Shown: one piece after another, positions 1 through 64,000 of the stretch | Position numbering within the stretch: the first letter of the stretch is position 1 | Layout: each line of letters begins with the position of its first letter | DNA from: Lachnospiraceae bacterium | Lineage (GTDB): Bacteria; Bacillota; Clostridia; Lachnospirales; Lachnospiraceae | Direction of reading: 5' to 3' | Assembly (NCBI GenBank): GCA_910575255.1 | Contig: CAJTEM010000002.1 | Coordinates: 124,001 to 188,000, forward strand | DNA length: 64,000 bases | Translations under genes and position numbers: made by a program | Notes under the pieces: model-generated | Databases searched by the model: none | What the model saw: the letters and a program-made list of their open reading frames with translations, nothing else | Told to the model about the DNA's origin: nothing

Positions 1-129
1 GGTCAGAAGCCGGAACCCTCTCAGTTGTTACAAGATAGTTATTATTATATTACATAATTGTTAAATCGTCAAGTACTCCTCTCTAAGAGCTCACGGTAAA
101 CGCAAATTTTTCTGTTATCCTCGCCTCCC

Positions 130-424
130 TTATATTTTCAAATCCAGATTTGCACCAACCTGCGTCTTGTCTTTCACAGCGGTTTTGCCCGCATCTTCTT
201 CCTGAGCAGTTTCGATACTTGTTCGTTTATCTGTGTCATTCAGATAAATTGTTCCGTCTTTTCGCCCGGAGCTTGTCGCTCAACTTTAACGTACCGTCGT
301 TTCTGGTTTGCATTCTGCAGTGATATTTTCCGTTCTTGTCAATATAACTGTGCTGGTACACTATGGTCCAGCCGCTGGCTTTCGTTAAGCTTTCTGTTTT
401 GGGATCCTTCTGCATCTTTTCCAA
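130..424 (-). pseudogene. Degenerate small gene, probable frameshift
   Basis: A 62-codon reading frame runs from 424 to 236. From about position 280 a different frame stays open past its stop codon and continues to a TAA at 130-132, with a coherent polar sequence (DGTIYLNDTDKRTS and onward). I read this as one short gene broken by a frameshift, not two genes. No family is recognised. It lies 10 bases downstream of the truncated M56-like fragment and may be part of the same decayed locus. It could also be a short genuine ORF with chance continuation. Confidence 0.3.
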
Positions 425-434
425 AAGTTGGGGA

Positions 435-647
435 TTAACGGTCAGTGACCTGCCGCTTTTGGCTGATGAGCAGGAAGGATGGCCATAACAGCCCCCTTAG
501 GAATGTCCGTCTTGAAAAAAGCATCTTCCGGGCCAGCATCACCAGTCCGAGCAGCAAAAAGGAAAAAGCCGCACACCGCACAATCTGAGTAGTGTAATAT
601 GCCGCACAAAAATCCAGGAGTCTGCCAATCCTTGACCAGTCAGGCAT
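435..647 (-). pseudogene. Truncated BlaR1/M56-like membrane protein, N-terminal fragment
   Basis: About 70 residues, with one strong membrane helix followed by a basic R-T-F-L-R-G-L-L-W segment. This resembles the first transmembrane region of M56/BlaR1-type antirepressor membrane peptidases of Lachnospiraceae, which are normally several hundred residues long. Nothing of the HExxH peptidase domain follows, so this is an N-terminal stub. I prefer the ATG at 647, because an AGAGGGTGG ribosome-binding site sits just upstream. A GTG at 656 would overlap that site. The family call rests on resemblance of a short hydrophobic stretch and is uncertain. Confidence 0.35.
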
Positions 648-869
648 GGGATCCACCCTCTTTATCTGTGGATTCTGTCCCCCGCACCCTGCTTTTCTCT
701 TTCACACATTCCTCCCTTGACCTCTGCAGATGTCAGAGGCTCCCCGCACGCATCGCCATTCGTCCAATATGGAGCTTTCCTGCTTCATACTCTTTTCTTA
801 TCGGCTGTCTGTTAAACTCTGAGGACCGGCTGTCTGTGGACTGGAAGCTCATGCACCATGACACGATAA

Positions 870-930
870 AAGGCGGGGAAACCGGAAAGCGCACTGTCAA
901 ATCCTGTACGCTTTCCGGCTTCCCCGCCTT
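870..930 (-). terminator. Strong hairpin terminator downstream of the YkgJ-family gene
   Basis: Arms at 870-891 and 909-930 pair over 22 bases with a single G-T wobble. On the minus strand the hairpin is followed by TTTAT. It lies 34 bases beyond the stop codon of the gene ending at 964, as expected for an intrinsic terminator of the nagE-nagB-ykgJ direction. Confidence 0.8.
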
Positions 931-963
931 GATGCTCCTAATGGTTTCCCTGAAAACCAGATA

Positions 964-1614
964 TCACCCAAAACTTTGCACCCGCTCCTCAAACTGCTCA
1001 TAAAAATCCCGCCCGCTGTCAAAAGGCTGCAGATAAAACTCCTTCAGAATCTTCATGCATAAGGAACGCGCCAGTTCCCCGTCCGGTGCTCCGCTCACCT
1101 GCTCCTGCCGCTTTTTCAAAAAGCCATGCCACGCCAGCACAAACCCCTCATACCGATTAAACTCCGGCACCCCAATCCATTTGCGCACCTTGATTTTCCC
1201 CCGGTTCTTTCTGCGGCATTCCTGCACCTGCAAAAAATACCAAAACCCATCTTCCTCATAGAACCGTCCCAGAGGAAACATACGGCAAAACCCCGGGCGG
1301 AAGGCATGTACCAGGCAGCGTCCCTGACCGTCCAAAAAACCGCACCGCTCCTTCTCTCCCGCCATCTTTACATTCGGCAGAATCAGCCCGTCCACAACAT
1401 TCAGTTCCAACACCGAAGCCAAAAGCTGCTCAAAGGTCACCGAGAGTCCCTTTACCAATTGATGCACGTCATAGGGATCCAGAACCACTGAGGTTCCCAT
1501 CCCTTCACAGCAGGAAAAACATCCCTCGCAGCCGCCGCAATCTGCTTTCACCATGTCATTGGCACGATAGCGGCGGCCGTCAGAAATCTCTGCCAGGTCT
1601 ATATGCCGTATCAT
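964..1614 (-). CDS. YkgJ-family cysteine cluster protein (zinc/iron-chelating)
   Basis: A 216-residue cytoplasmic protein. The N-terminal cysteine motif has C26, C29, C32, C35 and C36 (CGGCEGCFSCC). A second cluster (CGFLDGQGRCLVHAFRP, then GFC) follows near residues 110-130. This is the arrangement of the YkgJ/UPF0153 family of predicted metal-cluster proteins, whose function is not established. The start is 5 bases from the nagB stop at 1620, so it is probably co-transcribed with nagB. A strong terminator follows. No membrane segments. Confidence 0.8.
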   Translation of the reverse strand: MIRHIDLAEISDGRRYRANDMVKADCGGCEGCFSCCEGMGTSVVLDPYDVHQLVKGLSVTFEQLLASVLELNVVDGLILPNVKMAGEKERCGFLDGQGRCLVHAFRPGFCRMFPLGRFYEEDGFWYFLQVQECRRKNRGKIKVRKWIGVPEFNRYEGFVLAWHGFLKKRQEQVSGAPDGELARSLCMKILKEFYLQPFDSGRDFYEQFEERVQSFG

Positions 1615-1619
1615 CCCGG

Positions 1620-2363
1620 TTATTTCCCCAACAGGCCCGTCAGCTTTGACATGGCAGCCTCATCCCCCACCAGTGTCACATCCGGATGGAACTGCAGGAT
1701 CGATGCCGGGATTTCCGGGGTCACCGGCCCGCAGAATGCCTTTGCCAACGCATCGGCCTTTGCCTCTCCGGACACGATAAGGAGGATCTTCTTTGCCTGC
1801 ATAATATTGCCGATGCCCATCGTATAGGCCTGCCGCGGAACATCCTCTTCCTTCTCAAAGAAACGCTTATTTGCCTCAATCGTGCTTGCCGTCAGGTCAA
1901 CGCAATGGGTCTCCTTCTCAAAAAACGAGGAAGGCTCGTTGAAGCCGATATGCCCATTGTTCCCCAGGCCAAGAAGCTGTAAATCCACCGGCCCTTCCCT
2001 GCGGATAATCTCGTTGTATTCCGCGCATGCCTTCCCGCTGTCCGGCTCCAGCCCGTTCGGCACAAACGTGCGGTTCTTGTCTATATTCACCTGGTTAAAA
2101 AGGTTTGTATCCATGAAATAACGGTAACTCTGGTCATTCTCCCCGGAAAGCCCTTTATATTCATCCAGATTCACTGAAGTTACCCTGGAAAAATCCAGTT
2201 CACCTGCCTGATATCTCCGAACCAGTTCCTGATATGCCCCCACCGGTGATGACCCGGTAGCCAGCCCCAGCACGCAATCCGGCTTCAGGATTACCTGTGC
2301 TGCAAGAATCCCCGCCGCCCGGCGGCTCATAGCCTCATAATCCTTTTCACAATAAATCTTCAT
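1620..2363 (-). CDS. nagB: Glucosamine-6-phosphate deaminase
   Basis: Converts glucosamine-6-phosphate to fructose-6-phosphate and ammonia, linking amino-sugar use to glycolysis. The 247-residue length matches the family. Visible motifs are the phosphate-binding LGLATGSSPVG near residue 32, NLDEYKGL near residue 65 and GLGNNGHIGFNEP near residue 132, the form found in Gram-positive enzymes. The ATG at 2363 has a GGAGATC ribosome-binding site. It follows the PTS transporter gene nagE with about 100 bases between, where a terminator and a nagB promoter overlap. Confidence 0.95.
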   Translation of the reverse strand: MKIYCEKDYEAMSRRAAGILAAQVILKPDCVLGLATGSSPVGAYQELVRRYQAGELDFSRVTSVNLDEYKGLSGENDQSYRYFMDTNLFNQVNIDKNRTFVPNGLEPDSGKACAEYNEIIRREGPVDLQLLGLGNNGHIGFNEPSSFFEKETHCVDLTASTIEANKRFFEKEEDVPRQAYTMGIGNIMQAKKILLIVSGEAKADALAKAFCGPVTPEIPASILQFHPDVTLVGDEAAMSKLTGLLGK

Positions 2364-2397
2364 TCCCTGATCTCCTTCCGTTTACTGTTTTCTTTAT

Positions 2398-2427
2398 ATT
2401 ATAAGGGAAAAATGGGGCGTCCGTCAA
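2398..2427 (-). promoter_or_regulatory. Predicted nagB promoter
   Basis: On the minus strand TTGACG (2427-2422) and TATAAT (2403-2398) are separated by 18 bases, 35 bases upstream of the nagB start. The -35 hexamer lies in the loop of the nagE terminator hairpin, so nagB can be expressed independently of nagE. Confidence 0.65.
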
Positions 2428-2437
2428 TGGCGCCCCA
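2413..2437 (-). terminator. Terminator after nagE
   Basis: TGGGGCG and CGCCCCA pair around an 11-base loop. On the minus strand a run ATTTTTC follows. It is located 27 bases downstream of the nagE stop. Confidence 0.65.
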
Positions 2438-2463
2438 CTTTCCTTTTTATCTTTTCATTCCCA

Positions 2464-3930
2464 TTATCTGCAAAGCTTCTTAAATTCATCCGCCACAAAC
2501 TGTACCTGCGGACCAATCACCACCTGCACGCTGGTCTTTCCGGGACGGATCACACCGGCTACCCCCGCTGACTTAATCTTCTTTTCATCCACCTTGGTAG
2601 TATCCACCACCTCCAGGCGCAGACGTGTGATACAGTTGTCAATGGAAGATAAATTCTCCTTGCCTCCAACGCCCTCCAGGATAATCTCCGCAATCTGGGT
2701 AAAGTTATCATTAGCCAGCGTTACCTTTAACTCATCCTCCTCATCATCCTCACGCCCAGGAGTTTTCAGATTCCAGGCTGTAATCGCAACGCGGAACACC
2801 ACATAGAATACGGCAAAAGCAGCAATTCCCAAAGGAATAATCAGCAATGTTTTCTGCGCTGCCGGCAATGACGCGGAAAACAGCAGGTCGGTGGCACCGG
2901 CTGAGAAGGAGAATCCTGCACGGAAGCCAAGCAAAACCGTAATCGTAGTGAAAACTCCGTACAGCAATGCATAAACCACATACAGAGCCGGAGCTAGGAA
3001 CATGAATCCAAACTCAAAAGGCTCTGTGACGCCGCAGATAAATGCACAGACAGCGGCCGAAGCCACCAGGCCTACTGCCACATCCCTTTTCTCAGGTTTG
3101 GCACAATGTACCATAGCCAGAGCTGCTCCCGGAATACCAAACATCATACAGGGGAAGAAGCCCGACATGTACATTCCCAGAGACCAGCTCACATCTGCCG
3201 AGGTCTCGCCGGCCCAGAAATGGCCCAGATCCCCCAGTCCGATGGTATCAAACCAGAAAACATTGTTCAGGGCATGATGCAAGCCGGTAGGAATCAGCAG
3301 ACGGTTCAGGAACGCATAGATACCGGCTCCCACTGCATCCATCCCGATAATCGCATTACCCACAGAAATCAGCACACCAAACACAATCGGCCAGATAAAC
3401 AGCAATACCACAGAGGCCAGAATCGAAACCACGCCTGCCACGATTGCCACACACCGCTTGCCGCTGAAAAATGACAGCCAGTTGGGCAGTTTCGTTCTCT
3501 TAAAACGGTTGTAGCAGGTGGAACCAATGATACCGGACAGAATTCCGATGAAAGGATTGGCAATCTTATCAAAGGCCAGAACCTTATTCGGATCCTCTGC
3601 GATTGCCGGCATCAGGGTGGTCACAAAGCCTGTGGACAGCAAGGTTGTTATCATCAGCCAGGAAGCCAGAGCCGCCAGACCGCCGGTTCCGTCATTGTCC
3701 TCTGCCATCCCGACACCAACACCGATTACAAACAGCAAGGCCATGTTGTCGATGAGCGCTCCGCCCGCCTTTACCAAAAACAACCCCAGCTTGGGAAGGA
3801 AGCCCACAATGTCGCCGCCCTGCATGGAAGCCGGGCAGAATAAATAGCCAAATCCCATCAGGATACCGCAAATGGGGAGACACGCCACGGGAAGCATCAA
3901 AGCTTTCCCAAGTTTCTGAAGATACTTCAT
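2464..3930 (-). CDS. nagE: PTS N-acetylglucosamine/glucose-type transporter, EIICB
   Basis: A 488-residue sugar phosphotransferase permease. A large IIC membrane domain (roughly residues 1-380, about ten hydrophobic segments) is followed by a IIB domain with the phosphocysteine motif NCITRLRL near residue 430. There is no IIA domain, so IIA must come from elsewhere. The preferred ATG at 3930 is preceded by GGAGAGGAGG. A further in-frame ATG at 3948 lies inside that ribosome-binding site and is unlikely. Adjacency to nagB supports N-acetylglucosamine or glucosamine as substrate, by inference. Confidence 0.88.
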   Translation of the reverse strand: MKYLQKLGKALMLPVACLPICGILMGFGYLFCPASMQGGDIVGFLPKLGLFLVKAGGALIDNMALLFVIGVGVGMAEDNDGTGGLAALASWLMITTLLSTGFVTTLMPAIAEDPNKVLAFDKIANPFIGILSGIIGSTCYNRFKRTKLPNWLSFFSGKRCVAIVAGVVSILASVVLLFIWPIVFGVLISVGNAIIGMDAVGAGIYAFLNRLLIPTGLHHALNNVFWFDTIGLGDLGHFWAGETSADVSWSLGMYMSGFFPCMMFGIPGAALAMVHCAKPEKRDVAVGLVASAAVCAFICGVTEPFEFGFMFLAPALYVVYALLYGVFTTITVLLGFRAGFSFSAGATDLLFSASLPAAQKTLLIIPLGIAAFAVFYVVFRVAITAWNLKTPGREDDEEDELKVTLANDNFTQIAEIILEGVGGKENLSSIDNCITRLRLEVVDTTKVDEKKIKSAGVAGVIRPGKTSVQVVIGPQVQFVADEFKKLCR

Positions 3931-3948
3931 ACATATCCTCCTCTCCAT

Positions 3949-4689
3949 AAATAAAAAATTTGGTAGTTTATTATAAAAATCTGCACTTCAACGCAGACTT
4001 TCATTCACCTGTCATATTTTTATACGTAATTAATTCACCATGTACCCTCTTGTTTTTCTGTTGATTGGTTTCCTCTCAAGTACATATACTTGCGCTTTCA
4101 GCTTTTGTACAACTTTACTATTTTTTTTGATGTGTCATCTATTATATCAGTCGTATTATACAATGTCAATATATTCTCTTTATATTTTGTTTATATTTTT
4201 TAATGTTTTTTATGTTTTATTTATTTTCGTTCATTTTTTGTTTATTTTTATTATTGGTTCCAGTCCATGTTAGACATATGTCACTGACACATAGCAGCCC
4301 TCGCGACATCTACTCTCCTTTCTTCCGGATTCCGGAAAAAAAGAGCAGGATACCTTTTTAGATTTCCTGCTGCATATCCTTTCTGTATTTTTTCAGAAGA
4401 TACAATTTCCCCTGTTTCTTTTTCCCCCGGGAACCGTTTTTTCCCTTCCATCCCCAGCTGTCTGAGAACCGCCTGATAGTAAGTGACAATCCGTCTCCTA
4501 TATTTCTTTTCCCGCTTCGTTTTTGCTCTGTGACAAAGACAGATCAAAGCCTGAAGCTTATCTTCTATCGAACCTTAACCGTTATGGACGATCTCTGCCT
4601 GTTTCATCACAGTCAGCGAAGATTTTTTCCTTAACACTTCACGAATCACATCTGATCGGATCCAGATGCAGATATCAAATTGCTCTCTT
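3949..4689. other. Intergenic region, AT-rich leader of nagE and unassigned sequence
   Basis: 4030-4270 is extremely T-rich on the plus strand with no convincing gene. It probably carries the nagE promoter and upstream region. A small hairpin (TCTGC/GCAGA) lies at about 3981-3999. An 88-codon minus-strand reading frame at 4281-4547 is basic and Arg/Lys-rich, with no recognised family and no clear ribosome-binding site. I do not call it a gene. Confidence 0.4.
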
Positions 4690-5922
4690 TTATTCATAAG
4701 ACAGCCGGATCCTCCCCTTCAGCTCCTCCCTAATATTCAGCTTCCAAAACCCCTCCCGGTTCTCCGTGTGGATGGGGATAATGGCCTCCCTGGGCGAAAC
4801 CCGGTTAATCACCTCTTCAATCACCCCTGCCGGGGCATGCCCGCTGGTGTGCATAGGAACAGCGTGATATCTGCGGACAAACTCATGAAGCTCTTTGTCA
4901 TATGCTTTCTGGGCCGGATTCACATATCCCTCCCACATGGAGTAGATTACAACAGGCTTTAGATCCGCAAACCGTCTAATCCATTTCTCATACCCCGGCT
5001 CCCCCTTAATCACGGTCACAAAGCCGTTCTTTCTCATCCACTCCTCCTGGGTCATCCCCACTCCCGGCAGAACGAAGTCAAACCGCACTTCATAGGCATA
5101 TTTAAAATCATAAAAAGGGGCTGCCCTCCCGGCTGTCTCGCGGAAAGTCTTAAGCTGGGAATACACATAAGAATTCCCGTACATTCCCATGCCGTAAAAG
5201 GTGCCCGCATGATAAAAAGAAGCCAGGGAGTCCAGATTGGTGGAAGAACAGATCAAAAATACATGTCGGTGGTCTTTAAACAATTCTTTCGCTTCTTTAT
5301 AAAGTTCGGCCTCGGAATAGGCCTTTTCCCCCGCCCTGCTCATCATGGTTCCTTCTGTAATCAGAATATCAACAGGACGTTTCCCATGGCGGACAATATA
5401 CTTCTCGATCACCCCAAACAATGCCTTCCCCCGATACCCGTGATTCCGATAATCTCCTGTATGGAGAATGGTCTTGTCCGGCGTCTCAATCAGAAACATA
5501 TAGGCGTCATAGGCCGAATGATCCACCAGATAGGGGGTCACCCGGATATCTCCCACTTCTATGGGACAATCCGCTTTCAGGCATCTCACTCTGTCCTCAT
5601 CCAGAAGCACTGCCAACTGTGCCTCTTTGTGCAGTGCCCGGTTGATATTGATCAGCACCTGCCTTGAGACGCTGCCCATATAGAGGGGAATATGGGCGGG
5701 AATCTCCATAAATCTGCCCATATGATCCCCATGGTAATGGGTAAAAAATACGGCGTCCACCTTCTCCTCATCCCAGGAAAGTTCCGCCCTTATTTCCTTC
5801 TCCCCTTCCTGCCCAGGGAGATTTTCCCCAAAGTCAATACAGATTTTCGCCTGACTTGTGGAGACAAGGACCACACACCCGCCGATCTGGTCTCCCTTAA
5901 GCACCTTAACCTTTGTTCCCAT
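4690..5922 (-). CDS. Metallo-beta-lactamase-fold hydrolase, RNase J/beta-CASP-like
   Basis: A 410-residue cytoplasmic protein. The zinc motif HYHGDH is at residues 62-67. Further metal-binding features are VDHSAYDA near 145, HTGDYRNHG near 165 and a C-terminal HTSGHAP near 360 followed by PIHTEN. This layout resembles RNase J-like or beta-CASP MBL hydrolases, but the protein is shorter than RNase J (about 550 residues). The substrate is unknown. The ATG at 5922 follows AGGAGGTATGG. An earlier ATG at 5955 would place that site inside the gene. It is isolated between nagE and the unknown cluster. Confidence 0.8.
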   Translation of the reverse strand: MGTKVKVLKGDQIGGCVVLVSTSQAKICIDFGENLPGQEGEKEIRAELSWDEEKVDAVFFTHYHGDHMGRFMEIPAHIPLYMGSVSRQVLININRALHKEAQLAVLLDEDRVRCLKADCPIEVGDIRVTPYLVDHSAYDAYMFLIETPDKTILHTGDYRNHGYRGKALFGVIEKYIVRHGKRPVDILITEGTMMSRAGEKAYSEAELYKEAKELFKDHRHVFLICSSTNLDSLASFYHAGTFYGMGMYGNSYVYSQLKTFRETAGRAAPFYDFKYAYEVRFDFVLPGVGMTQEEWMRKNGFVTVIKGEPGYEKWIRRFADLKPVVIYSMWEGYVNPAQKAYDKELHEFVRRYHAVPMHTSGHAPAGVIEEVINRVSPREAIIPIHTENREGFWKLNIREELKGRIRLSYE

Positions 5923-6044
5923 CCATACCTCCTGTCTCCTGAAATGTGTTCCCATGCAAAAACCATTTTACAGCTTCAGACACAGTAAAACCCTGAACGC
6001 ACTTGCTGTCTGCAGGCTCCCTGTGAACGTAACCATAAAATTTC

Positions 6045-6617
6045 TCACCAGGTCCCGTCTACAAAATCATCATCAATTTCCTCCCTCAAAGGCCTGCACA
6101 CCAGGACAAAGCTGTCCTCATCCCAGGAAAAGCAATGGTCAACGGGGTCATAGAAAACCTGATACCCCATATTGCGCAGCATTTCAAAATCCCTCTGCCT
6201 CGTCCGCTCCGACAGGCCGGGAAACATCCGGTTGTAGGAATCCTTTGCCGTAAAATACTCCCTTACGTCCCCATCTGCCGCATTGTCCTTCTTTTCCCAC
6301 AGAGGGATATCCGCGTTCTCCAGCCCGGACATCAGTCTTCCCAAGCGGTTCAGCCTTTTTAAATGAGCCTTTTTGCAGGGCGCCGCCTTCTCATTGAATT
6401 CTGGTATCTCTGTAATAAAATACCCCTTCCCCTTTCTGGAATATTTCACACTGACCAGGCCTGCCTCCCTCAGATCCGCCAAATCACGCTGCAGAAGGCG
6501 CTTATTGTAGGGAAACACCTCACAGATATTGGAAAACTGGGCAATGGCATACCTGCATATCACTTCATAAAGCCGCAGCTGGCGTTCCAGCCGCGGCATT
6601 TTTTCCTTTTCCTTCAT
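6045..6617 (-). CDS. HTH-domain regulator-like protein
   Basis: 190 residues. Residues about 8-65 (LERQLRLYEVICRYAIAQFS, then LLQRDLADLREAGLVSVKY) form a winged-helix-like region of the DeoR/WYL regulator type. A second segment (MFPGLSERTRQRDFEMLRNMGY, about 125-145) looks like another HTH. No WYL core was recognised. The ATG at 6617 overlaps the stop of the upstream gene (ATGA), so the two are translationally coupled. An in-frame extension to 6785 lies inside the upstream gene and is rejected. Confidence 0.6.
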   Translation of the reverse strand: MKEKEKMPRLERQLRLYEVICRYAIAQFSNICEVFPYNKRLLQRDLADLREAGLVSVKYSRKGKGYFITEIPEFNEKAAPCKKAHLKRLNRLGRLMSGLENADIPLWEKKDNAADGDVREYFTAKDSYNRMFPGLSERTRQRDFEMLRNMGYQVFYDPVDHCFSWDEDSFVLVCRPLREEIDDDFVDGTW

Positions 6618-7222
6618 AAAAATTTCCTTCTGGCCCCCGATGCCATCTTTTTTATCTTTTTCCTGAACTGATCTATAGTTTCCTGATTCTCCCGGCGGAT
6701 ATCCAGAGAAAGGTATCTCTTCTCCATATTCTCCGGCAGTCTTCCTCTCACCTCCATAATTCCCATATCCCCGGCTTCTCTCCATACCATATAAGACCAG
6801 GTCTCCTCCACAACCTGAAAATCGCTGCCTGAGCGTGATACTTTAGACATACAAAGCGTCACAGCAAACCCATCCGTGCTGAATTGATCCAGGATCTCAA
6901 AGTTTGGCTCACATTTTTCTTCGTAATTCCATACCTGAATTCCTTCCTGTCCATCTCCCATCTGGCTTTCGATGCGTTTCAGTTCCTCCCAGGCTGCTTC
7001 CCTGCGTCTTAAGCATTCCGCTTTTATCTCCGGCTCTCCATTATGCTTTTCCTCCCTCCGGTCGTAATACCGAATCCTGCCCTCCAGCTTCTTCTTTTCC
7101 CCTTCCAGTCGCTCTTTCACACATTCCCCGAATCTCTCCCGAAAATACGTCTGAGCCTGCTCTTTGCTTCCTCTTTCACTTCCTGCCACTTCTCTCTTCA
7201 CTGCCAGACATAAATAGTTCAT
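6614..7222 (-). CDS. Conserved hypothetical protein with coiled-coil N-terminus
   Basis: 202 residues with no recognised family. Residues about 20-95 are rich in Glu, Lys and Arg (FRERFGECVKERLEGEKKKL and onward), suggesting a coiled coil. The remainder is a compact alpha/beta-looking segment (WNYEEKCEPNFEILDQFSTD and onward). It starts at ATG 7222 after GGGAGGTAATGA. It is coupled to the HTH gene downstream by a 4-base overlap. A promoter at 7304-7332 makes this pair a separate transcription unit from the 7.4-17.8 kb genes. Confidence 0.6.
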   Translation of the reverse strand: MNYLCLAVKREVAGSERGSKEQAQTYFRERFGECVKERLEGEKKKLEGRIRYYDRREEKHNGEPEIKAECLRRREAAWEELKRIESQMGDGQEGIQVWNYEEKCEPNFEILDQFSTDGFAVTLCMSKVSRSGSDFQVVEETWSYMVWREAGDMGIMEVRGRLPENMEKRYLSLDIRRENQETIDQFRKKIKKMASGARRKFL

Positions 7223-7303
7223 TCATTACCTCCCAGATAATAAAAATAACTTCTCGTTGTCAATGTGCGTCTTTGATAGTGGCAATATATCACATCCTAT
7301 CTA

Positions 7304-7332
7304 TATACAGCGTCAATAGTATGACGTGTCAA
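7304..7332 (-). promoter_or_regulatory. Predicted promoter of the 7222-6045 gene pair
   Basis: TTGACA (7332-7327) and TGTATA (7309-7304) are 17 bases apart. The -35 region TTGACACGTCATA is matched 12 of 13 by TTGATACGTCATA at 18658-18646, at the same distance upstream of the decayed gene at 18.5 kb. This suggests a shared control element. Confidence 0.6.
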
Positions 7333-7355
7333 ATACTCTCTCGTATTGATACCTC

Positions 7356-7393
7356 GTTACTGTTCACGGGGGCCCCGTGAACGTAACAGTAAC
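7356..7393. repeat. 38-bp palindrome with the ends of the MITE-like family
   Basis: Begins GTTACTGTTCAC and ends GTGAACGTAACAGTAAC around a GGGGGCCCC centre. The ends match the terminal repeats of the 339-bp element at 44961-45299. It lies between two genes of the same strand, 19 bases beyond the stop at 7412, so it could also serve as a terminator hairpin. Confidence 0.65.
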
Positions 7394-7411
7394 GATGCCT
7401 CCTCTGACCCC

Positions 7412-8254
7412 TTACCATGCCTCCCCTGTAAGTCCGGCCAGGATCAGCATCCTGTCCATAGCCTCAAGAATATCCTCCAAATGATAGGCATACTCTCTAT
7501 TGCGGCTCCACTCCTCCTCCACCAGTTCCCGCTGTCTCTCATCCATGTTTTCCAGACAATGCTTTCTGACAGATTCCTCTGCAAAGGCCGTCCCCGCCGC
7601 CAAAGTCTTGTAATCCAGTTCCCTCATGACATACCGGAGCCTTTCCGGCCCCACTCTTCCGAATATCCGGTTAAAAGCCGTCTTGACGGAACGTTCCTTT
7701 TCAAAGCTCTTCTTTGCCCGCTCTTCCCTTTCTGCCCGTTCCCTCTCCCCCTCTTTCTTTGTCCACTCATGACAATATCTGTCATAATCCTCCAGCCACT
7801 GCTCCGGAACCAGAACCCGGAACATAAGAAGAAATCTCTCCGGCTCCACTCCTTCCAATATGCTCTTTCCGCCTGACAGATAAATCATTGCCACATACCA
7901 CTCATAGCCGGAACACCCCTTTTCTTTTGCCTGCGCCAGAATTTCTTCCTCCGCCTCGTCCCAATCCGGGGCATCCACGATTCTGCGTATGATGTGAAAC
8001 AGCAGTTCCTTTAAGGGCATATCCCCTTTCGCCATGGAAACCGCCAGAGCAATATTTTCTCCATCCTCTCCCCGGCTTTCCTCCTCCCACATCTCTGTCA
8101 CCTCATCCAATGCCAAAAGCCCACTCTCTTTTGCCGCAAAGCTGCATAAGCACATAAACTGCATCGCCGCAAATATCTGCTCTCTGTGCCGCTCAAAAGC
8201 TTCCTTTGCGTATGGTAACGCTTTCCTTTTCAAAATCTCCAAAGCTTGTTCCAT
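7412..8254 (-). CDS. Unknown-cluster protein, MotA-loop/FliG-C-like (family Y)
   Basis: 280 residues, soluble and highly charged. The N-terminal segment (KEAFERHREQIFAAMQFMC) is shared with the neighbour ending at 8270. AKESGLLALDE near residue 42 resembles the GLLALE motif of the MotA cytoplasmic loop. Residues about 160-185 form a charged helix. The C-terminal part (LRYVMRELDYKTLAAG, then EESVRKHCLENMDERQREL) follows the spacing of a FliG C-terminal helical unit. There are no membrane helices. The family resemblance is my inference from motifs. The ATG at 8254 follows TAGGAGAAAAG. Confidence 0.6.
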   Translation of the reverse strand: MEQALEILKRKALPYAKEAFERHREQIFAAMQFMCLCSFAAKESGLLALDEVTEMWEEESRGEDGENIALAVSMAKGDMPLKELLFHIIRRIVDAPDWDEAEEEILAQAKEKGCSGYEWYVAMIYLSGGKSILEGVEPERFLLMFRVLVPEQWLEDYDRYCHEWTKKEGERERAEREERAKKSFEKERSVKTAFNRIFGRVGPERLRYVMRELDYKTLAAGTAFAEESVRKHCLENMDERQRELVEEEWSRNREYAYHLEDILEAMDRMLILAGLTGEAW

Positions 8255-8269
8255 TCTTTTCTCCTATAT

Positions 8270-9418
8270 CTATTTGACCCTGCACCACAGCATCCCATAG
8301 TATTCTGTCACAGATCTTCCCATTATCTTTTCCAGGGAAGCACAAACCATTTTGTAATGCTCACTCATACCCTTTTCATCCCTGTCCAAACCTCCCTCCG
8401 GCCATACGGCCCAAAGCATCCCCTCAAGTCTTTCTGCCAGCCTTTTTCCATTGGACGGATAGAAATCCACCATCCATTGTTCCATAATTAACATCTGTTC
8501 TTCCCCGGATAAATACGGAAAAAGCCGCTTCTTTAACCTGCTGTCCCCATAGACAAACAACTCCGCCAGTCCGCGGATTTTGGTGATTTTCCCTGCCTGA
8601 AGGTCTGCTTCCTGACTCAATTCCTCCGACTCCCCATATTCATACGCTTCAAACTGAGCCGCGACGAACTGCCCGAATTCTTCCTCTGCCATCTCCTCCA
8701 TTTTCTTATGAAAAAGCTCCAGAACCGGAATCCCCCCTTTTTCCTCCTGCATGTTCTTTAACCTTCGGTTCCGCTCCTCCAAAGCCCTTTTTATGGCGTT
8801 CATTCGGCTCCGCTCCAAGTCCCCCAGGCATCGAACGCAAAAGCCCCGGTAACTGTCCTCTTCCTCCTCAGGGATCCAATGGGCCAGACGCTTCAGAAAA
8901 TGCTCTGCCTCACGGAAATCTCCCCGGAAAACATGATAATTGATTCCACACTGAAATTTACCCATCTCCAAAAGCCCAAGGAAATAGACTGCCTCCTCAA
9001 AAGCCCGGTAATCCCTGTAGGAATCCGTCATCATCTGTGTCTCCATAAGCCCTGTCCAGGTTTCCGGATTATACCGGTAATCCTTTATCATAAGATCAAT
9101 CCCCTGACAAAGAAAATTTTTAAGAGGGATCCCTTTCTTTGCACAATCCTTTACCAGTTCCCCTCTTAATCTCCACAGTTCTTCCCGCCGCAGATCATAG
9201 TCGCGGCGCTCTAAAAATGTCTTCTCCCACCATTCCTTAGAATCGCCTTTCCTCACAGGAATCGCCCGCCTGCTGCCCCAGTCCTCCTGGTTCTGGAGAA
9301 ACTCTGCGCAGAAACAGGCCGCCTCTATGGCTCTGTAAACCTCTTCCCTGTGGTTCAAAAAAGCCTCTTTTCCGTAATCCTTTACGGCGTTTTGTACCGT
9401 CTCGCCTATCTTTATCAT
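8270..9418 (-). CDS. Unknown-cluster protein, family Y paralogue
   Basis: 382 residues. The start KDYGKEAFLNHREEVYRAIEAACFCAEFL aligns with the N-terminus of the next gene (KEAFxxHRE). The middle is helical and rich in Glu, Arg and Trp. About residues 285-330 (GLAELFVYGDSRLKKRLFPY, then LSGEEQMLIMEQW) resemble a FliG-C-like unit. The ATG at 9418 overlaps the stop of the upstream gene by 4 bases, so the genes are coupled. It is longer than its two paralogues because of an inserted central helical region. No enzymatic motif is visible. Confidence 0.6.
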   Translation of the reverse strand: MIKIGETVQNAVKDYGKEAFLNHREEVYRAIEAACFCAEFLQNQEDWGSRRAIPVRKGDSKEWWEKTFLERRDYDLRREELWRLRGELVKDCAKKGIPLKNFLCQGIDLMIKDYRYNPETWTGLMETQMMTDSYRDYRAFEEAVYFLGLLEMGKFQCGINYHVFRGDFREAEHFLKRLAHWIPEEEEDSYRGFCVRCLGDLERSRMNAIKRALEERNRRLKNMQEEKGGIPVLELFHKKMEEMAEEEFGQFVAAQFEAYEYGESEELSQEADLQAGKITKIRGLAELFVYGDSRLKKRLFPYLSGEEQMLIMEQWMVDFYPSNGKRLAERLEGMLWAVWPEGGLDRDEKGMSEHYKMVCASLEKIMGRSVTEYYGMLWCRVK

Positions 9419-10446
9419 AAAATTCCGCCCCTCTTCTTCCCGCACCTTTCCTGCAATTCTTTCACATACTTCCGTCTGCCGTCATATGGCTCCTGCACCT
9501 TTCCCGGCTGACGGTCTCTTAGAATCCTTGCAAAACAGCTTTTGTCCCTGCAAATCAGCTCTCCCAACTCCCCCAGCCACTCTTCATTCTCCGCAAATTT
9601 TCCCTCCTGCCGCCTTAGGAACTGGATAAAAGGCAGGACAAACTCTCCGCCGAAAGTAATGGACGTATAGTTATTCAAGGGGATAACCCCGATTCCCACA
9701 CTCGGGCTTCCATGGAGACTATCAGAATACAGAAGCCATTGCTCATCCTCTTTGAGAAATTCCCCTTCCCACGGCTCCGCCCTGCTTACCACCACACCCT
9801 TTACAGACGGAAAAAAAGGAGAGGAAATGGTCTCCACAACCGTTCCCGAAGAGTAGGGAAGCCTCATGTAATGATAGTTCATGGGGCCGAACCAATAATC
9901 GCTTCTTGTGACAGCCTCCGCGGTCTCCGGCAGACAGTACAGGATCCTTCCCTCCGGATTTAAGATCATGTTCCATTCCCGTTCAAAGTATCGGCTGCCC
10001 CTCCGGTGAAATTTCCCAAGAACACCAAAAAAACATTCCGAGGCAAGGTCATATCTGTCCGCAGCTTCCCTTATCTGCTCCTTGATAAAATCAATCCCAT
10101 CCACGGGGCTGGTAAAGATTCTCTTTTTCAGAAACTCCTCTTTCCGTCCATGACAAAAAATATCAGCCTCATAACGGTTTCTGAGTCCTCCGCCGTGATA
10201 GATGATCTCTTCCAAGGTCTCTCCTATATCAATTCGTTTCTCCAAGATCTCCAAAGCCTGGCTTTCCCCAAGATGAGGCAGGCTCTGCGCCTCCTTCCTA
10301 AGCCCCCGCAGGCCCTCCAGCTTTTCCTCCAAAGTCCTGTGGGGCGCCGAAAGGATGCAGTTCGTCTGCTCCGCAAGGTTTAAGGGCGGTCCGGCGGACA
10401 GCCATGAGGCAATGTCCGGCGAATAAATCCATCGGTTAAAATCTAT
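9415..10446 (-). CDS. Unknown-cluster protein, family X (helical domain plus PxPFxxGD-type barrel)
   Basis: 343 residues. The N-terminal helical region (FNRWIYSPDIASWLS, then LEEKLEGLRGLRKEA) is shared in pattern with the 10494 and 12463 genes. Near residue 205, LPYSSGTVVE with following beta-rich segments aligns with LPVPFHAGDIVTF of the 10494 gene, suggesting a small beta barrel. The C-terminus is helical and basic. No known family was recognised. The ATG at 10446 has AAAGGAGG 8 bases upstream. The last codons overlap the start of the 8270 gene. Confidence 0.55.
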   Translation of the reverse strand: MDFNRWIYSPDIASWLSAGPPLNLAEQTNCILSAPHRTLEEKLEGLRGLRKEAQSLPHLGESQALEILEKRIDIGETLEEIIYHGGGLRNRYEADIFCHGRKEEFLKKRIFTSPVDGIDFIKEQIREAADRYDLASECFFGVLGKFHRRGSRYFEREWNMILNPEGRILYCLPETAEAVTRSDYWFGPMNYHYMRLPYSSGTVVETISSPFFPSVKGVVVSRAEPWEGEFLKEDEQWLLYSDSLHGSPSVGIGVIPLNNYTSITFGGEFVLPFIQFLRRQEGKFAENEEWLGELGELICRDKSCFARILRDRQPGKVQEPYDGRRKYVKELQERCGKKRGGIL

Positions 10447-10493
10447 CATAGGTTCTGCCTCCTTTGTTGTGGATTCCAATCTCTGACGATTAC

Positions 10494-11528
10494 CTATGCC
10501 GGATTTCGTTCCATATAAGATATAATCTGCCCTTCCGTCACCGTCTCCCTTCTCCCTCTGTCTGTCAGCTCAAATATGTGGTTCCACAAGGCGGCCCCAC
10601 GTTTTTCATCCCCGTTCACATACCGGCTCACCGACTCCAGCAGGCATTCCTCCTCTGGGAGCTGTCCATGGAAGGAGGATAAACGGTAAAGAGGGGACAT
10701 CCGCGGTGAATGGCATCCCGGAAAAACGTGTCCATGCTTCACTGCTCCTGTATCCCATGTTCCATCCCGTTCCCGATACAGTGCCTGGAGACAACAGCAA
10801 TCACTGTTGTCCCCCACTTCCAGAATGACCCCATGGCTCACAGGCCCAAAAGGACGACAGTCGAAGGTCACTATATCCCCTGCGTGAAAAGGAACAGGCA
10901 GGTTCAGATCATCATAGCCGCTAAAATCAAACCGTTCCCAGACAGGTAAATCCTCGCAGCAGCAGTAGCACACCTTGTAGTCCATCACGATGTAGCTATA
11001 GTCATTGTTCAGCCGCCCGCCTCCGTCTGGCGTCCACTTTTCAACATAAAAAGACCAATTCAGACGCTCCTCCTCATCCGCATCATTTCCCAAATATTCC
11101 TGAATTGTCCCAAAAATATGTTCCCATGTGAGGAATGCTCCCACTGTTTTCTCCTCAATCTGGGCCATATCTTCTTCATAGCTGCAAGCAGTCACGTAAA
11201 AGAACTCTCCCGGCTTCGGCCTCATCTCCTGAACGAGTCTGGAGGCCAGGCCTGCTAAGTCGGAGAAGAAGCCGTCCTTCCCGCCCTCGGCCAACAACAG
11301 GAACAGATCCCGCTTCCGCTCCAGTGAAATCGGCGCGCCTGCAACAGCGTCCGCTATCCTATGCCGGAAAAGGGGAAGCTTTTCGGGAGGCGCATCGTCA
11401 AACCCGCCGCAGCGCTCCTGGGGAGAAACATCATCACCGAAAGGGCATCGCGCAAGATAAGACGCCATCTCTGCAGACGGAAAAATCTCCTTCATAATCG
11501 GGCCAATGTCTTTTATCCCGTTACACAT
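10494..11528 (-). CDS. Unknown-cluster protein, family X, Cys-rich
   Basis: 344 residues. The N-terminus has the family X pattern (PSAEMASYLARCPFG, then ISLERKRDLFLLLAEGG). Two cysteine-dense stretches (CYCCCEDLP about residue 190 and DCCCLQ about 245) flank the conserved LPVPFHAGDIVTFDCRPFG segment. The cysteines might bind metal, but no standard spacing is evident. The ATG at 11528 follows AGGAGGAATTTT and lies 10 bases after the previous stop. An in-frame extension to 11627 is inside the upstream gene and is rejected. Confidence 0.55.
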   Translation of the reverse strand: MCNGIKDIGPIMKEIFPSAEMASYLARCPFGDDVSPQERCGGFDDAPPEKLPLFRHRIADAVAGAPISLERKRDLFLLLAEGGKDGFFSDLAGLASRLVQEMRPKPGEFFYVTACSYEEDMAQIEEKTVGAFLTWEHIFGTIQEYLGNDADEEERLNWSFYVEKWTPDGGGRLNNDYSYIVMDYKVCYCCCEDLPVWERFDFSGYDDLNLPVPFHAGDIVTFDCRPFGPVSHGVILEVGDNSDCCCLQALYRERDGTWDTGAVKHGHVFPGCHSPRMSPLYRLSSFHGQLPEEECLLESVSRYVNGDEKRGAALWNHIFELTDRGRRETVTEGQIISYMERNPA

Positions 11529-11538
11529 AAAATTCCTC

Positions 11539-12462
11539 CTATGAGAGTTCCCCCGTGAGCTGTTCCTCCCCGCCTGTCTTTGGAAACAACATCTTCCTGT
11601 CATCATCGAAATACAGTGTCTGGTCATGGCTGGTCACCATCCAGACATTCCGCTCAAGCTGTCTGGGAAACTTACTGCGGATCTTTTCCACATCCCCCTT
11701 TTCCCAGCCAGTGACAGCAAACATAAGCTCCGCTTCGTCAAAGCTTCCGGCACCTGGCACCGGTTCCTGAATAAGACCCAGCCGCAGTTTTGAATCCCAT
11801 ATACTGCGAATGGTTTTCACCAGATAAGCCTCGCCCCCCGGCCCCCTCAGAAACTTTGTGGTTTTGTTATAGTGGGCCTGGAGTCCGCTTTTGTTGCTGA
11901 AGGCCTTTGTGCCGTGCTTCAGCTCCACAATAAGGGGGATATATCGTTCCCCTTTCCGGTACACGGCAATCAGATCCATTCGGCCAAGTTCCCGATGTCC
12001 CGGAATCGCCAGTTCCATATCCATGGTCTGGCAGCTTCCGCAGGAAAATGTATTGGACTTTGCCAGTTTCTGCTGGACACTCCGCTCCGCCTTAGGGTGT
12101 TCCTCAAACCAGGCATCCATAATCCCCTTCAGTGCCTCCAGCCGGTCAAGCCACTGGCGCGGATCTTTGGATTTGATCTTGAGCCATGCCTCCAGTTGTG
12201 CAAACGGTTCTTTCGAGGTTTTTTTCAAATCTAAATATTGGGGGTCAAAGGTAAAGGTCAGGTTTTTCTGGCAGAGGTTAAACTCCAGCTTAAGCATAGA
12301 CCCGCCGCGATAATAGCAGCTCAAATAGTTGCAGCGAACCTCCAGGCAGCAGTCGTGGTCGCCCTTAATATGGTCCAGTAACGCCTGCAGCCCCTCATCC
12401 TTTCTGATCATATCAAAACAGTCAGAGTCAAGGCCCCGGCAATCCATATTCTTTTTCATCAT
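11539..12462 (-). CDS. PD-(D/E)XK-like nuclease-fold protein of the unknown cluster
   Basis: 307 residues. Around residues 155-185, MDMELAIPGHRELGRMDLIA followed by PLIVELKHG gives E...D...ExK. This matches a PD-(D/E)XK nuclease core: acidic residue, Asp in RMDLIAV, then Glu-x-Lys in VELKH. Upstream is a region of beta strands and an LDRLEALKGIMDAWFEEHPKAERSVQQKLA helix. Nuclease activity is inferred only from this motif. The ATG at 12462 overlaps the stop of the ancestral frame of the gene upstream. The N-terminal extension to 12489 lacks a ribosome-binding site. Confidence 0.6.
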   Translation of the reverse strand: MMKKNMDCRGLDSDCFDMIRKDEGLQALLDHIKGDHDCCLEVRCNYLSCYYRGGSMLKLEFNLCQKNLTFTFDPQYLDLKKTSKEPFAQLEAWLKIKSKDPRQWLDRLEALKGIMDAWFEEHPKAERSVQQKLAKSNTFSCGSCQTMDMELAIPGHRELGRMDLIAVYRKGERYIPLIVELKHGTKAFSNKSGLQAHYNKTTKFLRGPGGEAYLVKTIRSIWDSKLRLGLIQEPVPGAGSFDEAELMFAVTGWEKGDVEKIRSKFPRQLERNVWMVTSHDQTLYFDDDRKMLFPKTGGEEQLTGELS

Positions 12463-13157
12463 GTTTCTCCTTTCTTTTCTCCTAGACAACTAAGTCTTAA
12501 AAGCTTCCTGTCCTCTTCCCTATAACTCCTGCAGTAACGCTCCCGCAGCTGCCTATCCTTTCCGTCCAGCAGAAAAAAAGCATAACCGTTAAGCAGCAGT
12601 TCCTTTCCCGTTCCCTTTCTTCTGCCTCCTTCTTTGAAAAACCGTTTTCCAATCGCTTTCCCCGATCCCAGGTATTGATATAATCAAGGACAAAAGGCTT
12701 TTTGTCATAGCTGCCCCAGTGATACACCAAATCTCCCCGGCAAAAAGGCGTGGGAATGTCTATGCACATCTCCTGACAAATATCCTAAAAAGTCAGCACT
12801 TCCGAGGGAATCCTCATCCGCGCCGTCCTCATCCTCATAAAATGAATCTTCTTCATACCCATAGAAATAGACGCAATTCTTCCCATCCTGAAAAGCTTCC
12901 ATGCGGTTTTTCTGTGCATTCACATACTTCCTCAAAACATGATGCAGGCTCATCTTTGTCCCCTTTCGGCGATCCGAGAAAACCTCTTCATCTGCCGTAG
13001 TTTCCATCAGCTCCTGCCATGCCCACAGCTTCTCCTTTAGAGTCCTTTTCCTGCTCTGCCAGATCAAATATGCCATTTCAGAAGCACAAAAACCATAATC
13101 CAGCTCCTGCAAATGCTCCCTGATTGCCAGAGAATCGATAACGGGATAAATGTCCAT
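12463..13157 (-). pseudogene. Family X gene split by two frameshifts
   Basis: Starts at ATG 13157 after CGGAGGAAAC. The first frame (PVIDSLAIREHLQELDYGF and onward) runs to about 12788, where a T5 run is followed by a frame change. The second frame carries CIDIPTPFCRGDLVYHWG, which matches LPVPFHAGDIVTF of the 10494 paralogue. Near 12665 a third frame (ELLLNGYAFFLLDGKDRQL) continues and stops exactly on the start of the next gene. I conclude that one gene of about 230 codons was broken twice. Sequencing error in homopolymers is the alternative. If unrepaired, two short products (13157-12705 and 12769-12497) could be made. Confidence 0.6.
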
Positions 13158-13206
13158 GTTTCCTCCGTTCTGTGCGGGATTCTCATATATATCGGCTTTC
13201 TTATAT

Positions 13207-14040
13207 TTACTGAAGATAAAAAATCCTCTCATCCTCCAGCCTCAAACAAGCCAGCCTCCCTTCCGGCTGAATATCCTTAAACCCATAACCGCAGTCCAAA
13301 TCATAAAAAATGCAGTCCGTCTCTTCATCATAAGCCCGGTATACCTTTCCATGATTAAAAGGAAGCTCATATTTTGCCGTTGTGGGGGTATGGCCTGCCA
13401 GAATCATCCCGTGCTCCACTCCGCCGTATAGATAAGCATCGTCTCTGGCTCTCAGGTAAAAATCTTCCAATGAGTCATAGGTATGGTCCGTCTCCACACC
13501 TTCCAGACATGCAAGGCTCTCTATGTAACCGCCATGGACGATGATGCACCTTCGCCCATTCATCACAGTCTCATAATAATAGGGCATTTTCCCTATACAC
13601 GCTGCCCACACTGACAACTGTTCAAATGCCGTCCTTCTTTTCTTAACAAGATCTCCTATGGTCCCATACAAATCAAAATAGGATGTTATCTTTCTGACCG
13701 TCCCGTACACGGATATGGTATCCTCCACACTGGCAGTATCCATGCCCCATTTTCGAAAAATCATTCCCATGGCTTTCACGCAATAGCGAAACTCCTCATC
13801 ATGATTCCCCCTGACCAGGATGACATTTTCCCCAGGACTTTCGATCCACCTAAGCATCTCATAACTCTTCGGCCCCCTGTCAATATAGTCGCCGGCACAG
13901 ATCAGCCGGTCGCTGGCGGAAAATCCGATTTTACGGAACATTTTTTTCATCCCGTCATAATGACCATGAATGTCTGTCATAGCATAAGTGCCTATCTTAT
14001 ATCCCTCCTGTTCCTCGGGATGATCTCCCTGAATCAGCAC
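13207..14040 (-). CDS. PPP-family serine/threonine protein phosphatase-like protein
   Basis: A calcineurin-fold metallophosphoesterase. The motifs are DIHGHYDG near residue 24, GDYIDRG near 50, RGNHDEEF near 78, VHGGY near 168 and LAGHTPT near 210. These supply the two-metal site of PPP phosphatases and diadenosine tetraphosphate hydrolases. Homologues typically start just before TYAxxDIHGH. A good ribosome-binding site (AGGAGGG) sits 8 bases before ATA at 13995-13993, exactly there. The canonical choice is GTG at 14040, which I give as the boundary. It overlaps the end of the 14034 gene. A role reversing protein phosphorylation in the cluster is inference. Confidence 0.82.
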   Translation of the reverse strand: MLIQGDHPEEQEGYKIGTYAMTDIHGHYDGMKKMFRKIGFSASDRLICAGDYIDRGPKSYEMLRWIESPGENVILVRGNHDEEFRYCVKAMGMIFRKWGMDTASVEDTISVYGTVRKITSYFDLYGTIGDLVKKRRTAFEQLSVWAACIGKMPYYYETVMNGRRCIIVHGGYIESLACLEGVETDHTYDSLEDFYLRARDDAYLYGGVEHGMILAGHTPTTAKYELPFNHGKVYRAYDEETDCIFYDLDCGYGFKDIQPEGRLACLRLEDERIFYLQ

Positions 14041-14825
14041 AGCAGCTCTCTATTTTCCCTCAAACGTTCCATGATATCCATCACTTTATTCACACTGGCA
14101 AACAGTTTCTCTTCATCAGAAAACGCCCACTTCACCCCTTCCTCCTCCACCACATCCCGATACCGTGTGCTGAGATTCTCAAGAACCCTTGTCCGTGTTC
14201 CCTGTTCAAAAGCATATACACAGCCGGCTAAATCCCGGCAATCCACATCACGCACCAGTCTCTGCAGGCATTGATCCGGCAGTTCCTTGATTTTATTCTC
14301 CAACAGCCGTATCACTTCCTGCACTTCCTTCTGTTTGAACGTTGGACACAAAGCAGAAAACTTCTCCCTAATCTCTTTTTTATGCAGCCGTTCCTGCTCT
14401 TCTTTCCTCTTACCCATCAGCCTCTCATACTCTTTTCGCTGCTTTGCGGGCATCAGGCTTAACAGAACCTCCATAAGCAGTTCCTTACCTTCCAGCCTTT
14501 GAATACCGATCATTCCTCTCAAATGCAGATAATTCACCATGGCCTCCCCGCCTTCCGGCTCATTCATCCAGTATTCATTGGTTGCGATCTCGATGATCCC
14601 TTTCGGGCTGACCTCCTTTGCCGTTAACAAAATCAAATGCTTCAAAAAATCTGACACCGCCGCTTCTGCTGCCTCTTCCATCGCAAGCAGCCCCCCTGCC
14701 CGCCTGGTATCATAAAGCTCCATAACCGTATCCACTGCGTCCCCCAGCTTCTTTGACCCACACTTATCTTCCCTCAATTTGCAGATTGCGTTACGTCTCA
14801 CATCATCCAGCCATCTCTCCACCAT
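14034..14825 (-). CDS. Unknown-cluster protein, MotA-loop/FliG-C-like (family Y)
   Basis: 263 residues, soluble. Residues about 33-45 (TRRAGGLLAMEEAAEAAVSD) and about 90-105 (AMVNYLHLRGMIGIQRLEG) recall the MotA cytoplasmic loop. The C-terminal region (LQRLVRDVDCRDLAGCVYAF, then RTRVLENLSTRYRDVVEEE, then a helix VNKVMDIMERL) follows the order of FliG C-terminal helices. No transmembrane helices remain, so if the similarity is real the fold has been freed from the membrane motor. The ATG at 14825 has GGAGATATGG close upstream. It lies next to the phosphatase gene. Confidence 0.6.
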   Translation of the reverse strand: MVERWLDDVRRNAICKLREDKCGSKKLGDAVDTVMELYDTRRAGGLLAMEEAAEAAVSDFLKHLILLTAKEVSPKGIIEIATNEYWMNEPEGGEAMVNYLHLRGMIGIQRLEGKELLMEVLLSLMPAKQRKEYERLMGKRKEEQERLHKKEIREKFSALCPTFKQKEVQEVIRLLENKIKELPDQCLQRLVRDVDCRDLAGCVYAFEQGTRTRVLENLSTRYRDVVEEEGVKWAFSDEEKLFASVNKVMDIMERLRENRELLC

Positions 14826-14857
14826 ATCTCCTCCATGATAAATTTTGCTTCTTTTAA

Positions 14858-15283
14858 TTATTGTATCCTCTTATCATCTTCATGGCAATGATAATGAGCG
14901 GAATTGTCCACGATTACCCGAACATCCAGCCCTTTAAGATGAAACATGTTTACAATATCCCGCCAAAATCCCTCGTACCGGATAATGTTTATATTGAGAT
15001 AGAGCAGCGCCCTGCCGTCCGCTATCTCAACCCTCCCCCTTGGAAAATAGTTCCACCCATATTTTCTTAAATCTTTTCGGTGCTTCACAAACGACGCCCA
15101 AGTTTCTTTATGATTATATGCGTTCCCCTTCCTGGAATTAAAATCCGGATTCCCTGACACCTCCCCTTCCCTGTCACAAGAAACAGGAAAGGCAATCATC
15201 TCTGCCTCCGAAAAATCGCACTCATCCCTTTCATTGAACCCGCAGATAAACCAGAAAATACCCTTTGAAACATGTTCCCCCAT
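14858..15283 (-). CDS. Hypothetical protein of the unknown cluster
   Basis: 141 residues with no recognised family. Features are a Cys-containing N-terminus (ICGFNERDECDFSEAEMIAF), a WASFVKHRKDLRKYGWNYFP segment and a C-terminal YEGFWRDIVNMF followed by a His-rich tail (NSAHYHCHED). The ATG at 15283 follows GGGAGG by 10 bases. A TTG at 15289 is a weaker alternative. It lies between the DUF2786 gene and the family Y gene in the same direction. Confidence 0.5.
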   Translation of the reverse strand: MGEHVSKGIFWFICGFNERDECDFSEAEMIAFPVSCDREGEVSGNPDFNSRKGNAYNHKETWASFVKHRKDLRKYGWNYFPRGRVEIADGRALLYLNINIIRYEGFWRDIVNMFHLKGLDVRVIVDNSAHYHCHEDDKRIQ

Positions 15284-15331
15284 GATCAAAAATCCTCCCT
15301 TGCCCTTATCGGTAAGCTGCCTGAAAAAATA

Positions 15332-15982
15332 TCAGTTCCCGGAAATGCTCCGGCTATCCACAGCCCTTCTCCCGCTCCTCTCCCCGCTGGAAAAAGCCGC
15401 TCCATCCGAGGCCCTGTAATCCGCCCGCCTCCTGCTGTTATCTTTTTTAAGCTTCAGTTTCCCAAAGGCATCATCTACCTCCTGGGGTATGGCCGTCATC
15501 ATCTCATATCCCGTCCCCTCCCTGTCCTGTTCCTCAAACGATTCATAAACCCCCACACAAAATCCGTCTCTCCAACAAAACTCCTGGCTTTTGCTTCCCC
15601 CGTATGCCTTTGCCCCACGCTCCATAAACCGAACCAGATATTCCGCCAGCAGCAAAACAGCATTGGCATCCTCCTCAAATCCCACAAAACAGATACAGGG
15701 AACCGGCTTCTGCCGGTAAAAATCCCGGCACCGGAAATTCTTTGCCAAAGCCGCGGCCAGCATCAAATGATGCCGGGTAAGGGGGATACTCCTGAATCGC
15801 AGTTCCTTTATCACTACCCCTTTTTTTATGACCTCTTTCTGTTCATTTGCCCCCATGGAAATATGGTATTTCATCATCAGCCTTCTGGCCGCCTGCACAG
15901 CGGCCAAAGCCTCGTTCTCATTATCGCTCTCCGCCAAAGCCAAAAGACTTTTAATCTTGCGTCTTACCACTTCCCTATCCAA
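15332..15982 (-). CDS. DUF2786 domain protein
   Basis: 216 residues. The N-terminal IKSLLALAESDNENEALAAV, continuing into AARRLMMKYHIS (residues about 9-41), is the hallmark of DUF2786. The middle domain (HHLMLAAALAKNFRCRDFYR, then CFVGFEEDANAVLLLAEYLV) matches the remainder of the family. The C-terminus is Arg/Ser-rich. DUF2786 proteins have no established function but occur on phages and in conserved Firmicute clusters. The start at 15982 has no strong ribosome-binding site. It lies 50 bases after the TM2 gene. Confidence 0.7.
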   Translation of the reverse strand: MDREVVRRKIKSLLALAESDNENEALAAVQAARRLMMKYHISMGANEQKEVIKKGVVIKELRFRSIPLTRHHLMLAAALAKNFRCRDFYRQKPVPCICFVGFEEDANAVLLLAEYLVRFMERGAKAYGGSKSQEFCWRDGFCVGVYESFEEQDREGTGYEMMTAIPQEVDDAFGKLKLKKDNSRRRADYRASDGAAFSSGERSGRRAVDSRSISGN

Positions 15983-16031
15983 TATTCTGCCCTCCCCTGT
16001 CGCTTAAGGTTAAGCAAATCCCTGTTTCATC

Positions 16032-16817
16032 TTAAAACAACTCTGTAATACTGTTCCGGATAGCTTCCTCATCCACATAAATAGGAGTATCCGGGTCTAC
16101 CTCAGGAGGAAGTTCTATGGTTTCGTACCATTCCGCTCTGCTTTCAATTGCTTTCTTCTGAAACAATAATCTCAAAACACCTGAATTGTCTGTTATTCTC
16201 TTGTTTTTATAATCGCTTTCCATCTTTATAATTTCCATGTTCAACATATCAAGGGTCTGTCGTTCCTCTGGTGTAAATTCTCTGGTATGTCTGATTTTTT
16301 TAATCTTGGGTTTCCGTTTCTCTTCTTCCTTTTTATATGCGGCCCGTATGGCTGCCTCCTGCCGGTTCTTAATTGCCTTTTCTTTCACCTCCGCCCAAAA
16401 TCCCTTTTTCTCACCTTCTCCCGTCTGACCGGAGGGTTGGGACTGCCCTGCCTGTATTCTTTGCGCCGCCTGTACCGCCCGCCTTGCCTCCTGCTGCCCT
16501 CTCTCTGTTGCCTGGCCTGCCTCCTGCTGCCCTCTCTGTGTTGCCTGGCCTGCCTCCTGCTGCCCTTTTTGCCTTTCCTGAGGCTGTATCGCCTGCCTTG
16601 CTCCTGACAGATTCGCCTGCCCTGTATCCGCTTTTTTCTCCCCCTCGTTTTCTCTCCCCTTAACCATCTGGAAAAAAGCAATACAGATATCCACAAACCA
16701 TCCAACCCCAAACAATCCACAAGTAAAAAGCCAGATGAATCCTGTCACATATTTCTTCTGCATAAACCGGTGGATCCCCAAAAAGCCCCCAAAAAATGTA
16801 ACCAAAAAATTAACCAT
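16032..16817 (-). CDS. TM2-domain membrane protein with Gln-rich repeat linker
   Basis: 261 residues. The N-terminal TM2 domain (FFGGFLGIHRFMQKKYVTGF, then GLFGVGWFVDICIAF, residues 8-50) gives two membrane helices. A Gln/Ala/Gly-rich linker (about 70-125) contains tandem copies of GQQEAGQAT(Q/E)R. A charged helical cytoplasmic part ends with a short acidic module (ELPPEVDPDTPIYVDEEAIR). It is the only clearly membrane-anchored product of the cluster and could tether the rest, by inference. The ATG at 16817 follows AGGAGGG by 10 bases. Its promoter is at 16852-16880. Confidence 0.72.
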   Translation of the reverse strand: MVNFLVTFFGGFLGIHRFMQKKYVTGFIWLFTCGLFGVGWFVDICIAFFQMVKGRENEGEKKADTGQANLSGARQAIQPQERQKGQQEAGQATQRGQQEAGQATERGQQEARRAVQAAQRIQAGQSQPSGQTGEGEKKGFWAEVKEKAIKNRQEAAIRAAYKKEEEKRKPKIKKIRHTREFTPEERQTLDMLNMEIIKMESDYKNKRITDNSGVLRLLFQKKAIESRAEWYETIELPPEVDPDTPIYVDEEAIRNSITELF

Positions 16818-16851
16818 GCCCCATTACCCTCCTGCTTCCTGATTTTCCATA

Positions 16852-16880
16852 AGCATAACATCTGCAATTCTATTAGTCAA
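16852..16880 (-). promoter_or_regulatory. Predicted promoter of the TM2 gene and downstream cluster
   Basis: TTGACT (16880-16875) and TATGCT (16857-16852) with a 17-base spacer, 35 bases before the TM2 start. An operator-like motif abuts the -35 at 16882-16901. Confidence 0.6.
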
Positions 16881-16881
16881 T

Positions 16882-16901
16882 ATAATGCTTCTTATAGTGT
16901 A
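16882..16901. promoter_or_regulatory. Operator-like motif shared with the regulator gene
   Basis: ATAATGCTTCTTATAGTGTA here matches ATAATACTTCTTTTAGTT, present twice at 17843-17881. Its position just upstream of the -35 would suit an activator. Confidence 0.55.
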
Positions 16902-16947
16902 TCTCAACCATCCGTCATATGATCTTTACAGGCACATGCAGGTTTAC

Positions 16948-17385
16948 TCACGAAATATAATTAATCTTATCCGGCTCTGTGAGATAACCGATCCACTCAA
17001 TAGTATGAAGCCAGCTCTCCAGTCTCCTGTCCAGTTCTCCCGGCTTTGTCTCTATCAGTTTCCGGTTCAGAAAAATCTCTCCCTTTTCATTAATATCCGT
17101 TCTCCCCATAAACAAACTATCCGACTGGTAAGCCTGTGGGATTGCCTGGGTAATATGGCCATCCCCATCCTTTTTCAAACAGATCCTCATAAAAGGATCC
17201 ATAATCAGGTCGCCTCCGTAATCCTTCTTCTGGCACATCTCGACCAAGACAGATTCCTCATCCTCATCCCCGATACAAACCATAAAATCCCATTGGCCCT
17301 CTTTCTTGATTGTAGCTCCCGCAGGACCCACAGCCCTTAAAATTTTTTCCATTTTCTTTCCGTTTTCCATTCTGATTCTCTTCAT
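16948..17385 (-). CDS. Hypothetical protein following the cluster regulator
   Basis: 145 residues with no recognised family. Segments include EKILRAVGPAGATIKKEG, VCIGDEDEESVLVEMCQKK, GGDLIMDPFMRICLKKDGDG and a C-terminal helix RRLESWLHTIEWIGYL. The alternating short strands and DPFMR motif suggest a compact alpha/beta domain. The ATG at 17385 has AGGAGAAAATTTT. Extension upstream to 17529 would overlap the regulator gene. It lies 16 bases after the regulator stop, so the two are probably co-transcribed. Confidence 0.6.
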   Translation of the reverse strand: MKRIRMENGKKMEKILRAVGPAGATIKKEGQWDFMVCIGDEDEESVLVEMCQKKDYGGDLIMDPFMRICLKKDGDGHITQAIPQAYQSDSLFMGRTDINEKGEIFLNRKLIETKPGELDRRLESWLHTIEWIGYLTEPDKINYIS

Positions 17386-17401
17386 AAAATTTTCTCCTTC
17401 C

Positions 17402-17818
17402 CTATAAACAATCCTCGCCGAACTCATAGAGGATATCATTGACCTCCGCCACGGAAATCCCCCGCACAATTCCGAATATGACAATAGAATCCCTCCGATT
17501 TCGCGCATCCAGGCAGACCATACGTCCAATCCGCAGCAAATACTGAGTTTCCTCCAGATTCAGTTTCATAGCCAAAGCAATGCACAAAACCACGTTCCTG
17601 CCCGGATTTTTAATTCCGCGAAACACCTGATAAATATACTCCCCCTTATTGGACCTGTCAGCCACCTGCGACACCCGCATCCCCTTCTTTTTCAGCAATT
17701 CTTTCAAATGCGCACAAAGCGGAATATCCAAAAACTCCTCCGCATTAGAAGCAAGATATTCCGCCATATTCTTCCCCTCCATAATCTCATTTACCAGTTC
17801 CTCCGTATTCTTTTTCAT
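17402..17818 (-). CDS. HTH transcriptional regulator heading the unknown cluster
   Basis: 138 residues. Residues about 36-90 (LKELLKKKGMRVSQVADRSN, then YIYQVFRGIKNPGRNVVLCI) form an XRE-like helix-turn-helix. The C-terminal part (NLEETQYLLRIGRMVCLDAR, then RRDSIVIFGI and VNDILYEFGEDCL) is a second conserved region. From memory, regulators of this form occur beside serine/threonine kinase and phosphatase genes in Lachnospiraceae. Here the cluster has a PPP phosphatase but no kinase. It is likely autoregulated through the direct repeats at 17843-17881. Confidence 0.75.
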   Translation of the reverse strand: MKKNTEELVNEIMEGKNMAEYLASNAEEFLDIPLCAHLKELLKKKGMRVSQVADRSNKGEYIYQVFRGIKNPGRNVVLCIALAMKLNLEETQYLLRIGRMVCLDARNRRDSIVIFGIVRGISVAEVNDILYEFGEDCL

Positions 17819-17842
17819 CAGCGCCTCCTGTCCGCCTTTATC

Positions 17843-17881
17843 ATAATACTTCTTTTAGTTTATATAATACTTCTTTTAGTT
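17843..17881. promoter_or_regulatory. Direct-repeat operator between divergent regulators
   Basis: Two perfect copies of ATAATACTTCTTTTAGTT (17843-17860 and 17864-17881), 21 bases apart, so on the same face of the helix. They lie between the minus-strand regulator and a plus-strand XRE gene. A third near-copy is at 16882-16901. Confidence 0.65.
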
Positions 17882-17948
17882 CATTCATCAAGTCTTTTTA
17901 TCCGTGTATACTAACATAAAAGGGCACATTGGTTTTAAGGAGGTTTTC

Positions 17949-18287
17949 ATGAACGATTCCATCAATTATCTTGAAATCGGGGCAAGAATCCGCAGGCAGC
18001 GGGAGCAGATCGGTCTGACCCAGGAACAGCTGGGGGAGGCTTGTGATTTGTCAACCTCTTTTGTAGGCCACATCGAGCGCGGTTCACGAAAACTATCCGT
18101 AGAAAGCCTGTTCAGAATCGCATCCGTGCTGGGCATCAGCGCTGACTCCCTGCTCTTTGACCGCATGGAACAGGAAACCGTTCTCCCTCCGGAGATTGCC
18201 TCGTTCTTAAAAGGAACCGATCCGGCCAAAAAAAACCAGTTCTGGCGTACCGTAAGAATACTGGCCGGTCATATTGAGGACATGTAA
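17949..18287 (+). CDS. XRE-family transcriptional regulator
   Basis: 112 residues. Residues about 8-65 (IGARIRRQREQIGLTQEQLG, then STSFVGHIERGSRKLSVESL) are a classic Cro/CI-type helix-turn-helix. The C-terminal 40 residues are a short helical tail. I chose ATG 17949 because AAGGAGGTTTTC precedes it directly. An in-frame start at 17904 has no site. Divergent to the cluster regulator and sharing its promoter region, so cross-regulation is plausible. Confidence 0.8.
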   Translation: MNDSINYLEIGARIRRQREQIGLTQEQLGEACDLSTSFVGHIERGSRKLSVESLFRIASVLGISADSLLFDRMEQETVLPPEIASFLKGTDPAKKNQFWRTVRILAGHIEDM

Positions 18288-18300
18288 AAGCAATCACTTT

Positions 18301-18563
18301 CTATTTATTATATACCCTCCAAACCGCTTTGTACTGAACCGCCGGTACAATCCCTCTCCATGTACCCCATATAGTTATACCAACTCCCGTCAAATCCAAA
18401 TTCTTTGCACCACACGCCAAACAATGGCTCCAAAAAAACAGGTCCCTTAAATTTTCCAGCTGTCCGATGACAAAGGAGGCTTTCTTCTCCAGTCCTCCCG
18501 GATTTCCTTTGACAGAATCCACTCATAGATATTCCATTCCGCAGATAAGCCGTTGCTTTTCAT
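18301..18563 (-). pseudogene. Decayed family X paralogue
   Basis: From ATG 18563 (GGAGG ten bases upstream) a short frame encodes SAEWNIYEWILSKEIRED, matching the family X N-terminus (IYPVIDSLAIREHLQEL in the 12463 gene). It soon stops, while other frames continue with family-like pieces (EKKASFVIGQLENLRDL, then FLEPLFGVWCKEFG). I read this as a paralogue broken by several frameshifts. A promoter-like TTGATACGTCATA at 18658-18646 matches that of the 7222 gene. Confidence 0.45.
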
Positions 18564-18706
18564 GCTTTGTTTCCCTCCTTTTTCCCTGAAGTATTGGTTT
18601 TACATGGGAATCATAGCACACGCGAATTGTGTAGAACGACAGATATATGACGTATCAAAATAAGTGGTTAGGATCTTATTTAACCCCGTGGGATACCTCC
18701 GCGTTT

Positions 18707-18816
18707 TTAAGGAACAGCATTTTATCAATCATCGTAACCCAAAAACGGACGCACTGCAGTCCACATTCATTGTGAAATGCAATACGTCCGCTAAAACAGA
18801 TGCACTGTTCCTTATA
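18707..18816. repeat. Structured inverted-repeat element of about 110 bp
   Basis: Outer arms AAGGAACAGCAT (18709-18720) and ATGCACTGTTCCTT (18800-18813) pair. Inner arms CGGACGCACTGCA and TGCAATACGTCCG pair with G-T wobbles around a further CAC/GTG stem. It lies directly downstream of the broken macro domain. It may be a small non-autonomous insertion element or a structured RNA. Confidence 0.5.
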
Positions 18817-18877
18817 ATCTGCAAATCTCTTCCGCCTTACAGGCTGAAAATTTATCCTGCGCGAAACATATGACTAA

Positions 18878-20296
18878 TTAGTGCGGCGGCCCCGGAGTAT
18901 GGATTACATACTCACAGGGAAGCTTATATGCGTTTGTGATTTTCGCCTTCCCTGTTTCACATCCGCTTAAGAGACGGCACTCTTCCAATAGTTCCGGGCC
19001 CGCGGCGCGGTGGATTGCCCCGTCCACGCCCCCGCCTCCAAGCAGGCTTGTATTTGCGGCGTTTACAATGGCATCCACATCATGCTCCCCCGTAATATCG
19101 CCTTTTGTGGCAATAAATTCTGTCTTTGGCCCTTCCCTGTCCATGCCATCTTTCCAACGCATATAGATGTATTTCCGGATCCAGTCCGGATCCCCATAAC
19201 GACTATATTCACTCATCTGGCAGCCATAGCACAGGTCGTCCGCCATCTCAAGGATCACATCGGAAAGCTCCAGATTCTTCTTCCATTTTTCCTCTATCGC
19301 CTCATAGCCGCAAAGCGCCCCCAGAATATTTCCCGTAACCGCTCCCGTTGAATCGCTGTCGCCGCTGTGGTTCACAGCCGCTGCCACTCCTGCAGAAAAA
19401 TCGTCCTGATATTTCAGGGCACAGTATATGGCGATGCCAAGCGTCTCTTCCGCTACCCACCCCTCGCCAAGCCTGTGGATATTGTCAAGGTCGCCCTCCC
19501 CGTTTTCGGAAAGCGCAACGGCAAGCTCCATCATTCGGACAAGCGTGCTCAAATAAGGCTCACCGGAAAACAGCTTGGCCATTGTCTCCTTCGCTTCCAG
19601 CACATTTTCCTTCAGCGTCATTTCACGCCCTGGACAGACAATGCGGTTTATGATATGAACAAGGGCAGAAGCGCTCATATAACCAAGCGGATGTCCGTGG
19701 GTGATTGCCGCAATTTCCGCGCCTTCCCTGTCAAGCTCCTTTAACTCCCCATGGAAGTTATGCCACAGCCCCAGCGGCGCCACCCGCATGATTCCGCCGC
19801 AGCCCTTGCTGTTGTTTTTCGGGTCGTTCATGCAGCCCGGAGTTCCTCCCTTAAGGGCGGATATGCAGGTATTTCCGGGCGCCCTGCGGCTGTATAGCTC
19901 CGGCACGTCTAAAAGCCATGAAATATGTTTTTCCCTGGATTTTTGGGGCATCCTCTGAACCTTGTCGAAACTTTGCTCCTGCGTAAGCAGCCAGTCCATG
20001 TAAGAATTTGCCACATAACAGCGCGGACCGCCGCCGATACCGCCCATGGACAGTTTGGTTTCCGCCACAAGTATGCCGTCCGCCGTAAACAGAGACATCT
20101 GTGTATCGTCTGAAATCAGGGCTTTCCCGCTTTCCTCATCAAGGGTATACTCCTGTATTCCCTGTGGGCCGTATTTTGAGAAAATCTCACTTTCCATGAA
20201 AAATTCGATTGGGTATCCCAGTGCATCCCCCACCGCTCCGCCAAATAAGCTCCCCCTGATCTTGTCACAAAGCATATCCATATTTTCATTTCCCAT
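18878..20296 (-). CDS. ADP-ribosylglycohydrolase fused to a truncated macro domain
   Basis: 472 residues. Residues about 10-370 are an ADP-ribosylglycohydrolase (DraG-like) domain with GAVGDALG near 17, SDDTQM near 62 and [19 protein letters not shown] near 310, which hold the Mg-binding acidic residues. Residues about 400-472 begin a macro domain ([20 protein letters not shown], then IHRAAGPEL, then [10 protein letters not shown]). They stop after roughly 75 of its usual 150 or more residues. Together such proteins remove or bind ADP-ribose. The truncation abuts the repeat at 18707-18816. The start overlaps the upstream gene by 11 bases. Confidence 0.82.
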
Positions 20297-21110
20297 AGCG
20301 GTTTCCTCTTAACGTTTCCTGCCCATTCACCCCATAGACCTCAATTTGTGTCAGTGCCGGGAAAGGAGATGGGTCCTCTGCTTTTATGAGATCGCTCAGC
20401 TTCAGCCAGATAATTCCTCTTTTCTCTATGAGAAATACATGAGGCTTCACACTTTTCTCCATCTTCACCACTTCTTTTGTTCCATCGGAAAATGTAATGG
20501 TCGCCTGTGTCCACCAGTTATCATGGGGGAAGTCTGCCCTTGTGTATAAAACCAGCTTATCCATGTCCACCGGCCTGCCAAACTCCAAAGTTATCTCTGC
20601 ATCATCCTGCCGGTTGATTCCCCATGACTCATAGGGCCACTCTCCATGGCACTCATTGGCCACCACGCCATCGATGGCATTGCGGGCGGCAAACACTGCC
20701 TCGCCCCGTGTCTCCACATTGGCATGGACATGAGGATAACAGCCGGGATCTCCGTGCTGGTCCATAACATTTCTGGCAAGATTCCGATAGCTTGTATTCT
20801 CATAGTTCTCTGCCCCGCGCATGGTTATGTAATGATTCTTTCCTGTAAAGGACACCGGATTATAGGAAACCTTTTTGTCTTCAAACGGAATCACATATTC
20901 TACCCGTTCCCTGGTCAGATAGACATAGGCTTCATCCAGGGAACCGTCCACCCGGATTACATAATACCCGTTCTTTTCCTCTGTCTCAAATATAATCCGG
21001 TCACCCGGCTCATATTCTCCCTCATAGACCATAAGAATCTGATTCTCTCCCCTGACCTGGCACTTCGGTGTACCCTGTTCATTCTGTATGGTAATTCCTA
21101 ACTTTGCCAT
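20286..21110 (-). CDS. Galactose-binding-fold (F5/8 C-like) protein of unknown role
   Basis: 274 residues, no signal peptide. Residues about 130-270 contain [40 protein letters not shown] and [20 protein letters not shown]. This is the pattern of a discoidin/galactose-binding-like jelly roll (asset exposure, W-GxN, surface Trp). The N-terminal half is beta-rich. It may bind carbohydrate. ATG 21110 follows AGGAGAATACGCC. An earlier ATG at 21167 lacks a site. It is coupled to the ADP-ribosylglycohydrolase gene by overlap. Confidence 0.65.
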
Positions 21111-21179
21111 GGCGTATTCTCCTTTTTCCTTGCAAATTTTTCTTTTGGAACCGGCAAACATAACCATTATAAGACCGGA

Positions 21180-21423
21180 CAGGGAATTTTACAAGGAAAT
21201 CCCGCCAAAGGTGGAATATTCACACATCACTATGCATTATGATTCAAGCATCAAATACCTGAACGAATACCGCCTTTTCACTGCCAAAAACCTCATCACC
21301 CACACATACCGGCCGATCTCGGAGATCAGCGCAGACGTAGGCTACAATCAGATCAGCCATTTTATCGAACAGTTCCGCAACAGCTATGGACTATCTCCCC
21401 TGAAATACCGGAACATCGCATAA
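21180..21423 (+). pseudogene. C-terminal fragment of an AraC-family regulator
   Basis: About 80 residues retain the AraC DNA-binding end: SSIKYLNEYRLFTAKNLI, then RPISEISADVGYNQISHFIEQF and SYGLSPLKYR. The effector domain and first HTH are missing, and no start or ribosome-binding site precedes it. The stop at 21421-21423 falls at the junction with a fragment of another gene on the opposite strand, marking a rearrangement point. Confidence 0.75.
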
Positions 21424-21680
21424 GTGCCGCCAAGTCCCTTAAATGCCTTCAAACCGAAGCGCAGAGACTCGTTCTTGACATAAATCCCTTTTACCCCCAG
21501 CCTTGTGCTCAGCTCCTTAAGAGATACCAGCGGCGTTTCCTGATATTGGGGAATACTCCTGTGAAATCTCATGGCATGCTTTGCCGCTTTCTCATCCAGC
21601 TCCTGCAAAGCTTCTGTCCCTGATTTGGACTCCTGAAGCAGGATTTCCATGTGATATCCCTGTTTTAATTCCTTTTCCAT
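21420..21680 (-). pseudogene. N-terminal fragment of diaminopropionate ammonia-lyase
   Basis: About 85 residues: AMRFHRSIPQYQETPLVSLK, then LGVKGIYVKNESLRFGLKAF and KGLGGTYA. This matches the start of PLP-dependent diaminopropionate ammonia-lyase (YgeX type), including the lysine-containing RFGLKAFK segment. The full enzyme is about 400 residues. The reading frame here runs into the AraC fragment and stops. It is a relic. Confidence 0.72.
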
Positions 21681-21937
21681 GTTGGTCTGCAACTTCCCTT
21701 TTACTATTCATAGTTCTATGATTTTCACCTTTTCGGATGGATCCGGTATAATAAAAAGCCGCTGCACGTTCTACTCATATAAAAACAAATTTTATCAGAT
21801 TCCTGCAATATCTTTTTTCCTTGTCCCGCAGGACTTCCGCCTGCTCCACCCCAACGATGCCAAGGCCAAGCACCGCCGCATTTTTCAGCGTCCCCGTTTT
21901 CAACGGTTTTCCTGATATTTTATTCATTCCCTTTGTA

Positions 21938-22087
21938 TCAATTAATCGGTTTACATTTGTCTGTGTATTCCTTGCAGTTACCGCCTTTCAATTCGTATTT
22001 GCAAAACTCAATCTGGCTTTCAATGGAAATGCTGTCCTTTTTGTCCACCGATTGTCTTGCATAAATTGCGTCTATTCGATTGTTCAT
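21938..22087 (-). pseudogene. N-terminal fragment of a large serine recombinase
   Basis: About 49 residues: RIDAIYARQSVDKKDSISIE, then SQIEFCKYEL. This is the catalytic N-terminus of resolvase/invertase-type recombinases, with the nucleophile Ser in ARQS. The frame ends after CKPIN and the remaining several hundred residues are absent. AAAGGAGCGACAA precedes the ATG at 22087. It is probably the remnant integrase of the neighbouring mobilizable element. Confidence 0.75.
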
Positions 22088-22180
22088 TTGTCGCTCCTTT
22101 TCTTCAAAAAGAAACGGAGCTGCTGACAATACTATTATACCGCCAGCAGCCCCGTAAATCAATGTTGTCGTTGGAAAACC

Positions 22181-22393
22181 TTACGACCCGGTTTCCTCCG
22201 CCCGCCGCTTGTCGGCGTATTTGCGGAACACGTCATAAAGCTGCTGTTCCAACTCCCGGCGCTTTACCGTTTCCTGCTCCGGCGTGAATACCGGAGAGAG
22301 ATTTTCCAGCGTGATTTCTTTTCCTTGAAAGGTCACGACCTCTGTTTCTTTTCTATATCTGATACCGCTTATAAAATCACCTATCCTTTCCAT
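22181..22393 (-). CDS. Small relaxase-associated protein
   Basis: 70 residues: a short beta-rich start (GIRYRKETEVVTFQGKEITL) followed by a charged helix. Its start overlaps the end of the MobV relaxase gene by 17 bases, so the two are coupled. Small ORFs in this position are common on mobilizable elements, but I do not recognise a named family. Confidence 0.55.
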   Translation of the reverse strand: MERIGDFISGIRYRKETEVVTFQGKEITLENLSPVFTPEQETVKRRELEQQLYDVFRKYADKRRAEETGS

Positions 22394-23318
22394 ACTGCTG
22401 TTGTTGTTTCAGTTCCGCTAGCACATCGGGCGGAATACGGTCAACGAGCCGCTGGATATTATGTAATTCGCTTTCCAGCTTCGCCCGTTCCATCGTGTCT
22501 TTCATCTTGCCTTTTTCGCTGGCCTTTGCCCTTGCTTCCAACTTCTTGTTTTTTTTCAGCAGGTCGGCAATCGTGACCTTGTACTTTTTCAGTTGCCCGG
22601 AAAAGTCCTCCATCTGCGGGAACCACTTTTTCAGCATGGAAAGGGCTTCCTCTTTCTTCTTCCCGGCGTTCAGCGGGTTAATGCCGTCCAGCACCGCTTC
22701 AATGGCCTTTGCCTGATTCGAGAGATTGACCGCCTGTTTGAATAGCCGGGTGGGGATATGTTTCCGGCCCGTCTTGCTGGCGCTCTCCCCACGCTCCAAG
22801 TCTGGGTAATTCTCCACCATATAGGCGTGAAAATCGTCCTGCCACTTTGTAAGGCTTGCCCGGTTGCCCAAAATCTCTTTGGCGCACAGGCGGTTGTCTT
22901 GCGTCAGAGGAACAAAGGTTAAATGCAGATGGGGCGTTTTCTCGTCCATATGAACCACCGCCGACACGATATTCTCCCGGCCTACCCGCTGGATAAGGAA
23001 GTCAGCCGCCCGCTGGAAAAAGGCTTGTATCTCCTTTGGGGGCTTGCCCCTGAAAAACTCCGGGCTGGCGGTTATCAGCGTGTCCACAAACCGGGTGCTG
23101 TCCTTGCGTGTCCTGCACCCGGCCTGTTCAATGCGGCTCTGAATGAAGTGATAATACCGACCCTCTGGCTTGACGATATGGAAATTGTACTTGCTCCTTG
23201 CCGTGTCAATATCCGGGTTGCTGGCGTACTTTTCTTTCTGCCTTTCGTGATGGGCTTCCAGCGGCCTTGCCGGGTTGCCCTTGTGCTTTGCAAATCGCAG
23301 GATTGCGTATTGCGGCAA
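22377..23318 (-). CDS. MobV-family (Pre/Mob) relaxase
   Basis: 313 residues. It nicks and transfers plasmid or element DNA at oriT. The catalytic histidine triad is in VVHMDEKTPHLHLTFVPL (about residue 135). The N-terminus reads PQYAILRFAKHKGNP, as in MobV proteins, and the C-terminal third is coiled-coil. I chose the TTG codon at 23318, because GGAGG lies 9 bases upstream and the family begins precisely there. A longer frame to 23381 is not supported. It belongs to a degenerate mobilizable element. Confidence 0.85.
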   Translation of the reverse strand: MPQYAILRFAKHKGNPARPLEAHHERQKEKYASNPDIDTARSKYNFHIVKPEGRYYHFIQSRIEQAGCRTRKDSTRFVDTLITASPEFFRGKPPKEIQAFFQRAADFLIQRVGRENIVSAVVHMDEKTPHLHLTFVPLTQDNRLCAKEILGNRASLTKWQDDFHAYMVENYPDLERGESASKTGRKHIPTRLFKQAVNLSNQAKAIEAVLDGINPLNAGKKKEEALSMLKKWFPQMEDFSGQLKKYKVTIADLLKKNKKLEARAKASEKGKMKDTMERAKLESELHNIQRLVDRIPPDVLAELKQQQQYGKDR

Positions 23319-23438
23319 TCTATCAATCCTCCCTCCTGCGGACGGTTCGGGGGCGGTTTCCGGGGTGGAGCCTACAAACACACAGCCCCGCCCCGGACAG
23401 CCCGGAAAAGTCCTTGATTTATGGGCTTTTGTCAGCCC

Positions 23439-23840
23439 CTATTTGTCCGTTTCCCTGCGCCTCTTCCTGTCACTGGCGTTCTTCTGCCGCCTATGTACCC
23501 GTCTGGCGCAGGCTTCGCAGTATTTCGCCCGGTTGGAACGGGGGACGAAAGCCGCCCCGCACTCGGCGCACCGCTTCACGCTGACGCTGCGGAATATCTC
23601 CGCTTCCAGCGCCTTGTCCTGTGGCAGTACCGCCCAGCGGAACCACTTGCAGCAGACGGAATAGGAAATCGTCTGTGGGCAGACACATTCCTCACCATCG
23701 TCCAGCAACAGGCAGTTGCCGTTATCGTAGCTACAGCAGGTTTTCCGAACAAGGGCGTTTGCCCGTCTGCGCTGTGCCGGGGTCATGCGTGGCAAGCCGC
23801 CGCCCGGTGTGCGCTCTATCTCTGGTGGTTTTTTACTCAT
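23439..23840 (-). CDS. Cysteine-rich VLP domain protein
   Basis: 133 residues. A cysteine-rich region (CCSYDNGNCLLLDDGEECVC, then YSVCCKWFRWAVLP) is followed by a zinc-ribbon-like CAECGAAFVPRSNRAKYCEAC. This is the Cys_rich_VLP family found beside MobV relaxases on Clostridial mobile elements. Its role is unknown, possibly DNA-binding. ATG 23840 follows GGAGGAACGC. The first 19 residues of the longer frame are not needed. Confidence 0.75.
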   Translation of the reverse strand: MSKKPPEIERTPGGGLPRMTPAQRRRANALVRKTCCSYDNGNCLLLDDGEECVCPQTISYSVCCKWFRWAVLPQDKALEAEIFRSVSVKRCAECGAAFVPRSNRAKYCEACARRVHRRQKNASDRKRRRETDK

Positions 23841-23933
23841 GCGTTCCTCCGCTTTTTCATATTCTGCCGTTCTCCCCGAAAGCCGTTCCTGCCCCATTCC
23901 TGCGGCGTGTCCCGGTGTTGGTACGCTGACCTG

Positions 23934-23983
23934 CTTCGGGCCAAGTTGACCCGAAGTGACTTCTGGACATTTTGTCCAGAAGT
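23934..23983. repeat. Paired inverted repeats, candidate oriT region
   Basis: CTTCGGG/CCCGAAG (23934-23956, 9-base loop) is followed by ACTTCTGGACA/TGTCCAGAAGT (23959-23983, 3-base loop). A related GGGCCAAGTTGGCCC sequence recurs near 26481-26496. The location upstream of the mob genes suits a transfer origin, but no nick site could be assigned. Confidence 0.45.
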
Positions 23984-24213
23984 GGCGGCGTTATGGCGTG
24001 CTTCCCCAGCCGGTAATATCTCTTTCGGACGGTCATTCACTTGTGCTTGTCCATCGATGAACTAACACAAGTCTACACTTTTTTGACCGCCCGTCCCGTA
24101 TATCCGAAAGGTTGGAAATACCGCTGGAAAACACACTATTTCCACGCTCTCGGATTTGTGGTAGAATGGAAAAAAAGCAGAACGATAAATATGAAGTTGT
24201 GAGGGAAAAAATA

Positions 24214-24699
24214 ATGGCAAAAGAAAAGGTTTTATTCAAAGAGTTTCTATCGGCAGTTGCGCCAGAACACCAAGCGTTTGTTGAGGAACTTAATAACAAA
24301 CTTATTGAACAGGGTTGTGACCTCGTAATAAAGGAGGTAAAAAGCGGTTATGCGGCTTCATACCAACTAGAAAAGAAAACAATAATGAATTGGGTGTTTC
24401 GCAAGTCAGGTGTTTTGGCACGAATTTACGGTGACAATGCTGGCAAGTATGAGGATACACTCGCTTCTCTGCCTGCTGATATGCAAAAGAAAATGACTGC
24501 TTCTCGTGATTGCAAGCGGCTTATTGACCCTAATGCTTGTAGTGATACCTGTGTGAAAGGTTTTGTTTATACCTTGAATGGCGATACACATAAAAAATGC
24601 CGTAATGACGGAATGTTCTTCCTGTTGACAAATGAAACAGCAGAGTATATAGCTGGGCTGGTCTGTGCAGAAGTTACCGCACGCAAGTCGGCTTCATAG
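24214..24699 (+). CDS. Conserved hypothetical protein of the mobilizable element
   Basis: 161 residues. N-terminal helices (KEFLSAVAPEHQAFVEELNN) and a central strand region (YAASYQLEKKTIMNWVFRKS) precede a Cys-containing half (SRDCKRLIDPNACSDTC, then KCRNDGMFFLLTNETAEYI). The Cys pattern C-x-n-CxxxC-x-n-C could bind zinc. It resembles uncharacterised proteins seen on mobile elements. ATG 24214 follows GTGAGGG by 9 bases. An upstream in-frame start at 24112 has no site. Confidence 0.6.
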   Translation: MAKEKVLFKEFLSAVAPEHQAFVEELNNKLIEQGCDLVIKEVKSGYAASYQLEKKTIMNWVFRKSGVLARIYGDNAGKYEDTLASLPADMQKKMTASRDCKRLIDPNACSDTCVKGFVYTLNGDTHKKCRNDGMFFLLTNETAEYIAGLVCAEVTARKSAS

Positions 24700-24762
24700 T
24701 GACAGGAAGGTTAAGCCCGATAACTCCCAGTTTATCGAGGAGGCAAAGCAAGGAGGGATAGC

Positions 24763-25566
24763 TTGGCTTTAACTATACAGGAACGCCTGAAAGACCTGCG
24801 TGTGGAACGTGGACTGACGCTGGAACAGCTTGCGGAGCAGACACAGCTTTCCAAGTCTGCGCTGGGCAGCTATGAAGCGGACGACTTCAAGGACATCAGC
24901 CATTATGCCCTTATCAAGCTGGCGAAGTTTTACGGCGTGACCGCTGATTATCTGTTAGGGCTGAACGAAACGAGAAATCACCCAAACGCCGATCTTGCAG
25001 ACCTGCGTTTGAGTGACGATATGATTGAATTGTTGAAAAGCGGACGGATTGACACCGCCTTGCTTTGTGAGCTGGCGGCGCACCCGGATTTTGTGAAGCT
25101 GCTGGCCGATATACAGATTTATGTGGAGGGTATCGCCGCCACACAGATACAGAACTTGAACGCATGGGTAGACGTGGCGAGGGCTGAAATCGTGGAGAAG
25201 TATCAGCCGGGGGAGCATGACAAGACCGCTGGTGTGCTGCAAGCTGCCCATGTACGAGAGGGCGACTATTTCAGCAGCCGGGTACATCACGATATTGACG
25301 CTATCATGGAGGACATACGGCAAGCCCACAGGGGCAGGAGCGACAGCGCCCCGGAGAATACCATTGTGGACGAACTCAAGCGGGATTTGGAGGAAGTGGC
25401 GAGCTTCAAGGGCAGTCGGGCGGAACACCTGTTGATGGTGTTCTGTAAGCAGACAAAACTGCGCTACACCAAGCTGACGGAGGAAGAAAAACAATGGCTG
25501 ACCCGGATTGTACAAAAATCCGAGTTGACGAAAAGCTATGTGCCGCAACGGGGAAAACGGAAATAG
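24763..25566 (+). CDS. XRE-family transcriptional regulator of the mobile element
   Basis: 267 residues. The N-terminal HTH (RLKDLRVERGLTLEQLAEQT, then LSKSALGSYEADD) is followed by a long helical C-terminal domain of about 190 residues. The start codon is TTG at 24763 with AGGAGGGATAGC immediately before. Regulators of this size are typical of ICE/IME backbones. It lies between the conserved hypothetical and the GNAT cargo gene. Confidence 0.8.
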   Translation: MALTIQERLKDLRVERGLTLEQLAEQTQLSKSALGSYEADDFKDISHYALIKLAKFYGVTADYLLGLNETRNHPNADLADLRLSDDMIELLKSGRIDTALLCELAAHPDFVKLLADIQIYVEGIAATQIQNLNAWVDVARAEIVEKYQPGEHDKTAGVLQAAHVREGDYFSSRVHHDIDAIMEDIRQAHRGRSDSAPENTIVDELKRDLEEVASFKGSRAEHLLMVFCKQTKLRYTKLTEEEKQWLTRIVQKSELTKSYVPQRGKRK

Positions 25567-25601
25567 CGAGCGACAATCGAGAAATTGCGAGGTAAAAAGT
25601 A

Positions 25602-26132
25602 ATGTGTGGATTGATGTTAGTTAGGCCATGTAAACTTTATGCAGAACAAGTAATGTCATACAAAGAAGAAATGTCACAAAATGGGGATAGCTTTGACGGT
25701 TGTGCAGGACTTGAAGATGTCTATTCATTTGATGAATGGATTGATTTTGAAGGAAGATTAAGAAAAAAGTATAAAACTGGATATGTTCCATCAGAAGTGT
25801 TTTTAGCGGTAAGACGAAGTGACAAATTTCTTGTCGGAATGATAGATTTTCGTCACCCATTATCGGATTTTCTTAAAAATTATGGGGGCAATATTGGATA
25901 TAGTATTCGTCCATCAGAAAGGCAAAAAGGGTACGCGTCTGAAATGCTAAAACTGGTTTTGCCCATTTGTCGCGACTTCGGAGAAAGTAAGGTTTTATTA
26001 ACCTGCGATAAAGGAAATGTAGCTTCACAAAGAACGATTATTAAAAATGGTGGGATGTTGGAGAACGAAATTTCTGATACAGTAGGTTTAAGTAAAAGTG
26101 GAATAATACAAAGATATTGGATTTCATTATAA
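25602..26132 (+). CDS. GNAT-family N-acetyltransferase
   Basis: 176 residues. The acetyl-CoA-binding segment is visible as IGYSIRPSERQKGYASEMLK (about 105-124), followed by CDKGNVASQRTIIKNGGMLE, the usual N-x-x-S alpha4 region. The substrate is unknown. AT-rich compared with the neighbouring GC-rich mob genes, suggesting a later-acquired cargo. ATG 25602 follows GAGGTAAAAAGTA. Confidence 0.82.
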   Translation: MCGLMLVRPCKLYAEQVMSYKEEMSQNGDSFDGCAGLEDVYSFDEWIDFEGRLRKKYKTGYVPSEVFLAVRRSDKFLVGMIDFRHPLSDFLKNYGGNIGYSIRPSERQKGYASEMLKLVLPICRDFGESKVLLTCDKGNVASQRTIIKNGGMLENEISDTVGLSKSGIIQRYWISL

Positions 26133-26900
26133 CATCTTTCAACAATTCCTCGTCTGGGAGATAGCAAAGCCAGCCGAGCCAGTCAACGACAAGATGAACT
26201 GCGCATAAATGCACCGCCGTTGACAGTCTCGCCCGTCTTTGCTGATGGGTAATCAAGGCGGGAAAGCCCTAAAATGGCTTCCCGCCCATTCCAATTCTGA
26301 GAGGTCGGACAACTCCAAAATAGCTTTGATGGCGGACAAGCACAGTATGGGATTGTCCGTCTTGTCTACCCATTCAGCGGGACGGACGGCGGCGGTCAAG
26401 GCCGGGCGCAAGCCCGTTCATTTCAGCCTTGACGGTTTCCGTCCGTTCTGCTATCTTTGCCGAGTGTCTATACACAACATCGGGCCAAGTTGGCCCTAAG
26501 TCCAAACGGGGGACGAGGAACGGGGGCTTTCATATACGCTCTGTCTGCTGATGAAACCAGCCCTGCGCCTGCGGCCTCCCGCCCCGCAAGCACAGCCTGT
26601 TCTCCTGCCGCTTCAAATACCCTTGCCCTCCCCGGCGGCAACGGCATTTTCACGGCAACGCCGACAGAGCGTATAACACACTACACTTTGCTACGCAAAG
26701 TCGTGTGCCAAAAGGGGCTACGCCCCCTTTGGATACCCCCACAACAAAACGGCGCTATGCCCCTTGCCGGGAGCATAGCGCCGTTTGTTGTCAGCAGCCC
26801 GTTTCACGGTCTGCGTGTAGTCTCTTGTAAACTGACCTAAAGTATACCATAAACCACTGCTTTTAGCTACCTTAATCCGCCATCTTAAGTCCTATTTCAA
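26133..26900. other. GC-rich non-coding right part of the mobile element with hairpins
   Basis: No credible gene. Perfect or near-perfect hairpins are at 26257-26286 (GGCGGGAA/TTCCCGCC) and 26747-26786 (14-base stem AAACGGCGCTATGC/GCATAGCGCCGTTT, 12-base loop). The reading frames present are GC-rich shadows without ribosome-binding sites. The GC-rich character ends near 26830, which may mark the element edge. Confidence 0.5.
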
Positions 26901-26912
26901 TTCGTATTACAA

Positions 26913-27250
26913 TCACCTCCAGCGCCCGTTATCTTTAAACACCCGCCTTCCCTCTCGCTTTAACTTTGCCCGATTCCAGCACTGGTATCCCACCACTCCC
27001 ATCCAATCCCTGTGGCCGCTACCAGTCCGGCCAACCCATAGCGCCTGGTCATCACTCCGGCCAGCAGTACCCGTGTGCTGATATTGATGGTTGTCCCGAT
27101 AACCAGGACATGCACCACTCCGACTCCCCGGAAAAATCCCACTAGCCCGCTTCCCAGAAACCACAGCTCTGCTGCCAATGCCACGAACACCTCCTGCCGG
27201 AACCGTTTCCGTTCTCCCGCCCCATAGAGCACTGTAAAAACCACCGCCTA
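26913..27250 (-). pseudogene. C-terminal fragment of a MATE-family efflux protein
   Basis: Two overlapping frames together read like the last helices of a MATE transporter: GLVGFFRGVGVVHVLVIGTT, then INISTRVLLAGVMTRRYGLA and GLVAATGIGW. Frame changes and the absence of the first ten helices show decay. It lies immediately beyond the mobile element, so element insertion or excision may have cut it. Confidence 0.55.
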
Positions 27251-27477
27251 TGCGGTACAAAATCCGTTTAACACAAAACTTTCCATCGCAGGCATTGACT
27301 CACTTAGTGAATGCAATGAGCTTAGTGAACAAGCCCACACCATGTTTCGATCCAAAGCAGAGCGTTTTTGTATCATAGGACTCACTTTCCCGTGACAAAA
27401 ATAGCGCCGAGTATTCCCATATTAAGCGGAAACATCACTATATCATTGAATGGAGAAGAATGTCGAAAAAAGTCGTA

Positions 27478-27506
27478 TTGCCGGGATAGGGAAGATATAT
27501 TACAAT
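27478..27506 (+). promoter_or_regulatory. Predicted promoter of the small hydrophobic peptide gene
   Basis: TTGCCG (27478-27483) and TACAAT (27501-27506) with a 17-base spacer. The roughly 85-base leader contains GGTTTACCCTCC/GGAGGGGCTAAACC, which can pair and may control access to the ribosome-binding site. Confidence 0.5.
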
Positions 27507-27597
27507 CCTAATAAGGAAAGTCAGAGAGCAAAAGGCGGTTTACCCTCCATTTTCGGAGGGGCTAAACCCTCCGGACGAAAGAAAGGAGGGATTGCCA

Positions 27598-27687
27598 ATG
27601 GTTACATATGCTGATCTGTTTCAGTTTTGTATCCTCATGGTTGCCCTGGTTGGGTTGTGCTATACAATCTTCAGGGGAAAGAAATAG
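27598..27687 (+). CDS. Small hydrophobic peptide, putative type I toxin (holin-like)
   Basis: 29 residues: start MVTYADLFQF, a single membrane-spanning stretch, then the basic end FRGKK. AGGAGGG lies 7 bases before the ATG, and a hairpin at 27686-27713 overlaps the stop codon. The MxTYxxLFxF start, one helix and Lys-rich tail fit the putative holin-like toxin group that pairs with an antisense RNA. The antisense RNA is not demonstrated; it would be expected on the minus strand within 27690-27790. Confidence 0.65.
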   Translation: MVTYADLFQFCILMVALVGLCYTIFRGKK

Positions 27688-27713
27688 CCGCCACTACTGC
27701 AATAGTGACGGCT
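27686..27713 (+). terminator. Hairpin at the end of the small peptide gene
   Basis: AGCCGCCACTA pairs with TAGTGACGGCT around a CTGCAA loop. In type I toxin loci this position is also the region of overlap with the antisense RNA. Confidence 0.55.
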
Positions 27714-27853
27714 GACCGCTTTTGGCGGTAAAGTTATAATCTATTGAGGGTAGGCCGCTTCTCTGGCTTTCCCCTTCTGTTCTCAATATACCATATCTGG
27801 AAATGGGTTTCAAGAGATTTTCATAATCTTGATGCAGAAATAGTCTTCCTATT

Positions 27854-28108
27854 TTACAATTTATGTAGAAGGAGGGCTATTTTATGGTAGAGAAGATACT
27901 GGAAAAAGTTGGGACCGTTCTTCTCACCGGTGTGAAGCTTTACCGCCACCTTGCCTCCCAAAACCTCACCGATACACTCATAGATTTTCACCAGCCCCTT
28001 GGCAGACAAATCACGGGTAAAAAACACCACCGACTCCCCTCCGGCGCGCTCCTCATAAGGGATGTAATGATCTCCGCCTGTTCCCGGAACCTTCCTTTTC
28101 TCTGACAT
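27854..28108 (-). pseudogene. N-terminal fragment of a DUF362-type iron-sulfur protein
   Basis: About 84 residues: SVVFFTRDLSAKGLVKIYEC, then IGEVLGGKVAVKLHTGEKNG. This matches the start of DUF362 proteins, which are normally 300-400 residues with ferredoxin-type cysteines. After GPN the sequence becomes unrelated and ends. ATG 28108 follows AGGAGGGAATTATC, so the 5' end is intact and the rest was lost by rearrangement near 27900. Confidence 0.68.
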
Positions 28109-28242
28109 GATAATTCCCTCCTTTTTGTCCATGCTTTTTGGACATTCTGGTACTCTTCTTGAGTGTTCCCTCCTTTGCTGCCAAACCATCTGCCGAAGGA
28201 TATCCAGATCCTGTATGACCGCGCCCATGAAAAAATTCCTGA

Positions 28243-28271
28243 TTGACACTGCCGGATCTATTTGTTAAAAT
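28243..28271 (+). promoter_or_regulatory. Promoter of the ABC transporter operon
   Basis: TTGACA (28243-28248) and TAAAAT (28266-28271) with a 17-base spacer. Transcription would begin near 28278, leaving about 100 bases before a leader ORF at 28382 and 180 bases before the binding-protein gene. Confidence 0.7.
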
Positions 28272-28381
28272 GTTACTATCAGCCTTGCAGGAAGCAGGGC
28301 CCCAAGACTGAAGTCCTTTTTCTATGAATCCCCATTGAAATGTGTGCTATGAGAGCATTCACTTTCCAGAAGGAGAGTCCT

Positions 28382-28462
28382 ATGCTTTCTTTTTTTATGC
28401 TGCTCATACAGACAATCGGAAAGCGATCTGAATCATTTGCTGAGAAAGGAAACGGAATATGA
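28382..28462 (+). CDS. 26-aa leader peptide coupled to the ABC operon
   Basis: A short ORF beginning MLSFFMLLIQTIGKR preceded by AGAAGGAGAGTCCT, a strong ribosome-binding site. Its TGA overlaps the ATG of the binding-protein gene (ATGA). The strong site, position in the leader and stop-start overlap suggest a translated leader that couples or regulates expression. No amino-acid run typical of attenuators is seen. Confidence 0.45.
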   Translation: MLSFFMLLIQTIGKRSESFAEKGNGI

Positions 28463-29697
28463 AAAACAGAATTTTACCTGCATTTGCGGCAATCGCCCTG
28501 ACAATGCCTTTGGCTGCCTGCGGCTCCCCGAAGGCTCCGGCCCCATCGCCAAATCCCTCCTCCGGTATAGAATCACCCTCCAGGGCAACCGCAGAGGAAG
28601 ACCGGCAGGCACAGGCAGATCTGCCGGAAACCAGGGTAGTAACCGATGTGTGGAACCGGCAGGTGGAAATCCCCTGTGAGGTCAATTCCATCATCTGCTT
28701 AGGCTCCATGGCTCCCCGGCTTGCTGCCTACCTGGATGTGGTGGACATGATGGTGGCGGCCGAGGATAACGATATCGAAACCATGTCCGTCCGCTATGAT
28801 TACAGCCCGGTATACCATGGGCAGCTAAAAGAATTGCCAAGTGCAGGCCCCGGAGGAGGCAGTGGGGAGAATAACGGATATGCAGAGCAGATCATCCAGC
28901 TTCAGCCGGATGTGATCCTGGCCGGATTTAATGAAGATGCGGCGGACGAACTCCAGCGCCAGACCGGTATCCCTGTGGTCAGCATCCGCTACCGCACCCA
29001 GGGCTTTATCGATGAGGGCTTCCACCGGGCCATGAGGGTTTTTGCCGAGACGGTAGGCGCCGGGGAACGCTGCGAAAAAGTCCTCTCCTACATAGATGCC
29101 TGCAAGGAAGATCTGGCCGGGCGAACAGCGGATATTCCGGATGGAGATAAATTAAAGGCTTACACCGGCGCCGTCACTTTTAATGGCCGCCATGGTTTTG
29201 CCTTTACCTATGTGAATTTTCCTCCCTTCACGGCTGTCAATGCCAAAAATGTGGCAGACAGCTTTTTGGAGAGCCAAACCGGAGAAGCTGCAGCAGCGGC
29301 TGCCGAGAGCGGGAAAGCTTACATCGGCAATGACGGTTTTGAGGTGGATCTGGAACAAATCCTCCAGTGGGATCCGGATATCATTTTCCTGGATCCCGGG
29401 AACATGGACTTGGTCAGGGATGAATATAATCACAATCCCGGGTATTTCAATTCCCTGCGGGCTGTCCGGGAAGGAAATGTTTTCACTATGCCCTCCTCCA
29501 ATGCCGCCGGCCCCAACATCACTTACCTTCTGATAAACGCCTATTATGCAGGCATAATCCTATACCCGGAACCATTCAATGACATTGATTTGGAGAAAAA
29601 GGCCGGGGAGATCATGGAGCAGCTGCTGGGACAAAGCTTTTTTGATGAGATGGAAGAAGGTGGCCTGTATTATGGGACCATCGCCATCGGCGGGTAA
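28459..29697 (+). CDS. ABC transporter substrate-binding lipoprotein (BtuF/FepB-like)
   Basis: 412 residues. A signal peptide ends at the lipobox LAAC (Cys21), followed by a Pro/Ser linker. The class III binding-protein fold is marked by EVNSIICLGSMAPRLAAYL, then QLQPDVILAG and WDPDIIFLDPGNMD. Such proteins deliver siderophores, cobamides, haem or other metal chelates. The FmdE gene at the operon end points to a metal-linked role (molybdenum, tungsten or nickel), but the ligand is not known. The first gene of a four-gene operon. Confidence 0.85.
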   Translation: MKNRILPAFAAIALTMPLAACGSPKAPAPSPNPSSGIESPSRATAEEDRQAQADLPETRVVTDVWNRQVEIPCEVNSIICLGSMAPRLAAYLDVVDMMVAAEDNDIETMSVRYDYSPVYHGQLKELPSAGPGGGSGENNGYAEQIIQLQPDVILAGFNEDAADELQRQTGIPVVSIRYRTQGFIDEGFHRAMRVFAETVGAGERCEKVLSYIDACKEDLAGRTADIPDGDKLKAYTGAVTFNGRHGFAFTYVNFPPFTAVNAKNVADSFLESQTGEAAAAAAESGKAYIGNDGFEVDLEQILQWDPDIIFLDPGNMDLVRDEYNHNPGYFNSLRAVREGNVFTMPSSNAAGPNITYLLINAYYAGIILYPEPFNDIDLEKKAGEIMEQLLGQSFFDEMEEGGLYYGTIAIGG

Positions 29698-29702
29698 AGT
29701 CT

Positions 29703-30797
29703 ATGAAGAAAATACCGAAAGTTCCTCTTTCCGAAAAATCCGGAAGGTTATACCATCGATATATCCGGCGCAAATGGCTGATCTTACTTGCCCTGGCTGC
29801 CCTGGCTATGGCTGCCGGCCTGGCCTCCCTGAGGGCCGGGTCCTCCGGCCTGACTTTAAAGGAAATACTTGCCGCATTGGCGGGGAAAGGCACGAAGCAG
29901 AGTTCTGCCATTGTGTGGAATGTACGGATGCCCCGGGTTGCCTCCGCCCTGGCCGTGGGAGCCGCCCTGGCCATGTGCGGCTGCATCATGCAGAATGTCC
30001 TGAGGAACCCCCTGGCATCCGCCTCCACCCTGGGGGTCTCCCAGGGTGCCTCCTTTGGGGCAGCTGTATCCATCATCTGCATAGGGGCGGGAACCCAAAT
30101 CAATGCCGGAAGCGGGGCAGCTGCCTCCCTGACCATCACCCATCCCGGCCTGGTAACCTTGTGCGCTTTCTGCGGAGGCATCACAACCACAATCTTAATC
30201 CTGTGCCTGTCCCGGCTGAAAGGAGCCACCCCCTCCTCCATGGTACTGGCTGGGGTGGCTGTCAGTTCCCTGTTCAGCGGCGGCACCACCCTGGTGCAAT
30301 ATTTTGCTGATGATGTAATGGTGGCAACCGTAGTCTACTGGACCTTCGGCAACCTGGGACGGGCCGGATGGGGGGAGATCGGCCTCATCGCCATTTTAAC
30401 CCTGGCTGCGTTTGTATTCTTCTTTTTGCACCGATGGAACTACAATGCCTTAGAAAGCGGAATGCATACCGCCAAAAGTCTGGGCGTGCCGGTATCCTTC
30501 CTGGTTCCGGCCAGCATGGCCATCTGTGCCCTGGTCACCTCCGTGTCTGTGGCCTTTGTGGGGTGCATCAGCTTCATCGGCCTGATTGCCCCCCACATCA
30601 TGCGGCGCCTGGTGGGGAATGATTTCCGCTTCCTGATTCCTGCCACTACTCTATGCGGATCCATTCTCCTCCTGTCATCTGATATTGCCTGCCGGGTACT
30701 CATCCCGCCTGTAGTCCTTCCCATCGGCGCACTGACTTCCTTTTTGGGGGCACCCTTGTTTTTGTATCTGATCATGAGAAGGGGGAGCATAAAATGA
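29703..30797 (+). CDS. ABC transporter permease, FecCD/BtuC family
   Basis: 364 residues with about nine to ten membrane helices. Typical motifs are RMPRVASALAVGAALAMCGC, IMQNVLRNPLASASTLGVSQ and FVGCISFIGLIAPHIMRRLV, the latter being the coupling region for the ATPase. It starts 5 bases after the binding-protein gene and overlaps the ATPase gene by 4 bases. Confidence 0.92.
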   Translation: MKKIPKVPLSEKSGRLYHRYIRRKWLILLALAALAMAAGLASLRAGSSGLTLKEILAALAGKGTKQSSAIVWNVRMPRVASALAVGAALAMCGCIMQNVLRNPLASASTLGVSQGASFGAAVSIICIGAGTQINAGSGAAASLTITHPGLVTLCAFCGGITTTILILCLSRLKGATPSSMVLAGVAVSSLFSGGTTLVQYFADDVMVATVVYWTFGNLGRAGWGEIGLIAILTLAAFVFFFLHRWNYNALESGMHTAKSLGVPVSFLVPASMAICALVTSVSVAFVGCISFIGLIAPHIMRRLVGNDFRFLIPATTLCGSILLLSSDIACRVLIPPVVLPIGALTSFLGAPLFLYLIMRRGSIK

Positions 30798-31549
30798 TCG
30801 AATTGCGGCATATAGGCTTTTCCTACGGAAAAACCAGAATCCTTTCCGATGTGAGCCTTGAGGCCAGGGCAGGGGAATGTGTTGCGATCCTTGGCAACAA
30901 TGGGGCAGGAAAAAGTACCCTGATTACCTGCATAAACCGTATCCGCCAGCCGGAAAAGGGGGAAATCCTCGTCGACGGACGCCCTGTCCGGCGCATGGGG
31001 CGCAGGGAGTTGGCGCAAAACGTGGCTTATGTGGCACAGAAAAACGAGTTAAGCCAGACCACAGTATTGGACTGTGTGCTGCTGGGCCGCAGGCCTTACA
31101 TGAAATGGGGGATTTCCAGTGAAGACCTTGAAAAATGCCTTGCCATGCTCCGCCGGGTGGGGATGGAAAGATTCCAGCTAAGAAATTTAAGCGAAATGTC
31201 TGGCGGAGAACTGCAAAAGGTAATGCTGGCCCGTGCCCTGGTACAGGAGCCCAAGGTCCTTTTATTGGATGAGCCTACCAGCAGCCTGGACCCGAAAAAC
31301 CAATATGAGATGATGGCCCTGGTCCGGGAACTGGCACACGAGCGGCATATCACGGTGTTAGTGGTCATTCATGACCTGAACCTGGCCATGCGCTACTGTG
31401 ACAGGTTTTTCTTTTTAAAGGATGGGAAAGGCTACTGTTATGGGGACAGCCAGGTAGTAACCAGCCAGGTAATCCAGGATGTCTATGGCATCTGCGGCCA
31501 TGTGGCAGAAATTGACGGCAAAAAAATTGTGGTCATCGGATCCGTGTAG
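30794..31549 (+). CDS. ABC transporter ATP-binding protein, FecE/BtuD family
   Basis: 251 residues. Walker A GNNGAGKST (residues 35-43), Q-loop YVAQKNE, signature MSGGELQK (about 136) and Walker B VLLLDEPTS (about 156), then H-loop VVIHDLN. Powers the FecCD-type permease encoded just upstream. Translationally coupled by the ATGA overlap at 30794. Confidence 0.94.
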   Translation: MIELRHIGFSYGKTRILSDVSLEARAGECVAILGNNGAGKSTLITCINRIRQPEKGEILVDGRPVRRMGRRELAQNVAYVAQKNELSQTTVLDCVLLGRRPYMKWGISSEDLEKCLAMLRRVGMERFQLRNLSEMSGGELQKVMLARALVQEPKVLLLDEPTSSLDPKNQYEMMALVRELAHERHITVLVVIHDLNLAMRYCDRFFFLKDGKGYCYGDSQVVTSQVIQDVYGICGHVAEIDGKKIVVIGSV

Positions 31550-31566
31550 AAAAGGAGAGAAACAGA

Positions 31567-32106
31567 ATGGATAGTAAGAAACAAGAATATTGGGAAAAAG
31601 CAGCCGCCTTTCACGGCCATGTCTGCGGCGGCCTTGCCATAGGATTCCAGGCGGCATTCTATGCCATCCGGCTGCTGGATTTGACATTTTCAGAAGACGA
31701 GCAGATCGTATGCATCGCAGAAAACGATGCCTGCGGCGTGGATGCCATTCAGGTTGTTTTAGGATGCAGTATCGGAAAAGGCAACCTGCTTTTTCATCTG
31801 ACAGGAAAACAGGCATTCTCTTTTTATAACCGCAAAACAGGAAAAGCAGTTCGCCTCTACTTAAAAGCCAGGGCGCCGGAAGGCCTGGAAAAAGCAAAAG
31901 CCTGCCGCTTCTATCTGGATTGCCCGCCTGAGGAAATGTTTGTTGCCTCACCCCCCAGGATTCCCCTGCCGGAACGCGCCCGCATCTTCCGCTCCGTCCC
32001 CTGTTCCTGCTGTAAAGAAATCACAGCAGAAAACAGGATCCGGCTCCAGGAGGGAAAACCCGTTTGCCCGGACTGTTATGTCCATTATGATCGGTTCTCT
32101 GTGTAG
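31567..32106 (+). CDS. FmdE-family protein with C-terminal zinc ribbon
   Basis: 179 residues. The N-terminal FmdE domain has FHGHVCGGLAIG (residues 16-27) and AENDACGVDAIQVVLGCSIG (about 54-73), with conserved His and Cys residues that bind metal. A C-terminal zinc ribbon (CSCCKEIT, then CPDC) follows. FmdE is named for formylmethanofuran dehydrogenase. In non-methanogens its role is unclear but it often accompanies metal ABC transporters. It starts 17 bases after the ATPase gene with AAAAGGAGAG. Confidence 0.85.
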   Translation: MDSKKQEYWEKAAAFHGHVCGGLAIGFQAAFYAIRLLDLTFSEDEQIVCIAENDACGVDAIQVVLGCSIGKGNLLFHLTGKQAFSFYNRKTGKAVRLYLKARAPEGLEKAKACRFYLDCPPEEMFVASPPRIPLPERARIFRSVPCSCCKEITAENRIRLQEGKPVCPDCYVHYDRFSV

Positions 32107-32156
32107 TTAGTACATTCTCCGGGTTGCCGACCAGGCGCAGTTTTGGGAAAGGGTTC

Positions 32157-32190
32157 AGCCGGGAGGAGTGTGGTTATCCTCCTGGCTTTC
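32157..32190 (+). terminator. Terminator of the ABC-FmdE operon
   Basis: AGCCGGGAGGA pairs with TCCTCCTGGCT around a 9-base loop and is followed by TTCTGTTTTT. It lies 50 bases beyond the FmdE stop. Confidence 0.8.
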
Positions 32191-32533
32191 TGTTTTTCTA
32201 TCCATTGCTTTCCTCACTTCACTATTTTACACTAAAATTCCAATTTCCTCTATAGATCTCAGCCCCAACTTCTCCTTGTCCATATAGACATGTGTCACAC
32301 AAAATTTATCTTTCGACAAATTTCATACTTTCAGGTATTCCATTCTCTCTGTGAATCCCTTATAATAGTTTTATCTGTTGGAAATTCCGTAAGGGACAGA
32401 AAACAGTTTGGAGACATCGGAGAAAGCAAGTAAGCACTCCCTATTTGGCGAAAGCACACCTTTGGGATGACCTTAGGACCTCTTAAGATCATGCCACAGG
32501 TGTGCAAACACCAGAGAAAGGAGGATGTGGTCA

Positions 32534-32728
32534 ATGTTCTTCTTAGAAGTCCTGAACCGTATTGTGAGTATCTTTGCAGGCGTTGTGGGAGGCCTTAATG
32601 GTTTAATCGCATTAACTGAAAAGTGTAAAACTTACATAAAGCGGAACAAGAAACAGACAGAAAAAGACCCATCAGCTTGCTTGCCGGCGTCTGACGGGTC
32701 GGATGACGATTGCTTAGGCAATCGTTAA
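32534..32728 (+). CDS. Small hydrophobic peptide with structured mRNA, putative type I toxin
   Basis: 64 residues: a hydrophobic N-terminal helix (FFLEVLNRIVSIFAGVVGGL), then a basic Lys-rich stretch and a polar tail. AAGGAGG lies 9 bases before ATG 32534. The 3' half of the gene encodes two stem-loops (32666-32700 and 32706-32725) and a third follows at 32738-32758. The toxic-peptide interpretation is inference from architecture. A shorter peptide ending before the hairpins may be the functional part. Confidence 0.5.
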   Translation: MFFLEVLNRIVSIFAGVVGGLNGLIALTEKCKTYIKRNKKQTEKDPSACLPASDGSDDDCLGNR

Positions 32729-32758
32729 TCAACTAAGGGCGGCAGCTTTATCGCCGCC
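32666..32758 (+). terminator. Triple stem-loop region at the end of the peptide gene
   Basis: GACCCATCAG/CTGACGGGTC (32666-32700), ACGATTGC/GCAATCGT with a TTAG loop (32706-32725) and GGCGGC/GCCGCC (32738-32758) followed by TTTCTT. The last is the likely terminator. Confidence 0.6.
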
Positions 32759-32837
32759 TTTCTTCAACTTCATAATAGCATTTTACAAAGATGAAGTCAA
32801 TAGCGATTTTGCAATGAACACGACACCCCCTCAAATA

Positions 32838-33070
32838 TGTGTAACTGTTCATGGGCAATGTCAGTTAGTTAAGCTGTTCTAAAAAGTACACCAAGGAAAA
32901 GGGGAGAGAAGTCACCAGAAAGGGGCTGCTGATTTTTCCGGTTTCGAGATTCACTGAAAATCTCCCACTGGCAGCTTTTCTGCGTGCTGAGGCAAAGAAT
33001 TCCTAAAATTCCTGATTTTTGCCCCGATAAAATGCGCCACTGGCACATTTTCCTATGCGCTTAGGCGAAG
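32838..33070. repeat. Degenerate copy of the MITE-like palindromic family
   Basis: GTAACTGTTCATGGGCAATG, then TCAGTTAGTTAAG, an AAGGAAAAGGGGAGAGAAG block and TTTTTCCGGTTTCGAGAT follow the left half of the 44961-45299 element. The right half is replaced by two diverged direct repeats of about 40 bp (near 32965 and 33034). No gene lies in 32760-33078. Confidence 0.6.
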
Positions 33071-33078
33071 ACCGAAAA

Positions 33079-33609
33079 TTATCTTCGCACATAGATCAAG
33101 TCCGTCATACCATTATATGACTCCGCATGGAGTAATCTTAATGGAATCTCCTGTTTTCCCTTTCCAAAAAGCCGGATACCGGAGCCTAAAAGTGTGGGAA
33201 TTACTGTAATGTGATAACAGTCAATAAGATCCTCATTGACTAACTGGGAAACGATATTGGCTCCGCCGCATATCCAAATATCTTTTCCGCTTTCTTCTTT
33301 CAGCCTTCTTGCCAAATCCACGGGTTCCCTGTCTGTAAACCGGATTTTCTCCGTGGAAGTCCGCTGCCTGTGGGTAATCACATAGGTGGTAAAATCCTGA
33401 TATACCCATTCCTCAGGCGAAAGTTCCGTTGTAATTTGATGGTACGTATTCCAGCCCATGATAACCGTATCAATGCTCTCTGCAAACTTAGAATAGGTAT
33501 CCATATCCTCACCATCATTGTCTTGTCCTCTCAGCCAATCCACACTGCCCTCCCTGTCTGCAATGTATCCGTCAAGGCTCATGGCAATAAATAAACTGAT
33601 TTTTCTCAT
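33079..33609 (-). CDS. Dihydrofolate reductase-family protein (RibD C-terminal fold)
   Basis: 176 residues. The family signature includes ISLFIAMSLDGYIADREGSV at the start, then IDTVIMGWNTYHQI near 46 and KDIWICGGANIVSQLVNEDL near 110, which form the NADPH-binding region. It belongs to the YyaP/YwjB-type reductases related to RibD, whose substrate is usually unknown. ATG 33609 follows AGAGGTGGTG. The longer frame to 33660 lacks a site. Confidence 0.85.
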   Translation of the reverse strand: MRKISLFIAMSLDGYIADREGSVDWLRGQDNDGEDMDTYSKFAESIDTVIMGWNTYHQITTELSPEEWVYQDFTTYVITHRQRTSTEKIRFTDREPVDLARRLKEESGKDIWICGGANIVSQLVNEDLIDCYHITVIPTLLGSGIRLFGKGKQEIPLRLLHAESYNGMTDLIYVRR

Positions 33610-33660
33610 TTTTTCACCACCTCTTTCGCTTCGCTCAAGGCGCAAACCCATCAAAAGCAA

Positions 33661-33999
33661 CTACTCAACCCGAAGGTTCACCGGTCCGACAGTCAGGGTA
33701 CCTCCTCCGGCCACCTGATACCACTTGCCCCTCTCCAGGCGAATCTTTTCTGACATGCCAGGCGTAATATAATCAATCTTATATCTTTTACCTGACTCAA
33801 CTTCCGTAAAAACCACATCCGTATCTGCCGTTCCCGATACGGTTACACTTCCTGTAATTGGCTGAATCTGTTCGGATTTTATCCACGCATCCCTGCCGTC
33901 TGACAGAGAATAAGTATGCGACTTTTTAAACACAAGCCATGCCAAAAGCAGGAAAAGGAACACCACCGCTAAACAAATTACTATATTCTTTCTTTTCAC
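33661..33999 (-). CDS. Small membrane-anchored protein of unknown function
   Basis: 112 residues. One N-terminal helix (IVICLAVVFLFLLLAWLVF) is a signal anchor. The outer part is beta-rich (ITGSVTVSGTADTDVVFTEV, then GKWYQVAGGGTLTVGPVNLR). No family is recognised. It starts at ATG 33999 and ends 51 bases before the reductase gene. Confidence 0.6.
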   Translation of the reverse strand: MKRKNIVICLAVVFLFLLLAWLVFKKSHTYSLSDGRDAWIKSEQIQPITGSVTVSGTADTDVVFTEVESGKRYKIDYITPGMSEKIRLERGKWYQVAGGGTLTVGPVNLRVE

Positions 34000-34177
34000 A
34001 AAATTACCTTTCTCTCAATTTTTCAGTATGTCAAACTGAAAATGGTTGAGAAAGACTATAATGAAATTCAAAATCTTTGGATAATGCCACTTTTACTTAA
34101 TCCCACTGTATCAACAATGTTCAGCAATCCCTGCTTCTTTCACATTATCCTCCTTCCTTAATTTCCAATTTGCTTTT

Positions 34178-35305
34178 TCAAAAAATTTTATCCGCTTCCT
34201 TCCTCCCCGCCCGGCACGCAGCGTCCTCCTTCACCAGCTCAATGACAACCGCTGTCAGAGGGATAAAAAACAGAATCCCCATGATGCCGAAAAGCTTCCC
34301 GCCCACCATGGCGGCAACCAGGGTATAAAGCGGCGGAAGTCCCACAGAGCCCCCCACCACCCGGGGATAAATAAACTGATTTTCCAGAAACTGTACCACC
34401 AGATATACGACCAGGCATCGAACCGCTGCTGACGGAGCCACCAATAAGGTAAGAAATACACTGATCACACAGGAGATCAAAGCGCCGATATAAGGAATGA
34501 CAGCGCATACCGCTGTCAGCATGCCCACCAGGCTTCCATAGGGCAGACGGAACAGGGCAAAGGCAGCAAACATCAGAATCCCCAGAATCACGGCCTCACA
34601 GCACTGACTGGATAAAAAATTCGCAAATGACTGGCGAAATACCGTACAGAAGCGAAGAACATTCTCCTCCCATGCCGGCTTCAAATAGGCGTGAGCCAGC
34701 TTCCGGGCATGTCTGCCCAGCCGTTCTTTTTCCAGCAACATATAGATCCCGATAATCACAGCAAAAGCAGCCGTTCCGATCATATTTACCGTAAACGAAA
34801 GGGCATTTATCACATTAGAAAAAAACACGTCCACGCCATTGGAAAAGCTTTGCATCAGCTTCTCCAAATCCAGATCCGAAAGGATTTCCTCCAGCCACAA
34901 AGCATCCGATTCCCGCCTGTTCAGATACGCAAACCAGCCGGGAATAGCAGCCTTCACCTGCTCATATACACTCTGGGATGAGCGGATAATTTCCGGAATC
35001 AGCAAGGTCAGAACCAACAGAAACACAAGCAAAATACCGGTTATGACAATCAGCAGGCTGACGCTCTGAATCTTCCTGTCAGACGGCTGTCTTTTGGCTT
35101 TTCCCCAAATCCTTCTCAACCGCCTTTCCACCCCGTTTGCCGGAACACTGACAAATAACGCCAAAATGCCGCCGGCAATCACAGGAAGCATCAGAGCAAC
35201 AAGCCTCCCCGCAAATGCTAAAACAGACGGCAGCTTTATGAGCGCCACAAACCAACTGATTCCCACCATTGTCACAAACAAATTTTGTTTTGTTTTTCTG
35301 TCCAT
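34178..35305 (-). CDS. AI-2E family transporter (putative permease)
   Basis: 375 residues with about eight membrane segments in the AI-2E (YdiK/YtvI/PerM) arrangement. The C-terminal motifs are LTAVCAVIPYIGALISCVIS and VQFLENQFIYPRVVGGSVGL followed by GGKLFGIMGILFFIPLTAV. The family includes exporters of autoinducer-2 and Na+/Li+:H+ antiporters; the substrate here is unknown. ATG 35305 is preceded by GTGAGGAAGGT. A GTG at 35317 is an alternative. Confidence 0.88.
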   Translation of the reverse strand: MDRKTKQNLFVTMVGISWFVALIKLPSVLAFAGRLVALMLPVIAGGILALFVSVPANGVERRLRRIWGKAKRQPSDRKIQSVSLLIVITGILLVFLLVLTLLIPEIIRSSQSVYEQVKAAIPGWFAYLNRRESDALWLEEILSDLDLEKLMQSFSNGVDVFFSNVINALSFTVNMIGTAAFAVIIGIYMLLEKERLGRHARKLAHAYLKPAWEENVLRFCTVFRQSFANFLSSQCCEAVILGILMFAAFALFRLPYGSLVGMLTAVCAVIPYIGALISCVISVFLTLLVAPSAAVRCLVVYLVVQFLENQFIYPRVVGGSVGLPPLYTLVAAMVGGKLFGIMGILFFIPLTAVVIELVKEDAACRAGRKEADKIF

Positions 35306-35372
35306 TACCTTCCTCACTTCACTGTTTCCGCCAGATGCGGGTCACCATTTCCCCTCGTCAATCAAAAGAATC

Positions 35373-35711
35373 TCAATCCCTTTGTTTCCTCCCATAAACA
35401 AATCCGCCGACCCCGAAAATCACTGCAATGCCTCCCAACAGAATCCATCCGTTAAAGCCCTGAAACTCAAATTCCAGAGGCTGAGTGGCTGGCAAGAGAA
35501 TCCCCAACGCCACAAACCCCGCCATACCCGCCAGATTAAGCAAACTGCGGTCCGGCAAGCTAAGGAGGCCGGCGCAGGGAATCAACAGCAAGGTAATGAT
35601 ATAAAAGAAAATATTCAGGGAATGAACCGCTCTGACCATGATCAGAAACAACAAAAGCCCGACCAGCAAATACATGGGAATCAGAAGAATCCGAAACATC
35701 CTTTTATCCAT
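35373..35711 (-). CDS. Small four-helix membrane protein
   Basis: 112 residues with four predicted membrane helices (for example ILLIPMYLLVGLLLFLIMV and ILLGGIAVIFGVGGFVYG) and a short basic tail. No family is recognised. ATG 35711 follows AAAGGAGTGTTCC. A longer frame would run into the repeat at 35737-35778. It is probably co-transcribed with the AI-2E gene 55 bases downstream. Confidence 0.6.
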   Translation of the reverse strand: MDKRMFRILLIPMYLLVGLLLFLIMVRAVHSLNIFFYIITLLLIPCAGLLSLPDRSLLNLAGMAGFVALGILLPATQPLEFEFQGFNGWILLGGIAVIFGVGGFVYGRKQRD

Positions 35712-35736
35712 GGAACACTCCTTTATTTCCGCGAGC

Positions 35737-35778
35737 AATGAGCCAAGTGCCGTGCTTGCACGAGCATTTGGCGAATGC
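35737..35778. repeat. 42-bp repeat, inverted relative to 45648-45689
   Basis: Identical over 42 bases to the reverse complement of 45648-45689. The core TGCTTGCACGAGCA is nearly palindromic. Both copies sit just outside a gene end. Confidence 0.75.
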
Positions 35779-35817
35779 CGCGAGGCTCAAATACCCCATT
35801 GCCGCCAATGGAAGCCT

Positions 35818-36612
35818 CTACAGAAACTGTATGATATTATACACGCAAATTCCCATAATAACAACCATCAATCCAATAAACAGCCGGTTCACCATGCCCG
35901 CATCCAGTTTCCGGTTCACAAAGCGTCCTGCCACCCCGCCGAAGATGCCGCCTCCCACCATCAGCACAAAAAGCCCAAAGCCAAACTCCGGCACAGTCCT
36001 TGTCACCAGGGTATTGATCAGGCTGGTAATCTGGGAAAACAGAATAATATACAGGGAATTCTGAGCCGCTGTCTTGGTATCCATGGAAAAAAAGAAAAAC
36101 AGGACCACCAGATTGATGGGGCCGCCTCCGATTCCCAGGAAGGAGGAACAGATTCCCAGCACCAGGCCAATGGCCATGCATGCCCAGACCGATGTCACAT
36201 GGCGGGTGCGAATCTTATCCTTCCGGATCATGTAAAGCAGGGTTCCGAAAGTGATCACCAAAAGGCACGCCGCCTGAACTGCCCCCACCCGGTCCCGATC
36301 CGGGGACATCTCCAAAATATACTGGAACATCATTTTCCCAGCCACCCCGCCGGCAGCAGCGCCGACGGCAAGGCTGGTGCCTGTCTTCATCTCCACCAGA
36401 GATTCTTTGCCGAGCCAGGCCTTCACCACCGAGTAGCAGGACATGGAAAGCACGGTACAGCCGGAAAGGAAGCTGATAGAAGCCACGCTGAGCACCCCAA
36501 AAGCATCCAGAAGCGGCTTTATAAGCACCCCTCCCCCGATTCCGCAGATAGCGCCCACCACCGAAGCCCCAAAGCTGACTGCCAGAAAAATCACATACAA
36601 ATACCAGGCCAT
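35818..36612 (-). CDS. TSUP (TauE/SafE) family permease
   Basis: 264 residues with about eight helices. The two repeated TSUP motifs are VGAICGIGGGVLIKPLLDAF (about residues 16-35) and SSFLGIGGGPINLVVLFFFF (about 150-170). These proteins move sulfite, sulfoacetate or other anions; the substrate here is unknown. ATG 36612 follows GAGGGG by 9 bases. An earlier start at 36654 lacks a site. Confidence 0.85.
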   Translation of the reverse strand: MAWYLYVIFLAVSFGASVVGAICGIGGGVLIKPLLDAFGVLSVASISFLSGCTVLSMSCYSVVKAWLGKESLVEMKTGTSLAVGAAAGGVAGKMMFQYILEMSPDRDRVGAVQAACLLVITFGTLLYMIRKDKIRTRHVTSVWACMAIGLVLGICSSFLGIGGGPINLVVLFFFFSMDTKTAAQNSLYIILFSQITSLINTLVTRTVPEFGFGLFVLMVGGGIFGGVAGRFVNRKLDAGMVNRLFIGLMVVIMGICVYNIIQFL

Positions 36613-36741
36613 AATACGATTCCCCTCTCTTTTTCCAGGCACCACAGAAATCAAAACCTGCCGTTTTTACTATTGTGCCTTATCTTTTTCAAAAAATCAA
36701 GTCTGATCCTTTTACTGACGCTTTGCCAGACCAAAACCAGA

Positions 36742-36772
36742 GTAACAGTTCCGATAACCCTTGAACTGTTAC
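36742..36772. repeat. Short palindrome related to the MITE ends
   Basis: GTAACAGTTC and GAACTGTTAC form a perfect 10-base stem around an 11-base loop. The core resembles the GTTACTGTTCAC end of the larger elements. It lies upstream of the TSUP gene. Confidence 0.5.
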
Positions 36773-36801
36773 AAACCAGACGGCCGAAAAGAAACATAAA
36801 A

Positions 36802-36850
36802 GGGAACGATACCCTCGCCGGAAATCACCTGCCCGGCTGCCACCGTTCCC
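36802..36850 (-). terminator. Terminator downstream of the aldolase gene
   Basis: GGGAACG/CGTTCCC outer stem with an inner CCGG pairing, followed on the minus strand by TTTTATG. It lies 11 bases beyond the aldolase stop. Confidence 0.7.
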
Positions 36851-36860
36851 CTTGCCTCAC

Positions 36861-38009
36861 CTACTTTTTATACCGCTCCGCCATCTCCTCTAAGCTGACC
36901 TGCTCCACTAACGGCGCCTTGCCAAAGGAACCAAACTGCACGATCAGGGTTCCCACCACTTCCTTCACCCCCCGCTCCACACAGTCCACGATGGCAGCCA
37001 CATCCTCGTCCGGAATATTTCCATACATCACCGTGTCCATAATCGGCGGAAGAAATGCCCGGGGGTCAAACTGATTCTTCTTTGTCTCCAAAAGTTCATA
37101 GATCCCCCCGATAGAAGCACTGGTCCGTTTCTCCGGATATCTGGCAAACAGTTCCTTCATGTTCCGGGTCACAGCCAGACGGATGTCCGTATCCACATTA
37201 ATCTTGCTGATTCCGCAGGGAATGGCCGCCTTCAGTTCCTCGATAGAAATGCCATAGGTATTGGAAAGCTCCCCTCCCAGGCCATTGATTTCATCCACAA
37301 TATATTTGGGCACTGTGGAAGAGCCGTGGGACACCAGAGCCCCGAAAATCCCCAGATGGTTCATGCACTCCCGAATGGCAACGGCGATCTCCTTGCGCAG
37401 CTTCACATCCTTGCCCTTGGAAGCCCCGTGCATGGTGCCGTAGGAGATGGCCAGGGCGTCCACCTCCGTCTTTTGGAAAAATTCCACCGCGTCCAGGGGA
37501 TTGGTGTAGGTGGAGGATGCGGAGAACACATGATCCTCCACGCCGGCCAGCACCCCCAGTTCCCCTTCCACGCTGACGCCCCGGGCGTGGGCATATTTTA
37601 CCACCTCCCTGGTCAGTTCGATGTTCTCCTTAAACGGCAGGGAGGAGCCGTCAATCATGACAGAGGTATAGCCGCCCTCAATGGCTGCCACGCAGGAATC
37701 AAAATCCCGCCCGTGGTCTAAATGCAGCACAATGGGAATCTCCGAATCCGCACCATACTTTTTCACCGCATCGGCAATATTTTTCGCCCCTACCTTTTTA
37801 TCCTCTAAGGTGGCGTTCATAAAATCGCACCTTCCGCCCATAAACCCGTTGGCCAGATCCGCCCCCTGGAGAATAGCCGCCGAACGGAACATCTCGTGAA
37901 CCTCAATGGCTGCCTTGGCCTGAGCCACCGCGTTGACGTTAAATGCCCCCTGGCCGAAGCCGTACTTAACTGTTGCCTCCAACAAGGGACGTAATGGAAT
38001 TAATGGCAT
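36861..38009 (-). CDS. Class II fructose-bisphosphate/tagatose-bisphosphate-type aldolase
   Basis: 382 residues. The zinc-dependent class II signature includes IPIVLHLDHGRDFDSCVAAI, GGYTSVMIDGSSLPF, GVSVEGELGVLAG and FGALVSHGSSTVPK with GISKINVDTDIRLA. It cleaves a ketose bisphosphate to dihydroxyacetone phosphate and an aldehyde. It is the last gene of a block with LarA-like, TpiA and phosphofructokinase genes, so the pathway is likely a peripheral sugar rather than central glycolysis. AGAGGGG precedes ATG 38009. Confidence 0.9.
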   Translation of the reverse strand: MPLIPLRPLLEATVKYGFGQGAFNVNAVAQAKAAIEVHEMFRSAAILQGADLANGFMGGRCDFMNATLEDKKVGAKNIADAVKKYGADSEIPIVLHLDHGRDFDSCVAAIEGGYTSVMIDGSSLPFKENIELTREVVKYAHARGVSVEGELGVLAGVEDHVFSASSTYTNPLDAVEFFQKTEVDALAISYGTMHGASKGKDVKLRKEIAVAIRECMNHLGIFGALVSHGSSTVPKYIVDEINGLGGELSNTYGISIEELKAAIPCGISKINVDTDIRLAVTRNMKELFARYPEKRTSASIGGIYELLETKKNQFDPRAFLPPIMDTVMYGNIPDEDVAAIVDCVERGVKEVVGTLIVQFGSFGKAPLVEQVSLEEMAERYKK

Positions 38010-38051
38010 AATTTACCCCTCTCTTTCTTTTATCTGTGCTTTTACCTGTCC

Positions 38052-39545
38052 TTACCCGTGCATATGGGCCGCACACTGACAGTCCTCCGCGCCCTTGCCG
38101 TTGTACACCTCATCCTTCATCATCAGATGGACCGCGCTCAGCTTAAAGGTCTGGGGCAGAGCCAGAATATTCGGGTTCGGCCCCACGAATTTCTTCTTGG
38201 CATCCTCTAAAGCCTCCTCGATGGTGGCTCTGGTCTTTAAGCCCATCCCACGGGCAAAGCCCGGCTCCTGGGCGCCGCACACATAGATGGCAGAGGTATT
38301 CATTTCCGCAATATGCCCGCAGCTGATCATGGAAAAGCCATGGAAGGGATGGAAGGCATTGCAGAACCGGTACTTGCGGATATACTCCTCATTGGTGGCA
38401 AAATACTCCCCGTACCGGTTCATATCCGGCAGGGTGTTCATGTAATCCTTCTGGAACATCTCATACATTTCCCTGGTATAAGGCCACAATTCATCGTGGA
38501 AATACCCGTTGCAGATGGAGGAACAAATGATCACACACTTGTCGCTCATCACCCTCTTATGACGGATTACCTGGGCGGAAATGGCCTGCATCAGCATAAT
38601 CGGATTGGTGCCCATGCCCTCCCCATAGTGGAAAAACTGAGGCATGCCAAATACCATCACATCATACTTCTTCTCTGCCCAGGGCACATAGGTGCGCTTG
38701 TCCGCCGTCACCCAGGAATGGGGCTGCATCACCTTGGCATAGCCGCTGTTGATCTCAATCTGCCGGGATTTGGTGTCCAGTACCGCATCACAGCAGAAGA
38801 ACTTCTTCCCCATGCACTCCTCCATGTGCTGCCCGATCTCGTCAAACTTGGTGCGCATCAGGGAGGTGCCGCTCACCGGGGTGAAATCCTGCCGGTGCAT
38901 CACATCTGGCACATGGTGGGAGGCGATGGAACGCCAGTGGGTAATCCCTGTGGCACAATGCTTGTAGCCGCCGGAATATCCTCCATAAGGATTCCCCTGG
39001 GTATGGCCGATAAGAATCGCCACATCACTGTCATAGACATACTTGTTCATCAGCACCGGGTCCCCCCTGCGGGTGGTTCCCAGATCAACCAGATGATCAT
39101 AATCCTCACTGTCATGGTTGATGATCTGATGGGTGTACCAGAACTCGTTAAACAACGCATCTCCCAGCACCCCCCGGATCTCCTTCTCCGTATTCTTCCG
39201 GTGCAGGCCGTTGGAGCAGATCAGGAGAATGTCCTTTTTCTCCACCCCCGCATCATAGAGTTCCTGAAGAATCAGACGGATGGACACCTTCCGGTGGGAA
39301 GTGGGCTGCTCGCCCCCCTTTACCCGGTCCGGGAAAATGATCGTCACCTTGGACCCCTTGTGAGCCAGCCGGGAAAGTGGCTCCATGCCCATGGGATTGC
39401 GGATGGACTCCAGGGTCTTCGCCTCGATCTCATCCTCCGGGATGCAGGGCGGGTCAGGAACCGTCTCCCCGGGAATAAACACGTCCGTAGTATCCGGCAG
39501 TTCCGCCGTCATCAGTCCCTGTCCATACTCAAATGCAAGCTTCAT
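38052..39545 (-). CDS. LarA-family (nickel-pincer type) 2-hydroxyacid racemase/epimerase homologue
   Basis: 497 residues. LarA family marks are IIFPDRVKGG near 92, ICSNGLHRKNTEKEIRG near 125, INHDSEDYDHLVDLG near 160 and GGYSGGYKHCATGITHWRSI near 205, whose His and Lys residues line the active site in LarA. The characterised member interconverts L- and D-lactate, and relatives act on other 2-hydroxy acids. No larBCE genes for nickel-pincer cofactor synthesis are in the window. Its place in a sugar phosphate gene block suggests a sugar-acid substrate, by inference. GAAGGAGG precedes the ATG. Confidence 0.85.
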   Translation of the reverse strand: MKLAFEYGQGLMTAELPDTTDVFIPGETVPDPPCIPEDEIEAKTLESIRNPMGMEPLSRLAHKGSKVTIIFPDRVKGGEQPTSHRKVSIRLILQELYDAGVEKKDILLICSNGLHRKNTEKEIRGVLGDALFNEFWYTHQIINHDSEDYDHLVDLGTTRRGDPVLMNKYVYDSDVAILIGHTQGNPYGGYSGGYKHCATGITHWRSIASHHVPDVMHRQDFTPVSGTSLMRTKFDEIGQHMEECMGKKFFCCDAVLDTKSRQIEINSGYAKVMQPHSWVTADKRTYVPWAEKKYDVMVFGMPQFFHYGEGMGTNPIMLMQAISAQVIRHKRVMSDKCVIICSSICNGYFHDELWPYTREMYEMFQKDYMNTLPDMNRYGEYFATNEEYIRKYRFCNAFHPFHGFSMISCGHIAEMNTSAIYVCGAQEPGFARGMGLKTRATIEEALEDAKKKFVGPNPNILALPQTFKLSAVHLMMKDEVYNGKGAEDCQCAAHMHG

Positions 39546-39694
39546 AAAATACCTCCTTCTTTCTATCAGAAATATATCAAAGATACTCTTGGAATCTCCG
39601 CCATTCAGGCGCAGAAAATTCCAATCCGGTTTTTCCGTTCATCATCCATTGCTTCCTCGTCAGGCTTATCCGTTTCCCCTTCCAGGAGTGCTCC

Positions 39695-40531
39695 TTACTT
39701 TCCCATATAGGTCCGGATAATCTCCAGATACTCCTCCGGATAATACCCGATCTCCCCGGAGAACCGGGTGAGGGCAATCAGTCCTCCGTCCATCACCGGC
39801 ACAGAGGCCAGCATTTCGGCGTTGTCCGTCTTGAGCCCGCCGCCGTATACCACATCCATCCCCCCGGTCACTTCCTTCACAAAGCTTCCGATCTTGGTGA
39901 TATACTCCTTGTCCGGCGGCACCTTCCCCGGCCCGATGGCCCACACCGGCTCATAGGCAATGGTAACCTTTTCTCTGTCCACTCCCGCCAGGCCGGTCTC
40001 CAGCTGCTCCCGCAAAACCTCCTGCCAGCGTTCCTGCTCCTCAGAAGTCTCTCCGATACAATACAGCACCGAAAGCCCCGCCTTCACCGCAGCCTGAATC
40101 TCCTTGTTCAGCAGGCGGTTCACCGCAGCCGTGTCACTTACCCCGGCCTCCGCCAGGATGCCCGCCTTGTCCCGCCGTTCCTCACAGTGGCCGATGATGG
40201 TGGTGACACACCCCATAGATTTCACCGCATTGGCCGTCCGGTTGGTGGTAAAGGCCCCGAAATTGCCCCCCACCGCCGTATCCTCCCGGTACACGCCCTG
40301 GCATCCCACCTTCACCGGACTGTCCTCACACAGCGCCGACACAGCCGGAATCAGATGCGCCTCCGGAAAATACATGGCAAACTCCACCTCATCCCCGTCA
40401 TACTTTTTCAGCTGCTCCTGAGTGTGCTCCACAATATAGCTTCCCCACTGCCCGATAGGGGCAATGGCATTGACCCCTCCTGACTCCTTCGGAATGTCAA
40501 AACGCTTCAGATTCAAAAAAATGTGCTTCAT
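39695..40531 (-). CDS. tpiA: Triosephosphate isomerase, divergent
   Basis: 278 residues, longer than typical (about 250). The catalytic set is present in altered form: NLKRF at residues 7-11 in place of the usual NWKMN, IIGHCEERRDK near 112 in place of GHSERR, YEPVWAIGPGK near 193 and VVYGGGLKTDN near 230 in place of YGGSV. So Lys, His and Glu are retained. The divergence and clustering with LarA, aldolase and phosphofructokinase suggest a dedicated, non-housekeeping isomerase. AAAGGAGGG precedes ATG 40531. Confidence 0.86.
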   Translation of the reverse strand: MKHIFLNLKRFDIPKESGGVNAIAPIGQWGSYIVEHTQEQLKKYDGDEVEFAMYFPEAHLIPAVSALCEDSPVKVGCQGVYREDTAVGGNFGAFTTNRTANAVKSMGCVTTIIGHCEERRDKAGILAEAGVSDTAAVNRLLNKEIQAAVKAGLSVLYCIGETSEEQERWQEVLREQLETGLAGVDREKVTIAYEPVWAIGPGKVPPDKEYITKIGSFVKEVTGGMDVVYGGGLKTDNAEMLASVPVMDGGLIALTRFSGEIGYYPEEYLEIIRTYMGK

Positions 40532-40643
40532 AGACGCCCTCCTTTTTTATTTCAATCATTTAGCCTGTGTCTGATTCCATGCCAGTTTTGAAAATCCCTT
40601 CCCATGTCATATCCGATTTTCTCTCATTTACCCCCGGAATCTG

Positions 40644-41831
40644 TCACTTCTCCGATTTCTCCCGATACAAATCCTGAAAATCAATATACTCCGGAACCTC
40701 TGCTCCGATCAGAGGCTTACACCATTTTACAAACGCCTCCTTCACGTCATTGCCCCGCTCATTGATATACTCTTCGGGAATCACCTTCTCATACAGCATA
40801 ACCTCCTCAATGGGAATCATGCGCACCGAGATCTGATAGCTGCCATCCGAGGTCTCCTCCCGGATAAAGCCCACCATCTTGCCGCCGTCCCCTCTCATGG
40901 CTGCCTTTAACGCCTCCCGGCCCGCCAGCACCGCCTCGTCACGGTCCACCGGCGATTGAAGTTTGATGGACGCCCGGCCGCAGATGCCCGGCTTCTCGCT
41001 TCTGGCCTTAATGCCCAGCTTCTTGATCACCAGCTCCGCCAGATAAGCGCTCACATCCCCGTAGTAGACCGACCTTCCCGTCTGGAAAATCGGCGGCACA
41101 ATCGGCTTGCCGGAGGCATCCTTAAGGCCCTCGCTGGCCACTACCACCACGCCGCCCTTCTCCTCATAGAGCCGCTTCACGTCCTCCAGAAATTCCTCCT
41201 CACAAAAAGGCCTTTCCGGCAGGTAGATCAGATGAGGCGCATCCCCCGGCTTTTTCCTGGCCAACGCGGAGGACGCGGTAATCCATCCCGCATTGCGCCC
41301 CATGGCCTCCACCACACACACATGAATCGGCAGGGATTTCACATCCACTCCCACCTCCGCCACCGTCTCCGCTAAGTAACGGGCCGCGCTGCCGTACCCG
41401 GGGGTATGGTCTGTGATCGCGATATCATTGTCAATGGTTTTGGGAATCCCCACCACACAGATACCCGCATCCTTACAGGCCCGGTGAATCTTCCCGCAGG
41501 TATCCATCGTCCCGTTGCCCCCGTTCAGCAGCACGTATTTGATATCATGCTTCTGAAAGATCGCCGCCATGGCCTCATAATCCTCCTGCTCCAGGGCATA
41601 CCGGGAGGAGCCGATAGCCGTGGCCGGCGTGGTGAGAAGCAGCTTAAGCTTCTCCTCCGGATAGGCCGCCAGATCGAGAAACCTCTCCTGAAAGATCGCC
41701 TCGCTGCCCCCTATGGCGCCGTACACATGCTCGATCTCTTCACACTCCGCCGCCTCCATAATCACCCCGTACAGGGAAGCATTGATCACCGCCGTGGGCC
41801 CGCCTCCGTGTACCACCAATACATTTGCCAC
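40644..41831 (-). CDS. 6-phosphofructokinase family protein
   Basis: 395 residues. Family motifs: GGGPTAVINASLYG at residues 9-22, NGGNGTMDTCGKIH near 100, PKTIDNDIAITDHTPGYGSA near 128 and VEAMGRNAGWITA near 170. The donor-selecting positions are mixed: Gly in GGNG is ATP-like, while Lys in PKTIDND is typical of pyrophosphate-dependent enzymes. The donor is therefore uncertain. Start is GTG at 41831 with AAGGAG upstream. First gene of the PFK-TPI-LarA-aldolase block. Confidence 0.88.
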   Translation of the reverse strand: MANVLVVHGGGPTAVINASLYGVIMEAAECEEIEHVYGAIGGSEAIFQERFLDLAAYPEEKLKLLLTTPATAIGSSRYALEQEDYEAMAAIFQKHDIKYVLLNGGNGTMDTCGKIHRACKDAGICVVGIPKTIDNDIAITDHTPGYGSAARYLAETVAEVGVDVKSLPIHVCVVEAMGRNAGWITASSALARKKPGDAPHLIYLPERPFCEEEFLEDVKRLYEEKGGVVVVASEGLKDASGKPIVPPIFQTGRSVYYGDVSAYLAELVIKKLGIKARSEKPGICGRASIKLQSPVDRDEAVLAGREALKAAMRGDGGKMVGFIREETSDGSYQISVRMIPIEEVMLYEKVIPEEYINERGNDVKEAFVKWCKPLIGAEVPEYIDFQDLYREKSEK

Positions 41832-41950
41832 CTTCCATTCTCCTTTCTCTCACACTGCCTTCACCGTAACGGCCAAATCTCTCCGCCATAGGTCTTTGTT
41901 TCATGCTCCTATCATACCACATTTCCCGTCAGATTTGTGTTGTTTTTACT

Positions 41951-41960
41951 CAAACGTTTG
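41951..41960. promoter_or_regulatory. Palindromic CAAACGTTTG, candidate operator
   Basis: A perfect 10-base palindrome, 120 bases upstream of the phosphofructokinase start and just beyond the ROK regulator stop. It resembles the core of a CcpA cre site or a LacI-type operator. Confidence 0.4.
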
Positions 41961-41965
41961 CTTTT

Positions 41966-43240
41966 TTACTCATTGATGAAATACCGCTCAATGGCCACCG
42001 CAGCAGCCCCCTTTGCCCCCGTGAAATGCCCGAACTCCACAAACTCAAACTCCACCTCATCATTATACAGCCCGAAAATATGGGCCCTCGTATCCTCCAC
42101 GAGCCTCCGCCGGTTTTTCTTCAGCTTCATGAGATAGCTGTCCACAAACACCAGGGACGGGTTCATCAGGTTGATAATATTGGCCAGGGTTGCCCCCAGG
42201 TACAAAAGCGCCTGGGAAATCACCTCCTCCGCCAGCTCATCCCCGCACTCCTGAGCCATCAGGATCTCCCTGGTTCCCAGAAACTCCAAATCCGGGCAAA
42301 GTTCCGAAATCATGCTCTCTCTTCCCTTTTCCAATTCCGCTATCACGGTTTTCACAATCGCCCGCTCACTGGCCAATTCCTCCAGGCACCCTGCATTGCC
42401 GCAGGTCTCACAACGGGGCCCGTTTAAAACAGCCACCATGTGCCCGGCCTCCCCCGCCCCCTGCTGCCCTCCGTCCAGAATCCGGTTTCCGATATATAAA
42501 GGACAGGCAATCCCATAGGAAATCAGATAATAAGCAAAATCCTCCGGCAGCTGCCCCTGATAAAACATCTTCTGCCCCATGGCCCTGGCCCTGGCATTAT
42601 TCTCCAAAAGCACCGGCAAATCCAAAAGCCTGGACAAATCCCTGGCAACGGAGCGGTCATTCCATGCCTCCAGGGTACTCTTTTTCAAGGTCCCGTTCTT
42701 TTTCTCAATCAGGCCGGGAAGAGCAATGGCGCAGCCCATCATCCGCTCCCTCTCGATGCCGCTGACCTCAATCATGGTAAGAATGACTCCCGCCAGCATC
42801 TCCACAGAGCCCCGGTAATCATTGCCGTCAATCCGCCTTAAGAGCTCCTTCAAATCCTCCGACAAGACAAAATTGTCCTCCCGCCGCTTCCAGGGAATCC
42901 GGGCCTCCGCCGTCATCACCCCCCGCAGGTTGGTGATACAGATGGCAATCTGGTAAGGATTGATCTCGATTCCCACAAAAAAAGCCGCATCTTCCACAAA
43001 ATCAATCTTCACCCGCCTCCGCCCCACCTCTTTGGTCTCCGGCTCCAGGATTCCGCACTCATGCACCAGCCCCTGCTCCATCATCCGGGCAATATTGGTG
43101 GTGATGGTAGGCGGCGTCAGCGACAGCATGCGGGCAATCTCACTTCTGGAAATCGGCCCATGCCGGTATATCACATCCCGGATGGCCGACACATTCTGCT
43201 TTTTTACATCAGTCAGGTTGCTCCCCTTCCTGTTTCCCAT
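41966..43240 (-). CDS. ROK-family transcriptional regulator
   Basis: 424 residues. N-terminal winged HTH (SAIRDVIYRHGPISRSEIAR, then TPPTITTNIARMMEQGLV, residues 18-60). The ROK sugar-kinase-like domain has the zinc motif CETCGNAGCLEE near residue 280. Such regulators are typically repressors relieved by a sugar or sugar phosphate. It lies between a GH3 gene and the PFK block and probably controls one or both, by context. GGGGGAGG precedes the ATG. Confidence 0.9.
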   Translation of the reverse strand: MGNRKGSNLTDVKKQNVSAIRDVIYRHGPISRSEIARMLSLTPPTITTNIARMMEQGLVHECGILEPETKEVGRRRVKIDFVEDAAFFVGIEINPYQIAICITNLRGVMTAEARIPWKRREDNFVLSEDLKELLRRIDGNDYRGSVEMLAGVILTMIEVSGIERERMMGCAIALPGLIEKKNGTLKKSTLEAWNDRSVARDLSRLLDLPVLLENNARARAMGQKMFYQGQLPEDFAYYLISYGIACPLYIGNRILDGGQQGAGEAGHMVAVLNGPRCETCGNAGCLEELASERAIVKTVIAELEKGRESMISELCPDLEFLGTREILMAQECGDELAEEVISQALLYLGATLANIINLMNPSLVFVDSYLMKLKKNRRRLVEDTRAHIFGLYNDEVEFEFVEFGHFTGAKGAAAVAIERYFINE

Positions 43241-43347
43241 CCTGTTTCCTCCCCCTTCTTCCGAATATCTGACAAATCCGCTTTCCTGATTTCCGGTTAT
43301 TGTTTACAATCTGATGTCCTTGATTTGCCAAAGAGATTCTCAGCCAC

Positions 43348-44770
43348 TCAAAACTGCGTATCCCACAAACCGCACCACACATCTTCATCAAAGCTGCCCT
43401 CAAAGGGCGCCTCCCCGGCAATCCTGCGGACCGTCTCCTCAATCGTAGCCGGCTGATTGTTCACTTCCTCCCGACTGAACTCCCTGCCCGTATATGCTCC
43501 TCTGCCGCCCCACATTGCCCGCCAGCACAAAAACGCCGATTTTCTTGTATTGCTGTGGAGAAAGAGGAATCTGGCTCCTGGTATTCTTCACCAGGGTAAT
43601 GGCCTTTTTTGCCGCCTCTCTGGCAATCGCCTGATGCTCCTTACAGCCGATCACCCCCAATTCCTCCTTTTTACGGGCAAAGCCTCCCTCTGCCTTTTTC
43701 CGGTGCAGCCCCACCGCCGCCTTGCAGCCCAATATCCTGTAAAGCGCATCCTGCAGCCGCTCCCGGGTGATGACTCCAGAACGGATGCCGGCCTTCATGG
43801 CCTCGTAATCCTCCTCCATATCGTTGACGCCCAAAACCATGTCGCAGCCGCAGGCAATACTCCAGGGAACCGCCTTTAACCGACTCATCCCGTAATACCC
43901 CATCATCTTGGTCTGGTCCGTCACTACCAGCCCGTTAAATCCCAGCTGCTTTCTCAAAAGTCCCTCTATCAGTTCCGGGGAAAGGCAGGCCGGCTGCATA
44001 TCTTTTTCCTCCAGCTGAGGGTTCAGCCGCCGCTGATAAGCCGGCAGGGTAAAATGAGCCGCCATGATGCTTAAGACCCCGTTCTCAATGGACTTGCGGT
44101 AAATCCTGCCAAAAGTCTCATCCCATTCCTCACAGGAGAGGCCATTGTTGCTGATCGTCAGATGCTGATCCCGCTCCTCCCAGCCGTCCCCCGGAAAATG
44201 CTTCAGGCAGGGAACCACCCCATACTCCATGCATCCCTTGTTGTAATTTTCCACACACTCACTGACAAAATCCGCATCATTGCCGTAGGCCCTGGTATTG
44301 ATCAGGCTGTTGCGCCAGTTCATGAGGATGTCCCCCACCGGCCCGAAGGACCAGTTATAGCCCACTGCCGATGTCTCCGCCCCGGTAATCCGTCCCACCT
44401 CGTAGGCAAATCTCACATCCCGGCTGGCTCTCACCTGAGCCCCGGAGGCCACCAGCGTCCCTCCCGGCAGCGCCCCATTGGGTCCCGATTCACAATTTCC
44501 CGCCACCAGATAGGGAATCCTGGCTTTTTCCTGCAGCTCTGTGAGAATCTCCTGGGCCTCCTCATTGCCGAACAAAACCGCCCGGAAGGGAATCCCTCCC
44601 AGAGGCCATCGCTCCAGAAAGTCCCCCAGCTCCTGCCGGCTCATTCCCATCAGCGGATCCGCAAAAAGCTGACATATTTTTTCATGCTCCGTCATGTCCG
44701 CCACGGTTTCCTCCACCCAACGGACACTCTCCTCATCCAGATAAAACGGATTTGCCCTTAAATCAACCAT
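43348..44770 (-). pseudogene. Glycoside hydrolase family 3 enzyme with frameshifted C-terminus
   Basis: The main frame (44770-43439, 443 residues) is a GH3 N-terminal TIM barrel. It has VPCLKHFPGDGWEERDQH near 190 and FNGLVVTDQTKMMGYYG near 295, where Asp of VVTDQ is the expected nucleophile. It loses family character after KKIGVFVLAGNVG. In another frame, 43530-43348, a plausible enzyme tail appears (GREFSREEVNNQPATIEETV, then RIAGEAPFEGSFDEDVWCG), so a frameshift near 43515, perhaps with an internal deletion, broke the C-terminal domain. The catalytic domain could still be produced. Confidence 0.65.
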
Positions 44771-44810
44771 TACCTGCTCCCCTTACTCTCCTGTGTTTGG
44801 TCATGATGTC

Positions 44811-44839
44811 ATTTTAAACCATGGGACAGATGTTGTCAA
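44811..44839 (-). promoter_or_regulatory. Promoter of the GH3 gene
   Basis: TTGACA (44839-44834) and TAAAAT (44816-44811) with a 17-base spacer. An AT palindrome-rich stretch (TTAATTAATAAATTTAAA) directly upstream of the -35 resembles one upstream of the symporter promoter at 59642-59672. It is a candidate ROK-type operator. Confidence 0.7.
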
Positions 44840-44960
44840 TAATTAATTAATAAATTTAAAAAATAAATATTTTCTTTGAACAGGTTGCTTTTCTGTATGA
44901 GGTAATGGGGGAGCAGCCGGAAGCTGTAAAGATGTGAAGATGCTGGATATAGTATTGATA

Positions 44961-45299
44961 GTTACTGTTCACAGGCAATGTCAGTTAGTTAAGCATTTCT
45001 GAAAGGTACGCCAAGGAAACGGGGAGAGCAGCCATCAGAAATGGTTTGCTGCTTTTTCCGGTTTCGAGATCAAGAATTCCTAAAAGTTCTGATTTTTGCT
45101 AAAAACGAAACGAAAATTCACAAACTCGCTACGCTCAGACAGTGTGAATTTTCGTTTCAACGCAAAACTCAGAACTTTAAGGACTTCTAAATCTCTGCAA
45201 AGTCAAAATTCGCAAACCATTTCTGATGGCTGCTCTCCCCGTTTCCTTGGCTGTGCTTCGCGATTCCTTAACTTACTAACACTGGGTGTGAACAGTAAC
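44961..45299. repeat. 339-bp MITE-like palindromic element, copy 2
   Basis: Perfect 13-base terminal inverted repeats (GTTACTGTTCACA ... TGTGAACAGTAAC). The whole element folds on itself: CCAAGGAAACGGGGAGAGCA pairs with the matching right-arm block, and CGAAACGAAAATTCACA pairs with TGTGAATTTTCGTTTC around an inner loop. 44961-45285 is identical to 50303-50627. It contains a non-genuine ORF. Confidence 0.88.
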
Positions 45300-45647
45300 G
45301 CTATTGACAATAATCCAGTCGAAAGTTTTCAAAGTACCGTTGATTTTTTCCACCCAATTGTTTTAAAATATCCATGTCAAAATCACTCCTCTATAATTTG
45401 AAATAGCGTGAGCAACATCTCGAAAATAACTTGAGTGTAAGGGAATTAAGCCAAAAAGCAATGGAATATTCTAAAAAACCATAATTTTCCCAAAGAAGCC
45501 TGATTCATTGGCTTTTCTCGGCATATCGTCAACTTTCCGTGTATCATAGTGGCTTGGACACCTCTATTATACACGGAAAGTTCAAATGGGATAAAGTCCA
45601 TAAGTCAGCAGCCCTGCCAAGCAACGGAGCATCAAGTTTGCCGCGCT
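45300..45647. other. Gene-poor region with a small interrupted reading frame
   Basis: No full gene. On the minus strand, ATG 45379 region has GAGGAGTGATTTTGAC upstream of a 24-codon frame (MDILKQLGGKNQRYFENFR) that ends at the repeat. Read across the element, with one copy of the flanking TCAATA, the frame stays open about 32 codons more. The element may thus have interrupted a small gene. A TTTCCGTGTA/TACACGGAAA inverted repeat occurs near 45535-45580. Confidence 0.35.
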
Positions 45648-45689
45648 GCATTCGCCAAATGCTCGTGCAAGCACGGCACTTGGCTCATT
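45648..45689. repeat. 42-bp repeat, inverted relative to 35737-35778
   Basis: Exact reverse complement of 35737-35778. Located 12 bases beyond the rubrerythrin stop codon. Confidence 0.75.
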
Positions 45690-45700
45690 ACCGGCGGGAA

Positions 45701-46243
45701 TCAATAATTCTCTGCATGAACCTCGAAATAGCTCTGGGGATGGCTGCAGGTCGGGCAAACCTCCGGCGCCTTTGTGCCCACCACAATGTGTCCGCAGTTG
45801 CGGCATTCCCACACCTTCACCTCACTCTTTTCAAATACGGCTGCCGTCTCCACATTTTTCAGCAAAGCGCGATACCGTTCTTCATGATGTTTTTCAATCT
45901 CGCCCACAAGCCTGAACTTTGCCGCCAACTCCAAAAAGCCCTCCTCCTCTGCCGTCTTGGCAAAGTTCTCATACATATCCGTCCACTCATAGTTTTCACC
46001 GTCTGCGGCCGCGCCAAGATTCTGCTTCGTATCTCCAATCCCGTTTAACTCCTTAAACCACATCTTCGCATGCTCTTTTTCATTGTCGGCCGTTTTCAAA
46101 AACAGACCTGCAATCTGCTCATAGCCTTCCTTTTTGGCCACGGAGGCAAAATAGGTGTATTTATTTCTTGCCTGGGATTCCCCGGCAAAGGCCGCCTCCA
46201 GATTCTTCTCTGTCTGTGTTCCTGCATACTTTGTCATTTTCAT
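45701..46243 (-). CDS. rbr: Rubrerythrin
   Basis: 180 residues. N-terminal di-iron ferritin-like domain with the E-x-x-H ligand motifs ([39 protein letters not shown]). C-terminal rubredoxin domain with two CxxC pairs (CRNCG near 145 and CPTCSHP near 161). It reduces hydrogen peroxide in anaerobes. ATG 46243 follows AAGGAGAGAAAG; an ATG at 46282 lies in the promoter region. A PerR-box-like site at 46258-46272 suggests peroxide control. Confidence 0.94.
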
Positions 46244-46257
46244 CTTTCTCTCCTTAT

Positions 46258-46272
46258 TTAATATTATGTTAA
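46258..46272. promoter_or_regulatory. PerR-box-like site before rubrerythrin
   Basis: TTAATATTATGTTAA matches 11 of 14 defined positions of the consensus TTATAATnATTATAA, 15 bases upstream of the start. Confidence 0.5.
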
Positions 46273-46336
46273 TCAGGATCAAAAGGCCGCAAAATCCCCT
46301 GCAAGAGGTTTTTTGACCTTAAGTTCCCTGTAACTC

Positions 46337-47842
46337 TCACAGCAACGGACTGCCTGCATGTGCAATATCGGTATGTTCTGAAATCTCTCCGTTGATGGTG
46401 CAGAGATCCGCAAGAGACAGATCATGAATGTCCTCATGGCCGGTGATTCTGGCAAAGGTCTTTAACTCCTCCGCGGAGCACCTAAGATAATTCTCCACCC
46501 GCTTTGCGGCCGCATCCACCTGCAGTCTCTGACGCAATTTCTCATCCTGTGTGGCCACTCCCACCGGGCACATTCCGGTGCCGCAGATACGGTACTGCTG
46601 GCAGGCAGCCGCCACCATAGCCGCCGAGGCAACCGCAACGGCATCTGCACCCATGGCAATCGCTTTTGCAAAATCCGAGGATACCCGAAGCCCCCCTGTA
46701 ATCACCAGAGCGATATCGGAATGAACCGAATCCAGATACTTTCTTGCGCGGCAGAGGGCATAAATGGTGGGAACACTGGTGGAATCCCGCACAAGGGCAG
46801 GAGAGGCTCCCGTTGCGCCGCCCCGCCCATCGATGGTAATGAAATCCGGTTCGGCATAGACGCAGAATTCCAAATCCCGCTCAATACGTCCGGCGGCAAT
46901 CTTAATGCCGACAGGCCTGCCCTCGCTTCTCTCCCGCAGTTCCCTCACCAGCTTCTTCAAATCATCCCTGCTGTCGATTCCGGGAAATTTAGAGGGGCTG
47001 ATCACATCCACTCCCAGAGGTTTATTGCGGATCCTGGCAATCTCAGGCGTCACCTTTTTGCCTGGCAAATGTCCTCCCATCCCCGGCTTTGTCCCCTGGC
47101 CGATCTTGATCTCTATGGCATCCGAATTTTTCAGATTCTCGTCCGTAACGCTGTAACGGTTCGGAACATATTCAAAAATATATCGGTAGGCCGCCTCCTT
47201 CTCCTCCAAAAGGATGCCTCCCTCGCCGCTGCACATGGCCGTGCCCGCTGCCGCGCTTCCCCTTGCCATGGCAATCTTGGTCTCCTTGGAGAGGGCTCCA
47301 AAGGACATGTGAGAAATATAGACCGGCATGTCCAACACCATAGGCTTTTTGGCATGCTTTCCGATGACGGTTTTTAAGGACACCTCGGCATGCTCGTCCA
47401 GAGGCATGGGATTCAGCTGGGCCCCCAGCACAAGCACATCGTCCCAGCCCGGCATCTTCATCCGGGTGCCCATGGCGTCAATGGCCGACTTGCCGGTAAC
47501 CGCCATCTCGTGAATCTCTTTCATGTACCGGTAATCACTGTCCCGCCTCCCGGTCTCCTCAGGATATCTTAAATCCAGGCCCCCGGCACCCGCAAAAGCA
47601 GACTGCTTCCCGGATTCTGCCTGGCCGGAAACCGTCTTTCCCGGCGCTGACATCCCGGGCTCTGACTCTTCTGACGCTGACTTTTCAGATGCTGATTTTT
47701 CGGGCGCCGATTTTTCAGGCGCTGACGCAGTGAATCTTACCGGCGGCTGTTTGCAGACCGGACATTCCGTTAATGCAGAAAACGGCTTGCCTTCCTTTTC
47801 CTCATCGTACACATACCCACAGATACTGCATTGATAAATCAC
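46337..47842 (-). CDS. Rubredoxin-fused glutamate synthase-like FMN protein
   Basis: 501 residues. N-terminal rubredoxin (CSICGYVYDEEKEGK, then CPVCKQP), then a low-complexity linker with tandem S-A-P-E-K-like repeats (about residues 40-75). The GltB-type FMN-binding barrel follows (IKIGQGTKPGMGGHLPGKKV, then DGRGGATGASPALVRDS, then CGTGMCPVGVATQDEKLRQR). No amidotransferase domain is present, so it is not a full glutamate synthase. An electron-transfer role in oxygen defence is likely by context. GTG 47842 overlaps the regulator stop (GTGA) and has AAGGGGG upstream. Confidence 0.87.
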   Translation of the reverse strand: MIYQCSICGYVYDEEKEGKPFSALTECPVCKQPPVRFTASAPEKSAPEKSASEKSASEESEPGMSAPGKTVSGQAESGKQSAFAGAGGLDLRYPEETGRRDSDYRYMKEIHEMAVTGKSAIDAMGTRMKMPGWDDVLVLGAQLNPMPLDEHAEVSLKTVIGKHAKKPMVLDMPVYISHMSFGALSKETKIAMARGSAAAGTAMCSGEGGILLEEKEAAYRYIFEYVPNRYSVTDENLKNSDAIEIKIGQGTKPGMGGHLPGKKVTPEIARIRNKPLGVDVISPSKFPGIDSRDDLKKLVRELRERSEGRPVGIKIAAGRIERDLEFCVYAEPDFITIDGRGGATGASPALVRDSTSVPTIYALCRARKYLDSVHSDIALVITGGLRVSSDFAKAIAMGADAVAVASAAMVAAACQQYRICGTGMCPVGVATQDEKLRQRLQVDAAAKRVENYLRCSAEELKTFARITGHEDIHDLSLADLCTINGEISEHTDIAHAGSPLL

Positions 47843-48219
47843 GGTAATACCCCCTTTTCCTTTTTTTCTCTGCATTTGGGGCAGAGATAGAATACCTTTA
47901 AATCATAAAACAGAATTCCTTCTCCCATCTGTCTTTCCAAATCTCCGGTCATATCCTCAAAGGTTATGTCGGATAATGCCCCGCATCTCTTACATACCAG
48001 GTGATCATGCCTGCGGATTTTGTCATAGCGATCCGGTGAGCCTTCGATAGACAGCTTCCGTATCAGTCCCTTTTGGCACAGGGTATTCAGGTTATTGTAT
48101 ACAGTCGCCTGAACCACCTTCGGCTCTTCCTTTTTCAATTCTAAAAAGATCTGCTCTGCCGTCATATGCGCCTCGGAGTGATCGACCAATTCCCATATCC
48201 GTTTTGCGTACCTGGTCAC
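47839..48219 (-). CDS. Fur/PerR-family peroxide-type regulator
   Basis: 126 residues. Winged helix (MTAEQIFLELKKEEPKVVQA, then TVYNNLNTLCQKGLIRK), then a metal-binding region HDHLVCKRCG and C-terminal CPKC, giving the structural zinc site of four cysteines. Sequence and neighbours (rubrerythrin, rubredoxin protein) favour PerR over Fur. The upstream PerR box at 48238-48252 implies autoregulation. First gene of the operon. Confidence 0.88.
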   Translation of the reverse strand: MTRYAKRIWELVDHSEAHMTAEQIFLELKKEEPKVVQATVYNNLNTLCQKGLIRKLSIEGSPDRYDKIRRHDHLVCKRCGALSDITFEDMTGDLERQMGEGILFYDLKVFYLCPKCREKKEKGVLP

Positions 48220-48237
48220 ATTTTAGCCTCCTTGTTT

Positions 48238-48252
48238 TTAGAATTATTCTAA
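48238..48252. promoter_or_regulatory. PerR-box-like operator
   Basis: Perfect palindrome TTAGAATTATTCTAA, close to the PerR box consensus TTATAATnATTATAA, 19 bases upstream of the regulator start. Confidence 0.72.
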
Positions 48253-48437
48253 TTATAATATACTATCTTTCTTTTGTCCAGAAGATAAAATATATTTTTG
48301 GCGATATTCTCTTCTTTTGGAAAATTTTTCCTCCGAATATTCACAATTCTTTAAATCCCGCGCCAAAATAGCATTTTTTATTAAGACACGTATATCCAAA
48401 CCTGCTATAATGGATAAGAACGCAAGGAGGATATACC

Positions 48438-48854
48438 ATGAAAGACCAAAAAGAAGTGGTAAAAAAAGTCATCGATTATATTGAGAACCATTTAGAAAAC
48501 CGCATCAGTTTAGATCAGATATCAAAAAGCATTGGTTATTCCAAATTCTATCTCAACCGCATTTTTACAGAATATACAGGAATTACCCTATATCAATACA
48601 TCCAACACCGCAGGCTTACGGTTGCTGCCGAAAAGCTGGTGAAAACCGATACGCCAATCCTGCAAATTGCATATGAAGCCGGATATGATACGCAGCAGTC
48701 ATTTTCATTTGCCTTTAAACAAATATATCTATATCCGCCTAAACTCTATAGGAATATGGGAATCTTTGCGCCAAAGCAAAGCAGAATTTTCCTGTGCCGT
48801 CCTGTTCTGCCCGGTTACCGCTTTCTGATAAATATTAAGGAGTTTGCCGCATGA
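48438..48854 (+). CDS. AraC-family regulator, DNA-binding domain only
   Basis: 138 residues. Two HTH units of an AraC domain: [20 protein letters not shown] (residues 23-42) and [20 protein letters not shown] (about 72-91), followed by [15 protein letters not shown] short unrelated C-terminal tail of about 35 residues takes the place of an effector domain. It overlaps the clpP start by 4 bases. CAAGGAGGATATACC precedes the ATG and TATAAT lies at about 48407. Confidence 0.88.
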
Positions 48855-49441
48855 GTACCATTCCTTATGTTATGGAACAGACAAGCCGGGGAGAAAGAAG
48901 CTATGATATTTTTTCGCGGTTATTATCTGACAGAATTGTTTTTTTAGGCGAAGAGGTCAGTGATGCGTCAGCCAGCCTGATTATTGCTCAAATGCTGTTT
49001 TTAGAAGCACAAGACCCCCAAAAGGATATCCAGCTGTATATAAACAGTCCCGGCGGTTCTGTGTCAGCCGGTTTTGCTGTTTATGACACGATGCAATATA
49101 TCAAGTGTGACGTCTCGACTATTTGCATTGGTCTTGCTGCCAGCTTTGGCGCCTTTTTGCTGGCTGGCGGTACGAAAGGAAAACGTATGGCTTTGCCCAA
49201 TGCCGAAATCATGATACACCAGCCGGCAATTCACGGAAATGGAATTGAGGGCCAGGCGACCGATATAAAAATCACATCCGACCACATACAAAAAAGCAAA
49301 GAACGCTTAAACTCGATTTTAGCGAAAAACACCGGAAAAACCATGGAAGAGATTGTCCTTGCGACAGAACGCGACAATTATATGTCGCCGGCAGAAGCCG
49401 TGGACTTTGGATTAATTGATAAAATCATTGACAGGCGTTGA
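48851..49441 (+). CDS. clpP: ATP-dependent Clp protease proteolytic subunit (accessory ClpP)
   Basis: 196 residues, normal length for ClpP. Catalytic Ser98 in GLAASFGAF, His123 in MIHQPA and Asp175 in ATERDNYMS form the triad. Usually the residue after Ser is Met; here it is Phe. There is no neighbouring clpX. Translationally coupled to an AraC-type regulator, so this is probably a second, conditionally expressed ClpP paralogue. A strong terminator follows. Confidence 0.92.
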
Positions 49442-49452
49442 GCCGTTAGAAG

Positions 49453-49492
49453 AAAGCGAACAAATCTGTGAAAATGCAGGTTTGTTCGCTTT
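49453..49492 (+). terminator. Terminator after clpP
   Basis: AAAGCGAACAAA and TTTGTTCGCTTT form a perfect 12-base stem, 12 bases after the clpP stop, followed by ACTGCTTTACT. Confidence 0.78.
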
Positions 49493-49498
49493 ACTGCT

Positions 49499-49652
49499 TT
49501 ACTCCCGCCAGCTGACTCCCTCCATCACATCCGGAATCAGAATCGTCCTGCACGGACGCTCGCAGATCACCTCCACACCGGAACCTTCCCCAAAATATGC
49601 CGCCTGACACTGCGTACTGGCGCGATTACTGCCCGGACAGAGCACCGGATAA
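49499..49652 (-). pseudogene. Short coding remnant of unknown origin
   Basis: On the minus strand one frame stays open for about 50 codons and looks protein-like (GSNRASTQCQAAYFGEGSGV, then RPCRTILIPDVMEGVSWRE) before a TAA. There is no start or ribosome-binding site. I suspect a C-terminal remnant of a deleted gene. Family not recognised. Confidence 0.25.
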
Positions 49653-49654
49653 TC

Positions 49655-50206
49655 TCACATCCCGCCCAGCCGTTCTATAATCGCCTCACGGTACTCTGCA
49701 TGACGGGGCATGCCCCCTCCGATTCCGCCTCGCTTTGGGAACATAAGCTTAAAACTGCTTCCATTCTTCATGGTGAGATTACATTTTACAGATCCCATCC
49801 ACCCTTTTTTAAACTGACAGTCCTGAATGTCCGCCAGGGGAAAACAAGTCCCGATATCCGAAAGGAAGGTGTCCGAAAGGATCTCCTGCATAATCCCTTC
49901 GCTCCCCTCCGGCGCGTCATCAAACATGTAAAAATAGCTGTTTTTCTCACATCCGGCGATCACCAGGAAATGCCGGGTAATCCCGATATAAACATCATAG
50001 TCGGAATGCTTCTCCTTCTGCAGAACGATTACCCGTCCCTTTTCATCCGGAATCAGTTTATCCTCCATATAGATACATTTTCCAAAAATACCCTTTATGC
50101 GGGTTTCCTGGGATATCCCATGGATACCTGCCTCCAGAACCTCCCCCTCCGGAATATGCTCTCCCAATACCCGCCGCATATTCCCTTCATCAAAGATTTC
50201 AGACAT
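49655..50206 (-). CDS. Hypothetical protein, possible PH-like domain
   Basis: 183 residues. Short alternating strands: YDVYIGITRHFLVIAGCEKN, then GTCFPLADIQDCQFKKGWMG and VKCNLTMKNGSSFKLMFPKR, ending in a helix EYREAIIERL. This is the usual look of bacterial PH-like (bPH/YokE) domains. No signal peptide. GGAGAGG lies upstream of ATG 50206. It is a single-gene unit. Confidence 0.55.
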   Translation of the reverse strand: MSEIFDEGNMRRVLGEHIPEGEVLEAGIHGISQETRIKGIFGKCIYMEDKLIPDEKGRVIVLQKEKHSDYDVYIGITRHFLVIAGCEKNSYFYMFDDAPEGSEGIMQEILSDTFLSDIGTCFPLADIQDCQFKKGWMGSVKCNLTMKNGSSFKLMFPKRGGIGGGMPRHAEYREAIIERLGGM

Positions 50207-50302
50207 ATCAACCTCTCCTCTGCTTCCTGCCTTTTCTACATCTTAACATATTTCCTTTTCGTAAGCCACTTCTTTTTTCCCGACTGCCTCTGCAATATCC
50301 TT

Positions 50303-51049
50303 GTTACTGTTCACAGGCAATGTCAGTTAGTTAAGCATTTCTGAAAGGTACGCCAAGGAAACGGGGAGAGCAGCCATCAGAAATGGTTTGCTGCTTTTTC
50401 CGGTTTCGAGATCAAGAATTCCTAAAAGTTCTGATTTTTGCTAAAAACGAAACGAAAATTCACAAACTCGCTACGCTCAGACAGTGTGAATTTTCGTTTC
50501 AACGCAAAACTCAGAACTTTAAGGACTTCTAAATCTCTGCAAAGTCAAAATTCGCAAACCATTTCTGATGGCTGCTCTCCCCGTTTCCTTGGCTGTGCTT
50601 CGCGATTCCTTAACTTACTAACACTGGTTCACAGGCAATTTCATTCAGTTAACTTCCGGGAATATCCCCCCTTTTTCAAGGCGTTCCTTCTGGTAAAACT
50701 TAAGTTACTGACATTGGATGTGAACCAATGTCAGTAACTTAAAAATTTGCAATACCAGCCTTGGAGAAAGGAGTGGGGCAGCCGCTTGCTAATCCGAAGA
50801 TTTTGACTTTGCAGGGATTTAGAAGCCCTTAAATGTCTGGATTTTGTGTTGAAACAAAAATGCACTCTGTTTGAGCGAAGCGAGTTTGGGCATTTTCGTT
50901 TCGCTTTTAGCAAAATTCAGATGTTTTAGGGCTTCTTAGTCCCGAAACCGGAAAAAGATTTGGATTAGCAAACGGCTGCCCCACTCCTTTCTCCAAGGCG
51001 TACCTTTTGGGATTTCTTAACTTACTGACATTGGGTGTGAGCAGCAACC
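50303..51049. repeat. Composite of three palindromic MITE-like elements
   Basis: 50303-50627 is identical to 44961-45285. It is directly followed by a shorter palindrome (50628-50727, GTTCACAGGCAATTTC ... ATTGGATGTGAAC). A diverged large palindrome (about 50727-51049) follows, with arms GGAGAAAGGAGTGGGGCAGC and GCTGCCCCACTCCTTTCTCC. All share ends of the TTCACA..CAATGTCAGT type. Contains no real gene. Confidence 0.85.
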
Positions 51050-51087
51050 GAACCTCCTCCACCCCTGTTCTCCGCAAATACGCAGAT

Positions 51088-52680
51088 CTATCTGCCCTGT
51101 TTTCTCAGTTCTTCCAGATAAAGATGCAAAAGCCCCTGCTTGATGCCGCCCCGTATCTTCTCCCTCACCTCATCCTCATACCCCGGCGGGCAGATATTCT
51201 TCACCTTCGCCCACAACATCTCATCTGTAAATCGCCGGTCATACTCATAAGGAACCACATCGCAGGTTCTCTGATACCACCGAAGCTGCTCCGTCCGAAG
51301 CCGTCCGATCTCCCCCTGGCAGGCCGGATCGTCAATCCGGTTATGCCGCTCCGCAGGGTCGGTGAGCAGATCATAGAACTCATCCTCCCCCGTAATCCTG
51401 CTGACATATTTATACCGACCGTCCCGGATCATGGCGCCCTTGGCGTGAGCCTCATCCTCCGACTGGGCCTTCATCTTCGGCCAGTAGACAAACCGGGGAG
51501 ACGGCCCATCCTGCCCCGCCGAATGATATTCGTCACAATGCTTCTCCTCCGGCAGACGCCCGCCCTCACAGGTCACATAATCCCGCACCCTGCTGCCGCG
51601 GTTTTCCACTACCGGCCGCAGGCTTCTGCCAAAATGCGTCCGCCCAGGGGTCACACCGGCATAGTCCATGGCCGTCCCATAGAAATCCACCAGCTCCGCC
51701 AGAGCATCCGTCACTCCCGGATCCACCCGCTCCCCGGCCGGCGGCTTGATCAGAAAAGGCACCCGGGTGAGGCAATCCTCAAAGGAACTCTGAGCCTTCT
51801 CCGTCAGCCCGTAATCTCCGGCAAAATCCCCGTGATCGCTGAGGAAAAAGATCGCACAGTCGTCATAAACTCCTGCATCCTTAAGCCCCTGACAGAGCCG
51901 CTCAAACAGCACATCCACCTTGCTGCACATTCCCAGATAGACTGCCCGCAGTTCATCCCAGGCCTCAGGCGTATATCCCTCCAGGCTCTGATATCCCCGA
52001 ATGGCATCCAGCATCCGGGACTTGCCCGTACATTCCTCCGGCAGCACCCGGGGCGCCAGCCGTTTCCGGTCAATTCCGGAAAAATACGGCTCCTCCACCT
52101 GATAGGGCACGTGGGGCAGCATCAGTCCCAGAAACAGGCACAGAGGCTGCTCTTTAGAATATTCCCTGATAAACCGTACTGCCTCGTCCACGGCCTCATC
52201 GTCACCGCCGTAATTTCTGCCCTGTTCATCCAGGCAAAGCCTGCCGCCATAGTGAGAATACAACTCCCCGTCGCCTTTTACAGGCCCCGGAGCCGCCGGC
52301 ACATCCCCGCCGTAGAAAATCGTATCCGCATTGCTCTCGGCCCACCCTGCCATCTGGCCGGCAAACAAATCATTTCTGGCATTCATCCACACATAATACC
52401 CATTCTGCCGCAGCTCCGAGAACAGATTCTCCTCCCCCGGATGCAGCAGATAGCTCATGGTCCGGTGCCCCTGCACATGGGGATATAAGCCGGTAAAAAA
52501 GCTGCACCGGCTGGGCACACAGACCGGATTCTGACAAAATGCCTGACGAAAGGATACCGCCTCCCCGGCCGCAAGCTGATCCAGAAACGGCGTTGCTGCC
52601 GCCGGATTCCCCATATGCCCCATGGTATCCCACCGCATCTCATCCGGATTAAAAATAATAATATGAGGTCTTTTTTTCAC
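51088..52680 (-). CDS. Sulfatase (formylglycine-dependent, Cys type)
   Basis: 530 residues, cytoplasmic (no signal peptide visible). The sulfatase signature CVPSRCSFFTG (Cys at about residue 54) is the C-x-P-S-R form that anaerobic maturase (radical SAM anSME) converts to formylglycine. Metal-site residues include NPDEMR near 11 and FFLSDHGDFAGDYGLTEKAQ near 270. It removes sulfate esters, perhaps from host glycans after uptake. Start is GTG 52680 with AAAGGAGCGG. Downstream of pgi, GH3 and a GPH symporter, so it belongs to a sulfated-glycan locus. Confidence 0.9.
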   Translation of the reverse strand: MKKRPHIIIFNPDEMRWDTMGHMGNPAAATPFLDQLAAGEAVSFRQAFCQNPVCVPSRCSFFTGLYPHVQGHRTMSYLLHPGEENLFSELRQNGYYVWMNARNDLFAGQMAGWAESNADTIFYGGDVPAAPGPVKGDGELYSHYGGRLCLDEQGRNYGGDDEAVDEAVRFIREYSKEQPLCLFLGLMLPHVPYQVEEPYFSGIDRKRLAPRVLPEECTGKSRMLDAIRGYQSLEGYTPEAWDELRAVYLGMCSKVDVLFERLCQGLKDAGVYDDCAIFFLSDHGDFAGDYGLTEKAQSSFEDCLTRVPFLIKPPAGERVDPGVTDALAELVDFYGTAMDYAGVTPGRTHFGRSLRPVVENRGSRVRDYVTCEGGRLPEEKHCDEYHSAGQDGPSPRFVYWPKMKAQSEDEAHAKGAMIRDGRYKYVSRITGEDEFYDLLTDPAERHNRIDDPACQGEIGRLRTEQLRWYQRTCDVVPYEYDRRFTDEMLWAKVKNICPPGYEDEVREKIRGGIKQGLLHLYLEELRKQGR

Positions 52681-52785
52681 ACCCGCTCCTTTCCAGAGGC
52701 TCTCGCCAGCCTTCCATTTTCCATCGGTCCCGGCCTCCTTCCCGTTTGCAACAGTTGAAATCGCCCTTTTTCTGTTACTCCCCCT

Positions 52786-54042
52786 TCACTTCCCCAGCGC
52801 CGCGAACATGCTCCGCTTGTACTCCTCCACGCCCTCCTGGTCAAAGGGATTGACGCCCATCAACTCTCCCGACACCGCGCAGGCCACCATAAAATAGTAA
52901 TACAGCTCCCCAAAGCTTCTCTCCGAGGCTCTGTCCACCTCAAAGCGGATGCAGGGCACCCCGCCCCTGGAATGAGCCTCCCAGGTAGCCGCCTCCGCCG
53001 CCCGGTTAATCTCCGCAAAATCCATGCCGTCCAGATAATCAAACCGATCCCCGTATTCCGGGCAGGACTCCACCACCACCGAGGCCCCCGGATCCTTCAC
53101 TGACACGAAGGTCTCGATCAGATTCCGCCTGCCGTCCTGCATATACTGTCCGATGGAATGAAGATCCTCCGAGTAAATGGAGGCCGTGGGAAAAATCCCC
53201 TTCTTTTCCTTCCCCTCGCTCTCACCGAAAAGCTGCACCCACCACTTGGCAAAAAATCCGTACCGGGGCTCAAAGGACACCAACATCTCGATATCATAGC
53301 CGCGCCTGTACAAAAGCTGCCGCACCGCTCCATACCGCACTGCCAAATTATCCTCTCCGTTCTCCCGGCAGTCCTGACAGGCAGCGGCCATTCCCGCCAG
53401 ATACTCATCCACATCCAGTCCCGCCGCCCCAATGGGCAGCAGCCCCACCGGGGTAAAGGCCGAATAGCGCCCGCCCACAGGCACCGGAAACTGCAAAAAC
53501 AGATATCCGTTCTCCGCCGCGATCTCCTCCAGCCGGGAACCCTTAGTGCCGGTGACAGTAATCCGCCTTGCCATCTCCTCCCTGTCATAGCGGCTTCCCA
53601 TCCACTGCCGCAGGATCCGGAAATGGCTCCCCGGCTCCAACGTCTCAAAATTCTTGGCAATCACATTAATATAGACGCTCTTTCCCTCCATCCCCTCTAA
53701 GGTTTTGCGGATGGTGTAAGGCGACAGCGTATTGCCCAGATACACAATCTCCGGCCCCTCCGGACGAGGCAGCGCCTCGATCACCCCTCTGGCCGCCTGA
53801 TTGGAGCCGCCCACGCCCACAATCACAAATACATCCGCCTCCCGGCGGATCTCCTCCGCCTTCGCCTTGATCTCCGCTAATTGCAGCACGGAGGCCTCCT
53901 TTGTCCGCCAGCCCAGAACCTTATCCTTATCCTCTTTTTCATACAATGCCCGGCAAACGGACGCTGCCTTTGCCCTGGCCTCCTTCAGTTCCTCCCTGTC
54001 CAGATAACTCTCCGCCCTGCTCAAATCAATGATCGTCCCCAT
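52786..54042 (-). CDS. pgi: Glucose-6-phosphate isomerase
   Basis: 418 residues, slightly shorter than typical Firmicute Pgi (about 450). FVIVGVGGSNQAARGVIEAL near residue 72, ITVTGTKGSRLEEIAAENG near 161, and VGGRYSAFTPVGLLPIGAAG near 190 mark the sugar phosphate site. It interconverts glucose-6-phosphate and fructose-6-phosphate. Its location inside a glycan locus suggests a second, dedicated copy. GGAAAGGCAGG precedes the ATG. Confidence 0.9.
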   Translation of the reverse strand: MGTIIDLSRAESYLDREELKEARAKAASVCRALYEKEDKDKVLGWRTKEASVLQLAEIKAKAEEIRREADVFVIVGVGGSNQAARGVIEALPRPEGPEIVYLGNTLSPYTIRKTLEGMEGKSVYINVIAKNFETLEPGSHFRILRQWMGSRYDREEMARRITVTGTKGSRLEEIAAENGYLFLQFPVPVGGRYSAFTPVGLLPIGAAGLDVDEYLAGMAAACQDCRENGEDNLAVRYGAVRQLLYRRGYDIEMLVSFEPRYGFFAKWWVQLFGESEGKEKKGIFPTASIYSEDLHSIGQYMQDGRRNLIETFVSVKDPGASVVVESCPEYGDRFDYLDGMDFAEINRAAEAATWEAHSRGGVPCIRFEVDRASERSFGELYYYFMVACAVSGELMGVNPFDQEGVEEYKRSMFAALGK

Positions 54043-54167
54043 AATTTTCCTGCCTTTCCTTCTGTTCTCGCTCTTTTGCAGTTCCCCTCACAATTCTCAC
54101 GGCTCCCGCCGTCTGCGTCCCCCACTTTGTGGGACAAATCTGACGACAAGCAATATTCAAACACGCT

Positions 54168-55391
54168 CTACGGCCTCCGGATCACCAATTCCTTCACCGC
54201 TACCGCGCAGGCCCCCAGGGCGCCGGTATACCGGTTGGCCGCAACATAATCCGTCTCAAGTTCCAACTCCTCTTTAAAATAATTATGCTCCCGAATCACC
54301 TGATCCAGATACTCCCGCATGGAGGGAACCGAAGTCACCGCACTGTCGATCACCACCAGGGGAGAATTTACCAGATTGACAATATTGGCAATGGAAATGC
54401 CCATATACCTCACACCCGTTTGAAGCATCTCCTCCACATCCGGATCCCGGTCAGCGGCTGCCTGCAAAAGCAACTCCATGGTCAGCGGCTCTCCCTTTGC
54501 CGTCAGGCCGGCCAGAACCGGACATTTCCCCTCCTCTTCCAGGGCCTTTGCCCGCTTAAGCAGCATGGCCTCCCCGGAAAAGACCTGCAGGCAGCCTCTC
54601 TTTCCGCAATTGCAGACCGGCCCGTCCAGATCCATAATGGCATGGCCGATATCCCCGGTGCCCTGCTTCCCCTTTCCAAAGGGCTCGCCGCCTACCATGA
54701 TGCAGCAGGAAATCCCCGCCTGCACAAAATAATACAGATACACATCCGGACGGGCAGCCCGGCAGAACAGATCCTGGCCGATGGCTCTGGCCTTCACGTG
54801 ATTTTCAACAGCCACCGGCATCCCCAAAAGTTCCTCCAGATCTGCCCGCACCAGCTTCCGCTTCCAGTCCACGCCGCCTATGGAACTGCACACTAAAATC
54901 CCGTTTTCCGCATCCACCATGCCCGGAGCAGTCCAGCCGACCCCTGCCAGCCTTTCCCTTAAGATGCCGCTTTCCTTCAGCATCTCCTCCACATATACCC
55001 CTGTCAGATATTTAAGCCTTTCGTAATTCCCGCAAAGTTCCGGCTCGTCATACTGTTTTCGAATCCTGATATTCCCCCGCAAATCACTGATGCAGCAAAT
55101 CAGTCCAAAGGGGCTCCACTCAACCCCCGCCACAAAGCGGCTGTCCGCCGCAATATCCACTGCCATGGCCTTTCTCCCCAGAGAAAAATCCTGCTCCTTC
55201 ATCTCCGTCTCCCGGATCACGCCCTTTTCCAAAAGGCGCTTCACGGTGGTGGTCACCGTGGGAAGGGTGATTTCCAGCTGCCTGGCCACCTCCCCCCGGC
55301 TCACCGGCCCATTCTGGTAGATCATCCCCAGAATGGAAATATCGTTTGCCTGCTTTACCTTTGTCAGATTGGAACCTGCCTTGATTTTCAT
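54168..55391 (-). CDS. ROK-family transcriptional regulator
   Basis: 407 residues. HTH at residues about 18-60 (ISILGMIYQNGPVSRGEVAR, then LPTVTTTVKRLLEKGVIRE). ROK domain with VGWTAPGMVDAENGILV near 155, GTGDIGHAIMDLDGPVCNCG near 240 and the zinc motif CNCGKRGCLQVF. Paralogue of the 41966 gene. It probably controls the neighbouring GH3 gene, symporter and pgi. Confidence 0.9.
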   Translation of the reverse strand: MKIKAGSNLTKVKQANDISILGMIYQNGPVSRGEVARQLEITLPTVTTTVKRLLEKGVIRETEMKEQDFSLGRKAMAVDIAADSRFVAGVEWSPFGLICCISDLRGNIRIRKQYDEPELCGNYERLKYLTGVYVEEMLKESGILRERLAGVGWTAPGMVDAENGILVCSSIGGVDWKRKLVRADLEELLGMPVAVENHVKARAIGQDLFCRAARPDVYLYYFVQAGISCCIMVGGEPFGKGKQGTGDIGHAIMDLDGPVCNCGKRGCLQVFSGEAMLLKRAKALEEEGKCPVLAGLTAKGEPLTMELLLQAAADRDPDVEEMLQTGVRYMGISIANIVNLVNSPLVVIDSAVTSVPSMREYLDQVIREHNYFKEELELETDYVAANRYTGALGACAVAVKELVIRRP

Positions 55392-55536
55392 GTCTCTATC
55401 CCTGCCCTCATTTCCTGATTCAGGAATCTCCGGGAAACCGCTATCCGTCCCCGGAAATATCGTAACAGATCAGATGTTACGACATATCCTCCTGTCTGAT
55501 AAAGGGCAGATGAAAACTCTTGCAGCCCTTGTGTAC

Positions 55537-57984
55537 TTAGTTTATCACATTTACCTCCACTCCACAACTATACACACGCCGCCCCATCACAGACATTTTT
55601 TCACCCGTCAGCTTTACCTCCTGCACAAAGGCAATGTCATGAGCGCTGGTTCCCACCATCACATCGATGCAAACCGGCTCCACCACAAATTCCATGTCCT
55701 CATTATAATAGCCAAGCTGCGCCGTATCCAAGGTAAAGGAAACCCGCTTTTTCTCTCCTGCTTTCAGCGGCACACGCACAAAGCCTGCCAGCTGCTTCAC
55801 CGGGCGCACCACATGGGCTCCTCTGGTGCGGGTATAAAGCTGCACCACCTCATCGCCCTCCCGGTCTCCCGTATTCTCCACCTGGCAATGCACCACGATT
55901 TTGCCGTCTGTAGGCACCTCCGTCTCCTCCGCCGCAAAATCCGAAAGCACAAAGGAGGTATAGCTTAACCCATGGCCAAAGCAGAACAACGGCTCGCTGG
56001 TCTGATCCACATAACCGCCGGTGAAAACAACCGTCCCCAAACCGTCCGTCTGAGAGGCATAGCCGCTGCCCATCCGGTGATTGTACACCACAGGCGTCTG
56101 CCCCACACTCCGGGGAATGGTGGTGGTCAGCTTGCCACCCGGGTTCACCGTGCCGTCCAGCACATCCGCAACCACCTTGCCTGCATACTGTCCCGGCATC
56201 CAGGCCTGAATCACGGCCGCCGCATGACCGAAAGCCCAGGGAAGGGCAAAGATTCCCGGCCCGTACATCACCATCACCACCGGCTTTCCGGCAGCCACAA
56301 CCGCCTCCAAAAGCTTCTGCTGCACTCCCGGCAAATCCAGAGTACAACGGTCTTTGCCCTCGCCGCCGGTCACATTCACCCAGCCGCAGTTGCCGCCGCA
56401 GGCCATGACCACCACGTCACTGTCCTTTGCCGCTTCCGCCGCCTCATGAATCATAGACTCATCATCGTCATTCAGATGGCACCCTTCGGCATATCTCACC
56501 GGGAAACGCTCCGAGAGCACCTCCCGCAGAGTGCGGGCTCCCATATCCCGCAGCACCTGATTCATATCCCCGATTTTTTTCCTGCCCTCCTCGTCCAGAG
56601 CCCGGGAAAATGCCGCAAAGGGATTGGTGCCGGAGCCGCCCTCACTCTTCTTCGCCTCATCCGCCATACCGCCGATGCTGACCTCCCCGCCTTCTCCTGC
56701 CGCAGAGAGCATTTCCACATAGGCCGGGAAGGTGTACCCGCTGACCGGATAACGGAGACTGTCCGCATGGGGGCCCACCACAGCCACCTTCGTCCCCGCC
56801 TTTAAGGGAAGCACCCCGTCATTCTTAAGGAGAACCAGGGACTTGGCGGCAATCGTTTCCGACAGCCGGCTTTTTTCTCCGTTATTCATGGCTGCCCACA
56901 CCTTCTCCTCATCAATATAAGGATGCTCAAACAACCCATACTCAAACTTCACCTTCAAGACCCGGCGCACCGACTCATCAATCACCGACTCCGGAAGCTG
57001 CCCCGAGCGCACATACTCCGGAAGCTGACGGAAGGAATCTCCCACCGGAATCTCCGTATCCGTCCCCGCCTTCTTGGCCAGATACCCGGCCTCCTTGTAG
57101 CTTTTTGCCGTCTTAAAATCCGTAAAGGTCTTTAAGATCCCCGCCCCGTCCGAGGTGAGTATTCCCTCAAACTTCATGGTATCCCGCAAAAGGTCATGGG
57201 CGATCTTTTTGTTTGCCACCACACACATCCCGTCAATCTCCGCATAGTTGGCCATGACCGAGCTCACATCCGCCTCCCGCATAGCCGCCTCAAAGGGCGT
57301 GGCAAACACCTCATAAAGCTCCCTGTCCGTAATCCGCGTAGTCGCCGTATTCAGTCCCCCCTGGGTTTCCGAATATCCCAGAAAATGCTTGGCAATACAG
57401 GCCACCCCGTGCTCCTTGTCTCCCTGCATTCCCCGGACATACCCGATTCCCATCTGACTGGTCAGATACGGATCCTCCCCGTAGGTCTCATACACCCGCC
57501 CCCACCGGTGATCCCTGACGATATCAATCACCGGACTCATGGCTGAGGTAATCCCCACTGCCCGGGACTCCTGGCCGATCACCTGGCTCATCTGCTGCAC
57601 CAGCTCCGGCTCCCAGGTACAGCCGGCATTGATCTGGGCCGGAAACAGGGTTCCTCCCATGGCCGGATAGCCGCACAGATTCTCTGTCTGCAGCACCACC
57701 GGAATCCCCAGCCTGGTCTCCTCCACAAAATACCGCTGCAGCACATTGGAAAGCCGCGCAATCCGCATGGGATCCGCCAGTCCCATGGTAGAATACTGGG
57801 TCAGCCGCCCATGTCCATAGGGAAACTTCTCCTTAAGCTGCTCCACCGTAGGCATCCCCTCCACAGCCAAGTCCATAGGCAGATCCCCGCAAAGCTGAGC
57901 CACCTTCTCCTCCAGCGTCATCCTTCCCAGCAAATCCTCCACCCGCTTCTCCACCGGCTGCGTACTGTCCTTATACAACTCCAT
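55537..57984 (-). CDS. Glycoside hydrolase family 3 beta-glycosidase
   Basis: 815 residues, full-length. N-terminal TIM barrel (from EKRVEDLLGRMTLEEKVAQL), KHFLGYSETQGG near 200 and the nucleophile region GILTSDGAGIL near 275. The alpha/beta sandwich domain includes VVVMACGGN near 530. The C-terminal fibronectin-III-like domain has PLFCFGHGLSYTSF near 670. No signal peptide, so the enzyme works on imported oligosaccharides. ATG 57984 follows GAGGAGG by 8 bases. Further upstream ATGs overlap that site. Confidence 0.93.
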   Translation of the reverse strand: MELYKDSTQPVEKRVEDLLGRMTLEEKVAQLCGDLPMDLAVEGMPTVEQLKEKFPYGHGRLTQYSTMGLADPMRIARLSNVLQRYFVEETRLGIPVVLQTENLCGYPAMGGTLFPAQINAGCTWEPELVQQMSQVIGQESRAVGITSAMSPVIDIVRDHRWGRVYETYGEDPYLTSQMGIGYVRGMQGDKEHGVACIAKHFLGYSETQGGLNTATTRITDRELYEVFATPFEAAMREADVSSVMANYAEIDGMCVVANKKIAHDLLRDTMKFEGILTSDGAGILKTFTDFKTAKSYKEAGYLAKKAGTDTEIPVGDSFRQLPEYVRSGQLPESVIDESVRRVLKVKFEYGLFEHPYIDEEKVWAAMNNGEKSRLSETIAAKSLVLLKNDGVLPLKAGTKVAVVGPHADSLRYPVSGYTFPAYVEMLSAAGEGGEVSIGGMADEAKKSEGGSGTNPFAAFSRALDEEGRKKIGDMNQVLRDMGARTLREVLSERFPVRYAEGCHLNDDDESMIHEAAEAAKDSDVVVMACGGNCGWVNVTGGEGKDRCTLDLPGVQQKLLEAVVAAGKPVVMVMYGPGIFALPWAFGHAAAVIQAWMPGQYAGKVVADVLDGTVNPGGKLTTTIPRSVGQTPVVYNHRMGSGYASQTDGLGTVVFTGGYVDQTSEPLFCFGHGLSYTSFVLSDFAAEETEVPTDGKIVVHCQVENTGDREGDEVVQLYTRTRGAHVVRPVKQLAGFVRVPLKAGEKKRVSFTLDTAQLGYYNEDMEFVVEPVCIDVMVGTSAHDIAFVQEVKLTGEKMSVMGRRVYSCGVEVNVIN

Positions 57985-58132
57985 CCTCATATCCTCCTCG
58001 TTATATTTTATCAAAATCCTCATGTACTGCATCCTATCTGTAATAATTCAAACAGCTCACAAATCATGTCATTTCATTCTGGCCTCCGCTCTCCCCTCTT
58101 TCCGTGGCGTACCCCTCACCAACCATCAGCCA

Positions 58133-59554
58133 TCAGCCATTCTCACCCTTCAAAGCCGCCGCCCTCTTGGCCACCAGCCGCTCCTCCATATCCAACTCAT
58201 CCTTTCTGGAAATGGGATACAGCCACATTCCGATCAGCGAACACACATACGCCACAATCGGCACCAGGGTCATCAGATACAAAATCGCCTGCAATGTCCC
58301 GCCTGACTGCTGCGCCAAATCCTTGTTGTACCCTGTCCAGGTCAGGATATGCCCTGCAAAAGCCGCCGAGAATGCCTGACAGCACTTATTGACAAAGGTA
58401 AACGTAGAGGAAATCACCGCATTGCAGGACACACCGGTCTTGATCTCCGCATAGTTGGCCGCATCCAGCACCGCCGACCGGCTAAGAGTATTGGTGAAGT
58501 TAAACATAAACACCGAAGCCAGCAGAGCCGCCGTACAAAGCACCGCATTCTGTCCCGGAGCCGCCGCCAGCACCACCACCGAGCAGACCAGGCAGAGCGC
58601 CTCCACCAGGGCAATCCCCCACCGTTTCCCCAGCTTTTTCACATAAGAGCCTACAAAGAACAGCATCAAAACAGAAGCAATCGTACCCACCCATCCGAAC
58701 CACACCATCAGATCCGTCCTGCCGCCCATATTGTACTTGTAGAAATAAATCCGCATGGAATTGGTAATCTGGGAAGCAAACATATCCGTGCCATAGGCCA
58801 GCAGCACACACATCAGCGCACGGTTTTTGAACACGGCATTGACCACCTGGCTTAAGCTGACCTTATTTCCGCCGGCCGACTTTCCGTTGGCTGCATGGAA
58901 CTCATAGACATCCAGGTTCTTCACCGACAGAGCCGACAGGATAAACAGCACCGTTGCCGCCACGGAATAGCCCACGATCACCTTTGTCCATGCCAAAGGA
59001 TTATCCTGTCCGCCGCAGGCTTCGATCATCGGCAGCGCATAGGACTGAATCACCAGCCCGGCAATAGCGCCGCAGAACTGGAACACTGCCTGAATCCTGG
59101 TACGCCTTGCCACATTGTTGGAAAGCATAATCGGCAACGCCAGCTGAGGAATCTGCACACAAGTCCAGGTCAGTGAATAAAATATGTAGGAAATGTACGC
59201 ATAGATCACCTTCCCCTGGGGGCTGATATTCGGCGTGGTAAACAAAAGCACAAAGGCAATCCCCAGAAACGGCGCCCCGTAGGTGATAAACGGCCGGTAC
59301 TTCCCCATCCGCCTGGTGTTTGTCCGGTCTACAATCATCCCCATCAGCGGATCGGTAAACGCGTCCACCAGCCTTGCCACCATGAAGATCGTCCCCGCCA
59401 CAGCCGCAGATACCCCGAGAATGTTGGTGTAATAATACATAATGTACAATCCCACCATGTTGAAGATCAGACAGTTGGCAATATTACCGGTACTGAACAG
59501 CCATATGTCCTTCTCCGTACATTCTGTCCTCGTTGGTTTTGTGTTCCCTGTCAT
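58133..59554 (-). CDS. GPH-family (glycoside-pentoside-hexuronide) cation symporter
   Basis: 473 residues with about twelve helices. Family marks: GNIANCLIFNMVGLYIMYYY near 24, FMVARLVDAFTDPLMGMIVD near 57 (the conserved D-x-x-x-DP motif) and RTNTRRMGKYRPFITYGAP. It imports an oligosaccharide with Na+ or H+, presumably the substrate of the adjacent GH3 enzyme. AAGGAGGG precedes ATG 59554. The perfect promoter at 59605-59633 drives it. Confidence 0.92.
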   Translation of the reverse strand: MTGNTKPTRTECTEKDIWLFSTGNIANCLIFNMVGLYIMYYYTNILGVSAAVAGTIFMVARLVDAFTDPLMGMIVDRTNTRRMGKYRPFITYGAPFLGIAFVLLFTTPNISPQGKVIYAYISYIFYSLTWTCVQIPQLALPIMLSNNVARRTRIQAVFQFCGAIAGLVIQSYALPMIEACGGQDNPLAWTKVIVGYSVAATVLFILSALSVKNLDVYEFHAANGKSAGGNKVSLSQVVNAVFKNRALMCVLLAYGTDMFASQITNSMRIYFYKYNMGGRTDLMVWFGWVGTIASVLMLFFVGSYVKKLGKRWGIALVEALCLVCSVVVLAAAPGQNAVLCTAALLASVFMFNFTNTLSRSAVLDAANYAEIKTGVSCNAVISSTFTFVNKCCQAFSAAFAGHILTWTGYNKDLAQQSGGTLQAILYLMTLVPIVAYVCSLIGMWLYPISRKDELDMEERLVAKRAAALKGENG

Positions 59555-59604
59555 TGAAATACCCTCCTTACATTTATTTAATTATTTTAATTAATTATAT
59601 TGCC

Positions 59605-59633
59605 ATTATAGCAACTCTCATTTACCTTGTCAA
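59605..59633 (-). promoter_or_regulatory. Consensus promoter of the GPH symporter gene
   Basis: TTGACA (59633-59628) and TATAAT (59610-59605) with a 17-base spacer, a perfect match to the sigma-A consensus. AT-rich palindromic stretches on both sides (59575-59600 and 59642-59672, with TTTAATTAATTTAAA) are candidate ROK operators. Confidence 0.82.
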
Positions 59634-59737
59634 TAGATCCGGTAATAATTATTTAATTAATTTAAATATTTAATACGAGCAGAATCTCCGGCCGGAAATC
59701 CATCTCATTCGCTAAAGCCCCCCTGCCGGCCTGCTTT

Positions 59738-60523
59738 TTACCCCCTTTCCTGCTGTCTTCTGCCAAAATCTGACACAAGTTCCACTAACCTGCCGACCAG
59801 CTTTTCCGATACCACATCATACTGACACTTCCGCTCCCCGGACGCAATACTGTAGGAAACCGCTCCCCGAACCGTAGTCGGATCCGTGCGCCATGCCTTA
59901 CAGGAGCTGTGCACCTGGCAGATTCCGGTCTTTTCCATCAGCCTGCAGACATTATCCCCATTCACGCCGCTTCCGGCAAGAATCTCGATCTTATCGCCAA
60001 AGCGGTCCTGAAGCTCACGAATCTGCTCCATCCCCTCCAAAGCAGTCGGTTTTTGCCCGCTGGTAAGCACCCGGTCCACTCCCATGGAAATCAACTGCTC
60101 CATTGTTCCAAAAGCATCGCCGGAGCAGTCAAAGGCACGGTGAAACACCGCTTCTCTGCCAAAGCTTTTAATCCTTTCCACCAGCCTTTGATTCTTCTCT
60201 TCATCCAGGGAGCCATCTTCCTTTAAGCAGCCAAAGGCAATGCCATCCGCTCCCTGCTCCAAAAGACTTTCACACTCCCTTTCCATCACCAGAAATTCAT
60301 CCCTTGTATAACAGAAACCGGCTCCCCGGGGACGCACCATGGCAATCACCTTCAGCTTGGGGAATTGCTCCTTCACCAGGCCGAGTGTCGCCGTGGTAGG
60401 GGTAAGTCCTCCCAGCATCAGCCCGCTGTTCAGTTCAATCCTCCCGGCCCCGCCGAGTACCGCCTGTCTGGCATCATACAAACTTCCGCAGCATATCTCC
60501 GCCACATAATTTTTCTTTCTCAT
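59738..60523 (-). CDS. cutC: Copper homeostasis protein CutC family
   Basis: 261 residues. TIM-barrel family marks: AEICCGSLYDARQAVLGGAG at residues 8-27, ELNSGLMLGGLTPTTATLGL at 31-50, MVRPRGAGFCYTRDEF near 83 and GVDRVLTSGQKPTALEG near 153. CutC was linked to copper tolerance in E. coli but its true activity is not settled. It lies downstream of the glycan block and may have a carbohydrate-linked role. AAAGGAACAG precedes ATG 60523. Confidence 0.9.
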   Translation of the reverse strand: MRKKNYVAEICCGSLYDARQAVLGGAGRIELNSGLMLGGLTPTTATLGLVKEQFPKLKVIAMVRPRGAGFCYTRDEFLVMERECESLLEQGADGIAFGCLKEDGSLDEEKNQRLVERIKSFGREAVFHRAFDCSGDAFGTMEQLISMGVDRVLTSGQKPTALEGMEQIRELQDRFGDKIEILAGSGVNGDNVCRLMEKTGICQVHSSCKAWRTDPTTVRGAVSYSIASGERKCQYDVVSEKLVGRLVELVSDFGRRQQERG

Positions 60524-60564
60524 TCTCTGTTCCTTTCCCTGACTTTTTATCCGCTATTTATATT

Positions 60565-60645
60565 ATATCACAAGGAAGCTCGCTGATGCTCGCGCAGGTC
60601 ATCAACTTCCGCTCCGCTCCAGTTGGTGACATTATATCACCCAAC
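60565..60645. repeat. Possible dispersed repeat flanked by ATTATATCAC
   Basis: The segment between two ATTATATCAC copies (about 60562 and 60632) carries AAGGAAGCTCGCTGATGCTC and CAACTTCCGCTCCGC. The bounding direct repeats look like a target duplication. It could be a small insertion. Confidence 0.35.
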
Positions 60646-60802
60646 CGCCCGGAGCAGCAAATAACCACACCCATCACTTGCCTGTTTTCCCGATTACACA
60701 GGTCAAAAAAAGCCATATAAAAAGAGATGCCCCAAAACAAGCCCTCAGCCGTTTCCCGTGTTCGGCTGTACGCTTATTTTGCGGCACCTCCATCAACCAA
60801 CC

Positions 60803-61915
60803 CTACTCTGCCTTCCAGATCAGAGACTCGATGTCCACATCATTTTCAATCATCCCGTTTTCCTTCATAAAGACAACCGTTTTCTTCATAGCCTCAATAT
60901 CCGAATCATGGATTTCCATATTAAAATCATACATCGGATACATTTCCTTCACTGCATCCACGGTCAGTCCTGTCTCCTTTGCCGTGGCCTCCATAGCCGC
61001 CTCCTCATCTGCCTGAATACTGTCCAAAACCTGCTTCTGAGCCTCCAAAAATGCCTTTACCTCATCCGGATGGCTGTCAATATAAGCGCCGCTGGTGGCC
61101 ACCACAATGGTTGCCTCCGTCAGGCCGGTTCCGTCTGTGATCACCGGAAAGCCGTCCTTTTCCATATTGTACGCGGTGGGGCCTGCCAGCAGAGCCGCGT
61201 CCACGCTTCCCCCAGCCAGGGCTGCCTGAGAATCCGGAATCCCCATAGATACAAACTCAATATCCTCCTCTGTCATTCCTGCACCTGCCAGATATGCCAC
61301 CAAAAGCTCGTGGAGAATCGTTCCCTTTGGCCCTGCCACCTTCTTTCCCCTCAAATCCTCCGGCGACTGAATGGAATCGTCCTTTCCAAAAAGCTTAAAA
61401 GCCCTGGGAGAACGGCTGTAAGTGCTGATAATCTTAATATCCGCCTCATTGGAAGCCGCCAGTATGACCGAAGTAGCTCCCACTGCATAGAGAAACTGAA
61501 TATCACCGGATGCCAGGGCCTGCGTCTGCTCCGGCCCGGTGGTCAGATCCGAATACGAAATACCGTATCCCAGCTCTCCAAACCGCTTTGCAAATATTTC
61601 CTGATCCTTCTCCACAATGGACGGCACATTTAAAGGAGATTTTACATAGGTTACGGAAATTGTCCCGTTTCCCTCTGCCAGGATTGACGCTGTCATATCC
61701 TTTTGTGCAGAGGCGCCTCCTGCTTCTGCCGCATCCGTCCCTTTGCCATCCGGAGTCTCTGCATCGGTATCTTCCCCTCCCGAGGCTTCCCCGGCTGTGG
61801 TCTTATCCTCTGCTGCGGCTTTTGTGCCTGTGTCGCTGTTTTGTCCCCCGCATCCTGCCAGGGAAACGCAGGCCATTGCCGCTGCCAGCATCCATGCAAT
61901 CACTCTTTTTTTCAT
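60803..61915 (-). CDS. ABC transporter substrate-binding lipoprotein, NitT/TauT type
   Basis: 370 residues. Lipoprotein signal peptide with LAGC (Cys22), then a long acidic linker. The binding fold contains VTYVKSPLNVPSIVEKDQEI, GDIQFLYAVGATSVILAASN, LRGKKVAGPKGTILHELLVA and FVSMGIPDSQAALAGGSVDA, the SsuA/TauA-type pattern. Ligand could be a sulfonate, nitrate-like anion or pyrimidine precursor. It is the last gene after the ATPase gene (4-base gap). Confidence 0.85.
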   Translation of the reverse strand: MKKRVIAWMLAAAMACVSLAGCGGQNSDTGTKAAAEDKTTAGEASGGEDTDAETPDGKGTDAAEAGGASAQKDMTASILAEGNGTISVTYVKSPLNVPSIVEKDQEIFAKRFGELGYGISYSDLTTGPEQTQALASGDIQFLYAVGATSVILAASNEADIKIISTYSRSPRAFKLFGKDDSIQSPEDLRGKKVAGPKGTILHELLVAYLAGAGMTEEDIEFVSMGIPDSQAALAGGSVDAALLAGPTAYNMEKDGFPVITDGTGLTEATIVVATSGAYIDSHPDEVKAFLEAQKQVLDSIQADEEAAMEATAKETGLTVDAVKEMYPMYDFNMEIHDSDIEAMKKTVVFMKENGMIENDVDIESLIWKAE

Positions 61916-61918
61916 AAA

Positions 61919-62746
61919 TTAATTCCTCCCTTTTTGTTCTTCAATCTGCCAAATAAGCTTTCTCTTTAATTCCGCCATCTCTTCAGACAGCAAATCCCTG
62001 GGAAAAGGCGCCTCTCTCAGATCATAACTTTTTTTGCAGATCCCGTCTTCTAAAACTACAATCTGAGTACCCACGGTCAGAGCCTCCTCAATGCTGTGGG
62101 TAACAAACAAAATTCCTTTTTTCTCCGTCTGATAGATTCTCAATAGCTCCTGCTGCATCTGGGCTCTGGTAAAGTAATCCAGGGCGGCAAAGGGCTCATC
62201 CATCAAAAGAAAATCCGGCTCATAGGCCAACGCTCTGGCCAGAGCCACCCGCTGCTGCATTCCTCCGGAAAGCTGAAAGGGTCGGGCCTTCTCAAAGCCT
62301 GTAAGTCCGGTCAGCCGGAGTAAATAGGACAGTTTTTCCTTATTCCGTTCCTTCTTTTTCACTCCGAACAGAATATTCCGCTCCACGCTAAGCCAGGGCA
62401 TCAGCCGCGGCTCCTGAAAGATAACGCCGATTTTTTCCTTCCTGACAGTTTCCTTCCCACGGGCTTCATGGGAAGGAAGCGCCTCCTGCGAACCGGTACT
62501 TCTTGCTGAACCGGCGGTCTCAAGATCATTGGTCTTTCCTGCATCCGCCGGCTCAAAACCGCTGACCTTCCCTGCGTCCGCCGGCTCCAGACCGGCAATC
62601 AGCCGCAAAAGCGTGGTCTTTCCACACCCGCTTCTTCCCAGCACAACCGTAATCCCCTGATCTGCCAGCTCCAGGTCAAGTCCCTTCAGCACATAAAGAC
62701 GGTGTCCGGATACCAGATAGCTTTTTTTCAGGCCGCTGATTATCAT
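61919..62746 (-). CDS. ABC transporter ATP-binding protein, SsuB/TauB-like, with inserted linker
   Basis: 275 residues. Walker A GRSGCGKTT (38-46), Q-loop IFQEPRLMPWL (about 109), signature LSGGMQQR and Walker B FLLMDEPFA. Between Walker A and the Q-loop, residues about 54-103 hold a non-standard insertion starting with a duplicated EPADAGK (GLEPADAGKVSGFEPADAGK) and rich in Ser, Gly and Ala. Relatives have only about 15 residues here. It overlaps the permease gene by 4 bases. Confidence 0.9.
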   Translation of the reverse strand: MIISGLKKSYLVSGHRLYVLKGLDLELADQGITVVLGRSGCGKTTLLRLIAGLEPADAGKVSGFEPADAGKTNDLETAGSARSTGSQEALPSHEARGKETVRKEKIGVIFQEPRLMPWLSVERNILFGVKKKERNKEKLSYLLRLTGLTGFEKARPFQLSGGMQQRVALARALAYEPDFLLMDEPFAALDYFTRAQMQQELLRIYQTEKKGILFVTHSIEEALTVGTQIVVLEDGICKKSYDLREAPFPRDLLSEEMAELKRKLIWQIEEQKGRN

Positions 62747-63528
62747 TTGTTATCACCTGCCCCTCTTTCCCAGGCCACCTTGCCGATCAGCAAAGAGAAT
62801 ATTTTATCACACAAAATTCCCACGGCTCCGATGGTCAGGATCCCGGCAATCACCTTATCCGACCGGGACATCTGCTGGGCATCCAGTATCAGATATCCAA
62901 GCCCGCTGGCTGCCGCAATCATCTCGGCTCCGATAATCGCCCGCCAGCTGTACCCCAGCCCGATGCGCATTCCCACCAGGATATCGGGAACTGCCGACGG
63001 AAGGACGATTCTTAAAAATTTCTGCCATCCGGTCAGCCGGAAAACATCTCCCACTTCCAGAAGCATCTTGCTGGCGGAGAGAAATCCCTTTCGTATATTG
63101 AGATACATGGGAAAAAATGACGCCAGCACAATAATAATAATCTTGGATGTCTCCCCGATTCCAAACCACAGAATCAAAAGGGCAATCAGGCTGATGGGCG
63201 GAACATTTCTCATAAATTCCAGAAAGCCGCCGTAATACTCCTCGGCCCTGGAAACCTGGCTGGCCAGAATCCCCCCCGCCATAGCAAGCACAAACGAAAT
63301 GGAAAATCCTGCCAAAACCCGCCTGCTGCTGACCGTTATATGACGGAGCAGGACGCCGCTCTCAACCATTCCTGCCAGAGCCCTGGCCACCTTCCCGGGC
63401 GGAGGCAGCACATACGCGCTCCAGATTCCGGAACCGGCTGCCATCTGCCAGGCGGCCAAAAGGATAAGAATTCCCAAAGCTGTCTTTAAGGCTCTGCGGA
63501 TACCACCGTTTTTCTCCTTTTCCTCCAT
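62743..63528 (-). CDS. ABC transporter permease, SsuC/TauC-like
   Basis: 261 residues with about six helices. The BPD inner-membrane motif is seen as EFMRNVPPISLIALLILWFG (near residue 103) and GWQKFLRIVLPSAVPDILVG near 170. It forms the channel for the NitT/TauT transporter. It begins 6 bases after the hydF stop, so it is co-transcribed with hydF. ATG 63528 has GGAGGACTGACC within the end of hydF. Confidence 0.9.
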   Translation of the reverse strand: MEEKEKNGGIRRALKTALGILILLAAWQMAAGSGIWSAYVLPPPGKVARALAGMVESGVLLRHITVSSRRVLAGFSISFVLAMAGGILASQVSRAEEYYGGFLEFMRNVPPISLIALLILWFGIGETSKIIIIVLASFFPMYLNIRKGFLSASKMLLEVGDVFRLTGWQKFLRIVLPSAVPDILVGMRIGLGYSWRAIIGAEMIAAASGLGYLILDAQQMSRSDKVIAGILTIGAVGILCDKIFSLLIGKVAWERGAGDNK

Positions 63529-63534
63529 AATGGG

Positions 63535-64000
63535 TCAGTCCTCCAAAAGGGCTGCAATATCCGGAAAAGGCATCAGGCTGCGCTTCAAAATCCCGTGAAT
63601 ATGAGCGATCACGATCCCGTAATTAGTCATATCCGCCTTCTGATCTTCGGCACAGGCCAGGCGGTACTTCATCTCCCGCTCATTGAGCATACAGGCGCCG
63701 CAGTGAATCACCATCCTGTAAGGCCGTAAATCTTCCTGAAATCCGGTTCCCGAGGTATAGACAAACTCCGGCTCTTTGCCTGTGTAACTTCGGATCCAGC
63801 CCGGCAGCTTTACCGTGCCTATGTCATTGCACTGTCTGTGGTGAGTACAGCCCTCTGATATCAGAATCCGATCCCCATCCTGAATCCGTTCCAAAGCCCT
63901 GACTCCTGCCACCGCCTGCTTTAAATTCCCCTTGTAGCGGGCAAAAAGAATGGAGAAGGAGGTCAGTAAAATATCCTCCGGCACAATCTGTGACACCATG
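63535..64000 (-). CDS. hydF: [FeFe]-hydrogenase maturation GTPase HydF, C-terminal part (runs off the window)
   Basis: At least 155 residues of the C-terminal domain. Conserved ISEGCTHHRQCNDIGTVKLP (near 48-67), then YTSGTGF, VIHCGACMLNEREMKYRL (near 98-115) and TNYGIVIAHIHGI. The Cys and His residues in these motifs are those that bind the [4Fe-4S] cluster in HydF. The protein is the scaffold for the H-cluster 2Fe subcluster. The GTPase domain and start lie beyond 64000. It is the first visible gene of an operon with the ABC transporter genes. Confidence 0.92.
   Translation of the reverse strand, partial: MVSQIVPEDILLTSFSILFARYKGNLKQAVAGVRALERIQDGDRILISEGCTHHRQCNDIGTVKLPGWIRSYTGKEPEFVYTSGTGFQEDLRPYRMVIHCGACMLNEREMKYRLACAEDQKADMTNYGIVIAHIHGILKRSLMPFPDIAALLED

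Follow-up and report, generated by a model that had tools for sequence, protein, structure and literature searches.

How the stator drives the rotor is among the central questions of motility. EpsE is known as a clutch of the motor. YcgR acts as a motor brake (accessible part of PMC12713396). The stator-rotor contact has been resolved with a membrane stator bearing an artificial FliG_C fusion; in this engineered C. sporogenes MotA(1-262)-FliG(239-333), FliG_C docks between neighbouring MotA heads (accessible part of PMC11302681). A survey of MotAB and its non-flagellar homologues, which handles Zorya-type proteins alongside MotA homologues, contains the word 'FliG' once and neither 'soluble' nor 'fusion' in its accessible part (PMC12505986). 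No description of natural soluble MotA-head::FliG_C proteins was found among the open-access papers listed, subscription journals lying mostly outside the scope of this search.

Family Y, as modelled for gene F, is a soluble protein in which the MotA stator head and the FliG_C rotor tip are fused, and this natural rotor-stator fusion could represent a so far undescribed way in which motor parts are reused. Its genes lie in a cluster of the window, the whole stretch of 64,000 nucleotides from a Lachnospiraceae bacterium that was analysed. From 17818 down to 6045 there are 16 open frames, corresponding to 15 genes (A to P, with H and I as one broken gene), all on the minus strand; the initial annotation had given fourteen co-directional genes. 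Frames overlap at F/G, G/H, H/I, J/K, L/M and O/P, and the remaining gaps comprise 4-189 bases. Many stop-start overlaps had been claimed before; the large ones at J/K and O/P may result merely from listed starts that are too early.

Genes F (Y3, 14034..14825) and N (Y1, 7412..8254) both carry a Pfam FliG_C match (E 2e-6 and 1.5e-6, respectively). In the AF2 model of F (pLDDT 89.7) residues 25-136 correspond to a MotA head and residues 174-263 to FliG_C (VIA-align). The AF2 model of L (X1) was poor (pLDDT 44.7) and assigns no fold to family X. F matches the type-1 profile over nearly its full length (E 1.7e-24 over 23-271/297, phylum-wide profile search), and N matches the same profile in hhalign (99.5%, E 2e-21). 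M (Y2, 8270..9445), a diverged member adjoining N, has no hhalign match to this profile; it is connected through N (M-N 99.6%, E 1.8e-23; N-F 97.5%), the direct M-F value being just 7.9%. Seven of ten M sequences entered the hhalign comparison, three with a read ending less than 60 residues away being omitted. The genes at 7412, 8270 and 14034 are indeed paralogous, as initially annotated. Their identity as MotA head plus FliG_C had been missed at that stage.

Two features of the motor are recognized in Y proteins, namely the cytoplasmic torque-generating head of MotA (model of F, alignment of the relative L019) and the FliG_C domain of the flagellar rotor protein FliG (Pfam), the latter in all 15 type-1 members. 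A profile of seven relatives matches FliG (E 3.5e-25) and MotA (E 3.4e-14) in the PDB. The N-terminal 146 aa of L019 match MotA with E 9e-9 over the whole sequence, the segments 81-129 and 212-257 giving E 2.7 and 4e-4 singly. This alignment omits MotA 130-211, so the transmembrane helices and ion channel of MotA are absent from Y proteins. Consistently low hydropathy was calculated (19-residue maxima of 0.72-1.16 in F, N and M, and at most 1.65 among all 25 proteins, a borderline value from L021). No MotB-type Pfam match was found at E 1 in the 16 cluster frames. The N-terminal and middle domains of FliG are likewise absent, as Pfam finds FliG_C only and the model of F shows the MotA head fold in its N-terminal half; the true FliG gene is located elsewhere in the genome, on contig C11. 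Relatives fused to an HTH domain also exist, with the stator piece in the middle and the rotor piece in the C-terminal part. A phylum-wide search with the family profile as a measure of breadth was dominated by true FliG and MotA and was set aside. Across 341 genomes of the class, the weak or second PF01706 matches listed outside the family are frames of 410-468 aa, presumably MgtE-like by their size, or FliG fragments; this list excludes second matches in G929 and G995 and single weak matches in G1094 and G1122.

The first gene of the cluster, A (17402..17818, 138 aa), encodes an HTH_3-like protein, which agrees with the regulator claimed at the head of the locus, but its match (Pfam HTH_3, E 0.0013) stays under the curated cut-off. 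An apparent similarity of A to the phosphatase of the cluster was judged spurious. B (16948..17397) encodes a small protein of uncertain start, the frame being open to 17529. The TM2, DUF2786 and PPP phosphatase genes of the initial annotation were all recovered. Of all cluster products, C (16032..16817; Pfam TM2, E 1.6e-12) is most clearly a membrane protein, with a hydropathy maximum of 1.93. D (15332..15982) combines DUF2786 (E 4e-11) with DUF7168 (E 1e-15) and matches phrog_421 (E 6e-29). E (14858..15289) belongs to a family with invariant H60, W64, YFPRGRV and HY (alignment A10, n=6). G (13207..14040) matches Metallophos PF00149 (E 2e-17) and phrog_246 (E 4e-30), and its sequence contains DIHGH, GDYIDRG, GNHDE, HGG and GHTP, which we take to be the motifs of a PPP-type phosphatase. 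O (6614..7222) is followed by P (6045..6785), an HTH protein with a weak WYL/CasR-type HTH.

A second family, X, had been proposed for the genes at 9415, 10494 and 12463 with a remnant at 18.3 kb. L (X1, 9415..10479) shows weak similarity to K (X2, 10494..11627; hhalign 15%, pairwise E 4e-4, 315 columns) and to H (20%, E 2e-4), above four unrelated control pairs (hhalign E 0.36-0.76), but K and H show no hhalign relation. Remote kinship within family X is no more than plausible. The true start of K probably lies later than the listed one. The copy at 12463 is a frame-broken gene, H/I (12497..13232, frames 12705-13232 and 12497-12769), a putative member of family X with a homologue in locus L025. 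The supposed remnant was not borne out, since 18301-18522 is unrecognizable as X and its best local match, K, has E 0.19. J (11539..12489) had been described as PD-(D/E)XK-like and remains a putative member of that fold: D172, E189 and K191 are invariant in three of three aligned homologues, but Pfam yields nothing at E 1, the PDB has no sequence match, and PADLOC gives only a weak match to PDC-M32A (E 0.057).

A scan with gene N as query gave eight loci, most of which share several cluster genes, and presence was judged by tblastn (L044 is a 4-kb contig only). M adjoins N in all eight, and L occurs in all eight (weak in L044). G is found in seven (weak in L047), E in six, D, P, O (weak in L047) and the MBL gene (fragments in L045) in five each, and J and K in two each. 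Homologues of K occur in L011, L012/L046 and L041. A was detected in L042 and partially in L043, B in L042, L043 and partially in L045. Thus the cluster 6045-17818 is real as a conserved multi-gene unit. This unit reaches further, to the minus-strand MBL gene at 4690..5955 (metallo-beta-lactamase fold, weak RMMBL match in Pfam), which adjoins P in L041, L042 and L048. It may perhaps also take in the minus-strand gene at 18878..20296, an ADP-ribosylglycohydrolase (DraG) with a truncated macro domain (Pfam E 1e-62 and 2e-23); it is a possible accessory of the cluster, with relatives in L043, L046 and L047. Scattered homologues had been named in advance as an argument against a system. The unit is kept in eight loci, but Y relatives in other genera mostly have unrelated neighbours in the loci read by eye, and the protein family is consequently wider than the system.

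Extra FliG_C genes were counted in 26 of 210 flagellate genomes, as against 2 of the 187 others (Fisher p 4.8e-6, uncorrected for ancestry). For head-containing proteins only, the counts are 19/210 and 2/187 (p 4e-4), the 19 including G088 (two FliG_C-like repeats, no head motif) and G403 (marginal FliG_C, E 9e-4). Second matches inside the FliG frame (G062, G093, G111, G195, G196, G407) were left out of the 26, as were G245 (43 aa fragment), G319 (105 aa), G390 (70 aa, one stop) and G134 (35 aa fragment; classed as flagellate because FliM is present), while for G071, G310 and G336 inclusion relied on frame size and profile range alone. Regarding the two exceptions outside the flagellate class, G089 possesses FlhA (E 7e-270), and the completeness of G439 is 75%. 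FlhA was checked in these two, the window genome and the eight genomes with the M-N cluster; the latter all contain FliG and FlhA. Two of them, G446 and G448, are probably identical with G388 and G329 of the 397-genome sample, with which they share FliG and FliG_C positions. The link between Y and flagella is statistical. Genes with FliK (E 2e-10) and FlhB C-terminal (E 1e-21) domains are found upstream of one HTH-type gene (L032). Membership in a flagellar regulon was rejected, since SigD-like promoters are not enriched (29 regions including gene A versus 481 controls including Y genes).

The residue pairs scored are those given for the MotA/FliG contact in the accessible part of PMC12505986. 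The equivalent of MotA R90 is R/K in 21 of 25 proteins and that of E98 is E/D in 22, although G93 and one of E, D or Q at this position were already requirements of the motif search. The equivalent of FliG R281 is R/K in 18 of 25, with an acid at 288/289 in 20. We propose that the Y head and FliG_C end may still recognize each other and/or the real motor: the Y head would grip the rotor FliG_C, MotA heads would grip Y's own FliG_C, and the protein would act as clutch, brake or sensor for motor parts. The engineered MotA-FliG_C geometry serves as a precedent for this contact, as far as the accessible part of PMC11302681 describes it. In an operon controlled by A and P, F together with the M-N pair would face the motor, with the phosphatase G, the MBL-fold enzyme and further genes as output or control; HTH-fused relatives would relay the head/FliG_C contact to transcription. 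We infer the clutch or sensor step, as well as the parts played by G, D, E, J, X and O. As a whole, we give this motor-linked explanation an even chance. More tentatively, and at somewhat less than that, Y may form a membrane-free cytosolic rotor-stator module that meshes without ion flow and serves the real motor as clutch or sensor. The HTH forms would then be direct transcriptional readers of motor parts, and the window operon an elaborate branch in which a phosphatase accompanies a heteromeric M-N pair.

Alternatively, the head/FliG_C handshake could bind Y to Y, or M to N, in a ring- or chain-like assembly holding the cluster enzymes together without the motor. The adjacency of M and N in all eight loci is expected for partners, one chain retains both contact halves, the cluster enzymes have no known motility role, and the engineered fusion docks on its own oligomer (accessible part of PMC11302681). 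However, such a scaffold by itself leaves the near-restriction of extra FliG_C genes to flagellates unexplained, and losses of R90 or of the acidic site, few as they are, show no clear compensation inside one protein; we regard it as rather unlikely. The fusion could also have been domesticated as an all-helical binding module, e.g. for ligand sensing in the HTH versions, which pair it with a DNA-binding domain. The torque helix is indeed eroded in several Y copies, but most copies retain the charged interface positions and the genes track flagellate genomes, making this reading improbable.

An anti-phage or stress-defence system, close to the module initially suggested, is less probable still. 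The nuclease-like pattern in J, the broken gene copies and a CRISPR-cas-like operon next to J-K homologues in one genome (by eye) would fit. Against it, J is present in just two of eight loci, and PADLOC-DB 2.0.0 matched A, B, E, F, H, J, K, M, O and P to no known defence system; the best match of these ten frames, the only ones scanned, is the generic WYL-type HTH of P (E 0.0015). No Y relative was found in phages or, in a search by short exact patterns, in viral contigs. A mobile element was rejected since these searches gave no Y relative and no tRNA was found in the window; 33 plasmid records match part of the query, and among the 15 matches listed all are FliG or unannotated.

Returning to the motor-linked explanation, Y resembles the engineered fusion in joining MotA and then FliG_C in a single chain, but the construct is artificial, membrane-embedded and combined with MotB (accessible part of PMC11302681), whereas Y is natural, lacks membrane helices and has no MotB found in its cluster. 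PDB 8ucs, by its title probably this construct, ranks with the top structural matches of F. Like Zorya, Y has a MotA-related domain outside flagella; ZorA is a membrane protein, and PADLOC shows no Zorya match for F or M, the two Y proteins among the ten frames scanned. A natural soluble protein with both surfaces would make the stator-rotor contact accessible to ordinary biochemistry, and the family suggests that motor parts were co-opted for regulation, including HTH proteins with stator and rotor pieces. Y shares with MotA the cytoplasmic head fold and the R90/E98 motif, but has neither TM3-TM4 nor an ion channel; it shares with FliG the FliG_C fold and, in most members, the torque-helix charges, but no N-terminal or middle domain. 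The proposed action of Y, contact with rotor and stator, resembles that of YcgR and EpsE. The folds of these two proteins are unrelated to Y, which in contrast is itself built from rotor and stator parts.

The hallmark of the cluster is a natural soluble rotor-stator chimera, of which no description was found in the literature searched. The window belongs to a 5.14-Mb genome (G000, contig C2), and from 17818 down to 6045 it contains 16 open frames (A to P) representing 15 genes, all on the minus strand. Pfam assigns TM2 to C, DUF2786 and DUF7168 to D, a PPP-type metallophosphoesterase to G and FliG_C to both F (14034–14825) and N (7412–8254). The match of A to an HTH_3-like regulator lies under the cut-off, and the remaining cluster genes gave nothing above cut-off in Pfam. 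Residues 25–84 of F weakly match MotP (E 4e-4) and MotA (E 4e-3) in NCBIfam, both far under the cut-offs.

F and N are related by hhalign (97.5%), as are M (8270–9445) and N (99.6%), which agrees with the proposal of the initial annotation that these Y genes are paralogues. The profile of type-1 relatives, consisting of a MotA head and FliG_C, is matched by N (99.5%) and F (99.9%). M matches N but not this profile, and M-F reaches just 7.9%. The second proposed family, X, is weakly supported: L-K scores 15% and L-H, with H part of a frame-broken gene, 20%, but K-H gave no match.

When named genomes were scanned once with an alignment of N genes, eight loci came up, with record titles naming Lachnospiraceae (four), Clostridiaceae, Clostridium, Lachnotalea and one other bacterium. 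M adjoins N in all eight, and L is likewise found in all (weak in L044, a contig of only 4 kb). G is present in seven (weak in L047), E in six, and D, P, O (weak in L047) and the adjoining MBL gene (4690–5955; fragments in L045) in five each, J and K in two each. Gene order varies; L041 has C to MBL arranged as in the window. In a distant genus (G259, L025) a Y gene occurs with E-like and X3-like genes, and with a protein carrying the motif HCEAGISRS, presumably a CX5R phosphatase. From the genes shared by the eight loci and the set in L025, the system, as judged from sequence, is a modular set of genes conserved in one group; the Y family itself is wider. The multi-gene unit suggested initially is real, but its hallmark had been missed. 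The cluster is neither a plain housekeeping set nor, for the ten frames scanned with PADLOC, a matched defence system, as had been considered.

Several observations accompany these loci. L045 carries a second, diverged M-N-like pair (2519–4406) upstream of the main one, and the pair therefore seems to duplicate as a unit. In L011 (3616–12960, G017), read by eye, J and K homologues adjoin a type I CRISPR-cas-like operon including a helicase-like gene (3616–6411); they are convergent, unlike the co-directional window copies. Family E (14858–15289 and homologues) has an invariant YFPRGRV flanked by H/W and HY residues. Pfam gives no match for it, and it may be an undescribed enzyme family. At 18878–20296 (minus strand) an ADP-ribosylglycohydrolase is fused to a shortened macro domain (profile positions 1–64 of 118); a relative adjoins the block in L012/L046. 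Two plus-strand frames (45096–45401 and 50438–50737) open with the same ~60-residue sequence, hence two copies of a DNA stretch lie some 5 kb from each other.

Searched with PF01706, 212 of 397 genomes from the window's bacterial family have FliG_C. Re-examination of 37 genomes with extra or weak matches, with 24 proteins from 23 loci read, revealed MotA head plus FliG_C, HTH plus head plus FliG_C, and HTH plus FliG_C only (~185 aa); one further protein has two FliG_C-like repeats. All six HTH-type proteins match both HTH_3 and FliG_C. In hhalign their middle part matches the head of the type-1 proteins at 96.5% (E 9e-10) and their FliG_C part that of type-1 at 97.8%, compared with 0.1–0.5% for four mismatched control pairs. 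HTH plus FliG_C-like proteins of ~185–215 aa without a MotA head occur in several genomes of the family (L028, L029, L038–L040). Outside the family, no Y-sized gene was among the matches listed for a class-wide sample of 341 genomes.

PMC12505986 states the stator-rotor contact pairs as R90/D288-D289 and E98/R281. Among 25 proteins, R/K is found at the R90 equivalent in 21 and at the R281 equivalent in 18, an acid at 288/289 in 20 and R297 in just six; E/D at the E98 equivalent (22) is partly imposed by the motif search. On alignment, the charged contact positions are thus retained in most of these proteins. In the window's own Y copies, the torque helix is partly lost.

Genomes with a flagellar rotor gene (210 of the 397, including G134, FliM E 1e-61) were regarded as flagellate. 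Among them, 26 carry additional FliG_C genes, versus two of the 187 others (Fisher p 4.8e-6, genomes taken as independent of kinship). Of the 187, just these two exceptions were scanned for FlhA: G089 has it (E 7e-270), and G439, a 75%-complete genome, gave no FliM or FlhA match. All eight M-N cluster genomes, two of which are probably also among the 397, have FliG and FlhA.

Since Y genes are tied to flagellate genomes, a motor-linked role as clutch, brake or sensor would be favoured. Against it stand the absence of visible SigD-like promoters, the partly lost torque helix in the window and the rarity of Y genes near flagellar genes: in L032, genes encoding FliK and FlhB C-terminal domains are found upstream of the HTH-type gene, and no flagellar neighbours of other Y-family genes were seen in the loci read by eye. 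Type-1 genes adjoin response-regulator receiver-domain proteins in L020 (9382–11730, hybrid sensor kinase) and L021 (787–1191, small protein, match under cut-off), possibly a signalling context for these solitary genes.

In the published MotA::FliG_C fusion (PMC11302681), FliG_C sits between adjacent MotA heads with the torque helix inside the cavity. By analogy, Y proteins would most simply keep this head/FliG_C handshake, mutually or with the real motor. The existence of HTH-fused versions suggests that these may relay the read-out to transcription; phosphatase, DUF2786 protein, J and MBL would act downstream, any division of roles among them being conjectural. The published fusion and the Y proteins share the same domain order, but the Y proteins lack the membrane part.
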